The translations under genes were made by a program, and so were the position numbers. From Lathyrus oleraceus (taxonomy: Eukaryota > Streptophyta > Magnoliopsida > Fabales > Fabaceae), in the NCBI RefSeq assembly GCF_024323335.1, contig NC_066580.1, positions 137,593,648 through 137,657,647 on the forward strand: 64,000 nucleotides of DNA, read 5' to 3'. Shown piece after piece: positions 1 to 64,000 of the stretch (positions are counted from its first letter, which is position 1; every line of letters begins with the position of its first letter). The notes under the pieces are model-generated. The model worked only from the letters and a program-made list of their open reading frames with translations, was not told the DNA's origin and did no database searches.

Positions 1-248
1 GCACTCACATGCGTATCAGGGTCACTCTTCCCCAGGAAGGTGTGGGCAATGATCATCTAGAAGTATCAGAAAGCAGGGTTGTGAATTTTGTTGGAGATCT
101 GGGTTGAGGGGTCAGGACTACCTCCACATGTCATATCGCTCCAAAACTTCTCGACGTCTCGGCTCAGAAAGTATCTCATGGGGAGATCGGATGAAGCATC
201 ATAGGCAGTCTGAAATCCAAGTAAATCACTGAAACGCTTGTGAAACAT
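1..248 (-). pseudogene. Fragment of an Athila-like / plant transposon ORF
   Basis: Reading leftward from 248, about 60 codons are open, then two stops fall close together (near positions 50-65) and the same frame continues to the window edge. Recognisable stretches are SDLLGFQTAYDASSDLP, SRDVEKFWSDMTCGG and, past the stops, MIIAHTFLGK. They resemble the conserved region annotated in plants as the putative plant transposon protein domain or Athila ORF1. The function of that domain is not known to me. The fragment starts abruptly at 248, next to a short repeated gtgaaacattactttaa motif, so its upstream part is missing. It could be an internal part of the element whose LTR I suggest at 740-1235. 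The family call is from memory of the motif only. Confidence 0.45.
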
Positions 249-401
249 TACTTTAAAGTATTTCTACAGATTTCAATATGTGAAACATTACTTTAACCGT
301 GATCCTTACATTCTAACCTTAAAAAGATTTAGCCAGACATGGTAACGCAAACAAACATAACGGTGTTAATCATGATGAAAAGTTTATTTTAGAATGTGAG
401 G

Positions 402-615
402 CGTAGAGAGCGAGTAAAATGCGTAAAATAAATAAAGTAAAGCGAGTGCGGAAAATAAATAAAGTAAAGCGAGTGTGGAAAATAAATAAAGTAAAGCGAG
501 TGCGAAAAATAAATAAAGTAAAAGCGAGTGCGGAAAATAAATAAAGTAAAAGCGGTGCAGGAAATAAATAAAGTAAAAGCGATGCAGGAAATAAATAAAT
601 AAAGCGATAAATAAG
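402..615. repeat. Minisatellite, about 27-bp unit, about 7 copies
   Basis: Imperfect tandem copies of a unit built from aaataaataaagtaaagcga followed by gtgcgg. Later copies drift (extra a, gtgcag, gatgcag). The array creates a spurious hydrophobic open frame on the - strand. Confidence 0.9.
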
Positions 616-739
616 AACCTGCTCCAAACGGAAGCTTCGATTCTAATACAAAAATAAACCTCTGACTCCTGAAGCTAAAGACGACAGCAACTCGAAGTGA
701 CCCAACTCAAGCTCAGAATGGTGCGATAACCCCCCGATG

Positions 740-1235
740 TGACAGATTATCGCTATTACAAATGATATCTATATGCTTAGTGTTGTAAAACTAAGTTGGA
801 TGATAGAAAACGAAATGAAATGAGCTATTTATAGAGATTCTCAGCAATTTGTAAAGACCATGGTGCCCTCCAACTTCTCCTTAGTGGGCTTTAGTGGGAA
901 CGTGATTTCCAAAGGTGGCGCCCGCCATCCCTTCATGGCGCCCGCCATGTGTGTAAATGGGGTGAATCATGGGAACGTGACAGTTACCTCCTGGTTTAGG
1001 GCTGGTGACTCATGGCTTCCCCTATAACGGTCGCCATGTGCAACGCCATGTGTGTAATTTCGCTGAAAAACCCTAATTTTAGGTATTTTTGCTTCGTTTC
1101 TTCCAAAAGAGTCCGAAAGTGCTAAATATCTGAAAACAAGAGAAAATAGAGCATAATACAAATAAAATGATGATAAAGTCCTAATAAACATGTGAAATTC
1201 GAGTCAAAAATACGGTGTAATTCGGTGCGATCACA
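740..1235 (-). mobile_element. Possible LTR, minus orientation, cutting a MULE gene
   Basis: The MULE coding homology to the right stops at about 1236. At that point the - strand reads TGATCGCACCGAATTACACC, a plausible LTR start. The left limit near 740 (- strand end ...aatctgtca) is a guess. The segment contains two ggcgcccgccat motifs. I found no clear 5-bp target duplication and no standard primer binding site, so it may be a solo or truncated LTR, or another insertion. Confidence 0.3.
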
Positions 1236-2000
1236 ATCCACCATTTCTTGTAAGATTGAGTATAATTATATCTTGTGACGATATGAGATATTATTATACT
1301 CACCTTCACTTATGGGTCTTTGTTAACAAGCGGCAAAATATCTTGACATATCAATGCAGCGCTTAATTTACGGTGATCTTGTTCAACATTAGTTGCATTG
1401 CAACTGTGAGGTGGATCTATAGAAGTTATCTCCCAAGAGGCGTTTCTCTTTTTGTGAGACGCATCCAACCGAAACTTTGAAGGGATCTTACGACATTCGA
1501 TGACATGCCTTCTCACACACATTCTTCTTTAATGCAGAATATGTATCTCACTTTTAACTCACTCTCTGATCGTGGATACGGGTTATAAAAAACACTATTG
1601 GATGTTTCATCGTCATGCAAATCCATGTTTGCATATGTTCAGGCGGATTATATACATGACTTGCAGGTAAGGACGATGAATGACCGTCATCTTCAATATT
1701 GTTGTTCAACATATGATCAACATGTGTCTCAGTCTCTTCTTCTTCTTCTTCAATGACGTTGAGTTCTGCTTCTACTTCTAGGTCGGCTTCATCTAAGTTT
1801 TCTAAATCAAAATCATCAGATTCAACTTGATTAGTTACCTGAGATTGCTGAGATGATATACTTGGTTGAAGAGTAATATATACTCAATAGAGTTGCGACC
1901 AGAATATTCGTGACTAACAAACATATATTTAACATTTTTATCGTCTTGTACCTTTAGCGGAAAAAATTTGCATTGACTGTTCTATAAAAAAATTGGATTT
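1236..2000 (-). pseudogene. MULE (Mutator-like) transposase, N-terminal fragment
   Basis: On the - strand, from about 2000 down to 1236, an acidic stretch (runs of E and D around 1725-1800) leads into HMLNNNIEDDGH, then MQTWICMTMKHP. After a damaged segment comes a clear MuDR-type region with CRKIPSKFRLDASHKKRNAS, PPHSCNATNVEQDHRKL, ICQDILPLVNKDP and SHIVTRYNYTQSYKKWW. This matches the DNA-binding and early transposase region of plant MULE transposases, which cut and reinsert DNA with terminal inverted repeats. The DDE catalytic core is absent. Several stops and frameshifts (for example around 1560-1600) show it is dead. It ends abruptly at 1236, where a possible LTR begins. A second, independently decayed copy lies at 10170-10481. 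Confidence 0.75.
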
Positions 2001-2822
2001 CGATACGTGATTTGTGACACAAGACCAGATCATATGCAAGATTCAATTTGTTTTTTCAAATGCAAAAAATCTGAATTACTCTTGATCGTAAGTCGGATAG
2101 TATCGGTGTTTCAAAAACAAAACCCGTATAGATCAGACTCATATGTCTCACGTTTGCGGTGAACATTAATAGTATATTTTGGTGCATATGACATTGTAAT
2201 ATTTCTTGTGCAAATGAAAAGTAATATTTTTGTGTGCAGATGAACTTGTGTTGATTGTTGAATGTAAATAGTAAAACACTTAAATAGGTAAGTGAAGTCA
2301 AGCATACAAGCCCTAACGCCAGTCCAATTGACGCTAGCATGTATCCCTTGTATGAGCGTCAGTCCAATTGGCGCTACCATGTCTTCCTTGCAGACCTCAT
2401 AACCAAGCATGCAGAGCCTAGGAGGCGCCAGGCTAGGTGAAGACCATGCATGCATGCAAGCCTAGGAGGCGCCACTTTGTTTGGCGCTAGCATGTGGCAT
2501 TTGCATGTGTAAGCCAAACCATTTTGCGCTAGCAGGCAAGCACAACTATCCATGCATATCTTAACATGTCACTCATTATAAATAACAATGCAACTCTCAC
2601 ATTTTTTCCACGCCAGCAATCACTTCTTTCATCTACAATAACCACTGTTTCAAATATTTACTTCGATAAGAGGTCTCTCCTCACTATGGATGAATCGCAC
2701 AGATGCACAATTGCAAACATAGTAACTTATGTAAGTATTTAATTCTTGTATTACTTTTCTAGAATATTTTTCAATAAAGTAACGTATTTGTTGTTTATCT
2801 TTTATAAAGTAACGTATTTCGT
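2001..2822. other. Spacer between divergent MULE and PMD relics, with GGCGCCA-type motifs
   Basis: No convincing gene. Between about 2310 and 2530 there are repeated short motifs such as ccaattggcgct, aggaggcgcca and tttggcgctagcatg. Similar motifs (gacgccaattgg, gcgccaattgg) recur at 9565-9860 beside the other MULE/PMD relic pair. They may belong to the shared upstream region of one element family. Confidence 0.5.
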
Positions 2823-3123
2823 TGTACACATGGACCTGATGATTCAATTATATGTCAAACTCGATGATTTTGAACATATAAGCAAAATAATGTCTTGGTC
2901 AATTGACAATAAATTTATTCTTGCGTTATGTGAAAGGCGTCCCAAGACACACATTCTAGTTTTCAACCGGTGAATGTAACGTGACGTTAGAAGACGTCTA
3001 CATGTTATTGAGACTGCATATCGAAAAAGATAAAGCGGTAAATGGTAAAACCAACTATGCGAATTTAATTTGCATGAACCTCTTCAATGTTGATTTGATA
3101 GATGATAATTCAAGAGGTCAATA
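2823..3123 (+). pseudogene. PMD (MAIN-like) domain gene fragment
   Basis: The first part reads FILALCERRPKTHI. A 1-nt frameshift near 2960 moves the reading to GECNVTLEDVYMLLRLHI, then KAVNGKTNYANLICMNL and FNVDLIDDNSRGQ, ending at a stop around 3121. The motif order (ALCER-x-PETH, then GE-TLEDV-LL-LPI) is that of the plant mobile domain found in MAIN/MAIL proteins and in several plant transposon ORFs. The molecular role of the domain in transposons is unclear. The fragment is divergent to the MULE relic at 1236-2000, and a matching PMD C-terminal tail lies about 600 bp downstream. Confidence 0.65.
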
Positions 3124-3699
3124 AGGCATACAAATAATAAAAACTACGTGTTACATTATACTTTTAATTAGTTTATTTTTATTTCTCAAAAGTAATGGTT
3201 CAAGTATGCATGTTATATATTTACATTTACTAAAACACATAGATATAATATGAAATTACAGTTGGGGTCTGCTTGTAAGACTTATCTTTATAACTTTTTG
3301 TGTTTGACTTATCTTTATAGTTTTTTTTGTGTAAAAACACATAAAAATACACACTGACTACTGTCTATTGCGCTCATCAACAACAACCCATTCACACCGT
3401 CCCTAACGCCCATCAACAACCCATTCACATGCCTGTATGTACAAAAATGGACTATATTTACTTACTTTACCAATTATTATCTCTAAATAATATTTTAATT
3501 TTATGGCACAGATGGTCGACAAGAGGTATGAGTTATAACAAATGTCAAAGCATTCAACATCGTTATGCACACAACACATCACCCTATCATAGTTGTCTTA
3601 ACCAAAACACTCAACGATCATTTAACATCAACCATCTATCCTCCTACCATAGCACCACAACAATAGTTTTCAACCTTTCCTCGACACATCATTCATTTG

Positions 3700-3830
3700 T
3701 ATGACTATCTCAGACAATCTCCTATAGGTGGTGGTGATGTTCCTGGACCCTCGGATACTCAAACACATGGGGTGAATCATAAACGTGGATTACGACATCA
3801 AATTCAGGGATGTCTAACCATCAATTAGGT
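3700..3830 (+). pseudogene. C-terminal tail of a PMD-type gene
   Basis: One frame reads YDYLRQSPIGGGDVPGPS, then QTHGVNHKRGLR. This is clearly related to the antisense tail at 9965-10140 (SPVGGGDVPGPSNPQTPGMN). Shared coding-level similarity between two decayed loci supports a real former protein end. It was probably the end of the gene whose core is at 2823-3123; the sequence between them is too degraded to read. Confidence 0.5.
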
Positions 3831-4940
3831 GATTCAGCTCATCAACATTAGTCTAATTTTTTTTGTGTAAAATGATATTATTAATATGAATTGATCCAAT
3901 TTCAACTTTATATATCATTTAAGTTTAAGAGCAAACGCCAATAAATTTTTGAATTTTTTTTTTGAAAAATTGAATTATTTGAAAAAAAAATCAACAATAT
4001 CATTTATAAAAGTAGCAAATTAATAATAATAAGATACAACTCCAATCTTGATTGTTGAAAGATAAATATTATCCAGAGGTATTAAATAAAATTTAAGGTG
4101 TATATTAAATGTTAAATAAATATATAAAACACTACTTATTCTATGAATAAAGCAAAAGTCAAGAGTACTATAGTTACTTTATCAAAAAAATACATCTAGA
4201 TAATATTTAATATTTAGTAATAATCAAGTTTATAACAATTTATTATTAATAAACTTTCCACTTTTTATAAAGAATATTGTTTAGTATTGTTTAATTTATA
4301 TTTAATTTTCTTAAAACTCTAATTAAGCGAGATTAAGGATGAGATATATACGCTTACCAAAAAAAAATCTTTTACTAATACTTTATCACTCATTCATTAT
4401 TCAACTTCAAGATCTCTAATTCTCATTAACCTCACTGTAAAAATTTGTAAGTAAATGAATTATAAATTACAATTAATATTTAACATCTAATAATCAAGTT
4501 TGAAGCTAAATTATAATTAATAAATTTGCCACTTCTTTTAAATGATATGAGTCTATACACTTACCAAAAGATCTTTTAAATGGGGTAGAATGAAACAAAA
4601 TAATTTGAAAAATACAAATTAAAACTGAATCCCCTTAAAAACAGAGCAATTCAAACGATTTTATGGGAATAAATCAAGATTTATGATATGTTTTAAAATC
4701 TTAGTAAGATATTTCCTCCTCTTCATCATATGTCCTAGGAACCCTCTACCTCTTCGGCATCCTTACTAGAACTCCCCACTACTTCAAACATATCACTAAT
4801 CTTTATAAACTCACCCGAAGGATACCACGGCTAAAGGATATAATTCAATTTGTAAGGAGGCGTCACTTATTTAATTAGCTCTCCAAAGAAACAAGAAGAT
4901 CACTAGTAAAGAAAAAGCCAAAAACAAGATATGAGACGAG
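3831..4940. other. AT-rich non-coding stretch
   Basis: Very AT-rich sequence with many short A and T runs. I see no open frame with recognisable homology, no tRNA-like structure and no clear repeat boundary. Confidence 0.6.
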
Positions 4941-5072
4941 ACAAGTTGCATTCTACCCATTTAAAAATAATCAAGAGGAGCAATAAAACGGCCAAGAATC
5001 AATAAAACAAGTTGCATTCTACCCATTTAAAAATAATCAAGAGGAGCAATAATACGGCCAAGAATCAATAAA
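4941..5072. repeat. 66-bp tandem duplication
   Basis: A unit beginning acaagttgcattctacccat occurs at 4941 and again at 5007, differing by one base in the copies I compared (aataaaacgg against aataatacgg). Confidence 0.9.
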
Positions 5073-5460
5073 ACATCATGACTCACATTCAACCGCTCAA
5101 GATTAACCTCACACGACTGACTCCACAATGGCACTCGAGTACACTCAAGTGATATAGTGACGTTGCCAATCCCCTATCCTAAATCCTAGGGCATATAGAG
5201 AGTTCTCACAATAAGTATGGATTAATTCGAAGGCTCAACATCATAACCAAGTACAATTCATTTTTAATCTTGCAAGAGACCTCTTTAAACTAAGAAACTT
5301 GAGCATTAAATTGTTTACCTTGTAGGTACATTCCCCGCATTCGCATGTCAAAGAACTTGCTGCTGCTACTAGTGCAACCTCATCCGCTCATCATCAATTT
5401 CCTATTCCACACTAGAATAGGTTTGATTCATTCTACATTTTTTGATAAGCATGCCAAGTT

Positions 5461-5528
5461 TAACAATATTCTTCTATATAAAATAACTCACTCAATATTG
5501 AGTTATGTTATATAGAAAAATATTGTTA
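5461..5528. repeat. Inverted repeat, about 28-bp arms
   Basis: The left arm runs through aacaatatt, ctatata and aataactca. The right arm returns tgagttat, tatatag and aatattgtt, with about 8 bp between them and a few mismatches. It could form a strong hairpin. It is too short and isolated to call a transposon. Confidence 0.75.
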
Positions 5529-5645
5529 AGACCAAAGCAAACTGAGAAATGTGTTTATCAAAACATCTAAGAACAGAATTTATTCCCAACTTTTAACTAC
5601 TTGTAAACGAGAAGTTAGATCAGAAACTCACAAAACTAAGTGCTT

Positions 5646-6360
5646 ATAAGGGCCAGTAGCTAAAAAATTACAAAGAAGCCAATTACAATTCAGTATAGTT
5701 CATATTAGTACAAAACGTGGTAATAAAAATAAGTTAATATGACAGTATAATGTGAAACTCATATACACATCATCAGAAAGGATAATTTATCTCATCCACA
5801 ACCTAAGTTGTGTAGGAAGGTGTCCTAAGATTTATTCCAAACTCATCACATGATACATAAAATGCAAATACAAAGGGACAATATAATACTGTCAAAATAC
5901 CCTAAATAAACAGAGAAATATACATTATATAACAAAAGTATAGATTCAGAAGCATATAGATATATTTAGCATCACAAAATCAGATCAAGTGTTGGATTAT
6001 ATATTTTGCTTCATCCTTATCGACCACAGTTAACAAAACGTTTTCAAAGAAGCTGGATCTGTAAAAGTCAATTAAGATTTAAATATTATTGAGAAATTTA
6101 GTTCCCCGACGTCCAAATACAACATCGAAATTGTAGTAGTGGATAGCGAGGGGAACACAATTATAGGCTTCAATTAAACACTACAAACACATTTGAAAAG
6201 TGAATGCAACAATAAAATCCAGATCTGAAGCCACAAAGTTTCGATAATTAAAAATTGAAAACTTATAAAAACAAGAATCAAAGAGAAAATTGGGTGAAGA
6301 ACTAGTTAACTCAGCCCCTTAGATGTTCAATAAATCTGCGATCATTCCCGCAAATCATTA
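5646..6360. repeat. Duplicated non-coding segment, copy 1
   Basis: Matches 8186-8960 in the same orientation with many substitutions and indels. Anchors present in both are cagtagctaaa, tcatctcatccacaac (with small changes), ctaagatttattccaaactc, the block around ttcccgacgtccaaatacaac, and gatgttcaataaat near the end. The sequence is non-coding in both copies. It may be two old LTRs or two copies of a gene's untranslated region; I cannot tell which. Confidence 0.75.
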
Positions 6361-7689
6361 CAGGTCTGTTAAGAACTCATCACAGTTAAAACTAGTCATT
6401 CTCCATACTCATCAATGAAAAGATCTAATTTATAATTCAAAATTTAGTTGTTTTCGCATTCTCCCAGAACCAAAAAAAAAAGGATTGTGGAAGTGAAATG
6501 AAAAAACAACACATATAACTATTGCTTCAAGGGAACGAGTCTAAAGGGAATTGAAAGAATCCACATCGACCAGATAGTGAAGCCAATTTCAAATAGCAAA
6601 TCGAAATCGAAATAGATACTATGAAAAAATATACGAGCACAGAGTGAAGATTGCAAAATGAAAATTAAAAACCTAACTTCAGAGATAGTGGAAAGAGGAA
6701 GAGAAGTGAATGTGAACGGCGCAAGAAATAGTAGGTCTGTATGGTTGGTTATATAATGAAGATGATAATGATCCAACGGCTAGTAAATAAATAATCCGGT
6801 CAAACCCTAATAGCCAGCTTCCGTGTTGAATCGAGAATACCGTTGGGTCTGAATGAACGTTGGGTCTGAATGAGAGTAATAAAAAGATTTTTTTTTTACT
6901 TTTCTATCTCATGTATGAAATTAAAATTCTAAATTATTCCACTTTAAAAAAAATCTTAAAGTATCCCTTTCAAAAACGAACTAGTTGATTCAATGGACGA
7001 ATATATGATGTGTTTTAGAGTTATTAAGAAATTTGACTATTCATTGGTAGAGGAATAAATATGTTATTAATTTTTTGAAGCATATAAGTGCCATTGATAT
7101 GACGAGTTCTTTTATGGCGACAAATGTAACATTCACTCGTCCATTAATTAGACGAGTCTCTTCTTATAAAGGGGTATCCTACGGATTTTTTTTTTAAATT
7201 TTTTTTTATTTTAATTTCAAAAATGGGATAGAATAGTAAAAAAGTCTAATAAAAAGGCCCAAGAAAAATAAAAGAATTTTTTATCTCATAACTCTTCATT
7301 TATTCCTTTATCCTTACGTTATAAATATTATTTTAATCAAAATACCCTCCTATAAATAGTTTATTTGTTAGAATTTTTTACTTTTTCTGACTCTCGTTTT
7401 TCAAGTGTTTTGATTCAACAAAATTATCTTTTATTTTGAAACTCTCGTGGCATTTCATCTTGTACACAACTTTCGAATCGGAATGAAATCAATTACGATT
7501 TTATCATGTCATTGAAACTCTTAGGAATGGTATTCTAATTCTTGTGCTACACTCTGGAATTGTTTTGCACAGTATTCCAATGTTGTGGAAACCCTCACCG
7601 GAACTCTTTTTGCGAAGTGTTCTGATAATTTATAAATTTAATACACCGAAAATCTTACAACAATTTGTTCCAGTTCGATTTTATTCTAG
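6361..7689. other. Non-coding stretch between the duplicated segments
   Basis: No gene recognised. AT-rich, with T and A runs near 6885 and 7180-7210. A small open frame on the - strand at 6519-6776 has no recognisable motif and is probably chance. Confidence 0.5.
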
Positions 7690-8172
7690 AGTATGGTTTA
7701 GGATGGAGCACTCGATCGTCGTTGGTAGGTAAGGATGAGCATGTTGGTGCATTTGCATCCGCACCACAGTCGGTTGGGTTTCTAGGAGGGTAAATTTTAT
7801 GTTTTATAATATGTATATTTTTAACTGATTTTTGGATAGAGGCTCGAAGAAAGAGCTGAAGGTTGTTAGACATAGGACCAAGCTTACATGAAGGGTTCCT
7901 CATTATCTTCCACTGGGCATGGAGAGTATAACTCGTTCTGGTCTATCTTCACTACAGAGAATCAGTTTGACGAAGATAGACATAAATTTGGTATTAACAT
8001 CTGTAGAAAGATGACATCTAGAGACTTTTCATTTCATATGTCATTCGGTGAAATAAATATTACACTGGACGACGTATCTTGTTTGTTTCATCTACACATC
8101 ACGGGTGTCACTGAAGAAGTTGTTATTGGTCTTGTTGTTGAAGAACTTGAAAAAACATTCAATCGTATCTAA
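7690..8172 (+). pseudogene. MAIN-like PMD gene fragment
   Basis: The readable order is GKDEHVGAFASAP and VGFLGG. Then, after an intron-like gap at about 7790-7838, come RGSKKELKVVRHRTK, a stop near 7888, GLSSLQ and LETFHF. A frameshift near 8030 leads into GEINITLDDVSCLFHLHITG and VVEELE, ending at 8172. This is the typical order of plant mobile domain proteins (GGP-D, then RxLKLxxHG, then ER-ET-FHLP-GE-TITLDDV-LLHLPITG). The gene is broken by at least one stop and one frameshift and lacks the rest of the domain. It lies immediately left of duplicated-segment copy 2. It is a different PMD subtype from 2823-3123 (TLDDV rather than TLEDV). Confidence 0.65.
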
Positions 8173-8185
8173 TTGGGATCATGAA

Positions 8186-8960
<775 letters not shown>

Positions 8961-9560
8961 TAGAGTGGAGAATTTTTAAGGAATTCAAAATTCTAAGCAA
9001 TTCAAAGGATTCAATTGAAATTCATCCATTTTTTTATTCTTTTGTTTGGATGGAGTATTAAATTGATTCATTGTTAAACTTTAGGGGTCATTTTCATAAA
9101 TTTTCAAAATTTTGGTCCAAATTTAAAAAACGAAAATTAGGGACCAGATTGCAATTTTTTTAAAATTGAAGGGACTAATTTGTAACATTTGAAAATTATT
9201 AGGGACTTATTTGCATTTTTTTGAAAAATTTAGGGGTGAATTTGAAATCTTCATAAAATATGAGGACCATCTTGCAAAATTTGAAAAATCAATAATAAAC
9301 AATTTAACATTCACATTACACATAGTGAAGAAGCAATTTGAAATTCTTTACATTTTAGTGTCATTTTAAATTCCTTAAATTTAAGATGAATAGAATACTC
9401 CATAAATTTACGTCATTTTAACAATTCTCCATATTTTTTATCCAAACAAAGGATTTTGGGAATTTTTTACCTAAATAACCCAGTTTTTAAAAAAAAAACT
9501 GAAAATAACCCATATTTCAGATGATTTTCCAAACTACCCCACATTCAAGCATGTGTCATA
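8961..9560. repeat. Non-coding, quasi-repeated agggac..tttgcaa motifs
   Basis: Between 9080 and 9290 variants of agggaccagattgcaattt, agggactaatttgtaac and agggacttatttgcattt recur about every 50 bp with attttga spacers. The stretch at 9465-9550 (ctaaataacccagttttt, aaataacccatatttcag, ccaaactaccccacattc) looks like a transposon end rich in short direct repeats, possibly of the MULE/PMD family that follows. No gene seen. Confidence 0.45.
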
Positions 9561-9964
9561 GTTCAATTGACGATTGCCCTTTAATTTAAAGAGGATGCGC
9601 CAATTGGATGGGAAAGGATTCCCTCCAATGTGAATTTGACTGGAGGGGGAGCAGTGTCCATCCACATCATTGAAAATTCATACTTTTGTATATTATGTAT
9701 TTTTGACTTTTAATCATGTGGTCGAGAATCCACTGCACACATATCTCATGGGAGAGAATCTTATCCCCAGTTGGATTGGTTTCTTCACCTAGTACTGCCA
9801 AACCAATTGGCGTCTATGTGTTAAATTTAAGAGGTGACGCCAATTGGTCTCACACCTGTGTGTATTGTGTATTTAAAAAAATTAATAGATATTTTATATA
9901 AAATTTGAAATCAGACGAATTTGTATTAATATTAATATGCGTTTACATACGAATACCAAAAATA

Positions 9965-10140
9965 CTAATGTCGTTGACAGGGATGACTCGACCGACCTCT
10001 GGTTCCACATCCCCAAGCTACCTGAACGCGTCGCCCTAGCCAACGTTGATGATTCATCCCAGGTGTTTGAGGATTTGAGGGCCCAGGAACATCACCACCA
10101 CCTACAGGAGATTCCTTAAGATGTTCAGATGAATCCATGA
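9965..10140 (-). pseudogene. C-terminal tail of a PMD-type gene
   Basis: On the - strand the frame reads DSSEHLKESPVGGGDVPGPS, then NPQTPGMNHQRW, matching the + strand tail at 3700-3830. It lies head-on against the MULE relic that starts at about 10170 on the + strand. Compared with the other locus, where the PMD core and several hundred bases separate tail and MULE, the middle of the PMD gene appears to have been deleted here. Confidence 0.55.
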
Positions 10141-10169
10141 AGTCCTGTGTATGCAATGAAGTGTTACCG

Positions 10170-10481
10170 CCATAGCTGAGTTCGTGATCCATATGTTGAA
10201 CAATAACACTGAAGATGACGATCATCGATCGTTATTACCTCAAAGTCATGTGTAATGTCTGCCTTAACATTTGCCAAACATGGACTTGCATGACGATAAC
10301 ACATCCGACGATATTTTGTACAAAAGAAGAATGTGTGCGAACTATCAAAAAAGTTCACATGGATAACTCTGTTGATTTCAATATGAAACGCAGTGATTCA
10401 ATAAGGTATTTCATTGAATGTCGTAACGCTCTTTGCAAGTTTCGGATGACTGCATCTCACATGAAGATAAGTGATTATTAA
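10170..10481 (+). pseudogene. MULE transposase, N-terminal fragment (second relic)
   Basis: Homologous to 1725-1400 on the opposite strand. HMLNNNTEDDDH comes first. After a stop and frameshift near 10245-10275 comes a frame with TWTCMTITHP, EECVRTIKKVHMDNSVDFNM, IRYFIECRNALCKFRMTASH, ending at a stop at 10479. This is the MuDR-type N-terminal region, cut just before the PPH-C motif kept in the other relic. It is clearly inactive. The sequence after 10481 shows no further MULE similarity that I can read. Confidence 0.75.
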
Positions 10482-10849
10482 CAGATAACTCATACAATCT
10501 TCTAACAACAATAAAGAAACACACCACTTCCTTGATTCCCAAACACCAACAACTATGGTGGATTTTGAATCACCTAGATTCAAATACTTTTACAAAAATA
10601 ACATTTCCTATTTTCAACGGCCTGTAATAAGTACAACACTTTCGTATAGATGAATAATCACCACACACTTGGTGAAAAATTACAGAAAAACAGATAATGT
10701 ATAATAAGCATACTTTGGAGCAACTTTGATAATTTGATAACTTTGCTGCTTTTCTGATATATTAAAAATTTCAATCTTGTCCTTTAATGAACAAATTTTT
10801 AGCGGTAAATTCATGACCATCAAGCTATGGATAAACTTGACGTCAATAA
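10482..10849. other. Unassigned non-coding stretch
   Basis: No recognisable coding sequence or repeat. Moderately AT-rich. Confidence 0.5.
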
Positions 10850-11200
10850 AACCAGAGTTGTCACCACGATTTTATTGTTTCCAAAGGAAATGGAAAAAGT
10901 ACGAACAAAACCCAAAGATAAGAAGTTTTCAAATTAAAAATAATAAAATGTCAGAGATTACAGGTAAGGAGGTTGGTTACACAGAGGTAAGGTGTTAGCA
11001 TCCAAAGTGTCATAGGTACTCCTAGGGAGCCCTTTTTTGTGTGCAAGTGATTTGGTCTAAATGATGTTTGATAAAATATAGAGTGTGAGGATGAGGAAAA
11101 AATTCATTGATTATATTTTTATGTTTGACAAGACCTTCGGTCTTATGCCTATGTACCAACATAAAAATGAGGGATCAAAACCTCGTAGTTCGTGGTAAAA
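10850..11200 (-). mobile_element. Diverged Ogre/Tat-type LTR relic
   Basis: The + strand string ggtaaggtgttagcatccaa, then cataggtactcctagggagcc, aligns with the LTR edge of element C in the same orientation (ggaaggtattagcacccc, then cgtagtactctacgggatcc). Upstream, gttgtcaccacgattttatt, then ccaaaggaaatgg, aligns with gccgccaccgtgcgttattt, then caaaagagggaaagg. This is therefore an old piece of a related LTR lying on the - strand. Its outer limits are unclear. Confidence 0.55.
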
Positions 11201-11325
11201 ATTTCAAAGAAGTTGATGAATTGATTTTAACAAAAGTTTAAGTAAAAGGGAAAAAAAGTCAAGGATTTGAATAAGGTTGTTAGTTATTTTTGTCTTTTGA
11301 AATTTAAGTCAATATGGTTAAGTAT

Positions 11326-14300
11326 TGTAACACCTCAAAATTTGCCCTCCTCTCTTGGGACTAGCTTAACATATTGCATTGCATTTCTTAGGTCATTAGG
11401 CATTGCATAATTGCATATCATGTGGAAACATTGTGCAAGTCATCCTCTTAGGTCTTGGTCAGAAGATAAGAGGTTGAGATGCAAGCTGAGGGTTTCATTG
11501 GATTGATCATTAACCATCTGAGGGTTGGTGATTCAAATCAGGGTTTCTTGATTCTCAAGAAGGGTTGAGCTTTATCTTGGTTGAAATGGTACATCATCAT
11601 CATCATGGTATTGTTATCATCCAAGAGATTCAAGAGATTGATCAGATACCTTGAGATTAGGGTTTTGACCACTGGTCAACCCTAATCATCTGCATTGGGC
11701 CAATCAGGGCTTGTGAAGGAGATGGGGTCTACAATGGACATGGGGATCATTTTATGATTACATTGAGATTATGGAAGCTAGGGTTTCATCATTGAGCCAT
11801 TTCATCAGGAGTTTGAGGCTCAACTTGATCAGTGCATAGCCAAATTCATCTATCAATTGAAAAAGTCAACTGTGGTCAATTGGGCCTGAATTGATGGATT
11901 TGGAGGTGGGAGAGGGTTGGATACACTTCATTCATGTCTAAACAAGTTTCATTTGACATTTCAAACATCAAGAATGAAGAAAATAAAGTCAGATGGAAAC
12001 TTTCCAAAAATAGAAAGTGACCTATAACTGAAAGTTTCCAAAAATGGAAAGTTTTTCAATTCAAAATTACATGTCCAAAAATGCTTCAAATGAAATTTTG
12101 TTCAACATGAAAGTTGTAGATCTTGCTCTCACCTTTCCAAAAAGTCCAAGAACACTCATTTCTCATGTGTGGTTGGCAAGTTGTGATCCAATCATTTTCA
12201 GAAAATGCCTAAATTCAAAGTGGCGTAACTTTCACATGGAATGGCCAAATTGGGTGATCTTTCTTTGAGCAAACCACATTTTACATGTACTTTCATGATG
12301 CATCATTACATTTCATTGAAAATCATCATGGAAAAATATCATTTTTCAAGTGGATTAATTTGCATATTTGGTGTGAAATGGTGATTTTCAAAATTACAAG
12401 GCATTGGCACACAAAACTCATTCCAACACATCACAAACACCAAATAGAACTTGTTTGCATTGCCATTATACTGTTACATTGACTAATTTGGCAAAGGCTA
12501 TTTTGGCTATTTCACTTAAAATTGCATTTGTGCTAATTCACTCAATTTTGCTAATTGTGATTAACAAATGGATTAGGAGTTAGTATAAAGGCTTAATTGT
12601 AACAGAAAATCAAAAAACACACTTCACATTTTCAGATCTAACCAATTTTCCCTCCAAAAACCTCCAAATTCTCTCAAAACTTTCACACACTTTTTCATCA
12701 TTTTCATCAAGATTCATCATCCATAGTGTGAATTCGTGCTTGATCTATCATCTACCAGTGATTGTGTGCATCTGTTTCACAAGATCAAGGCCATAGCATT
12801 GAGGAATTTGGACTGTTGAAAGCGAGCTCATCCATGGCAAATCGAAGGTTCTTGGATCTGAAGCATCACTGAGCTAAACTACTCATTCCAATCAACTTCC
12901 ATAGCATTGAGTTGCATCTGTTTTCACCTTTCACACTTGGAAACACAAGAATTCGCATCTGCTTCATCCATAAGGTAAATTTTCGATCTCCACCATTGCT
13001 TGAATTAAGATGTGGCTTAGATAGATCTTTCAACGTAGAATGCAATGCTGCTTGTGGTTTTGAATTTGGTTGAGTATCGAGAGAGAAATCTTGATTGGAA
13101 GTTTGATGTGTAAACCTATTTTCGCTCGATCCGGTTAACATGAGTAGAATTAGGAGAAACTAATTTCATATTCATGATGTACGTGATTAGACGGTGATTT
13201 TGATGTATGGCATGTGTATTTTGGTTGAGATGTGTTCTTGATGATTTCTGGAAAATTTGATGTTGTTCTTGCTCAAGAACACGATACAGAGGTCATTTGA
13301 TCCGTGTTCGCCTTGGCCTTGTTTGAATTGTGTTTACCGCCACCGCCGGCCAATCATAGCGCGCCATCACATTAAAGGAAACGGTCGTGTTTTGGTGTCG
13401 TTGTTAAGAATTACAACATTGCCATTATTTCATTTAATTTGTATTATTTCATTTCTTTTTCATTTTTTTCATTTCATTTTGATCAATGATCTTTAGAAAT
13501 TCATAAGTGATTCATTTTTTGTCCAAATTTGATGAGACTTTTTGCATTATTCTCCTTGTGATGTGTAGTTTTTTATGGTGATTTTTATTATTTTTGTGTA
13601 CGTGTGGAAAAATAAAATGCCTAGGGTTTGATTGAATGTGTCCAATTTGTGTATACCATGCCATTTCACTCATAAAATGATGATGCTTCCATAGAAATGC
13701 TTGAAATTTTACATGCCTATTCTGGACTCTTTTCTGGTGATTTTGATGTATAGTTTGCAATTTTTGGATCCCTAGTTGATGAGATATGAATTTTTGATTA
13801 GAGGTGTGACAATTTGTGTCACACCATGCTTGGTGAATTTCATGATTTTATTTGATGTGCTTGTGAACATTGGATTGAGCTAAACTTTTGCACGATTGAA
13901 CATATGGATGTTAAGAACACATGTGAATTTTTCTGGATTTATTGATGGCATTTCCTATTTGATTGGAATTTTCTCCTCTGTTTGGTCATTTGTTGATTTT
14001 TTGTGACACATGTTTGTATTTGGCTTGTGAAATTCTGGTCATTAATTGGATGGATGTGAAATTTGACATGTGTATTCTAGACACATTATAGGTCATTGTG
14101 GTATTGATCCCATTCATTTATCATGTTTTGTCACTGTTTTATGATTGATGGAAGTTGATGCTTGTTTTGATGCCTTGTGTTGGCTTGCTTGAATTTGTCT
14201 GGACTTTCTGATTTTCATTGACCTACTTCCCTTGATCCAAATGAGCTGGAATTTGATATGCTATTCATTGAATGTGTTCTGTTTAGACTTGAATTTTTGT

Positions 14301-16203
14301 GGAATTTATTGAAATGTTTTGGTGTTGATTTGATTGAGATTATTCTGTTTGGTCCTTTGAGGTTGCAAATTGCATGTTTGATGCCTTTTCTTTTATGAAA
14401 TGATGATAATGAATGATATGAGCATGGGACCAATGGGATTTGTTTTTTAATTGATTGATTGTGGTTCTGGATAATTTTCACTTGCTGTTTTGGATTTTTG
14501 ATCTCCTTTTGACCCTAGGCTTGTCCTAGTGGTCTTGTTTCTCATATTTGAGTTTGGCTTTTCAGGTTGAGATGCAAATGCCTTAAGGAGATTGCTTCAA
14601 GTTAATTGAGTTTGATTTGGTTAATTGTTGTGAACTAACTTGTTTTGTTTGTAGGATGCTTGGCTCACTTGAGTTGATTGTGCTTTGCACATTGCATTGT
14701 TTGATTGTACATTGACTGTTGGTTCTTGTCTGTTTGTTTTGACTTTGTGACTGGTATACTGATTGTATTTGATTGATTTCAGGTACATTAGTTGCTAATA
14801 GTTCCTTGAGAACTTGCTTGCTGTTTCTTGGTTGTATAAACCAATTGAGGTAGACTCTCTTGTCTCCATGTAGTCTGGAAGACCTGGCCTGTTACTTGGC
14901 CAGGCAACTGTCTGAAGTCCTCCTTAAGAGGCGATGTTTGTGATTGTTTATTTTTGTCCCCAAGCAGGTAAAGACCTTGATTAAGGCAATTGGCAGAACC
15001 CAAGGGATGTGCAATCCATCCCCTGCTATTCTTGTTGAGTTGTCCCTCTGCTCACACCACTGTGTAAATGCATTGGGACATTAACCCAAGATCAGTTGAG
15101 TCAGAGTCTTGAGTGTAGAAGGGTTCCTCCTTTCTGAACCCACACTCCTTTGTCTGAAGCTCTCCCTGGCCAGGGATAAGAGTTGTGAAGTCTCATCTTC
15201 ACTCACCTTTCATCTGCTTCACCCTGACTCTCAATGTCAGGGTTAAGAGCGAACACTACCCTGTACAGTTGGCTTGCTCTTGCAGCCTCACCTTTGTTTG
15301 AGCCTCACTTGATTGGATATAGTGTGTGCTAACTGTGAGTGTTTGATTTGTTTTGCTTATGCTTGCATGCTTTGCTTTTTCCTGGTTAGGATTAGCTTGC
15401 TGTTGTGCAAGTAGATAGAGAACCATAACATAGGGCAATGATGCATGATAACATCTAGGCTCGAGTCCAGCTCCCTAGTAGTGTGTCTCCCTTTGTTTCT
15501 GGCTAGTCTTTCTCCCCTGTTGAGGGGAACTACGTTGCCCTGATCCTCATACCAGATGAGGTACGTAGGCAGGAGGTCGCGCGAGATCTCTCAGGGCAAA
15601 CCCTTTTTCTTTTTTTGTGTGTGTTTGGTTGACGGTTGCTAGGCTCGAGTTCCCGACTCCTTAGTAGCTTGTTGCTTGTTTATTCTTGTGTGTCAGGATA
15701 TGGATGTAAGACCAGCGATTGGATGTCCGTATCCTGATTGCGTTTGTTTGGTTCGGAAGCCGATGTAAGTCCAGCGATTGGCGTTCGGGTTCCAGGTTTG
15801 CCGGTGTTTGTGTGTGTCTTGTTTGGCGTGCGTGAGCCGAACTACGGTGGCTCTGATTCTCGTTCCAGACGAGATACGTAGGCATAGGATGCGACGTCCT
15901 ATCGAGCCCTCTTCCCCCTTTTCCCACCTGTGTTGTCTTCGGTGTGTGTGTGTGATGTTTGTTTTAGCAACCTTTTCTTTCTTTTAGAGCGTGGATCCCG
16001 TCGAGTACGACGGACGTGAGGGGTGCTAATACCTTCCCCTTGCGTAACCGACTCCCGATCCCATTCTCTTTGGTCGCGAGACCATGCTTTTTCCAGGTTT
16101 ACTCTGAGCGTTTCCTTTCCCTCTTTTGGGATATATAACGCATGGTGGCGGCTCTGTGTTGTTTTTGTTTTAGCCCGCCGGTTGTTTTTTCGCGGATGCG
16201 ACA
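11326..16203 (+). repeat. 5' LTR of element A
   Basis: Begins TGTAACACCTCAAAATTTGC and ends GATGCGACA, two bases before the PBS. The start matches element C's LTR start on its own strand (TGTAGCACCTCAAATTTGC). Near the 3' end, tggatcccgtcgagtacgac, ggtgctaataccttcccctt, ctctttggtcgcgagaccat and ggtggcggctctg all have close counterparts in C. No gene inside. Confidence 0.9.
12584..12590 (+). promoter_or_regulatory. Candidate TATA box of the element A LTR
   Basis: TATAAAG lies about 1260 bp into the LTR, a plausible U3/R junction for such long LTRs. It rests on motif alone. Confidence 0.35.
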
Positions 16204-16205
16204 GC

Positions 16206-16223
16206 TGGCGACTCTGCTGGGGA
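16206..16223 (+). other. Primer binding site of element A
   Basis: TGGCGACTCTGCTGGGGA starts two bases after the LTR end. The identical 18 bases are at the same place in element C (- strand, 51166-51183). I believe this is the tRNA-Arg type primer site described for Ogre/Tat elements. Confidence 0.85.
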
Positions 16224-17253
16224 TTTCATAGATGTTGACCTGTGCTGGTCCATCTTCCCTAGGCGAGTCTCTCCTAGCGTTCTAGGATAGTTTAGGTTGC
16301 TTGTGTTGCTTTATTTATTGCATTTATTATTCTGACTGTGTATATATTTGCATAAATCTTTGCATGCATCATACTATCATGTTGCCGTCCTCTGTGCAGG
16401 TGGTTCCTTGTTTGGGGTGGGTGTTCTGAGTGGGGCTAAAACCCAGGCCCGAGTATACACCTAGGATTAGTGTGGTCTCATGTTGCCTCTTTCATGTTAG
16501 GTCAACATGTGCTTGGCAATGTGATGTACCACAAGTCGGACGAGGTTCATTTGATAGTGCTTTTCCTTTGTGGGGTACTCCACTCTGGTTGAGTCACTTC
16601 ATCTGAACTATTGACTCTGGTGACCGATCATTTCCCGGATCTTTGGTTTAGATGATCTCAGGAGAGCTACAATGGCACACCCGAAAGGGCAAACCCATTG
16701 AGTATCTCTGCCCGATCGTCGAGACTATTATCCGCCTTAGGGTGACCTGATTAGAATTTACCTGTGAGGGGAGGGTGATTCTTTCAGATGCATGTTCAGA
16801 TGGTGACTTTGATGGTGACTATTGGTTCAGTTGATCAGAGTCCTATTTATAAGTCGGATTTATGGACCTTTGTTTCAGAGACGCCGGAGTGCTGTCCGTG
16901 GTATTTATCAGTGAGGATCCGTTTATTTCAGGATTCCTCGGGCCGATTCAGAGGATTGAGGTTATCTGCTCAAAGATTGTTTGGTGATGATGATGGTGTA
17001 TCTTTCAGTTCCGTTTATTTCGGAATCCCTTGAGTTGGATTTGTGGTTACATTTTCCTTCAGATGGTGGTGATCAGTTCAGAAATCAGGGTTTCAGTGCA
17101 ACAGATGATCGGATGACTTGGAGGATGGCACAATGCATTGCATTCATTCATCAGCATCATCGCATTTTGCATTTACCTGCATCTAACACATGTTTATCCA
17201 TATGCAGGGACATTTCTATTGAGATCCTGGTTGAGAGATTTCTTTGCTCAGAC
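16224..17253 (+). other. Untranslated leader of element A
   Basis: No convincing coding sequence between the PBS and ORF1. The long open frame extends upstream of the proposed ORF1 start to 16981, but that part has no counterpart in element C. Confidence 0.6.
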
Positions 17254-18975
17254 ATGAGGACCGGTTTGAAGCATGATGTTGCCTACAGTTTCTTCGACCC
17301 AGAGATTGGTGTGTCGAGAGATATGGTAGCTTTGATTACACCCGACCATGTGGGGATGTTCAGAGAGGCATACGGTGGTATTCTGAAGATGGTTTTCAGG
17401 CTCACAGACAGCGACAGGAGCGCCATTCATACACTTCTCCAGTTCTATGACCCGGGCCTGAGATGTTTTGTGTTTCCGGATTATTTGTTGGGACCTCTGA
17501 TGGAGGATTATGCTAGCATCTTGGGTATTCCGATCCGAGATCAGATTCCTTTCTGTGCCGTTAGGGGAGAGCCTGACATCCTTGGAATTTCTCGTGCTCT
17601 TTATTTGAGCCCGGAGATGATCAGAGAGGGTTTGAAGGAGAAAGGAAAATTACCGGGTTTTCATTTGAGTTTCTTGGAGGCTAAAGCCAAGGAATATGCT
17701 GCTGCGGGTAATTGGAAGACGGTCTGTGCTTTGATTGCTGTGAGCATTTATGGTGTCATTCTGTTTCCTAATCAGAAGAGCTTTGTGGACCATAATGCTA
17801 TCAGATTGTTCATACAGAGGAACCCTATTCCTACTTTGATTGGAGATGTCTATTACTCGGTTCATGACAGGAACGAGAAGCGGCGTGGTGGCTTGATCCG
17901 GTGTTGTGCTCAGTTGCTATTCAAGTGGTTTATGGGGTATTTGCCTTCCCGAGGTGTTTTTGCTCATCTCGATCCGACTGTCAAGTGGTCATTCAGATTG
18001 ATGGGTTTGCGGGCCGATGATATAGCTTGGACTCATAATGGTATGGCTGGACGGGATTTTATATATAACTGCGGGAGTCTTCCCAATGTGCCTCTTGTAG
18101 GAGTTCAGGGTTTCATCAATTATAACCCGGTGCTTCTCAGGAGACAGATGGGGTTTGCTGTGGAGGGTCCTCCTCTTGGACGAGAGATTCAGGAGTCCTT
18201 TTACTTCCCGATTGATGGCAATCAGGCCAAGTTGAGGCAAGTTTTGGATGAGTGGCGTGGTATCCAGAGAAAGGGCAAGGTTCCTTTTGGCAAGGTCAAC
18301 AGCCGGTATTTTCCTCTATTCGATGATTGGCTTCGGAAGAGGATCGAGATTACACATCTACCATTTCTGGGAGGTGATCCTTGGTGTCCTATGATTGAGG
18401 TTCCGCGTTCTTCTGTCGGTATGGAAGAATTCCTCGAGATGAAGAGAGCCAGAGATCAGTTGCTTGCGGAGAAAGCTGAATTGGAGATGAGTGTTGCTCG
18501 GATTCAAACGGATAATTAGGAGATTAGAGTGAGGGTGGAAGATCAAGACAAGCGACATGCCTTGGAAGCAAAGCGCTTTGAGATGGATACTGTCTACTAT
18601 GGGAAGATCAGCCAAGCCTTAGCATCGTCCACAAGGGAGCACGACATCACTAAGGAGAAGCTAACCATAGCTACAAAGGTCATTGAAGATGAGAAGAGGA
18701 GGCAGATCCTTGTGAGAGATCAGAGGGACGACAGAGTCCAAGTTCTCACTGCTGAGTGGGAGGCCAAGCTGAAGACCAAGGAATCAGAGAATGTGAAGAT
18801 CATCGCTGAGAGGGATCATTACATTGCTGAGAGAGATCATTACTTCAGGCAGATGAAGATTCACCAGAAAGAGGTGGGGAGATTACAGCAGGAGAATACA
18901 GAGCTCAGATTCGCCGCAGAGTTCGCAAAGATGGTTGACGAGATAGGGCCTTCTGTGGGACCCTCATCAGGCTAG
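17254..18975 (+). pseudogene. ORF1 of element A (Ogre extra ORF), one nonsense codon
   Basis: Ogre elements carry an extra ORF of unknown function upstream of gag, and this is one. It is co-linear with element C's ORF1: TLLQFYDPGLRCFVFPDY here against TLLQFYDPELRCFTFQDY there, then GNWKTVCALIAVSIYGVILF, NPIPTLIGDVYYSVH, LLFKWFM and INYNPVLLRRQMGF. The C-terminal third is charged and probably coiled-coil (AKLKTKESENVK, EVGRLQQENTELR). I chose the ATG at 17254 because it aligns with C's start; an earlier ATG in frame at 16981 is not supported by C. A TAG at 18517-18519 interrupts the frame, which otherwise continues to 18975. I think this region is catalogued as a DUF found in plant Ty3 elements (possibly DUF7745), but I am not certain. 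Confidence 0.85.
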
Positions 18976-19498
18976 ACCTTTGTCTTTTATGTTGGATTAC
19001 CGTCAGACATGTTGACGGAATTCATTTGCTTGTATTTCTTTCCCGATTCTGGAGATTTGTATCTGATTTATATCAGCTTTGATGTATGACTATGGCACTT
19101 ATTGTGCATTTTGCTATGTGATGGTTATTTTCATTCAGTGATCAGTCTTCAAGCTTTATTTGCTGAACCGTATGCACTCACACGGCACACACATGGTTGG
19201 GGGTATTTTGCTAAATCATATATCTCTGATCTGTATGATGAAATCAAGTGCTGAATATCAGAATATTGCTACCGGATTGTTATATGTCTTGATGAAGCCA
19301 GGATCGAGAGACAAAGTGTTCCTCATGTGGATAAACACTGCATGCATGCATGATCATGATAACTTGTGTTTTATTTTGCAGGTATCAGTTCTAACGTGCT
19401 TGATTGTTTCAGGAATTATTGCTCGTGCTCGCAGAGCTGTACCTTTGCACTCAACTCGTCCTCACAGATACTTCACGCGACGCAATACTCCCAGGCTG
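18976..19498 (+). other. ORF1-gag spacer with a candidate 3' splice site and coding extension
   Basis: From 19413 to 19498 the gag frame is already open upstream of its ATG and reads IIARARRAV, then RPHRYFTRRNTPRL. Element C has a matching upstream extension (IADQRPHRYSTRLNQQRS) before its gag ATG. Both extensions start at a TTCAG|G, a good 3' splice acceptor (19408-19412 here). The rest of the spacer looks non-coding. Confidence 0.5.
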
Positions 19499-21341
19499 AT
19501 GGATCTTCCGAACACAGATATTCTTGAGCTGAAGGACAAGATGAATGAGCTGATCAACATCATGCAAGGTTTTGCAGTTGGTCAGAAAGCTCTAGCTGAT
19601 AAAGTTGAGAAGCTCGAGCGGGCTTCGGCGGCAAACAGTGGTGTGAACCTGGATGGTGTCTCCAACCAGGGGCTAGGTGGTTCTCGAGACGGTGGTAAAA
19701 GAACAACCGTGGGTATGGTGAACAATGCCGCTGGTTTTGGTGCTGCGGGTGGTCAACCGGGTCAGAACATGAAAGACAGTCTGTTCCCGCCTTTCTTCGG
19801 TGTTGATGACGACAGAGAGGAAGACAGAGAGGTTGATCAGTTCTCGATGCATAACGAACCGTTCGGTCAGTACGGTGCCCCACCACAGAATAAAGAGATT
19901 CAGCTGCTGGCTGAAAAGATCAGAGCCTTGGAAAGCTATGCCACTCCTGGGGTGGTCAACATGTCAAACATGGGGCTAGTGGAGGGGATTGTGATCCCGC
20001 AGAAATTTAAAGCGCCCGCGTTTGATCGGTACAATGGGAGTTCCTGCCCCGAGACTCATCTTCAAGCATTTGTCCGTAAGATCTCTGCATACACTATGGA
20101 CCAAAAGCTGTGGATGTACTTCTTCCAGGACAGCCTGTCTGGAGGCTCACTGGAGTGGTATACCAAGCTCAAGTCCTCAGATATCAAGAATTGGCAAGAT
20201 CTTGGGGACGCATTCTTTAAACAGTATCAGTTCAACGCTGATATGGCCCTGAGTCGTACCCAGCTGCAGGGTATGTCTCAGAAGAGTAACGAGGGGTTTA
20301 AAGAATACGCTCAGAGGTGGAGGGAGTTGGCTGCCAAAGTGCAACCTCCTTTGGTGGACAGAGAGATGTCTGATCTCTTCATGGGGACTTTGCAGGGGGC
20401 ATTTGCCGAAAGAATGGTTGGTTGTCCGATGACCAACTTTTCAGACATAGTGGTGGCTGGTGAAAGGATTGAGAGCTGGCTGAAGCTCGGGAAGATACAG
20501 GGTAATGCTTCATCTTCAGGATCGAAGAAGCCCTTCAGTAATGGCCAGAGAAAGAAAGAAGGTGATACCAGTGCGGTATATGCTTAGAGAGGACCCAGTA
20601 GGGATCGTTACTTCCAGCACACTGCTGCGGTAACTATTCCTGCTGATAATCAGTCTGCACCACAGCAACAGCAGCAACCTCAACAGCAGCAAAGACAACC
20701 CTTTCAGCAGAGGCCTCAGAGGGCTGGCTATCAAGTAAGGGGGAGGATGAATGACCGTCAGTTTGACAGGCCTCCCGTGACTTATTCTTTTTTGCTGAAG
20801 AAGTTGATGGACTTGGGGTTGGTACAACTCAGGACTTTGGCACCTTTGAGACTTGATCAGAGGCCAGCCAGTTATGATGAAAATGCAAAATGCGAGTTTC
20901 ACTCAGGTGCGCCCGGACATAACGTAGAGAACTGCAAAGCTTTTAAGCACGTAGTTCAAGACCTGGTGGATTCAAAGGCGATCAACTTCGCACCGTCTCC
21001 CAATGTCAATGCTAATCCCATGCCCGCGCATGGTCAAAGGGGGGTGAATGCTATTTCTGAGGAGAGTAGGGTTGGGCTGTCCACTGTTGATCAACTGAAG
21101 ACTCCGTTGGCTGAGGTCAAACGGTAGTTGATGTTGAATGAGGTTCACCCGGGCTGTGGTATTGATTGTGCTGAGTGCACTGTTGTTCAGAACGGTTGTG
21201 AATTGTTGAGAGGGACTGTCCAGGGCCTGATGGACGATGGGAGTATTTTGATTGAGAAGGTTGATTTGGGGAAAGATGAAGTCTCCACCATAACAATTTA
21301 TTTTGACCCGGTGGATTTGTCTACTCTGGCGGAGGCGGCTC
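19499..21341 (+). pseudogene. gag (start of gag-pro) of element A, two nonsense codons, truncated
   Basis: Encodes the capsid polyprotein that packages the element's RNA in cytoplasmic particles. Starting at ATG 19499 (MDLPNTDILELKDKMNELIN, coiled-coil-like), the core motifs are HLQAFVRKISAYTMDQKLWM, YFFQDSLSGGSLEWY, GFKEYAQRWRELAAKVQPP and DLFMGTLQG. A glutamine-rich linker follows around 20655-20715, and then a CX2HX5HX4C knuckle (CEFHSGAPGH, then C). The same frame is broken by TAG at 20585-20587 and TAG at 21125-21127. It runs to 21341, where element B's LTR starts. All domains up to the pre-protease cysteine-rich region (HPGCGIDCAECTVVQNGC) have counterparts in element C. Confidence 0.88.
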
Positions 21342-22045
21342 TGTAACACCCCGATAAAATATGATAATTATTTAATTTAAGTTTAATAGTATATTATGAT
21401 GATAATATGAATGAGAGGGTATTATTTTTCAAAATAAAAGATAAACCATTCATATATATTATTATTAGTATATTTATTAATTTAATTAAATAATTGGAAT
21501 ATTATTGGATTATTATTATTGGAATAATAAAGTTGGAATTGGAACGATTTTTGGAATCAGTAAAGAGTTCCATTTGGTAAAAAGGTTGTTTACACGTAAA
21601 AGCAGAGAACACGTAATAATTGGGAGAAAAGAGAAGAAACTGAGAAAGGGAGAAGAAGAGGCTAGGGCTCAAGAGGAGAATTCACGATTGTTGAAGGTCA
21701 AAGAATCAATTGCCGGATTAACTCAGGTAAGGGGGGTTTATCATCGTTTAATGGGTATTATGGGTTAACATGTAATGGGTAGTAATAAGCCATTGAATCG
21801 ACTCTAATCAGGATGATGAATGCTGCAAATTGTGAACTTATGGATGAATGAGATATGGGTTTATAATTGAAGAAAATTCGTAGTAATTATATGTAATAAG
21901 GTTAGAAATTGTGAAATTGAATGGGTATGATCTGTGTTAGATAATATGAACGAATGCTGTGTAAAAATTGGACTGTGGGAGGTTGGATTCGAGAAATCTC
22001 GTAGCAGAGAAAAACTCATAGCAGATCTGAAATTTTGGTTTCTGG

Positions 22046-22181
22046 TCATACGCGTATGACACTAGGCCATACGCGTATGAGATGGCCTGGAGGGGAGGAG
22101 ACTGGTGCTGATACGCGCCATACGCGTGTACTTACGCGTAGCCTGTGAGTGGTACGCGTATGGGGTGAGGCCATACGCGTA
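22046..22181. repeat. CATACGCGTATG palindromes in the B LTR, left part
   Basis: Repeated palindromic motif with core ACGCGT, for example GTCATACGCGTATGAC, then ggccatacgcgtatgag and ggtacgcgtatgg. The array continues on the other side of the CACTA insert and is complete at 60624-60920. Confidence 0.9.
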
Positions 22182-22199
22182 CACTACGCCAAATAAGGG

Positions 22200-22572
22200 A
22201 AAAGAGGGCGCTTATTTTGGCCTATAACAGCGCTTTTAAGCGCCCTCTAAAGTGGCGCTGGCATAGGTAAAGACAGCGCTTTGTTTTCCTGGAGAAAGCG
22301 CTGTCTAAAGTGGCCACATTATAGTGCGCTTTCAGAAAAAAGCGCCCTCTGGAGTGGTCCATAAAGGGACACCTTAGAGGGCGCTTTCTGGAAAAAGCGC
22401 CCTCTAAAGTTGTCAATGTAAAGTGTTTAGAGGGCGCTTTCAGGAAAAAGCGCCCTCTAAAGTTGTCAATGTAAAGTGTTTAGAGGGCGCTTTCAGGAAA
22501 AAGCGCCCTTTAAAGTTGTCAATGTAAAGTGTTTAGAGGGCGCTTTCAGGAAAAAGCGCCCTCTAAAGTGTT
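22200..22572. repeat. CACTA left subterminal repeats
   Basis: Many copies of agagggcgctttc and its complement gcgccctctaaag, usually paired as hairpins around a short aggaaaa or tggaaaa loop. From 22375 there are about four tandem units of roughly 53 bp containing gttgtcaatgtaaagtgttt. Subterminal repeats of this kind bind the TNPA-type transposon protein in other CACTA elements. Confidence 0.9.
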
Positions 22573-22951
22573 AGTTATTTTAAAAAAATTTGTTTGAAAA
22601 ACAGTGGATATTTAATTGGTAACCTGTTCGCATGCTGCAAAAGTGTAAAATTCATATTGATTTCATCCTTTAATCCAATGTTATACACCATTAATCCATT
22701 GATATATACAACATGAATCCATTTATATACAACATTAATCCTCCATATATACAACATTAATATATGATTCTTTGATCAACAATATACAACAACATATTCA
22801 TGATTTAGTAAAAGTACAACAACAATATACACTATTAGTCTCGAAAGATCCATAGCAACCAACACCCAGTGACCACTGTATCCAAAAGCTGTCTAGTAGT
22901 TCTAACCAATACTAAACAAAATAACGCCCATCCACCCATGATGAATAATAG
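22573..22951 (-). other. Sequence between Argonaute fragment and left subterminal repeats
   Basis: On the - strand the Argonaute frame continues past 22952 into unrelated sequence (LLLFIMGGWALF, then more) and stops at TAA 22835-22837. The rest (22573-22834) is AT-rich, with repeated acaacattaatcc-like motifs, and shows no gene. Confidence 0.55.
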
Positions 22952-23689
22952 CAAGTGTGCATAATAGGCAGGAGGAACTGCATACAAGATAACATTTTTG
23001 TTAAACTAAAGTTTTGTATAGCCTAAAACAAAAACAAGCAAAGGGAATCGAGTAACAAACCTATTGAGACAGATCGAGTACACCTCGCATAACTGAATGG
23101 AAAAAAATAGTATCAGAAGGCTTCTAAAATTAAATGAAAACAGTACAAGTTTAGAAAACATTAATTAAGATTAAAAAAGCAAATCATACCATTACGTGTA
23201 GCACAAGTTATTGGTCAAACTCTGTAGCTGGTCTGCAGTGAATTTATTTTCATCATACAGCACATGATAATGCGTTGGTCGACTAGTCCCCTGCAAAAAG
23301 AACACGTCCAAATGCAAATAACACAGAACTGTCAAAAGGCGATTGAGCAACAAATAGTAAACAATGGCATAAAGTTAAATGACATAGCTAATATTACCTG
23401 AATTCCTGCATGGCTGTTAAGGTAAAAATCAAATTCCCTAGGGTGACAAATGCTGGTGTCTACCACGGTTCCTTTGACAATTTAGAACAACAAAATCAGC
23501 AAAAAGTGATAAATTCAAATGATAATATATACCAGCTGCATTGAGAAATATATTGAAAAAACCTGGCATAATATTTCCACTTCTATCGGTCTCTTTGGGG
23601 TTGACAGGAAAGAGACGGGTGTGATGTCTCTTTTGGACCACTACAAAAGTAACTTTAGGTAGATACCCATCCTCTATTGAGACACAAGC
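22952..23689 (-). pseudogene. Captured Argonaute (AGO) PIWI-domain segment, five exons with introns
   Basis: Argonautes load small RNAs and use the PIWI domain to slice targets. On the - strand the exons are 23689-23563 ([20 protein letters not shown], then RHHTRLF, SGNIMPG), 23471-23398 ([20 protein letters not shown], then HAGIQ), 23290-23196 ([11 protein letters not shown], then [14 protein letters not shown]), 23092-23061 (YARCTRSVSI) and 22977-22952 (PPAYYAHL). Each junction has GT and AG in the correct phase. This is the PIWI C-terminal half, including the HYHVL segment with the catalytic histidine; the upstream catalytic acids are not included. The [10 protein letters not shown] wording suggests the AGO1/5/10 group, perhaps AGO5. 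A serine replaces the usual lysine in DTxICHP. The gene's start and the end after YYAHL are missing. I see no stop or frameshift in the exons. Presence of introns means capture was from DNA, not from mRNA. Confidence 0.93.
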
Positions 23690-23941
23690 CTGATGAAAAA
23701 AAATTAGTTGGTCTTCAGCACTCCAATGTACTTCAAATTTTACACCCTTGTCTCTTGCACGAATGATTGACTTCATAATAGCCATTTTACCTGTAATAAA
23801 GAAAACAATTAAAATCATATGACAAATGTAAAAACAATTAAAATCATAAAAGTCATTTTACCTGTAATAAAGAAAACAATTAAAATCATTTGACCTGTAC
23901 CTTTTTCACTAAGTTCTCTTTCTTTTCTTGGTTGGAATATG
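23690..23941 (-). pseudogene. Fragment of the second CACTA ORF, joined to the AGO segment
   Basis: On the - strand about 23930-23885 reads NIFQPRKERELSEKGTG. After a duplicated stretch (attttaattgttttctttat at about 23861-23880 and 23798-23817) the sequence is [20 protein letters not shown], then WSAEDQL. I recall similar N-termini in the non-transposase ORF of legume CACTA elements, but that is from memory. The open frame starting at 23818 runs straight through the last bases before the AGO exon (ttttcatcag) into AGO codons in frame, so a chimeric reading frame is open to 23563 and beyond. Confidence 0.45.
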
Positions 23942-26900
23942 TTATACATGTCTCTTAACAACACGGACGGTTGGATTGATCCAAATACCCTCATTATGAT
24001 CATTTCTAATATATGAATCATTTGATATAATATTCTCATCTTGATCATTTCTGGTAAACGATTCTATCTCAACATCAATATCACCTTGATCTCCAGTGTT
24101 TTCATCAATTACTTTGTTGGAAAAAAGAACTATAGACCATTTCGTACTTTTCGGATCATTGACATAGAACACTTGTCTAGCTTGAGAGGCTAGAATAAAA
24201 GACTCATCTTTGTATCCCACCCTATTAAGATCCACTTGCAAAAATCCTGACTTATCCATTCGAATGTCGTTATTATTTTCAACCCACTTGCAACCAAATA
24301 TAGGAATCTGAAACTTCTCATAATCAAACACCTAAATGCGCTCGATAACACCAAAATACGACAGATTTGCAAATTTGGGGTTTAAGTCCTTCACACTTGA
24401 TATGTGCATTGCTTCAGCTACCACGGTGACACCACTATTCTGCATAGTACTTTTATCATCTTGTTCTTTGGTATAAAATGTGTATCCATTAATCGCGTAT
24501 GCGCTATAAGAAAAAACATGGAAACTTGGACCATATGCTAAGCATCTCAACCTTTCTGTTATTGAAGCGGGATCTGAATAATACTTTGAATAAATATGAT
24601 CCTTAAACCAAGGTATAAAACATCGATTGTGCTCTCGTACTATCCAATTTTCATTTCTATTGGGATTTAAACCTCGGAGAACATCCTTGTGAATTTCAAC
24701 ATACGGCTCAACCTCATTCTCATTGTGCAGAACATACAAATGCACTTGATCCCGTTCGACCCTTGATACTGCCACGATTTTATTTCCAATTAGATTTTTT
24801 CCTTCTTTCTTTTCGACAAGCTGAGACTTGGGGAGTCCGATTGACTGAACATTAGACAAATATTCAGTACAAAACTCAATCGCTTCTTCAACAATGTATC
24901 TTTCAACTATACAACCTTCTGGTCGACTTCGGTTCTTCACGTACCCTTTTAATATTTTCATATAACGTTCAACAGGGTACATCCATCTCATATAAGCTGG
25001 TCCACACAATTGTGTCTCTTTCACAAGATGAACAACTAGATGTACCATTATGTCAAAAAATGATGGAGGAAAAAACATTTCAAGCTCACACAAAGTAGTA
25101 ACGATTTCTTTTTGCAACATTGGTAAGATCGCAGGATTGATCACCTTACTGCAAATTGACTTGAAGAAAGAACACAACTTAGTTATAGAGCTTCTTACTT
25201 TTTCTGGAAGAATAGAACGTATACCTATTGGGAGAAAATGTTCCATTATAACATGGCAATCATGGGTCTTTAAACTCTTTAACTTGAGGTCTTTCATAGA
25301 CACAAGTCTTCTAATATCTGAAGAGTACCCTTCTGGAACTTTAACTTCACTTAGAAACTTACACAATGTTTTTTTCTCCTTTCTAGATAGAGTATAAGCA
25401 GCAGGAGGTAGATATGTTCGTTTTCCTTTCTTCAAGGGTCCTAATTCAGTTCTTATTCCCATCGCTATCAAGTCCTTTCTTGCCTTAAGGCCATCCTTAG
25501 ATTTTCCTTGTATATTGAGTAACGTGCCAAGAACACTTTCAAATACATTTTTTTCAATATGCATAACATCAATAAAATGTCTCACATACAAGGACTTCCA
25601 ATACGGCAATTCAAAAAAAACTGACCTCTTCTTCCACCCACTTTTGACAAGTGTGTGGGCAAAAGGCTTGCCAAACTGAGTATCCAAATCTTTCACCTTT
25701 TCAAAAATTTGATCACCCGTCAATATAGGTGGAGCTCTGCCTTGTTCTGTCTCTCCATTGAACGCCTTTCTCCATCCACGGTAGTGATGATTTGAATTTA
25801 AGAATCTCCGATGACCGAGAAAGACATTCTTCTGACCAAACTCCAAGCGCTTCCAATCTGTTTTATCTTCACAAATAGGACACGCACATTGACCTTTTAT
25901 GCTATACCCTGATAGATTTCCGTATGCTGGAAAATCATTAATTGTGCCAAACAACATCGCCCTCAAGTTGAAACTTTCTTTCCTATATCCATCATAAACC
26001 TCCACACCGGTCTCCCACAAAATCTTTAAATCTTCGATTAAGGGCTTCAAGTACACGTCTATGTCATTCCCTGGTTGTTTAGGTCCAGAAATCAACATAG
26101 ACAACATCATGTACTTACGCTTCATACATAGCCATGGAGGTAGGTTATAAATCATAATAATCACAGGCCATGTACTGTGTGAGATATTTTGGATACCGTG
26201 TGGGTTCATTCCATCAGTAGATAATGCCAAGCGAAGGTTTCTTGATTCTTCTCCAAATTCAGGATAATCATTATCAATTTTCAACCACTGTGGTGAATCT
26301 GCCGGATGTCGATACTTTCCATCTATAATTCTTTCATCTGCATGCCAGGTCAAGTGTCTTGAATCGGTTTCACTACGAAACATGCGTCTAAATCACGGAA
26401 TAACAGGAAAATACCACAAGACTTTTGCTGGAGACAACTTGTTCTTATATCGCGAGACACCGCATTTAGGACACTCATTTAACGATGCATACTCATTTCG
26501 AAACAAAACGCAATCGTTTGGACATGCATGTATCTTATCATAGCTCATGCCAATAGAGCACAACATCTTTTTGGTCTCATATGTTCGATTGGGAAGAACA
26601 TTATCCTCAGGAAGCATATCTTTCAAAAGGGCTAATAACTCTGTGAAACTTTTATCCGACCACCCATTGCCCGCCTTTAAGTTGTACAACTTTAATACCG
26701 CATACAATCTTGTGAATTTAGTGCAACCATCATACAAAGGTTTCTCTGCATCACTTACCAACCTCTCAAACATTTCGGGACAATCCTTAAGATCTCCTTC
26801 AAGTGCTTCTGCAATCTCTTCAACTCGATCATAATCGTATGTATCTGCGCCACTATAGTTTGAGGCATAGGTCGTACTATCCCCGGTTCAACATTATTGT

Positions 26901-27132
26901 TACTTTTCTCACCATGCAAATTCCAACATGTATAACTTCGATCAATTCCATGCCTCATTAGATGCGATGTCAACTGAACTGCGTCAACCCGTTTCCCATA
27001 ACAACAACCCAAGCAAGGACATATCATTCTACTGGGGTCTTCGGCGTGCGCAACGGCAAACTTAACGAATTCTGATACCCCATTCTCGTACTCTCTCGAC
27101 AATCGATTGGAAGACATCCATGTATTATCCAT
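23942..27132 (-). pseudogene. TNP2 transposase of the CACTA element (broken)
   Basis: The catalytic protein of CACTA transposons. It starts at ATG 27132 (MDNTWMSSNRLSREYENGV, then CPCLGCCYGKR, the transposase-associated zinc-binding domain). A 1-nt shift near 26860 changes frame to AEALEGDLKDCPEMFERLV. The frame then continues: NECPKCGVSRYK, the Tnp2 core (LALSTDGMNPHGIQ, WPVIIMIYNLPPWLCMK, CACPICEDKT), DUF4218 (FPPSFFDIMVHLVVHLVKE, MRWMYPVERYMK) and, after 24332, DUF4216 (IPIFGCKWVENN, FVLASQ-like FILASQARQVFYV), ending at 23942. Two single-codon stops interrupt one otherwise continuous frame: TGA 26393-26395 (where relatives usually have arginine) and TAG 24332-24334 (usually tryptophan). 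Most of the protein is otherwise well kept, so loss is fairly recent. Confidence 0.92.
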
Positions 27133-27560
27133 TACTAATTAGAATAAACAAAAAACAATTTCAGAAGAGTTCAAACACATTCGGACCTAGGTTTCTAATG
27201 ATACTGGTGTTGACACAAAATCATATGTTCATAGGTCGTATAACCCATTGCATCCGCTATCATGGTCACTAAAAACCAACCGTCAATTTCCTATTGCATC
27301 CGCTATCATGGTTGAAACAAACGTAGAAGGAGGAAACGCGCAATAATAAGGTAAAACAGAAATTGGGCAAAGCTAAAACAAAGCAATAACATAAAACAGA
27401 AATTGGGAAAAGCGTGTACCTTTGATTGGTAGAAGGAGGAAACGCGCATGTAGATCTAACAGAGGTGGAAGGAAAACACCTCAGAACCCTAACGTGAAAA
27501 AGAACGCTAATAACAGATAGTGAAATAACAAAACGCGCAGTATGTTATAATTTTAATGTT
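27133..27560 (-). other. 5' leader region of the CACTA transposase
   Basis: Non-coding sequence between the transposase ATG and the right subterminal repeats. It contains a short direct repeat ccattgcatccgctatcatgg / ctattgcatccgctatcatgg at about 27245 and 27291, and gaaggaggaaacgcgca at about 27328 and 27431. Confidence 0.6.
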
Positions 27561-27574
27561 TACTAAAGGGGACA

Positions 27575-28165
27575 TTAGAGGGCGCTTGTGGAAAAAAAAC
27601 GCCCTCTAAAGGGGGCCTAAGAGGGCGCTTATGAAAGCGCTCTCTAAGGCTTTCCAGAAGCGCTTTATAAGCTGGAAATGCACGTGGACTTATAACAGCG
27701 CTTTATTAAAAGCGCCCTCTAAGGGTAACCTTAGAGGGCGCTTTCTAAAAAGCGCCATGTATTGTTGTCCCTCTATCTCCTCCTTATTTTTTCGTTTCAC
27801 CTTAGAGGGCGCTTGTGGAAACAAAGCGCCTTCTAAAGGGGGCCTAAGAGGGCGCTTATGAAAGCACTCTCTAAGGCTTTCCAAAAGCGCTTTATAAGCT
27901 GGAAATGCACATGGACTTATAACAGCGCTTTATTAAAAGCGCCCTCTAAGGGTAACCTTTGAGGGCGCTTTCTAAAAAGCGCCATGTATTGTTGTCCCTC
28001 TATCTCCTCCTTATTTTTTCGCTTCACCTTAGAGGGCGCTTTGTTACAAAAGCGCCCTCTAAAGTGCGCTGTCTATTGCTCCTTATTTTTCGCTTCACTT
28101 TAGAGGGCGCTTTTGTAATAAAGCGCCCTCTAAGGTGCGCTGTCTATTCTAGTTTTTGGCGTAGT
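27575..28165. repeat. CACTA right subterminal repeats, with a 227-bp tandem duplication
   Basis: Same agagggcgc / gcgccctct hairpin motifs as the left end. A block of about 227 bp starting gagggcgcttgtggaaa (27578) repeats at 27805, and a third, shorter variant begins near 28029. Confidence 0.9.
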
Positions 28166-28202
28166 GGTATGAATGAAGAAGATGATGTTCTAACATAGTT
28201 TT

Positions 28203-28335
28203 GTCTCTGTTGGTACGCGTATGGGAGAAGTGGTACGCGTATCATACGCGTATGAGACAGGCCATACGCGTATGGGCTTGGCTAGGAAATGTGCCATACG
28301 CGTATGGGCATGAGGCATACGTGTATGGGCAGAAG
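28203..28335. repeat. CATACGCGTATG palindromes in the B LTR, right part
   Basis: Continuation of the palindrome array after the CACTA insert: five ACGCGT cores plus a decayed acgtgt version. Confidence 0.9.
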
Positions 28336-29395
28336 TTTGATTTTTCTGAGCTGTTGTTGTGCAGTTTTGGTCGTTTCAGCTGAATGATGTAATTTAGCTG
28401 ATGTATGATATAGTAGGGATCATTTCCCGTTGTTTTGAGCAGTATAGGTATTAGTAGAGTGTGCTAATACTGTGATTTATTATTTGGCATGACATGATAT
28501 GATTATGTGATAAATATGCTGATGGTGTATGATGGTATGCATAATGCTGTGAATATATCTATTATGTATGCAATTGTGGATGGACTGTTTATGGCTTAGA
28601 GTGTGAGCATATGTCCATTGTGGATTGTTGTTGATGTTTGCATGCTAGGTGATTAGCGTGCATAGCATAGCCTTTATGGTGGTAGCTAATTCTCATGGTA
28701 AGGAATTAGTGAGTGAGTCACTAGGTCTCAAATGAGTGGGACTAGTGAGCTTGGTAGCCGTATCTGGGTTTGATCGGTGAGGTTGAACTATGTGTTCACG
28801 AATAGTCGGTACCGCATGCATGAAGTCTCATTTCATAATGTATGTATGGCGTATAATATGAATGGATGTATTCCAATATTATACGTGTGTTTTGTGGTTG
28901 TGTTGAGTATGATTATGAGTTGATGTTGCCGTTGCTGAATGCGTGATATGATTAGGGTGATGAATGTGTTAATTTACTTAGCATTACATGATATTTTATA
29001 ATGCTTATTATATCGATTGAGGAACTCACCCTTACAACTATGTTTCAGGTAACGAGCAGTGATTGAGTAGAAGCTAGTGCTTGGAGTCTAGTGTAGTTCC
29101 TTAGTGGGTCATGCTCTGGTATATGTAACATCGGGACGGGATGTTTTACTTTGTTTTCATTTTTGGTTGTTGAACAATTTTACATGTAATGTGTTACATG
29201 GTTTGCATGTTGTTAGATTTCTATCCGCTGCGAATTGTGCAATGTTTTATTTTGATTAATAAATGAGCATGACAAGTTATTTTGGTGAATGGTGTGAAGT
29301 GTCAAGTGTGACACCCTGAAATTGCATATCTACTCTGATTCATGTTTTGTTGTTTTAATTAATTATTGGGGTATTTTAGATGGGTGTTACATTAG

Positions 29396-29407
29396 TGGTA
29401 TCAGAGC
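29396..29407 (+). other. Primer binding site of element B, unit 1
   Basis: TGGTATCAGAGC, the classic site for initiator tRNA-Met, four bases after the LTR end. Confidence 0.95.
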
Positions 29408-29517
29408 ATAGTCGGTCGAGTCGAGTCGTAATTATTCTGTTTCCCTGTATGTGATAGGTGTTGTGTAACCCTATCAGTACTTATTGTTTTAGCTTGTTGG
29501 ATTAACTCAGAATAGAG

Positions 29518-31922
29518 ATGGCTGGAAGAGGTAGAGACGATGCTGCGATTGCTGAGGCTCTGGGTATGCTAGCTGGAGTACTTGGAGGGAATCCGAATGT
29601 TGTGGGATTGGGAGCTGCTCGTCAACTGAGTGAGTTCCAGAAGAACAATCCTCCAATGTTCAAGGGAGCATACGATCCAGATGGTGCTCAGAAGTGGTTG
29701 AAGGAGATCGAGAGGATCTTCCGAGTGACTGAGTGTGCCGATAACCAGAAGGTCAGGTTCGGTACGCATATGCTGTCAGAGGAAGCAGATGATTGGTGGG
29801 TTGCTGCCCGCACTGAGTTGGAAGCTGCGGGGGTGCTGAGATCACTTGGGCGGTGTTCAGAGAGAGATTCCTGAGGAAGTACTTTCCAGAGGATGTCAGA
29901 GGAAAGAAAGAGATAGAGTTCTTAGAATTGAAGCAGGGCAACCGGTCTGTTACTGAGTATGCTGCTAAGTTCACAGAGCTGTCGAAGTATTACACTCCCT
30001 ATGATGAGGCTACTGGGGAATTTTCAAAATGTGTGAAGTTTGAGAACGGGTTACGTCCCGAGATCAAGCAGGCTATTGGGTATCAGCGGATTAGAGTGTT
30101 TTCTGACTTGGTTGACTGTTGCAGGATTTTTGAACAGGATACCAAGGCCAGAGCGGAGAGCTATCAGCAGAGGGTTGATAGGAAAGGTAAGAATCAGGAT
30201 GATCGTGGGAAACCGTATGCAGCTGGCAAAGGTTTCCAGAGACAGAGTGGGATGAAGAGACCTAGTGGGGGAGACTCCAGTGCCCCTGCTAAGTGTTACA
30301 GATGTGGTCAGACTGGACATCGTATCCATGAGTGTACCAGTACTGAGAAGAAGTGTTTCAAGTGTGGCAAAGGTGGTCACTTGGCTGCAGAGTGCCGGTT
30401 GAAGACTATGACTTGTTTCAACTGTGGAGAGGTGGGTCATATCAGTCCACAGTGTCCTAAGCCGAAGAAAGAGAACCAGTCGGGAGGCAAGGTCTTTGCT
30501 TTAACGGGTTCTGAGACTTCTGCAGATGATCGTTTGATCCGAGGTACGTGTTATATTAATGGCTTTCCTCTTGTAGCTATTATTGACACAAGTGCGACTC
30601 ATTCCTTTATATCTTTGGATTGTGCTGTGAAACTTAAATTAGAGATATCTGAGATGCATGGGAGTATGGTGATTGATACTCCTGCGAAGGATTCAGTGAC
30701 TACTACTTCAGTTTGTTTAAATTGTCCTTTGAGTATTTTTGGTAGAGACTTTGGGATGGACCTCGTGTGTCTTCCACTAGTGCAGATTGATGTTATCCTG
30801 GGTATGAACTGGTTGGTGTTTAACCGAGTTTATATCAACTGTTTTGATAAGACTGTGATCTTTCTTGAGATTGAGGAAGGAAAGAGTTTGTTTCTATCAG
30901 CAAGGCAGGTGAATGAGGCAGTAGCAGATGGGGCAGAGTTGTTTATGCTGTTAGCGACTTTGGAGGCTAAAGATAAACTGGTGATTTGCGATCTAGCCGT
31001 GGTGTGTGATTTTCCTGATGTGTTTCCTGAAGAAGTGAATGAATTACCGCCAGAGCATGAAGTTGAGTTCTCGATTGATTTGGTACCTGGTACTAGGCCG
31101 ATATCGATGGCTCCGTACCGTATGTCTGCTGTTGAGTTAACTGAATTGAAGAGTCAGCTGGAAGATCTGTTGGATAAGAAATTTATTCGTCCGAGTGTGT
31201 CACCGTGGGGCGCACCAGTGTTATTAGTTAAGAAGAAAGAAGGTACTATGAGGTTGTGTGTGGACTACAGGCAACTGAATAAAGTGACGATCAAGAATCG
31301 GTATCCTTTGCCGAGGATTGATGATTTGATGGATCAGTTGGTTGGTGCGAGTGTGTTCAGCAAAATAGATTTGAGATCGGGGTATCATCAGATACGTGTG
31401 AAAACTGAGGATATTCAAAAGACTGCTTTCAGAACAAGGTATGGATATTATGAGTATTCTGTAATGCCTTTTGGTGTGACTAATGCGCCTGGGGTATTTA
31501 TGGAGTATATGAATAGGATTTTCCATCCGTACCTAGACAAGTTTGTTATGGTGTTTATGGACGATATTTTGGTGTATTCGAAATCTGAAGAAGAGCATGC
31601 TGAACATTTGAGAGTGGTTTTAGGAGTTCTACGAGAAAAGAAGTTATTTGCTAAACTGTCCAAGTGTGAATTTTGGTTAGAAGAGGTTAGTTTTCTTGGT
31701 CATGTGGTTTCAAGAGGTGGTATTGTTGTTGATCCTTCTAAGATAGAAGCGGTATCTAAGTGGGAAGCTCCGAAGTCAGTTTCTGAGATAAGGAGTTTTC
31801 TTGGACTTACAGGTTATTATAGGAAATTCATTGAGGGATTTTCTAAGTTGGCGTTACCGTTGACGATGTTGACTAGAAAGGGGCAAGCGTTTGTTTGGGA
31901 CTCAAAATGTGAAGAAGGTTTC
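29518..31922 (+). pseudogene. Element B gag-pol, part 1 (gag, protease, reverse transcriptase, start of RNase H)
   Basis: Gag begins at ATG 29518 (MAGRGRDDAAIAEALGMLAG; later FKGAYDPDGAQKWLKEIERI). A 1-nt frameshift at about 29834-29842 moves the frame to [20 protein letters not shown]. Three CCHC knuckles follow (30295-30456: [42 protein letters not shown]). The protease has [12 protein letters not shown] with DTS at 30585-30593 where DTG is expected. The reverse transcriptase has [30 protein letters not shown] and FMDD at 31554-31565, and the RNase H connection starts at WDSKCEEGF. There element C interrupts at 31922. Removing C and one gtttc copy continues the frame exactly at 57913. Frameshift and protease change are both present in the second unit too. 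Confidence 0.95.
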
Positions 31923-34900
31923 TGTCGCATCACGCGAAAAACCGGCGGGAAAAGAAAGAACAACAGAGCCGCCACCGTGCGTTATTTATCCCAAAAGAGG
32001 GAAAGGAAACGCTCAGAGTAAACCTGGGAAAAGACATGGTCTCGCGACCAAAGAGAATGGGTTCGGGAGTCGGTTATGCGAAGGGAAGGTATTAGCACCC
32101 CTACGCATCCGTAGTACTCTACGGGATCCACGCACACTAGAAAGGAAAATTGGTTGCTAAACACTGCTCAAATATTCACACACACTGGCTGAAAGAAACG
32201 AAAGAGACTGACTGAAACTGAACTCGGCAGGATGTCGCATCCTGGGCCTACTTAGTCTATCAGGCATAGACATCAGAGTCAAAGTAGTTCGGACTGGGGA
32301 AACGACACATGCTCGCTAGGATATCGCATCCTATGCATACGTATCTTCTCGGACGAGAGAAGAATCAGAGCATTCGTAGCTCGGCTGACACACACACAAA
32401 CAAAACAAAACAAAGGCAAACGTGGAGCCCGACTGCCAATCGCTGGACTTATGTCAGCATCCGAACCTAAGCACACACACTGGAACCCGAATGCCACTCG
32501 ATGGACCTACATCAGCTTCCAAGCACACAACAACACAACAAGTTAATAGGGAGTCGGGGACTCGAGCCTATAACTGTCAAGCACACACTCAAACAGACAG
32601 ACAACAAATTGCTAAGGAGTCAGGCACTCGAGCCTAGCAAATGTCAAACGACACACACAAAAAGGAAAAGGGCGCCCGGAGAGATCAGCTCAATCTCCTG
32701 CCTACATACTTCATCTGGTATGAAGATCAGGGCGATGTAGTTCCCCTACGCAGGGATAAAGGACTAGCCTAACCAGATAACAGAGGGAGACACAACTCTA
32801 GGGAGACTACGACTCGAGCCTAGATGTTGTCATGCAAAATCATCCCTAAGTTAAGGTTTCTAGCTAAATGGCACGCGGGCCGACCTATCCTAAGTATGGC
32901 TCACACTGGAAGCAAGCCACACACACTTAACTTGCACAGGAAGCAAGCCAAGCAAAACCTACTTGCACAGGAAGCAAGTCTAAACTAATCCTAACTTGCA
33001 CAGGAAGCAAGTCAAACTATCCTAACTTGCACAGGAAGCAAGTCAAACTATCCTAACTTGCACAGGAAGCAAGTCAAACAATCCTACCAGTGCAGATAGC
33101 ACACGCTATACACAAACAAGTGGCTCAAACAAGGGTTAGGTTTTAGTCAAGGGGTCATATCAACCTCAACAAACAAACCTCTGGAATGGGGTGAATGTGC
33201 TCTTAACCTTGCCATTGAGGGGCTAAGGTGAAGCAGATGAAAGGATGAAGTGAGGATGAGACCTCACAGCTCTTATCCCTGGTCTGGGAGAGCTCAAGAC
33301 AAGAATGTGTGGGTTCAGAAAGTGGGAACCCTTCTACACATTTGAAACTGACTCAACTGTGCAATTGCACAAGATCTTGGGTTTGTATCTGCAATGCATC
33401 AACACAGTGGTGTGAGCAAAGCAGATGACACACTGAATAGTGGGGGATAGATTGCATATCCCTACCTTCCACCAATTGCCTCTTCTCTTAGGAGGACTTT
33501 GACTCTATGCAGGGACAAAAGTAAACATCCACAAACATTGCCTCTTAAGGAGGACTTCAGACAGTTGCCTGGCCAAGTAACAGACCAGGTCTTCCAGACT
33601 ACATGAAGTAAAGGAGGCATACCTCAATGCAAATTGCTTATACAAGCAAAGCAAAGCAAAAAGTTCACAAGGAACTAAGCAACTAAAGCACCTGAAACAG
33701 TCAAGCAGATGTTAGTATGCAACTTCAAACAAAACAAACAGAAACAGAAACCAACAGTCAATTGGAGGCACATGGATGTGCAAGGCACAAGGCTTATGGC
33801 ATGTGAGCCAAGCCACCTACAAAACAAGGAGGTTAGGCAATGATACTTGGGTAAGCTCAATCAAAAGAATTGGTCTTAATGGCCATTTGATGGTCAACCT
33901 GAAATCACAAGCTCAAAGGTGAGTAACAGGACCACTAGGGCAAGCCTAGGGTCAAAAGTGAATGAGAAAGTCAAAACAGCAAGGGTTAGGTATCCAAAAT
34001 CATGTTCAAACAATTAGGAAACAAAACCAATTGGGTTCACAGTCATATCAATCACTATCATCATTTCATGAACCATTTAGGTCAAAACATGGCAAACAGG
34101 AGCTCATAGAAGTCAACAGCAAGACTTGCATAAAAAACAATCTAAACATTTTCCAAAAATCACCAAATAAATCATGATCAAACCTAACACATAGCATGGT
34201 AAGCATGTCAAATTTCAACCCATTTGGGCAAGTGGAAGGCAGTCAATGAAAATCAGAAAGACAAAGTCAATTTGAACATGCTCAATGAAGTCAACCAAAC
34301 ATGCATCAACTTAGAAAAATCATAAGTCTAGAATGGTGTATGATAAATGAATGGGACTAAAACCATGGCAAATATTAGGATGTCTAGTTATCTCATGCAA
34401 GATTTCATGTCCATCCAATAAAGTATGAGAATTTCACAAATGAAATGGGAACATGTGTCACACAAAGTCAACCTTTGACTAGACAGGGAGGAAAAATCTC
34501 AAACAAATGGAAAATAGTTCAATTAAATCCAAGAAAATTCACATGTGAACTAGGCATACAAGAGTAGGTTCATGCAAAATTTGAGGTCATTTGGATGTCA
34601 AGAAGCATGGCAATGAAAATCATGAAGTTGGTCATCAATGGTGTGACACAAGTTGTCACACCCTAATTCAAAAAATCATATCTCACAAACCACAAATGAT
34701 AAATTCACAAACTTTATACCAAAATCACCATGAAGGTGTCTAGTTTAAGCACAAAAAATTTGAGAGCCATTGGATACATTCTCATCATTTCACAATTGAT
34801 TTGGCAAAGTGTACAAAATTTGGTCACATGTCACAAACCCTAAGGCCATTTAAAAACCATCCATCCAAAAATTCTGGAAAAATAATGATAAAAAAGTAGA

Positions 34901-37900
34901 GATCATGATGAACACAACACAAAAAATCCCACTCAATTTGGACCAAAAATGAGCAAGTTGTGAATTTTGGAAGATTGATGAAATTATTGAAGAAATTAAT
35001 TGAATTTATATGGAGAAAATGGCATTTTGGTAAATAACCCAGTCACTTATCAAAACGACCGTGTTTTGGTCCAGAAAATGAAATGTTTTGATTGGCTGGA
35101 GGGAGAAAAGTCATGCACACGAAAATGGACCAAAATCTGGGCAGATTTGGGATTAGGGTTCTTATCAAAAAATCGTGATTTCTCAATTCTTCCCCAAAGT
35201 GTCAATTAAGCATACCATTGTAAACATCAAACACCATACAACAACAATCCAAACCCTAATTTCATCAATTTGAACTATACAACAAGAAATCACAAGAAAC
35301 ATTTTCAAACATCAAACTTTATCTCATCATTTCTTCATGGACAGGCAATCATTTTCAAAAAGGAAAGCAACATGATACTCAGCATTAAAAAAACTATTCA
35401 AAACATGTCTCAATTTTAGAAATGGTGGAAGTTGAAAACTTACCAATTTGGAGGGCAGTTTGTGTTCTTGGTGTTGTTTTGTGATGCCTTGCCAAAACAG
35501 ATGAGCCTTCAACTTGCCAATGATGGAAAATGATGATGGTATGGCTCAAGGCATTTTGGAAGTACTTAGATCATGGACTGTCAAAGTTGAAAAATGCAAA
35601 TGAGGTTTTGGTGCTGCTGGCAGTTGGTTTGTGCTTGACAGGTTCTTTGGAGTTTGTCCAAACAAAATTCAAATGCAAATAGCCAAAGGTGATTTGGGAG
35701 GGTGTATGGTTTGAGCAATGGCCAAAGGTTGAATGCAGGGTTTGGGCAACTTTGATTGGTTATGTTGGTTTTGTTGGATGCTGCAGGGTTTAGGTCATGC
35801 TAGCAAGGTTTAGGAATGATGAGAAAATGGAGATGAACCAAACTGTTATGGTTGGCAAAGCAGTGTTTAGAGTTAGGCAGGATTTTTGGCCAAAGCAAGG
35901 CAAGGTTGGTCTGTTTTAGTATTGTGGACAAGGTGAATCAAGATTTTTCTGTTGCATAGTTGTGTTCTTTTGTTTGATGACAGCAAGATGCAAGTGGCAA
36001 GGTGGTTGTATTGGCAAGTGAGGTTTTGAAATGTTACTGGTTTGGACAGTAGAAGTAATGTGCAAAGCAAGGGTTTTTTTTTGGTTGGAAAATGGATGAT
36101 GGTCCTTTGTGGTCTGCTCCTTTGACAGTGAATGCAAGTGAGGGCAAGGTTGGCCTGTAGGTTTTTTCCTTGAGGGGTGGCTAAGGGTGTGTGTAGTTGG
36201 TCTTGGTGGAATTTGCTGTCTTTGCCAAATGAGAGGATCAGTCTTTTTCAGTGCAGCAGCCAGGTAAGGGCATGTTTTGGCTATTTGGTGGTTTTTGCTG
36301 TCTGCAACTAGTGTTTTGGTTTTAACAGAAAAAAAGGTGAGGGAACAAGGTATCAATCAGAACAAGGTTTGTGTCCTTTGAAATTTCCTGGACAGCATGC
36401 CAAGAAAATCAATCCTTTGCCTCAGTGAAGTGGTTGGTCAGCTGTTATGTTGGTGGCTGCAATTTAGTTCAGAACGAGGGAAGGATAGTGAAAAACAAAG
36501 GCCAGTGTTTTTATTCTTTGAAGTTTGGACTGGTTTGGTAATTGTAAGTGAGATCATGTTTGAGAAAATGAATGCAGTTCTGTTGGCAATCTCATGGCTT
36601 GGCTTTGACAGGAAAATGATAAGGAAGAATGCTATCAAACAAAGCAGGGTTTTTGTCTCTTTAAGTTCTTTTGGACAGAATTTGAAAATGCCAAAAGTGA
36701 GGTAAGAGCATGATTTCTTTCTGCAGTGTGTTGGATTGATGCTGCTCTTCCTGGTTTATTTTGATGGCAGGTGAGTTTTTAGAATGCTGCAGGCAATTGA
36801 CTTTTTTGTTAGCTCAGCTTAGTCTTGCTATCTTTGTTGACAGAAAAATCAGAATGCCAAAACCAAGATGATATTTTTTGCAGCCCCCCCCCATCCTGTG
36901 GTATTGTGTAGCCTAAAAGATGACAGAACGAAACTGCACCCTTGCTGCTGTGTTGCTGTTGGCCAGTTCAAATCATGGCCTGGAGGTACAAGTATGGTAT
37001 GTGACAGCCTTTGTATATGATGCAGTATATGGTGCAGTATGTGTGCAAGTTATGTGATAATACAAGTGTGGTATGGAGCAATTGCCAAGGCTTTTTCTCT
37101 TCTGCTGCAGTATGGTGCTCCTATTTCTAACAGGATCTTCCCACTTTTGTGGAGGGAAATGCCAAGTGCCCAAATGAATGAATTTTCTCTTTGGCTTTTT
37201 GCTGCAACATGTTACTCATGACAGGAAAAAAAAAGGGAAAGCCATGCTGTTACTGTCTGGTTTTGACAGAAAAACATGGGCAACAATCTGCAATGTGGTG
37301 GTACAAGTATGGTTGCAAGAGGTATGGTTCATGAATTGGACATGTCCTTTTTGCCAAAACTCAAGTGAGCAAGCATGGCTATGTGTACTTGTTGGTTGTT
37401 TGGCTGCACAATGAGGCTCACCATGACAGAAAAAATGGTCAAGAATGCTGCATAATGCTGCTGGTACAAAGCATGGTTATGGAAAGCAAGGACAAGCATG
37501 GTGCAATGGTACTTTCCTTGTAATTCAAGCAACCAAGCAAGATTCACATGTTCTGCATAATTTGGCTTTGCAAACACACTTAAAATGATATTTATGAGCT
37601 GTTCCAATTGGCCAAATGTTGAAAAAATGCTTGAGTCAAAAAGTCAACTCTTGGTCAAACTTTGAATTTAAATGAAAAAGGTCCAAAAATGCCTTTTTGA
37701 TTGGTAAGGTTTTAGGTCATGAAATTTATATTTTTGGAAAGAGGATGAAAAATGTGGCTTGCAGGAAAAAACCCCACCAAAATTGGCCAAACGGTTTGGG
37801 AGATATGGCCCTTTGAAGTTCGAGATTTTCTGAAATCGATTCGATCATAACTTGCCAACCACACATGGGAATTGAGAGTTCTAGGACTTTTTGGAAATGG

Positions 37901-38643
37901 GAGAACAAGATCTTCAACTTTCATGTTGGGCAAAAATTCATTTGAGGCTTGTATCATGATGTAAGTTTGAGGATCAAAACTTTCCATTTATGGCAAGTTT
38001 CAGTTACAGGCCCAGTTTCCGTTTTGGGAAATTTCTGATCTGGCTTCAAATTCCTCCATGATGGTGTTTGGCATGATATATGATGACTATTTGGACATGA
38101 ATGAACTCTCACAAACCAATTCCAATCATCCAATCACTGATTAAATGGACAGTTGACCAACAGTTGACTTTTAGGGTTTCTGCTTGATTATGCATTGACT
38201 GATGACTTCCAAACCCTAATTCCTTGAGAATTTGACTTCAAATGATGTCCCAAGTTGTATGAACTCTTGATTATTAACCATGGTGCCCAAATTCCACAAG
38301 AATGACCACCAACCATTGCCTTGACTGACAGTTGACTTTTCTAGGGTTTTTGACTGTCTGTGTATGAACTACTGACCTCTGAGCCTTCAACCCTTGACTT
38401 GAACACTTCAAATGGATCCCCAAGTCATGTGAACTTGTTGGACAAACCCCAAAGCCTTGATTCAATGAGAAAATCCTTTGCTTGCTTGGTTGACTGATCA
38501 GGAGATTAGTTTGACCTAATTCTTGATTGCTTGCACTTGAGGCAACTGAGGGATAATGCAAATGCTATGCAATGGATCATGACATGCTATGACCTAATAT
38601 GAAAATGTATGCATAATGATAGGTGCAAATTTGAGGTGCTACA
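31923..38643 (-). repeat. 3' LTR of element C (left copy)
   Basis: On the + strand runs TGTCGCATCACGCG to GAGGTGCTACA; 6721 bp. No gene; many short chance frames occur identically in both LTR copies. Contains the hairpin minisatellite at 32925-33090. Confidence 0.97.
32925..33090. repeat. LTR minisatellite, acttgcacaggaagcaagt, 5-6 copies (left LTR)
   Basis: Unit of about 30 bp. Each unit contains ACTTGC and GCAAGT arms around acaggaa, so each can form a 6-bp stem. The last units are nearly identical (tcaaactatccta linkers). The same array is at 52189-52353 in the right LTR. Confidence 0.93.
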
Positions 38644-38655
38644 GCTGCCCCTATT
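38644..38655 (-). other. Polypurine tract of element C
   Basis: On the - strand aataggggcagc ends where the 3' LTR starts. Its position and purine content fit the plus-strand primer site. Confidence 0.7.
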
Positions 38656-38770
38656 CAATCAGCTGGGAACCCGAATGGATGATAGCAACGGCTGTCAGAC
38701 TTTCAGGGTAAGCAGGGATTGAATACCAAAGAACCGTAGAATTTGCACAGACTGGATATAATACAAAAGA

Positions 38771-39722
38771 ACCACGTCATTTACCGATGACAAACTGCAT
38801 GACAGCTTCAGAAAAGCAAAACCATTTACCGATGGTTGAAGAACCGGAACTTTGATATTTACCGATATCAATTTTAACACGACCATTTACCGATGGCGGC
38901 TGGGGAAAACAAACTTCTGAAAAACAAAACCATTTACCGATGGTTAAAATTGGGACTTTGATATTTACCGATATCAACTTCAGCACGACCATTTACCGAT
39001 GGCTGCTGGGAAACAGATTTTGAAAAGCGAAACCATTTACCGATGGTTAGAACTTGATATTTACCGATATCAACTTCAGCCAGACCATTTACCGATGGCT
39101 GCTGGGAAACAGATTTTGATGTAGAAAGGAAGCAAGACCATTTACCGATGGTGGCTTCAAAGAAACTTGGCATTTACCGATGTCAACTTAGCAAGACCAT
39201 TTACCGATGGCTGCTGCAACTGGGAATTCGATATTTACCGATATCGAAGAAAACTGGGCCATTTACCGATGGCATCTCCACTTGGGGAGGAACAAACTCT
39301 TTGTGGTGATACCAGACAAGACGTTTACCGACGACTTCTGGGGATTTTGATTTTGTTGACCAGACATTTACCGATAACTGGGATGGGACACGACGTTTAC
39401 CGACATCGAAAGATGATGTTTACCGACATCCAAAGAAATGACTAGACATTTACCGATGACTGGAAATGAGAAATTATTGGGAAGATACGAATATTTGCAA
39501 CTGGAAAACCAGATAGGACATTTACAGATGACTCTACTGGGGATTTCTAGTTGGGGATTTATCAGACATTTACCGATGACTGAGGAAAAGACTCGATGTT
39601 TACCGACACCGAAGCAATGGCGTTTACCGACACCATAAAAATGACCAGACATTTACTGATGACTGGAGAAAATACTCAATGTTTACAGACACCGAAACAA
39701 TGGTGTTTACCGACACCAAACA
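38771..39722 (-). repeat. Array of about 27 hairpins with constant loop in the 3' UTR of element C
   Basis: On the + strand the hexamer TTACCG (three variants: ttacag at about 39521 and 39683, ttactg at 39652) recurs every 25-60 bp. Each copy is flanked by self-complementary arms that differ between copies: GTCAT/ATGAC (38776), AACCAT/ATGGTT (38820), TTGATAT/ATATCAA (38852), TTCGATAT/ATATCGAA (about 39225), GCCAT/ATGGC (39257), GATGT/ACATC (39415), TGGTGT/ACACCA (about 39698), CCAG-A-CAT/ATG-A-CTGG (about 39644). The first part has a higher-order period of roughly 105 bp with three hairpins per unit. In the element's RNA (- strand) the loop reads CGGUAA. Tandem repeats in this part of Ogre elements are known; hairpins of this type I do not recall. 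Confidence 0.92.
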
Positions 39723-40971
39723 AAGAAAACACACGCGGGTGCTGTCGTGACACTGACTGGTATCACAAAGTACAATATCTGGGATATGCTGATGCAAGGC
39801 TGATCACTTGCTGGAGGGTCTCACTGGGGAGAAACAAACTTTCTGTCACCATCGGGTGAGGAAATAAACCTCTGTGGGGAATAAACAAATCTGAATGCTG
39901 TCAAGAGCAACTGTAGCAGTCTTGCTGTGCTGGTGTTGAATGAAATGATCCGCCTCTGCCGGGGATACGGTCTGGTGAAGTTAACACATGAATGCATATG
40001 TTTGATTTTTCATGGCGTAATGCTCCATTTATGAATGGAAATGCTACGCAATTTGAGGATGCAATGATTACTACATGCAAAATGCAAATGAACCCTGGCT
40101 AGAGAGCCGAAATGATCAGATACTCTGACTCTGTGGGGAGTCTCCTCTTGGGGAAATATTCTGCGGGGAACTCTGCTTGAGGAATGGTAAAGCGACTTCA
40201 CACTCATGTTGAAGAATAGTACTGCTGATGAGAAAAGGTAAACTCCGTTGGGGATATCCTTCAGTCCACAGGTAGGATAAATGCTGGAGATAAATTTCAG
40301 TGAACTGCCTCACTTGGGGAGGAAATCGGCAAATACAGGCCTGCTGGGGATAGGCAATCTTTAGATCTGTTGGGGAATAGAAAGCACTATCCACAGACGT
40401 CTGCACGGGGGAACATAGCTCTGATAGCTTCCAAACTTGCTTGGGGAAAATATCTGTTGAGGCAACGTCCTCACAGATGCCAATCTGAAAAACAGCACAA
40501 CAAACTGCCCCCAGGGGGTACATGGACAAGATACGCTCAAGTGTCCTCAACATTCAAAATGATTTTCAAGTGTTTTATCATTCTGCACATTGTTGTGTAG
40601 CCTTCATGTTTTTTATATGCAATGCTTATCAAAAATTCGGACATTTTGCAAACAAAACAGTAAAAATAAAAACAAAAGAGCTATTTATCTGAATAACGAC
40701 TTTTATTGATTGAAAATGTGCCTGAAGAGGCAAATACATTGGGAAGCAATTCCTAGAAAGAGGTAATTGCGCACAAAAGGAAAAAATCTATCCTAATGGC
40801 AATGTGAACACGGCATCCACTATTTCCCAATTCTGTTATAACTCACAGATCATCAGTTTTCCTCCCAACTCCTTGCTTTCTGAGAAGAATGACTGGACGG
40901 ATCACATCTTTCGAGATGGCAGACGATAAAGCTTGATGAAGTACAGACAAACTCAGACTGTAGTCTTCGCT
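39723..40971 (-). other. 3' UTR of element C, middle part, with scattered TGGGGA motifs
   Basis: No gene seen. From about 39280 to 40450 the + strand has about 14 copies of ttgggga, ctgggga or gtgggga at irregular spacing (for example at about 39546, 39555, 39826, 40134, 40149, 40248, 40314, 40345, 40371). The last 400 bp are ordinary AT-rich sequence. Confidence 0.6.
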
Positions 40972-41190
40972 TTAATCCCTAACTTTTGCCTGGATCGCCC
41001 TTTCGGGTTTTCAATCCACCGGGATACCCATTTTTGCCTAAGCCGCCCTTGCGGGTTTTCGACTTACCGGGTGTACAATTTTTTTATTTTATCCCTAATT
41101 TTTGCCCGAACCTTTTCTTTCTGTTTTTTGGTTCGTCGGGATGCCCTTTTTTGCCTGGACTCTTTTATTCTTTTTGTCCAGCGGGTCGAT
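40972..41190 (-). repeat. Diverged tandem repeat, about 55-65-bp unit, 4-5 copies
   Basis: On the + strand the pattern tttttgcctgga, gcccttt-cgggttttc, then ccgggatacc repeats with strong drift (tttgcctaagccgcccttgc; tttttgcccgaacc; tttttgcctggactc). It lies immediately downstream of the pol stop in the element's direction. Confidence 0.75.
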
Positions 41191-44100
41191 TTATGCGAAG
41201 TATTTTTTGACTACATCTGAGTTGACAGGAGACGGAAAATCTTCACCATCCATAGTTGTAAGCATCAAGGCTCCGCCGGAGAAGACCTTCTTCACAACAT
41301 ACGGACCTTCATAGTTAGGAGTCCACTTGCCCCTGTTATCTGCACCGGGAGGGAGGATCCTCTTCAACACTAGATCACCTATCTGATAGCTTCGAGGACG
41401 CACTTTCTGATCAAAGGCTCGCTTCATCCTTCGCTGATACAACTGTCCATGACATACAGCTGCTAGCCGTCTCTCCTCGATAAGGCTCAACTCGTTAAAC
41501 CTTGTTCGAATCCACTCGGCTTCGTCTAGCTTGACATCCAATAAAACTCTCAGAGAAGGAATCTCCACTTCAACAGGTAGGACAGCTTCCATACCATACA
41601 CAAGGGAGTAAGGGGTTGCCCCGGTCGACGTACGTACTGAGGTACGGTACCCATGCAAAGCGAAAGGCAGCATCTCATGCCAATCCTTGTACGTAACGAC
41701 CATCTTCTGCACAATCTTCTTGATATTCTTGTTTGCCGCTTCTACAGCACCATTCATCTTCGGTCTGTAAGGAGAAGAATTGTGATGTTTGATCTTGAAA
41801 TCTTTACAAAGCTCTTTCATCATCTTGTTGTTGAGATTCGAACCATTGTCAGTGATGATTCTCTCAGGAACTCCATAACGACAGATGATTTCTTTCTTGA
41901 TGAACCGGGTAACCACTTGTTTGGTAACGTTAGCATAGGAAGCTGCTTCCACCCACTTGGTGAAATAATCAATCGCAACCAAGATGAAGCGATGTCCATT
42001 CGAAGCAGTAGGCTCAATCTTCCCAATCATATCAATGCCCCACATGGCGAACGGCCAAGGCGAATTCATGATATTCAGAGGGCCTGGTGGTACGTGCACC
42101 TTATCAGCATAGATTTGACACTTATGGCACTTCCGAGCATGCTTGAAACAATCGGATTCCATAGTCATCCAGTAATAACCCGCTCTCAACAATTTCTTAG
42201 CCATTGCATGTCCGCCGGCATGGGTACCGAAGGATCCTTCATGAACTTCCTGCATTAACATGTCTGCCTCGGGTCTGTCCACGCATCTGAGCAAGACCAT
42301 GTCAAAGTTTCTCTTATATAGCACATCATCCTGATTCAAATAGAAGCTTCCAGCCAGCCTCCTCAGGGTTTTCTTGTCATTCTTCGACGCACCTTCAGGA
42401 TACTCCTGAGTCTTGAGGAAATTCTTGATGTCATAATACCACGGCTTCTCATCAGTCACAACAATCTCGGCTGCGAACACATACGCAGGCCTCTCGAGTC
42501 GATTTACCGCAACATGTGGCACATGATTCCACCAATGAACTTTGATCATGGAAGACAAAGTCGCCAAGGCATCAGCCATCTGATTCTCATCCCGGGGGAC
42601 ATGATACAACTTCACCTTCTTGAAGAACGTCAGTATTCTCCTGGTGTAATCTCTATACGGAATCAAATGCGGCTGATTCGTATTCCAATCTCCGTTGACC
42701 TGGTTGATCACTAGAGCTGAATCTCCGAAAATGTCAAGTGTTTTGATCCTCAGATCAATGGCTTCTTCTATCCCCATGATACAAGCCTCATACTCAGCTT
42801 CGTTGTTGGTGACGTCAAACGTCAATCTGGCAGAAAAAGGTATATGAGCACCTTTAGGATTAATCAATACTGCCCCAACACCGTTGCCGTTCATATTCAC
42901 AGCCCCATCAAACATCAGTGTCCATTTGTCATCCGGGTCCGGTCCTTCCTCGACAAGAGGCTCTTCGCAATCTTTCATCTTCAGATACATGATGTCTTCA
43001 TCAGGGAATTCAAACATCATAGGCTGATAATCTTCAATCGGTTGTTCGGCAAGATAGTCTGACAGAATACTACCTTTGATGGCTTTTTGTGACGTGTACT
43101 GAATGTCATACTCTGTTAAGATCATCTGCCAACGGGCAACACGTCCGGTGAGAGCTGGTTTCTCAAAGATGTACTTTACTGGATCCATCTTAGAAATCAA
43201 CAAAGTAGTATGGTTCAACATATACTGTCTCAGTCGGCGAGCAGCCCAGGCCAAAGCACAGCAAGTTTTCTCGAGCAGTGAATATCTTGTTTCACAGTCG
43301 GTAAACTTTTTGCTAAGGTAGTATATGGCATGCTCTTTTCGACCAGACTCGTCATGCTGTCCCAATACACACCCCATCGAGTTCTCAGTCACTGACAGGT
43401 ACATTATCAGAGGTCTCCCTGGAACTGGAGGTATAAGGATTGGAGGTTTCTGTAAATACTCTTTAATCTTGTCAAAAGCCTTCTGACAGTCATCATTCCA
43501 CTTGATCGCTTGATTCTTTCTGAGCAGTTTGAAAATTGGTTCACATGTAGCAGTTAGATGAGATATGAACCTTGCAATGTAGTTCAATCTCCCTAAAAAC
43601 CCACGGACTTGCTTCTCCGTTTTCGGTTCAGGCATCTCTTGAATAGCTTTGACTTTTGCTGGATCAACCTCAATCCCTTTCTCACTGACAATGAAGCCTA
43701 AGAGCTTCCCGGATCTCACTCCAAACGTGCACTTGTTCGGATTCAACCTCAGCTTGAACTTCCTCAACCGGTCAAACAGCTTCTGCAAATTTACCAGGTG
43801 CTCTTCTTCTGTCTGCGATTTCGCAATCATATCATCTACGTACACTTCGATTTCCTTGTGCATCATATCATGAAAAAGAGTCGTCATTGCCCTCTGATAG
43901 GTAGCACCAGCATTCTTCAGCCCAAATGGCATCACCTTATAGCAGAATGTGCCCCAAGGTGTAATGAATGTCGTCTTTTCCATGTCCTCTGGCGCCATTT
44001 TGATCTGATTATATCCAGAGAAACCATCCATGAAAGAGAATACCGAGGATTGAGCCGTATTATCAACCAATACATCGATGTGAGGTAATGGGAAATCATC

Positions 44101-44658
44101 TTTCGGACTCGCTCTATTCAAATCCCGGTAATCGACACACATTCTGACTTTACCATCCTTCTTCGGCACAGGAACGATGTTGGCCACCCACGGTGGATAA
44201 CTTGTAACAGCCAAAAAACCTGCATCCCACTGCTTCTGAACCTCTTCCTTGATCTTAGTTGCCATGTCAGGACTCGTTCTACGAAGCTTCTGCTTGACCG
44301 AAGGACATCCTTCCCTAAGAGGTAATCGATGCATCACAATGTCTGTATCTAAACCAGGCATATCTTGATACGACCAGGCAAATACCTCCACATATTCTCT
44401 CAGCATCTCAATCAGCCTCCTCTTGACAGAGTCCTCTAAAACAGCCCCAATCTTGATCTCCTTTTTGTCGTCCTCAGTACCCAAATTAACAGTTTCCAAC
44501 TCCTCCTGATGAGGTTGGATGACCCTTTCCTCTTGCTTCAGTAATCTGGCCAATTCTGCGGGGAGTTCACAGTCTTCCTCACTCTCCTCTTCAGCTTGGT
44601 AGATGGGATTATCGAAATCATACTGAGCCATAACAGAACTGTTCATAGTGAATGCCAT
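41191..44658 (-). CDS. Pol of element C: reverse transcriptase, two RNase H domains, integrase (intact)
   Basis: 1155 codons from the ATG at 44658; the true N-terminus probably comes from splicing to gag-pro. Reverse transcriptase is at about residues 150-330 (VRMCVDYRDLNRASPKDDFP, FMDGFSGYNQIKM, YVDD at 273-276). A first RNase H at about 400-540 looks degenerate: the position usually DAS reads YLSVTENSMG. A second RNase H at about 575-700 (LMFDGAVNMNG, NNEAEYEA, FGDSALV, MADALA) keeps its acidic residues and is the archaeal-type domain of the Tat lineage. Integrase: HHCC finger about 806-847 (CHKC), catalytic Asp near 875 (GIDMIG), Asp 937 (TDNGSN), Glu near 973 (NGAVEAAN). No chromodomain is visible. 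There is no stop or frameshift. It makes cDNA from element RNA and inserts it into the genome. Confidence 0.97.
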   Translation of the reverse strand: MAFTMNSSVMAQYDFDNPIYQAEEESEEDCELPAELARLLKQEERVIQPHQEELETVNLGTEDDKKEIKIGAVLEDSVKRRLIEMLREYVEVFAWSYQDMPGLDTDIVMHRLPLREGCPSVKQKLRRTSPDMATKIKEEVQKQWDAGFLAVTSYPPWVANIVPVPKKDGKVRMCVDYRDLNRASPKDDFPLPHIDVLVDNTAQSSVFSFMDGFSGYNQIKMAPEDMEKTTFITPWGTFCYKVMPFGLKNAGATYQRAMTTLFHDMMHKEIEVYVDDMIAKSQTEEEHLVNLQKLFDRLRKFKLRLNPNKCTFGVRSGKLLGFIVSEKGIEVDPAKVKAIQEMPEPKTEKQVRGFLGRLNYIARFISHLTATCEPIFKLLRKNQAIKWNDDCQKAFDKIKEYLQKPPILIPPVPGRPLIMYLSVTENSMGCVLGQHDESGRKEHAIYYLSKKFTDCETRYSLLEKTCCALAWAARRLRQYMLNHTTLLISKMDPVKYIFEKPALTGRVARWQMILTEYDIQYTSQKAIKGSILSDYLAEQPIEDYQPMMFEFPDEDIMYLKMKDCEEPLVEEGPDPDDKWTLMFDGAVNMNGNGVGAVLINPKGAHIPFSARLTFDVTNNEAEYEACIMGIEEAIDLRIKTLDIFGDSALVINQVNGDWNTNQPHLIPYRDYTRRILTFFKKVKLYHVPRDENQMADALATLSSMIKVHWWNHVPHVAVNRLERPAYVFAAEIVVTDEKPWYYDIKNFLKTQEYPEGASKNDKKTLRRLAGSFYLNQDDVLYKRNFDMVLLRCVDRPEADMLMQEVHEGSFGTHAGGHAMAKKLLRAGYYWMTMESDCFKHARKCHKCQIYADKVHVPPGPLNIMNSPWPFAMWGIDMIGKIEPTASNGHRFILVAIDYFTKWVEAASYANVTKQVVTRFIKKEIICRYGVPERIITDNGSNLNNKMMKELCKDFKIKHHNSSPYRPKMNGAVEAANKNIKKIVQKMVVTYKDWHEMLPFALHGYRTSVRTSTGATPYSLVYGMEAVLPVEVEIPSLRVLLDVKLDEAEWIRTRFNELSLIEERRLAAVCHGQLYQRRMKRAFDQKVRPRSYQIGDLVLKRILPPGADNRGKWTPNYEGPYVVKKVFSGGALMLTTMDGEDFPSPVNSDVVKKYFA

Positions 44659-44668
44659 AAGGTCGCTT

Positions 44669-44923
44669 CTGCATGTTTAATGCTTTGTTTTAGAAAAAGA
44701 GTTCAAAAAAGTCACAAAAAACAAAGCATTGCCATTTTTATTGTTTTTGAAAAAGAAAAACGAAAACAGAAAATAGAAAGACAAGGATCACAAAGTTTGT
44801 TCAAAAAATGTCCTTCATTAATGATAATCATTAAAACATGATGAGGCCCTACAAAAATGAATCACTACGCCTTGGGCAGAACGTAGGATTTTCATGCAAA
44901 ATGACAAAACAACAGAAAATTAC
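44669..44923 (-). other. Intron between protease and reverse transcriptase (255 nt)
   Basis: On the - strand the donor is GA|GTAATTTT, with the gag-pro stop codon TAA at 44922-44920 lying inside it. The acceptor is CATGCAG|AAGCG at 44669. Splicing joins GA to A, giving one uninterrupted frame that enters pol at its ATG (44658) in phase. Unspliced RNA ends translation after protease. Such an intron is a known hallmark of Ogre elements and would set the gag-to-pol ratio. Confidence 0.88.
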
Positions 44924-47900
44924 TCTGTCAGAAGAGTAACTTGAACCACTTCTTCAGCCGTCCAGTTGTTGATAGACCCCCCTGGTGCACACGGGCGAAC
45001 CCAGTTGTCCAAATCACAATCACTGTCACAGTCTTCAATACCGGTCGCGGAGACGTCGCCATGATTCATCAGCCCAGCGCTGGTAAAGGTACTCGGACCC
45101 GCTTGACCATTCTGCTCTGCTCGGAGAGGCTCATAACCAACACCAAATTTGTCTTCTTTAACCGGCAAATCCACCATCTTGCCCCAGCCTTCAGTCTTGC
45201 CAGAATCAACAACCTCCTTAGCCTGCTTGTAAGAAGTAATTGAAGCACCTGGCTTCCTCTGTTCAGCGTACGCCACTTTCTCAAGAGCCACAGTCTCAAA
45301 TGCCTGGCATAAGGTTTCGTGGATCTCGCCATCCACCTCAACGTATTTGAACGAGGATAGATGACTCACCAGAATCTCTTCTTCACCGCACACAGTCACA
45401 ATCTGACCGTTCCAGACATACTTGAGCTTTTGATGGAGAGTCGACGAGACCGCCCCTGCTGCATGAATCCATGGACGCCCCAATAAACAACTATAGGCGG
45501 GCTGGATGTCCATAACATAGAAGATGATATCGAATACCTCAGGACCTATCTTCACAGGCAAGGTAACTTCCCCACACACAGAACGTTTGGATCCGTCGAA
45601 AGCACGAACGATCAGGTCACTGGGAGTAAGCACAAACCCTTCCACATCAATCTTCTTCAGAATCTGCTTAGGCAGCACATTCAGCGACGACCCAGTGTCT
45701 ACCAATACGTGAGACAACACTGCCCCTTTGCACTCCATGGTGATGTGCAAGGCTTTGTTATGGTTTCTCCCTTCAGGCGGTAAGTCCAAGTTGGTGAAAC
45801 CAACACCATGCCTGGTGCTCACATTGGCCATTACGCCCTCCAGTTGATTGACAGAAATCTCCTGAGGCACGTAAGCCAGATTCAACATCTTCAGCAAGGC
45901 ATTACGGTGTGCCTCAGAGCACATCAACAGTGAAAGTATAGAAATCTTGGACGGAGTTTGATTCAACTGGTCTACAATCTTGTAGTCACTCTTCTTGATT
46001 ATCTTCATAAACTCCTCCACGTCTTTCTCAAATGACCCCTCAGGCGCTTCTTTCTGGACAGGCTCTTCCTCAACCACAGCTTGCTTCCCCTTTGCTTTGG
46101 CGAGAGCTTCAGCATTATTGTCCCTCAAAGGCTGCGGTGCGAACAGACGACCGCTTCTGGTAAAACCTCCTGGACCCCCTACATTATCCACAGCCGGACC
46201 GACAGTTGTAGGAACTCTATTCGGTACACCAATTGTCACTGGAGCTTGATTCACTGGTCTCGTCTGACTCTCAGCCCTTCTGTAACTGCGATGAGCATTA
46301 TCATATTTCCACGGCACAGCTCTACTATTCTCACCAGCCTTTCTTCCAGACGCAGCGATAGTAGTTGGAACACTGATGGTTACAGGCACGGGAATGGTGA
46401 CTGGGGTACCATTTGCTGCAGGTGCACTGACGACCCTTGGTCCACGTTCTTCAGATGGTTTAAAGTAAATGGTGATAGTTGACGCTGTTCCACGATCCTT
46501 TACAGCCCTACTGAATTGCAAACAACCCTCATCCATCATACCCTGGATACCGGTCCTCAACTGGTCGCAACCATTCTCAGATTCTGCACAGCCCAAACAA
46601 TCTTCATCACAGCCCGGGTAGACACCCCCATTCAGCAGACGACCCTTTACGACTAGCAGAGAAGTCTGAACATCATCAACATTAACAACCAGATCTTCCG
46701 CTTCTTTCCCCTCAATATTGTTCACTCTATGCCCACCATGCTGAGGCATAGGATTGTTTACGACGTTGGGCACTGGAGCGAAGTTGATCGCCTTGGCATC
46801 GATCAAATCTTGAACCTTGTGCTGGAGAGCTCGACACTTCTCAGTATGGTGGCCTGGTGCCCCAGAATGAAAGTCACATCTAACATTAGCATCATAGCCG
46901 GGAGGCAGCACTGTAGGCGGAGCCATTGTACGCAACTCAATCATCCCCAACTTGAGTAGTTCGGGTAATAATTCTGTGTAAGACATGGGCAGAGGATCAA
47001 ATCTTCTATCAGCCTGCAATTTCTGTCTGGGCTGATAAGGACGTTGCTGTTGTTGTTGTTGTTGCGGTTGTTGAACTCTTGGTTGTTGTTGTTGACGAGG
47101 TTGAGGTGCCGGAATAGTCACTGCAGCTACTGGGCGATATTGATCTCTGTTAGCATTTGTTCTGTACACACCCCCTCTGTGCTGTACAGCATTGGTCTCT
47201 CCTTCTCTACGGCGAGGTGCCCCAGAGAAGGGTTTCTTTAATGAAGACGAGGAACCAACATCGTGGATCCTACCAGCTTTGATTAGACTCTCAGTCCTCT
47301 CTCCACAAATGACAACATCAGAAAAACTACCGAATGGGCAGCTTCCCATCCGGTCCATAAACACACCTTGAAGAGTACCGATAAACATGTCTGTCAACTC
47401 CCTCTCCAGCATAGGGGGTTGAACTCTAGCAGCCAGTTCACGCCACCTCTGAGCGTACTCCTTGAAGCTTTCATTGGATTTCTGACAAAGACTCTGCAGC
47501 TGAGTCCGGCTCGGTGCCATGTCCATGTTGTGTTTGTATTGCCTCAAGAAGGCCTCACCCAGATCTCTCCAGCATCGGATCGAATCTCTCTTCAATTCCA
47601 TGTACCAGTCCAAAGAAGCCCCAGATAGACTATCTTGGAAAAAATACATCCACATCTTTTCATCATCGGTATACGCAGAGATTTTCCTGTAGTAAGCCTG
47701 CACATGGGTGCGAGGGCAAGAAGTACCGTTGTATTTGTCGAATGACGGTGCTTTGAACTTGTGAGGGATTCTCAAACCTTCTACCAACCCCATATTAGTA
47801 ACATCAAAACCGAGAGAATTCTGACTTTCCATTGCACGGATCTTCTCAGCAAGAGCTTCAACTTTGCGGTCTCTCTCATTGACCCTTCCCAGAACGTCTT

Positions 47901-48261
47901 CGTCTTCACTGAGCAGAGAGAACATATCCTCTTGTCTGTCAACAATCGTAGCAGGATTACGGGCCGGAGCACGGACTACTCTGGCATTAGCGGCATCTGG
48001 GACAATAGGTTGACCGTTGATTCGAATACCCCCCAACTCATCACCTGCAGCATAGTTGTTGACGGGTACAGCAGCAGCAACATTGTTATCATTGATCGGG
48101 CCTCCCTCTGGCGGAGCATGGTTGATCGGTGGATTTGCAGCCTCTTGTCTCTGAACCATAGCTCGAAGTTCTTCTTGACCTTGCGCAACCCCTTGCATCA
48201 TATTCATAAACTGGGCCATGCTAGCCTTCATCTCAGCCAACTCAGCTTGAAATTGATCCAT
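44920..48261 (-). CDS. Gag-protease of element C (intact)
   Basis: 1113 codons. An N-terminal helical, probably coiled-coil part (MDQFQAELAEMKASMAQFMN) is followed by the capsid region at about residues 180-310 (HVQAYYRKISAY, MYFFQDSLSGASLDWYMELK, SFKEYAQRWRELAARVQPP, DMFIGTLQGVF). Then come a glutamine-rich linker near 395-420 and an unusual knuckle CX2HX5HX4C (CDFHSGAPGHHTEKC) instead of CX2CX4HX4C. A cysteine-rich stretch PGCDEDCLGCAESENGC is also present in element A. Protease is near residue 850 (HVLVDTGSSLNVLP, later YSCLLGRPWIH). The product forms the particle and processes the polyprotein. The frame also stays open upstream of the ATG, see 48262-48718. Confidence 0.95.
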   Translation of the reverse strand: MDQFQAELAEMKASMAQFMNMMQGVAQGQEELRAMVQRQEAANPPINHAPPEGGPINDNNVAAAVPVNNYAAGDELGGIRINGQPIVPDAANARVVRAPARNPATIVDRQEDMFSLLSEDEDVLGRVNERDRKVEALAEKIRAMESQNSLGFDVTNMGLVEGLRIPHKFKAPSFDKYNGTSCPRTHVQAYYRKISAYTDDEKMWMYFFQDSLSGASLDWYMELKRDSIRCWRDLGEAFLRQYKHNMDMAPSRTQLQSLCQKSNESFKEYAQRWRELAARVQPPMLERELTDMFIGTLQGVFMDRMGSCPFGSFSDVVICGERTESLIKAGRIHDVGSSSSLKKPFSGAPRRREGETNAVQHRGGVYRTNANRDQYRPVAAVTIPAPQPRQQQQPRVQQPQQQQQQQRPYQPRQKLQADRRFDPLPMSYTELLPELLKLGMIELRTMAPPTVLPPGYDANVRCDFHSGAPGHHTEKCRALQHKVQDLIDAKAINFAPVPNVVNNPMPQHGGHRVNNIEGKEAEDLVVNVDDVQTSLLVVKGRLLNGGVYPGCDEDCLGCAESENGCDQLRTGIQGMMDEGCLQFSRAVKDRGTASTITIYFKPSEERGPRVVSAPAANGTPVTIPVPVTISVPTTIAASGRKAGENSRAVPWKYDNAHRSYRRAESQTRPVNQAPVTIGVPNRVPTTVGPAVDNVGGPGGFTRSGRLFAPQPLRDNNAEALAKAKGKQAVVEEEPVQKEAPEGSFEKDVEEFMKIIKKSDYKIVDQLNQTPSKISILSLLMCSEAHRNALLKMLNLAYVPQEISVNQLEGVMANVSTRHGVGFTNLDLPPEGRNHNKALHITMECKGAVLSHVLVDTGSSLNVLPKQILKKIDVEGFVLTPSDLIVRAFDGSKRSVCGEVTLPVKIGPEVFDIIFYVMDIQPAYSCLLGRPWIHAAGAVSSTLHQKLKYVWNGQIVTVCGEEEILVSHLSSFKYVEVDGEIHETLCQAFETVALEKVAYAEQRKPGASITSYKQAKEVVDSGKTEGWGKMVDLPVKEDKFGVGYEPLRAEQNGQAGPSTFTSAGLMNHGDVSATGIEDCDSDCDLDNWVRPCAPGGSINNWTAEEVVQVTLLTE

Positions 48262-48718
48262 ACTTCTCTGTTGATTCAGTCTTGTTGAGTAGCGGTGCGG
48301 ACGTTGATCAGCTATCCTGCCTGAACAGGAACCAAGAGTGAGAAGTCACGATCAAGAACACCTGTTATGCAAAATGATATGAGTATGATGCTAATGATGC
48401 ATATGATGCACATGATATGCTCATTTCTCAGGCATTCAAAGAGCCTGACCCATCCTGAAAAGATGGCGACTTGCAGCAACAAGAGAGCAAAACAGATACA
48501 AGGAAATGCTGACATCCTTATACATACATAAGGGTAAAAGGCATACAACCAATGTCAACAGAATATCTGAATAAACAACGTACAAAGAAAAAGAATCCCA
48601 TCCAACAAGCCTGGAGGTGATTCTCAACAAAAAGATCCAAGAGATGGCCTACACGCAAATGAATCCCATCCAACAAGCCTGGAGGTGATTCCCAACAAAA
48701 TACAATCAGAGATACAAA
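48262..48718 (-). other. ORF1-gag spacer of element C, with candidate 3' splice site
   Basis: On the - strand the gag frame extends upstream of its ATG (RIADQRPHRYSTRLNQQRS) to a GTTCAG|G at about 48325-48330, matching element A. The remainder looks non-coding. A direct repeat gaatcccatccaacaagcct occurs at about 48592 and 48661. Confidence 0.5.
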
Positions 48719-50359
48719 CTAAGACAGACGGTCTTCCGGAATGAGGGTCTTCAGGTAATGGCACTGGTCGATCAACTGTGAGCATTCTGAACAATCTGGT
48801 AAAGGAGTGATCTTCTCTTTCAATTGTCTTCTCAGCTCCAAGACTTCTCCTCCAAGGTGGTCCTCTGATTTCTGTCCCAACTCCATCTCTTTCTTCAACT
48901 GAGCATCTTTGTCTCTGAGTTGCTTCTCCAAGTCTCTGATCTTCTTCTGATAACTGGCCTCAACCCTCTGCAGCCTCAAGCGCTCTCGGTGTTCTGCATC
49001 TAACATGCTCTCCATCTCCTCATATGATCTCTTCTTGCTCCGTGCTCTGCTAGCATCTTCTCCTTGCACTTCCCTGAGTTGATGGGCCAAGTGCAGCTTA
49101 TCAGCCTTAGCTTTGTATAGTTCCATCTGAGTGTCTTGCTCCTTCTCTCTCAAACGGCGATTCTCCATCAGGGCTTGCTTGTAGTGCTCCGCAGGCACAC
49201 TCTCAGCAAGGATCAAAGGTGGTTGCTCCTGCAACGGCTCCATCCTATCGTAGGGTAACAACAAAGTTTCTATTCTCTTCTTGACCCAATCAGTGTAATC
49301 AGGCATGGCTATGGCAAATTTCTTCCCTAGGACGGATCCGTCCTTCACACCAATAGACTTCCAAGCTCTCCCTATCTGCTCCAATCTAACAGGGTCATCC
49401 TTCTTCTCAAAACAAAAACTCTCAGCTATCTCAGCTTCAAGTGGTCTTTCACTCATAACAAACCCTAGCTGGCGAAGAGAAAGAACTGGGTTGTAATTGA
49501 TGCAACCTTTGGTCCCTATGAGTGGCACGCCCCGGAATTCTCCACAACTCAAGATAACATCTTTCACATCCATCCGGTACGACTGCCACCTGATGTCATA
49601 GGAGGTGAGTGACATGACCCTCTGAGTCCACTTAAGAGTGCTCTGGGTATCTACAAATGGTCCACTAGCTGGCAGAAGAGACATGAACCATTTGAACAGA
49701 AGAGGTAGACAGCACCTGATGGCTCCACCCTTACCATGCCTACTGTGAATAGCATAGTAAGTGTCTGCTAACAGGGTAGGGACTGGATTCCCTCCAATGA
49801 AGATACTGATAGCTGCATGGTCAACAAAATTCGGCATACTGGGAAATAGGACAATCCCATAGATCATGGTGGCAAGCTGTGCATGAAAAACTTCCCAATT
49901 CCCCCTCTCGGCTTCACATCTAGCTACCCTCAACAGAAACTTCAAAGGCAATCCTACAACATCCCCACTGGACTTCCAACTATCACTGACTTCCTTGATA
50001 CCCAAATGGAGAGCTCTGGCAACAACTCTGAAATCAACCTCCTTGGGCACATCCAAGAAAGGAACCTGATGCTGGATAGGAACACTCAACAGAATAGAAT
50101 ACTCCTCGAGAGTAGGTGCAAGCTGATAATCCTGGAAAGTGAAGCATCTGAGCTCTGGGTCATAAAACTGTAGTAGTGTCTGTAGAGGCACCGGATCCAC
50201 TACTGTCTTCAGCACTGTCAAGATATCTCCATACTGTCTAACGAAACTCTTCAGACGATCATCTGTCACAAAGCTACCCAACTCAATCAGTGAAGTCAAC
50301 GGCTCACGATGAAAGCTGTAGGAACAGGTCTTCCGCTTCGGCTCTGAGACTGTTGCCAT
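48719..50359 (-). CDS. ORF1 of element C (Ogre extra ORF, function unknown)
   Basis: 546 codons from ATG 50359 (MATVSEPKRKTCSYSFHREP). The frame extends upstream to 50548, but that part is a low-complexity lysine/arginine run read from a T-rich tract on the + strand and is not conserved in element A, so I prefer the internal start. Conserved with A: PLQTLLQFYDPELRCFTFQD, GNWEVFHAQLATMIYGIVLF, NPVPTLLADTYYAIH, LPLLFKWFM, INYNPVLSLRQLGF. The last 170 residues are highly charged and should form a long coiled coil (KKIRDLEKQLRDKDAQLKKE). No known catalytic motif is visible. No function is established for this protein to my knowledge. Confidence 0.9.
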   Translation of the reverse strand: MATVSEPKRKTCSYSFHREPLTSLIELGSFVTDDRLKSFVRQYGDILTVLKTVVDPVPLQTLLQFYDPELRCFTFQDYQLAPTLEEYSILLSVPIQHQVPFLDVPKEVDFRVVARALHLGIKEVSDSWKSSGDVVGLPLKFLLRVARCEAERGNWEVFHAQLATMIYGIVLFPSMPNFVDHAAISIFIGGNPVPTLLADTYYAIHSRHGKGGAIRCCLPLLFKWFMSLLPASGPFVDTQSTLKWTQRVMSLTSYDIRWQSYRMDVKDVILSCGEFRGVPLIGTKGCINYNPVLSLRQLGFVMSERPLEAEIAESFCFEKKDDPVRLEQIGRAWKSIGVKDGSVLGKKFAIAMPDYTDWVKKRIETLLLPYDRMEPLQEQPPLILAESVPAEHYKQALMENRRLREKEQDTQMELYKAKADKLHLAHQLREVQGEDASRARSKKRSYEEMESMLDAEHRERLRLQRVEASYQKKIRDLEKQLRDKDAQLKKEMELGQKSEDHLGGEVLELRRQLKEKITPLPDCSECSQLIDQCHYLKTLIPEDRLS

Positions 50360-51165
50360 CTCTATTAGTAGACAAGCTCTGGAATGTACCTGAGAAATGA
50401 TATGCATGCAGAGATTAGTTTTTTTTCTTCTCTTTTTTTTTCTTTTTTTTTTTTTGATTTTTTTTTCATTGCGTTTCTTTTGAAAAATAAATATGCTATG
50501 ATGCAAATGATGCAGACTGGACTGGCTGTTTGTGCAATCTCTGATCACTAGGTCGAAGCTTTAGTCAAAATCAGAACATAAATCCAACTTAAGGTCAACT
50601 GAACACTGTCTGAACACAAAGTCACCATCAGAATCAAGTCACCAACAGAACCGAGTCACCAACGGTACCTGTAATAATGAATAACCCTTCCCCACTCACG
50701 GGTGTAGTCTAGGCCAGGGTAAAGCTTGAGAGAAACGCAGCATAAATAACCTTCCGCAGAATACTGTCATATACACACCCGAAGTATGTAACGACAGCAT
50801 CCCACCAGGGTCTGAACTGCTCGTGATATCAATGTTCCGCTAAGTGGCGCCATACCACCCGCTTCCCATGAATCACTCTATTCCTAGGTATCCTAGATTG
50901 CACTCATGGTCTGGGTATTGGACCTTTTACCTCAACTGACTCTTCCCCCCCACACAGAGAGAAACAAACAACCAGCCAGGTGAACAGATGAATAAATGCA
51001 AACATTAATGCAAACATAAATGCAAACAATAGACAATGAATGCAAGCAGTAAATAATGAATGCAATAAATAAACACAGCACAAAGCAACCAAACCCTAAC
51101 CTAGAGAGCGCTAGGAGAGACTCGCTCAGGGAAGATGGACCAGCATAGGTCAACTTCTCTACCCA
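50360..51165 (-). other. 5' untranslated leader of element C
   Basis: Between PBS and ORF1. It contains a long T-rich run on the + strand at 50419-50468 (purine-rich in the element's RNA) and otherwise no recognisable feature. Confidence 0.7.
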
Positions 51166-51183
51166 TCCCCAGCAGAGTCGCCA
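51166..51183 (-). other. Primer binding site of element C
   Basis: - strand TGGCGACTCTGCTGGGGA, two bases from the LTR end at 51186; identical to element A's site. Confidence 0.9.
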
Positions 51184-51185
51184 GC

Positions 51186-54100
51186 TGTCGCATCACGCGA
51201 AAAACCGGCGGGAAAAGAAAGAACAACAGAGCCGCCACCGTGCGTTATTTATCCCAAAAGAGGGAAAGGAAACGCTCAGAGTAAACCTGGGAAAAGACAT
51301 GGTCTCGCGACCAAAGAGAATGGGTTCGGGAGTCGGTTATGCGAAGGGAAGGTATTAGCACCCCTACGCATCCGTAGTACTCTACGGGATCCACGCACAC
51401 TAGAAAGGAAAATTGGTTGCTAAACACTGCTCAAATATTCACACACACTGGCTGAAAGAAACGAAAGAGACTGACTGAAACTGAACTCGGCAGGATGTCG
51501 CATCCTGGGCCTACTTAGTCTATCAGGCATAGACATCAGAGTCAAAGTAGTTCGGACTGGGGAAACGACACATGCTCGCTAGGATATCGCATCCTATGCA
51601 TACGTATCTTCTCGGACGAGAGAAGAATCAGAGCATTCGTAGCTCGGCTGACACACACACAAACAAAACAAAACAAAGGCAAACGTGGAGCCCGACTGCC
51701 AATCGCTGGACTTATGTCAGCATCCGAACCTAAGCACACACACTGGAACCCGAATGCCACTCGATGGACCTACATCAGCTTCCAAGCACACAACAACACA
51801 ACAAGTTAATAGGGAGTCGGGGACTCGAGCCTATAACTGTCAAGCACACACTCAAACAGACAGACAACAAATTGCTAAGGAGTCAGGCACTCGAGCCTAG
51901 CAAATGTCAAACGACACACACAAAAAGGAAAAGGGCGCCCGGAGAGATCAGCTCAATCTCCTGCCTACATACTTCATCTGGTATGAAGATCAGGGCGATG
52001 TAGTTCCCCTACGCAGGGATAAAGGACTAGCCTAACCAGATAACAGAGGGAGACACAACTCTAGGGAGACTACGACTCGAGCCTAGATGTTGTCATGCAA
52101 AATCATCCCTAAGTTAAGGTTTCTAGCTAAATGGCACGCGGGCCGACCTATCCTAAGTATGGCTCACACTGGAAGCAAGCCACACACACTTAACTTGCAC
52201 AGGAAGCAAGCCAAGCAAAACCTACTTGCACAGGAAGCAAGTCTAAACTAATCCTAACTTGCACAGGAAGCAAGTCAAACTATCCTAACTTGCACAGGAA
52301 GCAAGTCAAACTATCCTAACTTGCACAGGAAGCAAGTCAAACAATCCTACCAGTGCAGATAGCACACGCTATACACAAACAAGTGGCTCAAACAAGGGTT
52401 AGGTTTTAGTCAAGGGGTCATATCAACCTCAACAAACAAACCTCTGGAATGGGGTGAATGTGCTCTTAACCTTGCCATTGAGGGGCTAAGGTGAAGCAGA
52501 TGAAAGGATGAAGTGAGGATGAGACCTCACAGCTCTTATCCCTGGTCTGGGAGAGCTCAAGACAAGAATGTGTGGGTTCAGAAAGTGGGAACCCTTCTAC
52601 ACATTTGAAACTGACTCAACTGTGCAATTGCACAAGATCTTGGGTTTGTATCTGCAATGCATCAACACAGTGGTGTGAGCAAAGCAGATGACACACTGAA
52701 TAGTGGGGGATAGATTGCATATCCCTACCTTCCACCAATTGCCTCTTCTCTTAGGAGGACTTTGACTCTATGCAGGGACAAAAGTAAACATCCACAAACA
52801 TTGCCTCTTAAGGAGGACTTCAGACAGTTGCCTGGCCAAGTAACAGACCAGGTCTTCCAGACTACATGAAGTAAAGGAGGCATACCTCAATGCAAATTGC
52901 TTATACAAGCAAAGCAAAGCAAAAAGTTCACAAGGAACTAAGCAACTAAAGCACCTGAAACAGTCAAGCAGATGTTAGTATGCAACTTCAAACAAAACAA
53001 ACAGAAACAGAAACCAACAGTCAATTGGAGGCACATGGATGTGCAAGGCACAAGGCTTATGGCATGTGAGCCAAGCCACCTACAAAACAAGGAGGTTAGG
53101 CAATGATACTTGGGTAAGCTCAATCAAAAGAATTGGTCTTAATGGCCATTTGATGGTCAACCTGAAATCACAAGCTCAAAGGTGAGTAACAGGACCACTA
53201 GGGCAAGCCTAGGGTCAAAAGTGAATGAGAAAGTCAAAACAGCAAGGGTTAGGTATCCAAAATCATGTTCAAACAATTAGGAAACAAAACCAATTGGGTT
53301 CACAGTCATATCAATCACTATCATCATTTCATGAACCATTTAGGTCAAAACATGGCAAACAGGAGCTCATAGAAGTCAACAGCAAGACTTGCATAAAAAA
53401 CAATCTAAACATTTTCCAAAAATCACCAAATAAATCATGATCAAACCTAACACATAGCATGGTAAGCATGTCAAATTTCAACCCATTTGGGCAAGTGGAA
53501 GGCAGTCAATGAAAATCAGAAAGACAAAGTCAATTTGAACATGCTCAATGAAGTCAACCAAACATGCATCAACTTAGAAAAATCATAAGTCTAGAATGGT
53601 GTATGATAAATGAATGGGACTAAAACCATGGCAAATATTAGGATGTCTAGTTATCTCATGCAAGATTTCATGTCCATCCAATAAAGTATGAGAATTTCAC
53701 AAATGAAATGGGAACATGTGTCACACAAAGTCAACCTTTGACTAGACAGGGAGGAAAAATCTCAAACAAATGGAAAATAGTTCAATTAAATCCAAGAAAA
53801 TTCACATGTGAACTAGGCATACAAGAGTAGGTTCATGCAAAATTTGAGGTCATTTGGATGTCAAGAAGCATGGCAATGAAAATCATGAAGTTGGTCATCA
53901 ATGGTGTGACACAAGTTGTCACACCCTAATTCAAAAAATCATATCTCACAAACCACAAATGATAAATTCACAAACTTTATACCAAAATCACCATGAAGGT
54001 GTCTAGTTTAAGCACAAAAAATTTGAGAGCCATTGGATACATTCTCATCATTTCACAATTGATTTGGCAAAGTGTACAAAATTTGGTCACATGTCACAAA

Positions 54101-57100
54101 CCCTAAGGCCATTTAAAAACCATCCATCCAAAAATTCTGGAAAAATAATGATAAAAAAGTAGAGATCATGATGAACACAACACAAAAAATCCCACTCAAT
54201 TTGGACCAAAAATGAGCAAGTTGTGAATTTTGGAAGATTGATGAAATTATTGAAGAAATTAATTGAATTTATATGGAGAAAATGGCATTTTGGTAAATAA
54301 CCCAGTCACTTATCAAAACGACCGTGTTTTGGTCCAGAAAATGAAATGTTTTGATTGGCTGGAGGGAGAAAAGTCATGCACACGAAAATGGACCAAAATC
54401 TGGGCAGATTTGGGATTAGGGTTCTTATCAAAAAATCGTGATTTCTCAATTCTTCCCCAAAGTGTCAATTAAGCATACCATTGTAAACATCAAACACCAT
54501 ACAACAACAATCCAAACCCTAATTTCATCAATTTGAACTATACAACAAGAAATCACAAGAAACATTTTCAAACATCAAACTTTATCTCATCATTTCTTCA
54601 TGGACAGGCAATCATTTTCAAAAAGGAAAGCAACATGATACTCAGCATTAAAAAAACTATTCAAAACATGTCTCAATTTTAGAAATGGTGGAAGTTGAAA
54701 ACTTACCAATTTGGAGGGCAGTTTGTGTTCTTGGTGTTGTTTTGTGATGCCTTGCCAAAACAGATGAGCCTTCAACTTGCCAATGATGGAAAATGATGAT
54801 GGTATGGCTCAAGGCATTTTGGAAGTACTTAGATCATGGACTGTCAAAGTTGAAAAATGCAAATGAGGTTTTGGTGCTGCTGGCAGTTGGTTTGTGCTTG
54901 ACAGGTTCTTTGGAGTTTGTCCAAACAAAATTCAAATGCAAATAGCCAAAGGTGATTTGGGAGGGTGTATGGTTTGAGCAATGGCCAAAGGTTGAATGCA
55001 GGGTTTGGGCAACTTTGATTGGTTATGTTGGTTTTGTTGGATGCTGCAGGGTTTAGGTCATGCTAGCAAGGTTTAGGAATGATGAGAAAATGGAGATGAA
55101 CCAAACTGTTATGGTTGGCAAAGCAGTGTTTAGAGTTAGGCAGGATTTTTGGCCAAAGCAAGGCAAGGTTGGTCTGTTTTAGTATTGTGGACAAGGTGAA
55201 TCAAGATTTTTCTGTTGCATAGTTGTGTTCTTTTGTTTGATGACAGCAAGATGCAAGTGGCAAGGTGGTTGTATTGGCAAGTGAGGTTTTGAAATGTTAC
55301 TGGTTTGGACAGTAGAAGTAATGTGCAAAGCAAGGGTTTTTTTTTGGTTGGAAAATGGATGATGGTCCTTTGTGGTCTGCTCCTTTGACAGTGAATGCAA
55401 GTGAGGGCAAGGTTGGCCTGTAGGTTTTTTCCTTGAGGGGTGGCTAAGGGTGTGTGTAGTTGGTCTTGGTGGAATTTGCTGTCTTTGCCAAATGAGAGGA
55501 TCAGTCTTTTTCAGTGCAGCAGCCAGGTAAGGGCATGTTTTGGCTATTTGGTGGTTTTTGCTGTCTGCAACTAGTGTTTTGGTTTTAACAGAAAAAAAGG
55601 TGAGGGAACAAGGTATCAATCAGAACAAGGTTTGTGTCCTTTGAAATTTCCTGGACAGCATGCCAAGAAAATCAATCCTTTGCCTCAGTGAAGTGGTTGG
55701 TCAGCTGTTATGTTGGTGGCTGCAATTTAGTTCAGAACGAGGGAAGGATAGTGAAAAACAAAGGCCAGTGTTTTTATTCTTTGAAGTTTGGACTGGTTTG
55801 GTAATTGTAAGTGAGATCATGTTTGAGAAAATGAATGCAGTTCTGTTGGCAATCTCATGGCTTGGCTTTGACAGGAAAATGATAAGGAAGAATGCTATCA
55901 AACAAAGCAGGGTTTTTGTCTCTTTAAGTTCTTTTGGACAGAATTTGAAAATGCCAAAAGTGAGGTAAGAGCATGATTTCTTTCTGCAGTGTGTTGGATT
56001 GATGCTGCTCTTCCTGGTTTATTTTGATGGCAGGTGAGTTTTTAGAATGCTGCAGGCAATTGACTTTTTTGTTAGCTCAGCTTAGTCTTGCTATCTTTGT
56101 TGACAGAAAAATCAGAATGCCAAAACCAAGATGATATTTTTTGCAGCCCCCCCCCCATCCTGTGGTATTGTGTAGCCTAAAAGATGACAGAACGAAACTG
56201 CACCCTTGCTGCTGTGTTGCTGTTGGCCAGTTCAAATCATGGCCTGGAGGTACAAGTATGGTATGTGACAGCCTTTGTATATGATGCAGTATATGGTGCA
56301 GTATGTGTGCAAGTTATGTGATAATACAAGTGTGGTATGGAGCAATTGCCAAGGCTTTTTCTCTTCTGCTGCAGTATGGTGCTCCTATTTCTAACAGGAT
56401 CTTCCCACTTTTGTGGAGGGAAATGCCAAGTGCCCAAATGAATGAATTTTCTCTTTGGCTTTTTGCTGCAACATGTTACTCATGACAGGAAAAAAAAAGG
56501 GAAAGCCATGCTGTTACTGTCTGGTTTTGACAGAAAAACATGGGCAACAATCTGCAATGTGGTGGTACAAGTATGGTTGCAAGAGGTATGGTTCATGAAT
56601 TGGACATGTCCTTTTTGCCAAAACTCAAGTGAGCAAGCATGGCTATGTGTACTTGTTGGTTGTTTGGCTGCACAATGAGGCTCACCATGACAGAAAAAAT
56701 GGTCAAGAATGCTGCATAATGCTGCTGGTACAAAGCATGGTTATGGAAAGCAAGGACAAGCATGGTGCAATGGTACTTTCCTTGTAATTCAAGCAACCAA
56801 GCAAGATTCACATGTTCTGCATAATTTGGCTTTGCAAACACACTTAAAATGATATTTATGAGCTGTTCCAATTGGCCAAATGTTGAAAAAATGCTTGAGT
56901 CAAAAAGTCAACTCTTGGTCAAACTTTGAATTTAAATGAAAAAGGTCCAAAAATGCCTTTTTGATTGGTAAGGTTTTAGGTCATGAAATTTATATTTTTG
57001 GAAAGAGGATGAAAAATGTGGCTTGCAGGAAAAAACCCCACCAAAATTGGCCAAACGGTTTGGGAGATATGGCCCTTTGAAGTTCGAGATTTTCTGAAAT

Positions 57101-57907
57101 CGATTCGATCATAACTTGCCAACCACACATGGGAATTGAGAGTTCTAGGACTTTTTGGAAATGGGAGAACAAGATCTTCAACTTTCATGTTGGGCAAAAA
57201 TTCATTTGAGGCTTGTATCATGATGTAAGTTTGAGGATCAAAACTTTCCATTTATGGCAAGTTTCAGTTACAGGCCCAGTTTCCGTTTTGGGAAATTTCT
57301 GATCTGGCTTCAAATTCCTCCATGATGGTGTTTGGCATGATATATGATGACTATTTGGACATGAATGAACTCTCACAAACCAATTCCAATCATCCAATCA
57401 CTGATTAAATGGACAGTTGACCAACAATTGACTTTTAGGGTTTCTGCTTGATTATGCATTGACTGATGACTTCCAAACCCTAATTCCTTGAGAATTTGAC
57501 TTCAAATGATGTCCCAAGTTGTATGAACTCTTGATTATTAACCATGGTGCCCAAATTCCACAAGAATGACCACCAACCATTGCCTTGACTGACAGTTGAC
57601 TTTTCTAGGGTTTTTGACTGTCTGTGTATGAACTACTGACCTCTGAGCCTTCAACCCTTGACTTGAACACTTCAAATGGATCCCCAAGTCATGTGAACTT
57701 GTTGGACAAACCCCAAAGCCTTGATTCAATGAGAAAATCCTTTGCTTGCTTGGTTGACTGATCAGGAGATTAGTTTGACCTAATTCTTGATTGCTTGCAC
57801 TTGAGGCAACTGAGGGATAATGCAAATGCTATGCAATGGATCATGACATGCTATGACCTAATATGAAAATGTATGCATAATGATAGGTGCAAATTTGAGG
57901 TGCTACA
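51186..57907 (-). repeat. 5' LTR of element C (right copy)
   Basis: 6722 bp, one base longer than the left copy because of a C run near 56147. Otherwise I found only one substitution. The end GAGGTGCTACA is followed by the gtttc duplication. Confidence 0.97.
52189..52353. repeat. LTR minisatellite, acttgcacaggaagcaagt (right LTR)
   Basis: Same array as at 32925-33090, with no difference seen. Confidence 0.93.
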
Positions 57908-59877
57908 GTTTCCAAGAGTTAAAGAAAAGGTTAACTACTGCTCCTATTCTGATATTACCAAGTCCGTCGGAACCATTTAAGGTTTACTGTGATGCTTCAT
58001 TGTTGGGTTTGGGTGGTGTTTTGATGCAGAATAAGCAGGTTGTAGCTTATGCTTCGAGACAACTGAAGGTTCATGAGAGGAACTACCCGACACACGATTT
58101 AGAGTTGGCAGCTGTGGTATTTGTTCTGAAGTTATGGAGGCATTACTTGTACGGGTCAAGATTTGAGGTTTTCAGTGACCATAAAAGTTTAAAGTATTTG
58201 TTTGATCAGAAAGAGTTGAATATGAGACAGAGGAGATGGTTAGAGTTTCTGAAGGATTATGACTTTGGTTTGAATTACCATCCGGGTAAAGAAAACGTAG
58301 TGGCTGATGCATTGAGTCGGAAATCATTGCATATGTCTATGTTAATGGTTAAGGAATTGGATTTAATTGAGCAGTTTAGAGACTTGAGTTTGGTGTGTGA
58401 GAGTACTCACAATAGTGTTAAATTGGGAATGTTGAAGTTAGCGAGTGGTATTCTGGATGAGATTAGAGAGGGTCAGAAATCCGATGTGCTTTTGGTTGAT
58501 AAGTTGACTCTGGTGAATCAAGGTCAAGGTGGTGAATTCAGAGTTGATGAGAATGGTGTTTTGAAATTTGGTAATCGGGTGTGTATTCCGGATGTTACCG
58601 AACTTAAGAAGAGTATTCTTGAGGAAGGACATCGTAGTGGCCTGAGTATTCATCCTGGGGCTACGAAGATGTATCATGATTTGAAAAAGTTATTTTGGTG
58701 GCCGGGAATGAAAAGAGAAATGGCGAGTTTTGTTTATTCTTGTTTGACTTGTCAGAAGTCAAAGATTGAGCATCAGAAGCCGTCTGGGCTAATGCAACCG
58801 TTGGCTATTCCAGAGTGGAAGTGGGATAGTATCAGTATGGATTCTATTTCTGGTTTACCGAGGACAATTAAGAATTTTGAAGCTATTTGGGTGATTGTTG
58901 ATAGATTGACAAAATCGGCTCATTTCATTCCGATCAGAATGGATTATCCGTTAGAGAGATTAACTGAGTTGTATATTGAGAAAATTGTAAGTTTGCATGG
59001 TATTCCGTCGAGTATTGTTTCGGACAGAGATCCTAGATTTACATCGGAGTTCTGGGAAGGTTTGCAGAGGGCTTTGGGAACTAAGCTGAGATTGAGTTCT
59101 GCATATCATCCGCAGACTGATGGTCAGACTGAGAGGACGATTCAGTCACTGGAGGATCTTTTGAGGGCTTGTGTTTTGGAAAAGGGAGGTGCTTGGGATT
59201 GTTATTTACCTTTGATTGAGTTTACCTACAACAATAGTTTTCATTCGAGCATTGGTATGGCACCGTTTGAAGCTTTGTATGGTAGGAGATGTCGGACACC
59301 TTTATGTTGGTATGAGTCCGGTGAGAGTGCTGTGGTTGGACCGAAGATTGTTCAACAAACTACGGAAAAGATTAAGATTATTCAGGAGAAGATGAGGAGT
59401 GCTCAGAGTCGTCAGAAGAGTTATCACGACAAGAGGAGGAAGTCACTTGAATTTCAAGAGGGAGATCATGTGTTTCTTCGTGTTGCTCCGATAACTGGGG
59501 TTGGTCGAGCTTTGAAGTCGAAGAAGTTGACACCTCGATTTATTGGTCCTTATTAGATTTTGGAGAGGATAGGGGAGGTAGCCTATCGTATCGCTTTACC
59601 GCCGTCACTTGCGAATTTGCATGAGGTTTTTCATGTGTATCAGTTGAGGAGGTATATTCCTGATCCGTCGCATGTGGTCCAAGTAGATGATGTACAGGTA
59701 AGAGATAACCTAACTGTTGAAACATCACCTATGAGGATCGAGGATCGAGAGTTGAAGTAGTTGCGGGGTAAAGAGATTGCTTTGGTAAAGGTAGCTTGGG
59801 GAGGACCAGCAGGTGGCAATGTGACTTGGGAACTTGAGAGTCAGATGAAGGAGTCTTAACCAGAGTTATTCGCTTGA
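57908..59877 (+). pseudogene. Element B pol, part 2 (RNase H, integrase, chromodomain-like end)
   Basis: Continues part 1 in frame from codon 57913, after the duplicated gtttc. RNase H: VYCDASLLGLGGVLMQ, LELAAVVFVLKLWRHYLYG, FSDHKSLKYLF. Integrase: zinc finger with HRSGLSIHPGATKMY and SCLTCQKSK, Asp in SISMDSISGLP, Asp in VSDRDPRF, Glu in TDGQTERTIQ. The C-terminal part includes ALYGRRCRTPLCW, then TPRFIGPY. Stops interrupt at 59554-59556 (TAG), 59758-59760 (TAG) and 59857-59859 (TAA) before the natural end TGA at 59875. Between them ALVKVAWGGPAGGNVTWELE resembles the chromodomain tail of Tekay/Del chromoviruses, which guides insertion through chromatin marks. Confidence 0.93.
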
Positions 59878-59907
59878 GGTATGTTTTCGAGGACGAAAAC
59901 TCTTTTA

Positions 59908-59918
59908 GTGGGGGAGAG
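59908..59918 (+). other. Polypurine tract of element B
   Basis: GTGGGGGAGAG lies one base before the LTR start at 59920, the expected place for the plus-strand primer. Confidence 0.88.
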
Positions 59919-59919
59919 T

Positions 59920-61981
59920 TGTAACACCCCGATAAAATATGATAATTATTTAATTTAAGTTTAATAGTATATTATGATGATAATATGAATGAGAGGGTAT
60001 TATTTTTCAAAATAAAAGATAAACCATTCATATATATTATTATTAGTATATTTATTAATTTAATTAAATAATTGGAATATTATTGGATTATTATTATTGG
60101 AATAATAAAGTTGGAATTGGAACGATTTTTGGAATCAGTAAAGAGTCCCATTTGGTAAAAAGGTTGTTTACACGTAAAAGCAGAGAACACGTAATAATTG
60201 GGAGAAAAGAGAAGAAACTAAGAAAGAGAGAAGAAGAGGCTAGGGCTCAAGAGGAGAATTCACGGTTGTTGAAGGTCAAAGAATCAATTGCCGGATTAAC
60301 TCAGGTAAGGGGGGTTTATCATCGTTTAATGGGTATTATGGGTTAACATGTAATGGGTAGTAATAAGCCATTGAATCGACTCTAATCAGGATGATGAATG
60401 CTGCAAATTGTGAACTTATGGATGAATGAGATATGGGTTTATAATTGAAGAAAATTCGTAGTAATTAGATGTAATAAGGTTAGAAATTGTGAAATTGAAT
60501 GGGTATGATCTGTGTTAGATAATATGAACGAATGCTGTGTAAAAATTGGACCGTGGGAGGTTGGATTCGAGAAATCTCGTAGCAGAGAAAAACCCATAGC
60601 AGATCTGAAATTTTGGTTTCTGGTCATACGCGTATGACACTAGGCCATACGCGTATGAGATGGCCTGGAGGGGAGGAGACTGGTGCTGATACGCGCCATA
60701 CGCGCGTACTTACGCGTAGCCTGTGAGTGGTACGCGTATGAGGTGAGGCCATACGCGTATGAATGAAGAAGATGATGTTCTAACATAGTTTTGTCTCTGT
60801 TGGTACGCGTATGGGAGAAGTGGTACGCGTATCATACGCGTATGAGACAGGCCATACGCGTATGGGCTTGGCTAGGAAATGTGCCATACGCGTATGGGCA
60901 TGAGGCATACGTGTATGGGCAAAAGTTTGATTTTTCTGAGCTGTTGTTGTGCAGTTTTGGTCGTTTCAGCTGAATGATGTAATTTAGCTGATGTATGATA
61001 TAGTAGGGATCATTTCCCGTTGTTTTGAGCAGTATAGGTATTAGTAGAGTGTGCTAATACTGTGATTTATTATTTGGCATGACATGATATGATTATGTGA
61101 TAAATATGCTGATGGTGTATGATGGTATGCATAATGCTGTGAATATATCTATTATGTATGCAATTGTGGATGGATTGTTTATGGCTTAGAGTGTGAGCAT
61201 ATGTCCATTGTGGATTGTTGTTGATGTTTGCATGCTAGGTGATTAGTGTGCATAGCATAGCCTTTATGGTGGTAGCTAATTCCCATGGTGAGGAATTAGT
61301 GAGTGAGTCACTAGGTCTCAAATGAGTGGGACTAGTGAGCTTGGTAGCCGTATCTGGGTTTGATCGGTGAGGTTGAACTATGTGTTCACGAATAGTCGGT
61401 ACCGCATGCATGAAGTCTCATTTCATAATGTATGTATGGCGTATAATATGAATGGATGTATTCCAATATTATACGTGTGTTTTGTGGTTGTGTTGAGTAT
61501 GATTATGAGTTGATGTTGCCGTTGCTGAATGCGTGATATGATTAGGGTGATGAATGTGTTAATTTACTTAGCATTACATGATATTTTATAATGCTTATTA
61601 TATCGATTGAGGAACTCACCCTTACAACTATGTTTCAGGTAACGAGCAGTGATTGAGTAGAAGCTAGTGCTTGGAGTCTAGTGTAGTTCCTTAGTGGGTC
61701 ATGCTCTGGTATATGTAACATCGGGACGGGATGTTTTACTTTGTTTTCATTTTTGGTTGTTGAACAATTTTACATGTAATGTGTTACATGGTTTGCATGT
61801 TGTTAGATTTCTATCCGCTGCGAATTGTGCAATGTTTTATTTTGATTAATAAATGAGCATGACAAGTTATTTTGGTGAATGGTGTGAAGTGTCAAGTGTG
61901 ACACCCTGAAATTGCATATCTACTCTGATTCATGTTTTGTTGTTTTAATTAATTATTGGGGTATTTTAGATGGGTGTTACA
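59920..61981 (+). repeat. Middle LTR of the element B array (2062 bp, uninterrupted)
   Basis: Same ends as the 5' LTR. It serves as 3' LTR of unit 1 and 5' LTR of unit 2. It retains the empty site of the CACTA element at about 60750. About 14 substitutions separate its first 1371 bp from the 5' LTR; I found none in the last 690 bp. Confidence 0.95.
60624..60920. repeat. CATACGCGTATG palindrome array, complete copy
   Basis: Ten ACGCGT cores and two altered ones (acgcgcgt, acgtgt) within 300 bp, most inside a 10-16-bp palindrome such as GTCATACGCGTATGAC. Confidence 0.93.
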
Positions 61982-61985
61982 TTAG

Positions 61986-61997
61986 TGGTATCAGAGC
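61986..61997 (+). other. Primer binding site of element B, unit 2
   Basis: TGGTATCAGAGC four bases after the LTR, as in unit 1. Confidence 0.95.
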
Positions 61998-62107
61998 ATA
62001 GTCGGTCGAGTCGAGTCGTAATTATTCTGTTTCCCTGTATGTGATAGGTGTTGTGTAACCCTATCAGTACTTATTGTTTTAGCTTGTTGGATTAACTCAG
62101 AATAGAG

Positions 62108-64000
62108 ATGGCTGGAAGAGGTAGAGACGATGCTGCGATTGCTGAGGCTCTGGGTATGCTAGCTGGAGTACTTGGAGGGAATCCGAATGTTGTGGGATTG
62201 GGAGCTGCTCGTCAACTGAGTGAGTTCCAGAAGAACAATCCTCCAATGTTCAAGGGAGCATACGATCCAGATGGTGCTCAGAAGTGGTTGAAGGAGATCG
62301 AGAGGATCTTCCGAGTGACTGAGTGTGCCGATAACCAGAAGGTCAGGTTCGGTACGCATATGCTGTCAGAGGAAGCAGATGATTGGTGGGTTGCTGCCCG
62401 TACTGAGTTGGAAGCTGCGGGGGTGCTGAGATCACTTGGGCGGTGTTCAGAGAGAGATTCCTGAGGAAGTACTTTCCAGAGGATGTCAGAGGAAAGAAAG
62501 AGATAGAGTTCTTAGAATTGAAGCAGGGCAACCGGTTTGTTACTGAGTATGCTGCTAAGTTCACAGAGCTGTCGAAGTATTACACTCCCTATGATGAGGC
62601 TACTGGGGAATTTTCAAAATGTGTGAAGTTTGAGAACGGGTTACGTCCCGAGATCAAGCAGGCTATTGGGTATCAGCGGATTAGAGTGTTTTCTGACTTG
62701 GTTGACTGTTGCAGGATTTTTGAACAGGATACCAAGGCCAGAGCGGAGAGCTATCAGCAGAGGGTTGATAGGAAAGGTAAGAATCAGGATGATCGTGGGA
62801 AACCGTATGCAGCTGGCAAAGGTTTCCAGAGACAGAGTGGGATGAAGAGACCTAGTGGGGGAGACTCCAGTGCCCCTGCTAAGTGTTACAGATGTGGTCA
62901 GACTGGACATCGTATCCATGAGTGTACCAGTACTGAGAAGAAGTGTTTCAAGTGTGGCAAAGGTGGTCACTTGGCTGCAGAGTGCCGGTTGAAGACTATG
63001 ACTTGTTTCAACTGTGGAGAGGTGGGTCATATCAGTCCACAGTGTCCTAAGCCGAAGAAAGAGAACCAGTCGGGAGGCAAGGTCTTTGCTTTAACGGGTT
63101 CTGAGACTTCTGCAGATGATCGTTTGATCCGAGGTACGTGTTATATTAATGGCTTTCCTCTTGTAGCTATTATTGACACAAGTGCGACTCATTCCTTTAT
63201 ATCTTTGGATTGTGCTGTGAAACTTAAATTAGAGATATCTGAGATGCATGGGAGTATGGTGATTGATACTCCTGCGAAGGATTCAGTGACTACTACTTCA
63301 GTTTGTTTAAATTGTCCTTTGAGTATTTTTGGTAGAGACTTTGGGATGGACCTCGTGTGTCTTCCACTAGTGCAGATTGATGTTATCCTGGGTATGAACT
63401 GGTTGGTGTTTAACCGAGTTTATATCAACTGTTTTGATAAGACTGTGATCTTTCTTGAGATTGAGGAAGGAAAGAGTTTGTTTCTATCAGCAAGGCAGGT
63501 GAATGAGGCAGTAGCAGATGGGGCAGAGTTGTTTATGCTGTTAGCGACTTTGGAGGCTAAAGATAAACTGGTGATTTGCGATCTAGCCGTGGTGTGTGAT
63601 TTTCCTGATGTGTTTCCTGAAGAAGTGAATGAATTACCGCCAGAGCATGAAGTTGAGTTCTCGATTGATTTGGTACCTGGTACTAGGCCGATATCGATGG
63701 CTCCGTACCGTATGTCTGCTGTTGAGTTAACTGAATTGAAGAGTCAGCTGGAAGATCTGTTGGATAAGAAATTTATTCGTCCGAGTGTGTCACCGTGGGG
63801 CGCACCAGTGTTATTAGTTAAGAAGAAAGAAGGTACTATGAGGTTGTGTGTGGACTACAGGCAACTGAATAAAGTGACGATCAAGAATCGGTATCCTTTG
63901 CCGAGGATTGATGATTTGATGGATCAGTTGGTTGGTGCGAGTGTGTTCAGCAAAATAGATTTGAGATCGGGGTATCATCAGATACGTGTGAAAACTGAGG
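62108..64000 (+). pseudogene. Element B gag-pol, unit 2 (runs off the window)
   Basis: Equivalent to 29518-31410 with an offset of 32590. It has the same gag start, the same 1-nt frameshift (about 62424-62432), the same three knuckles (about 62885-63046) and the same protease DTS (63175-63183), and ends inside the reverse transcriptase ([13 protein letters not shown]). I found only two substitutions relative to unit 1: 62401 (T, against C at 29811) and 62537 (T, against C at 29947). The position equivalent to the element C insertion would be about 64508, outside the window. Confidence 0.95.

Follow-up and report, generated by a model that had tools for sequence, protein, structure and literature searches.

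The CACTA element and its insertion site

The window, which is the whole stretch of 64,000 nucleotides analysed here (C2:137593648-137657647), comes from the 3.8-Gb assembly of pea (Lathyrus oleraceus, that is, Pisum sativum). It contains a CACTA transposon that carries DNA of the Argonaute gene AGO5 and that is inserted into a long terminal repeat (LTR) of a Ty3-type retroelement (Table 1). Both ends of the transposon start with CACTACGCCAAA, 12 identical bases that are followed by a mismatch, and GTA is duplicated at the insertion site. The partner LTR, together with the start of the internal part of the retroelement, provides an empty site. Aligned to this site, the joined flanks of the transposon show 14 mismatches in 2271 bp without a gap; a single GTA is found at the join rather than the two that surround the transposon. 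A preliminary description of this DNA had proposed a transposon with real ends and a target duplication, and the terminal bases, the GTA and the empty site bear this out. Subterminal arrays of AAGCGCCCTCTAAAG-like units are present at both ends. With its CACTA inverted ends, 3-bp duplication, Transposase_21 domain and subterminal repeats, the element is a member of the CACTA (En/Spm) superfamily. Many copies of a GCGCCCTCTAAAG unit, in both directions, occupy positions 22230-22570 and 27572-28137 of the window and could form long hairpins.

Table 1. Features of the CACTA element and its surroundings, in positions of the window
Feature	Position	Strand	Basis or remark
CACTA transposon, 5985 bp	22182..28166	coding strand (-)	terminal bases, GTA duplication, gap-free empty site
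GTA target duplication copies	22179-22181 and 28167-28169
Host LTR of Ty3-type retroelement, the CACTA target	21342..29390	(+)	right end estimated from primer-binding site at 29396
Partner LTR and start of internal part, without CACTA element (empty site)	59920..62190	(+)
TnpD-type transposase gene, broken	23942..27138	(-)	Transpos_assoc, Transposase_21, DUF4218, DUF4216 (Pfam)
TnpA first-exon remnant (28 protein letters)	23702..23785	(-)	alignment to TnpA exon of L027
AGO5 DNA, main block: intron end, five exons, four introns	22949..23706	(-)	97.2% to pea AGO5 gene
AGO5 fragment exon 1	23563..23689	(-)
AGO5 fragment exon 2	23398..23471	(-)
AGO5 fragment exon 3	23196..23290	(-)
AGO5 fragment exon 4	23061..23092	(-)
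AGO5 fragment exon 5, shortened by internal deletion	22952..22977	(-)
AGO5 3'UTR piece	22876..22943	(-)	95.7% to gene positions 5996-6064 of reversed L041
Predicted five-exon frame, 188 aa	22835..23785	(-)	opens with the TnpA start, runs through the AGO5 exons and has a tail translated from AGO5 3'UTR and transposon DNA

The LTR portion of this alignment, about 2061 bp long, contains the 14 mismatches. With 1.3e-8 and 6.5e-9 substitutions per site and year, this would put an upper limit of about 0.26-0.52 million years on the age of the retroelement, and hence on that of the jump of the CACTA element into it, provided that both LTRs belong to one insertion. The Ty3-type array has been rearranged, because the internal part comes again after the second LTR. 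The LTR end and internal start at 28167-31410 are duplicated at 60757-64000 with 99.8% identity, and this tandem arrangement perhaps arose by unequal recombination. A long retroelement, which we take to be Ogre-like, is nested inside the Ty3-type element. Its coding blocks are surrounded by 6.7-kb direct repeats (31922-38644 and 51185-57908) that are 99.97% identical and are probably the LTRs of a very recent insertion.

The transposase gene is of the TnpD type, with a Transposase_21 (tnp2/TnpD) match of E = 9.7e-93. It is interrupted by in-frame stops at 24332 and 26393, where open frames abut, and by a frame change near 26755-26887 that is possibly an intron; one of the two stops is W in the pea gene model P0109. 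Of the second gene, TnpA, a remnant of the first exon is left. At the splice acceptor before this exon, a 58-base unit is duplicated in tandem (window 23766-23894, 90% identity, spacing 71). A Pfam search of the linker between the transposase and the AGO5 piece was uninformative.

The AGO5 fragment and its donor

The AGO5 fragment lies downstream of the transposase gene and in the same sense. GT-AG is found at all of its junctions and its 118 codons contain no stop, and the five phased PIWI exons of the preliminary description are exact to the base. The fragment matches Pfam Piwi at profile positions 177-297 of 302 with E = 3.9e-49, by which a chance resemblance to Argonaute was rejected. The AGO5 DNA runs past the limits first proposed and includes a separate piece of 3'UTR (Table 1). 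The last exon of the window copy reads into the AGO5 3'UTR because only gene positions 4934-5683, which correspond to the main block, and 5996-6064 were retained, as numbered on the reversed L041, the fetched stretch with the donor gene.

The donor is the pea AGO5 gene (protein P0005) at C7:312311780-312317060. Over its 118 residues, the fragment is identical to pea AGO5 at 117, to Lathyrus sativus at 114 and to Vicia faba at 111. AGO5 proteins are its closest legume matches, which agrees with the earlier assignment of the exons to Argonaute PIWI and to no other family. AGO1 and AGO10 were rejected as donors by protein comparisons, and pairwise alignments place the fragment nearest to AGO5 at the protein, intron and UTR level. 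The introns and the 3'UTR are about 97-98% alike between element and gene; therefore, genomic DNA was captured, and a retro-copied Argonaute was rejected. The search for a donor and the comparison of introns that had been proposed lead to the same gene, and the claim that a CACTA element captured part of a host Argonaute gene, introns included, holds. The alternative of a complete AGO gene at the locus of the window does not, given that the complete gene is on C7. The finding of host gene DNA within an element, with an intact donor elsewhere, is that expected of Pack-type gene capture.

The longest copies of the AGO5 piece (L012, L018, L024, L026 and L027) each give one alignment to reversed gene positions 4788-6064, at 96.7-97.2% identity with 11-12 gap letters, and contain the end of the intron before the exon that begins ACVSIE, the five exons, the stop and the 3'UTR. 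The majority sequence of the transposon copies differs from the AGO5 gene at 5/498 exon sites, 7/376 intron sites, 3/135 sites of the upstream intron and 3/124 sites of the 3'UTR, with 5 gaps. Codon 91 of the fragment, for instance, distinguishes the two, as it is AGT in most copies but TGT in the gene. At the rates used above, the non-exon distance of 2.1% between majority copy and gene converts to about 0.8-1.6 million years, and the 0.45% by which copies differ on average from their majority to about 0.35-0.7 million years.

Copies across the pea genome

Many other CACTA copies with the same insert were found, as the preliminary description had suggested might be the case. The assembly as a whole contains 264 matches, with at most three mismatches, to a 33-base word from AGO5 exon 3, which is also present in the AGO5 gene itself; CACTA membership was examined in the sample of AGO5-bearing stretches described below, and a reversed-word control gives 0. 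A 32-base word from the end of the CACTA family occurs 4196 times, with 0 in the reversed control, such that about 94% of family ends are without the AGO5 exon-3 word. Two genome searches together place at least 97 distinct sites in hit classes assigned to the AGO5-bearing family, and in the one that located the gene at least 20 places match the AGO5 last exon. Of 20 stretches fetched from the hits of the other search, 19 carry the AGO5 piece alongside further DNA of the CACTA family. The remaining stretch, L025, is from a hit class that is not counted, and the counted classes give 19/19.

Several copies have exact end pairs and target duplications of their own, namely L009 (TTA), L013 (ACT), L017 (ATT), L020 (GTA) and L021 (TAA). 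With the window and the L034+L042 element described below, these are the only ones in which exact end pairs were seen. The transposase region is retained in the AGO5 copies L013, L014, L016, L020 and L028, and all or most of it is missing from short copies such as L017 (3159 bp) and L021 (2887 bp).

L025 (C6:130880086) contains another repeated Argonaute-like piece at 3812-4281, with 61-67% identity to AGO5 residues 687-843. This piece is read without the AGO5 introns, has a stop and a frame change, and lies less than 2 kb from a diverged CACTA transposase (67%). Equal-score matches to its class are found at C6:152349785, C5:6379147 and C2:395526551, and the class may represent a further Argonaute piece carried by a different element.

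A second AGO5 stretch

By alignment to the donor, the CACTA family is also seen to carry a separate 5' stretch of AGO5 with other breakpoints. The element reconstructed from L034 and L042 (C1:140896536 onward) is 3961 bp long with an ATT duplication, and contains the AGO5 5' half, which spans 640-2569 on the reversed gene and roughly residues 34-452, introns included, at 97.3% identity. Related stretches in L033 (C1:376194812; 640-2475) and L040 (C7:151671411; 1025-2569) each lie beside the left end of the family. In L043 (C3:295391600-295398600), a segment from the middle of AGO5 (3903-4944 of the reversed gene) is present twice in tandem order, at 1242-1958 and 3167-4210, with a scrap of the AGO5 3' piece alongside; no CACTA ends were found around these stretches within 7 kb.

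Reading frames and constraint

The predicted 188-aa product of the window copy differs at 2/188 residues from the pea gene model P0137, which is named 'argonaute 5' in the pea records and has six members. At the rate of change of the transposase, the probability of zero changes in 118 codons is 0.11, and the open frame of the window copy by itself says little. Other pea records contain similar arrangements. P0109 is a 590-aa model with DUF4218, DUF4216 and Piwi, and P0203 (LOC127085189 isoform X1) carries the TnpA-AGO5 join; in both models, a TnpA exon ending in SEIQ is spliced to ACVSIE. P0256, a 'protein argonaute 5' of 125 aa, consists of the end of AGO5 only, and probably comes from a transposon copy because codon 149 has the transposon-type residue.

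The start of TnpA is joined to AGO5 in frame in six distinct types of join, among them the SEIQ-ACVSIE splice, the window type and those of L015, L034 and L040. The chance of six in-frame joins is about 0.14%, calculated after the pattern had been noticed and for frames followed only into the first AGO5 exon. Among the 21 copies with the 3' piece, eight are without an open frame from the TnpA start: it is lost in L009 and L014, where the window-type join differs by a single base, is interrupted by stops in L012 and L013, and has no TnpA start in L017, L018, L021 and L023. One-base deletions occur within the AGO5 exons of L024 and L026.

Compared to their majority, 20 copies have changes at 30/7903 exon sites, 34/6954 intron sites, 14/1595 sites of the upstream intron and 1/1070 sites of the 3'UTR. 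The exon changes comprise 17 replacement, 13 silent and 0 stop changes, where neutrality would predict 70/27/3%. For the excess of silent changes, p = 0.07, which rises to 0.51 when a recurrent change at codon 78 is counted once. These counts suggest that the captured AGO5 exons drift nearly neutrally. In the gene models, changes number 0/260 in AGO5 parts and 15/536 in transposon parts (p = 0.004, with rows that are not independent), and the window comparisons alone give 0/217 and 9/448 (p = 0.035, with rows that share sequences). Together, the in-frame joins and the unchanged AGO5 parts of the gene models hint that this DNA may be more than a passenger.

The fragment aligns to residues 690-808 of human AGO2. 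Of D597, E637, D669 and H807, which we take to be the slicer residues of that protein, it covers H807 only, such that the PIWI tetrad is incomplete. The complete Argonaute domain set (N, PAZ, MID and PIWI) is absent from the fragment, and P0005 has all four. An AlphaFold2 model of P0137, made with 45 sequences, has a mean pLDDT of 54.9. Judged from sequence and model, a functional PIWI protein is unlikely to be made from the fragment. The preliminary description had raised two effects, small RNAs against AGO mRNA and a competing PIWI fragment; the second idea is weakened because most of the catalytic centre is missing, the piece models poorly alone and its drift is near-neutral.

Origin and possible effects of the captured DNA

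We favour, at a probability of about 0.75, an account in which AGO5 DNA was captured and amplified, is now mostly a passenger, and would have its likeliest effect through small RNAs. Capture, donor, amplification, mobility after capture and the second stretch are each established by comparisons of DNA. In this account, the family copied a contiguous stretch of about 1.28 kb of host AGO5, from the end of an intron through the last five exons and the stop to the 3'UTR, and placed it in the region of TnpA. The AGO5-bearing form then multiplied to roughly 260 copies. The window copy, internally deleted and with a broken transposase, most likely needed other members of the family to mobilise it in trans. 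Sense transcripts of the transposon may be spliced at the AGO5 splice sites, the plant may make small RNAs that pair with AGO5, and these small RNAs may lower or methylate the AGO5 gene. For any effect on AGO5, RNA is the likelier route than protein.

Other origins for this DNA can be considered. A degraded AGO5 gene could sit at the window locus with the CACTA element merely nested beside it, and the exons and introns do follow gene order. However, the AGO5 DNA is inside an element that has an empty site, and it is found again at unrelated sites, within further elements that have duplications of their own; this reading was rejected as extremely improbable. The 5' and 3' pieces could stem from a single capture of most of AGO5 that was split later by internal deletions, given that both occupy the TnpA region of one family and share 97% identity with one gene. 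This is a credible but doubtful course. Two captures are favoured because the two pieces meet DNA of the TnpA region at different points: the 5' piece joins after TnpA codon 28, whereas elements with the 3' piece keep TnpA exon far beyond it, and none of the fetched elements has both pieces.

Selection could also have acted on the captured DNA. The TnpA-AGO5 fusion may be a protein that serves the transposon, for example by acting as a partner that interferes with AGO5, as might be suggested by the in-frame joins, the presence of such fusions in gene models and the lack of changes in their AGO5 parts. This is unlikely, given that 8 of the 21 copies with the 3' piece have no open frame, in two cases through one base at the join, that deletions interrupt AGO5 exons, that variation is similar in exons and introns and that the fragment models poorly alone. 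Alternatively, selection on the transposon could maintain AGO5-matching small RNAs because they lower AGO5 and so act as a counter-defence. The high copy number, the sense orientation with the transposon genes and the two AGO5 stretches within one family are consistent with this suggestion, but most family ends are without the exon-3 word, and AGO5 is therefore not required for spread; the AGO5 gene is also without a stop in the protein model P0005. Such a counter-defence is improbable. We give similarly little credence to a broader version, in which AGO5 would have been taken repeatedly and kept in the TnpA frame, and an RNA or fusion product would weaken AGO5-dependent silencing as an anti-silencing weapon.

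With its multiplied DNA of a silencing gene, this transposon makes the proposed conflict of gene capture and silencing directly testable, with hundreds of copies of an exon block and one complete donor. Lowered AGO5 is reported to reduce nodulation in bean and soybean (PMC5748670), and a crop trait could be touched if pea AGO5 were affected. In any event, the label 'argonaute 5' that pea records give to pieces such as P0137 would make Argonautes seem more numerous than they are and would misdirect work on their expression.

Comparison with known systems

Pea AGO5 (P0005) is the whole donor gene, whereas the captured piece described in the window is the end of PIWI only. A literature search of titles and the starts of abstracts, with most subscription papers outside its coverage, found no Argonaute fragment in a CACTA element, and a word search of PMC8903248 gave no match to Argonaute or AGO.

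A close parallel is Tgm-Express1, a soybean CACTA element with captured exons that are spliced into chimeric transcripts (PMC1947982). Like Tgm-Express1, the pea family is a legume CACTA family with host gene fragments that include introns, and splicing in pea is predicted by gene models. In that report, Tgm-Express1 is one described element with pieces of five unrelated genes and no Argonaute. In contrast, the pea family has taken one silencing gene in two stretches, and has roughly 260 copies, some of them with a transposase gene. The pea elements also resemble Pack-TYPE and Pack-CACTA elements, a kind of DNA transposon by which host coding sequence is copied and carried to new places. In PMC8903248 and PMC13317346, those elements are described as non-autonomous, whereas some of the pea AGO5 copies keep transposase genes.
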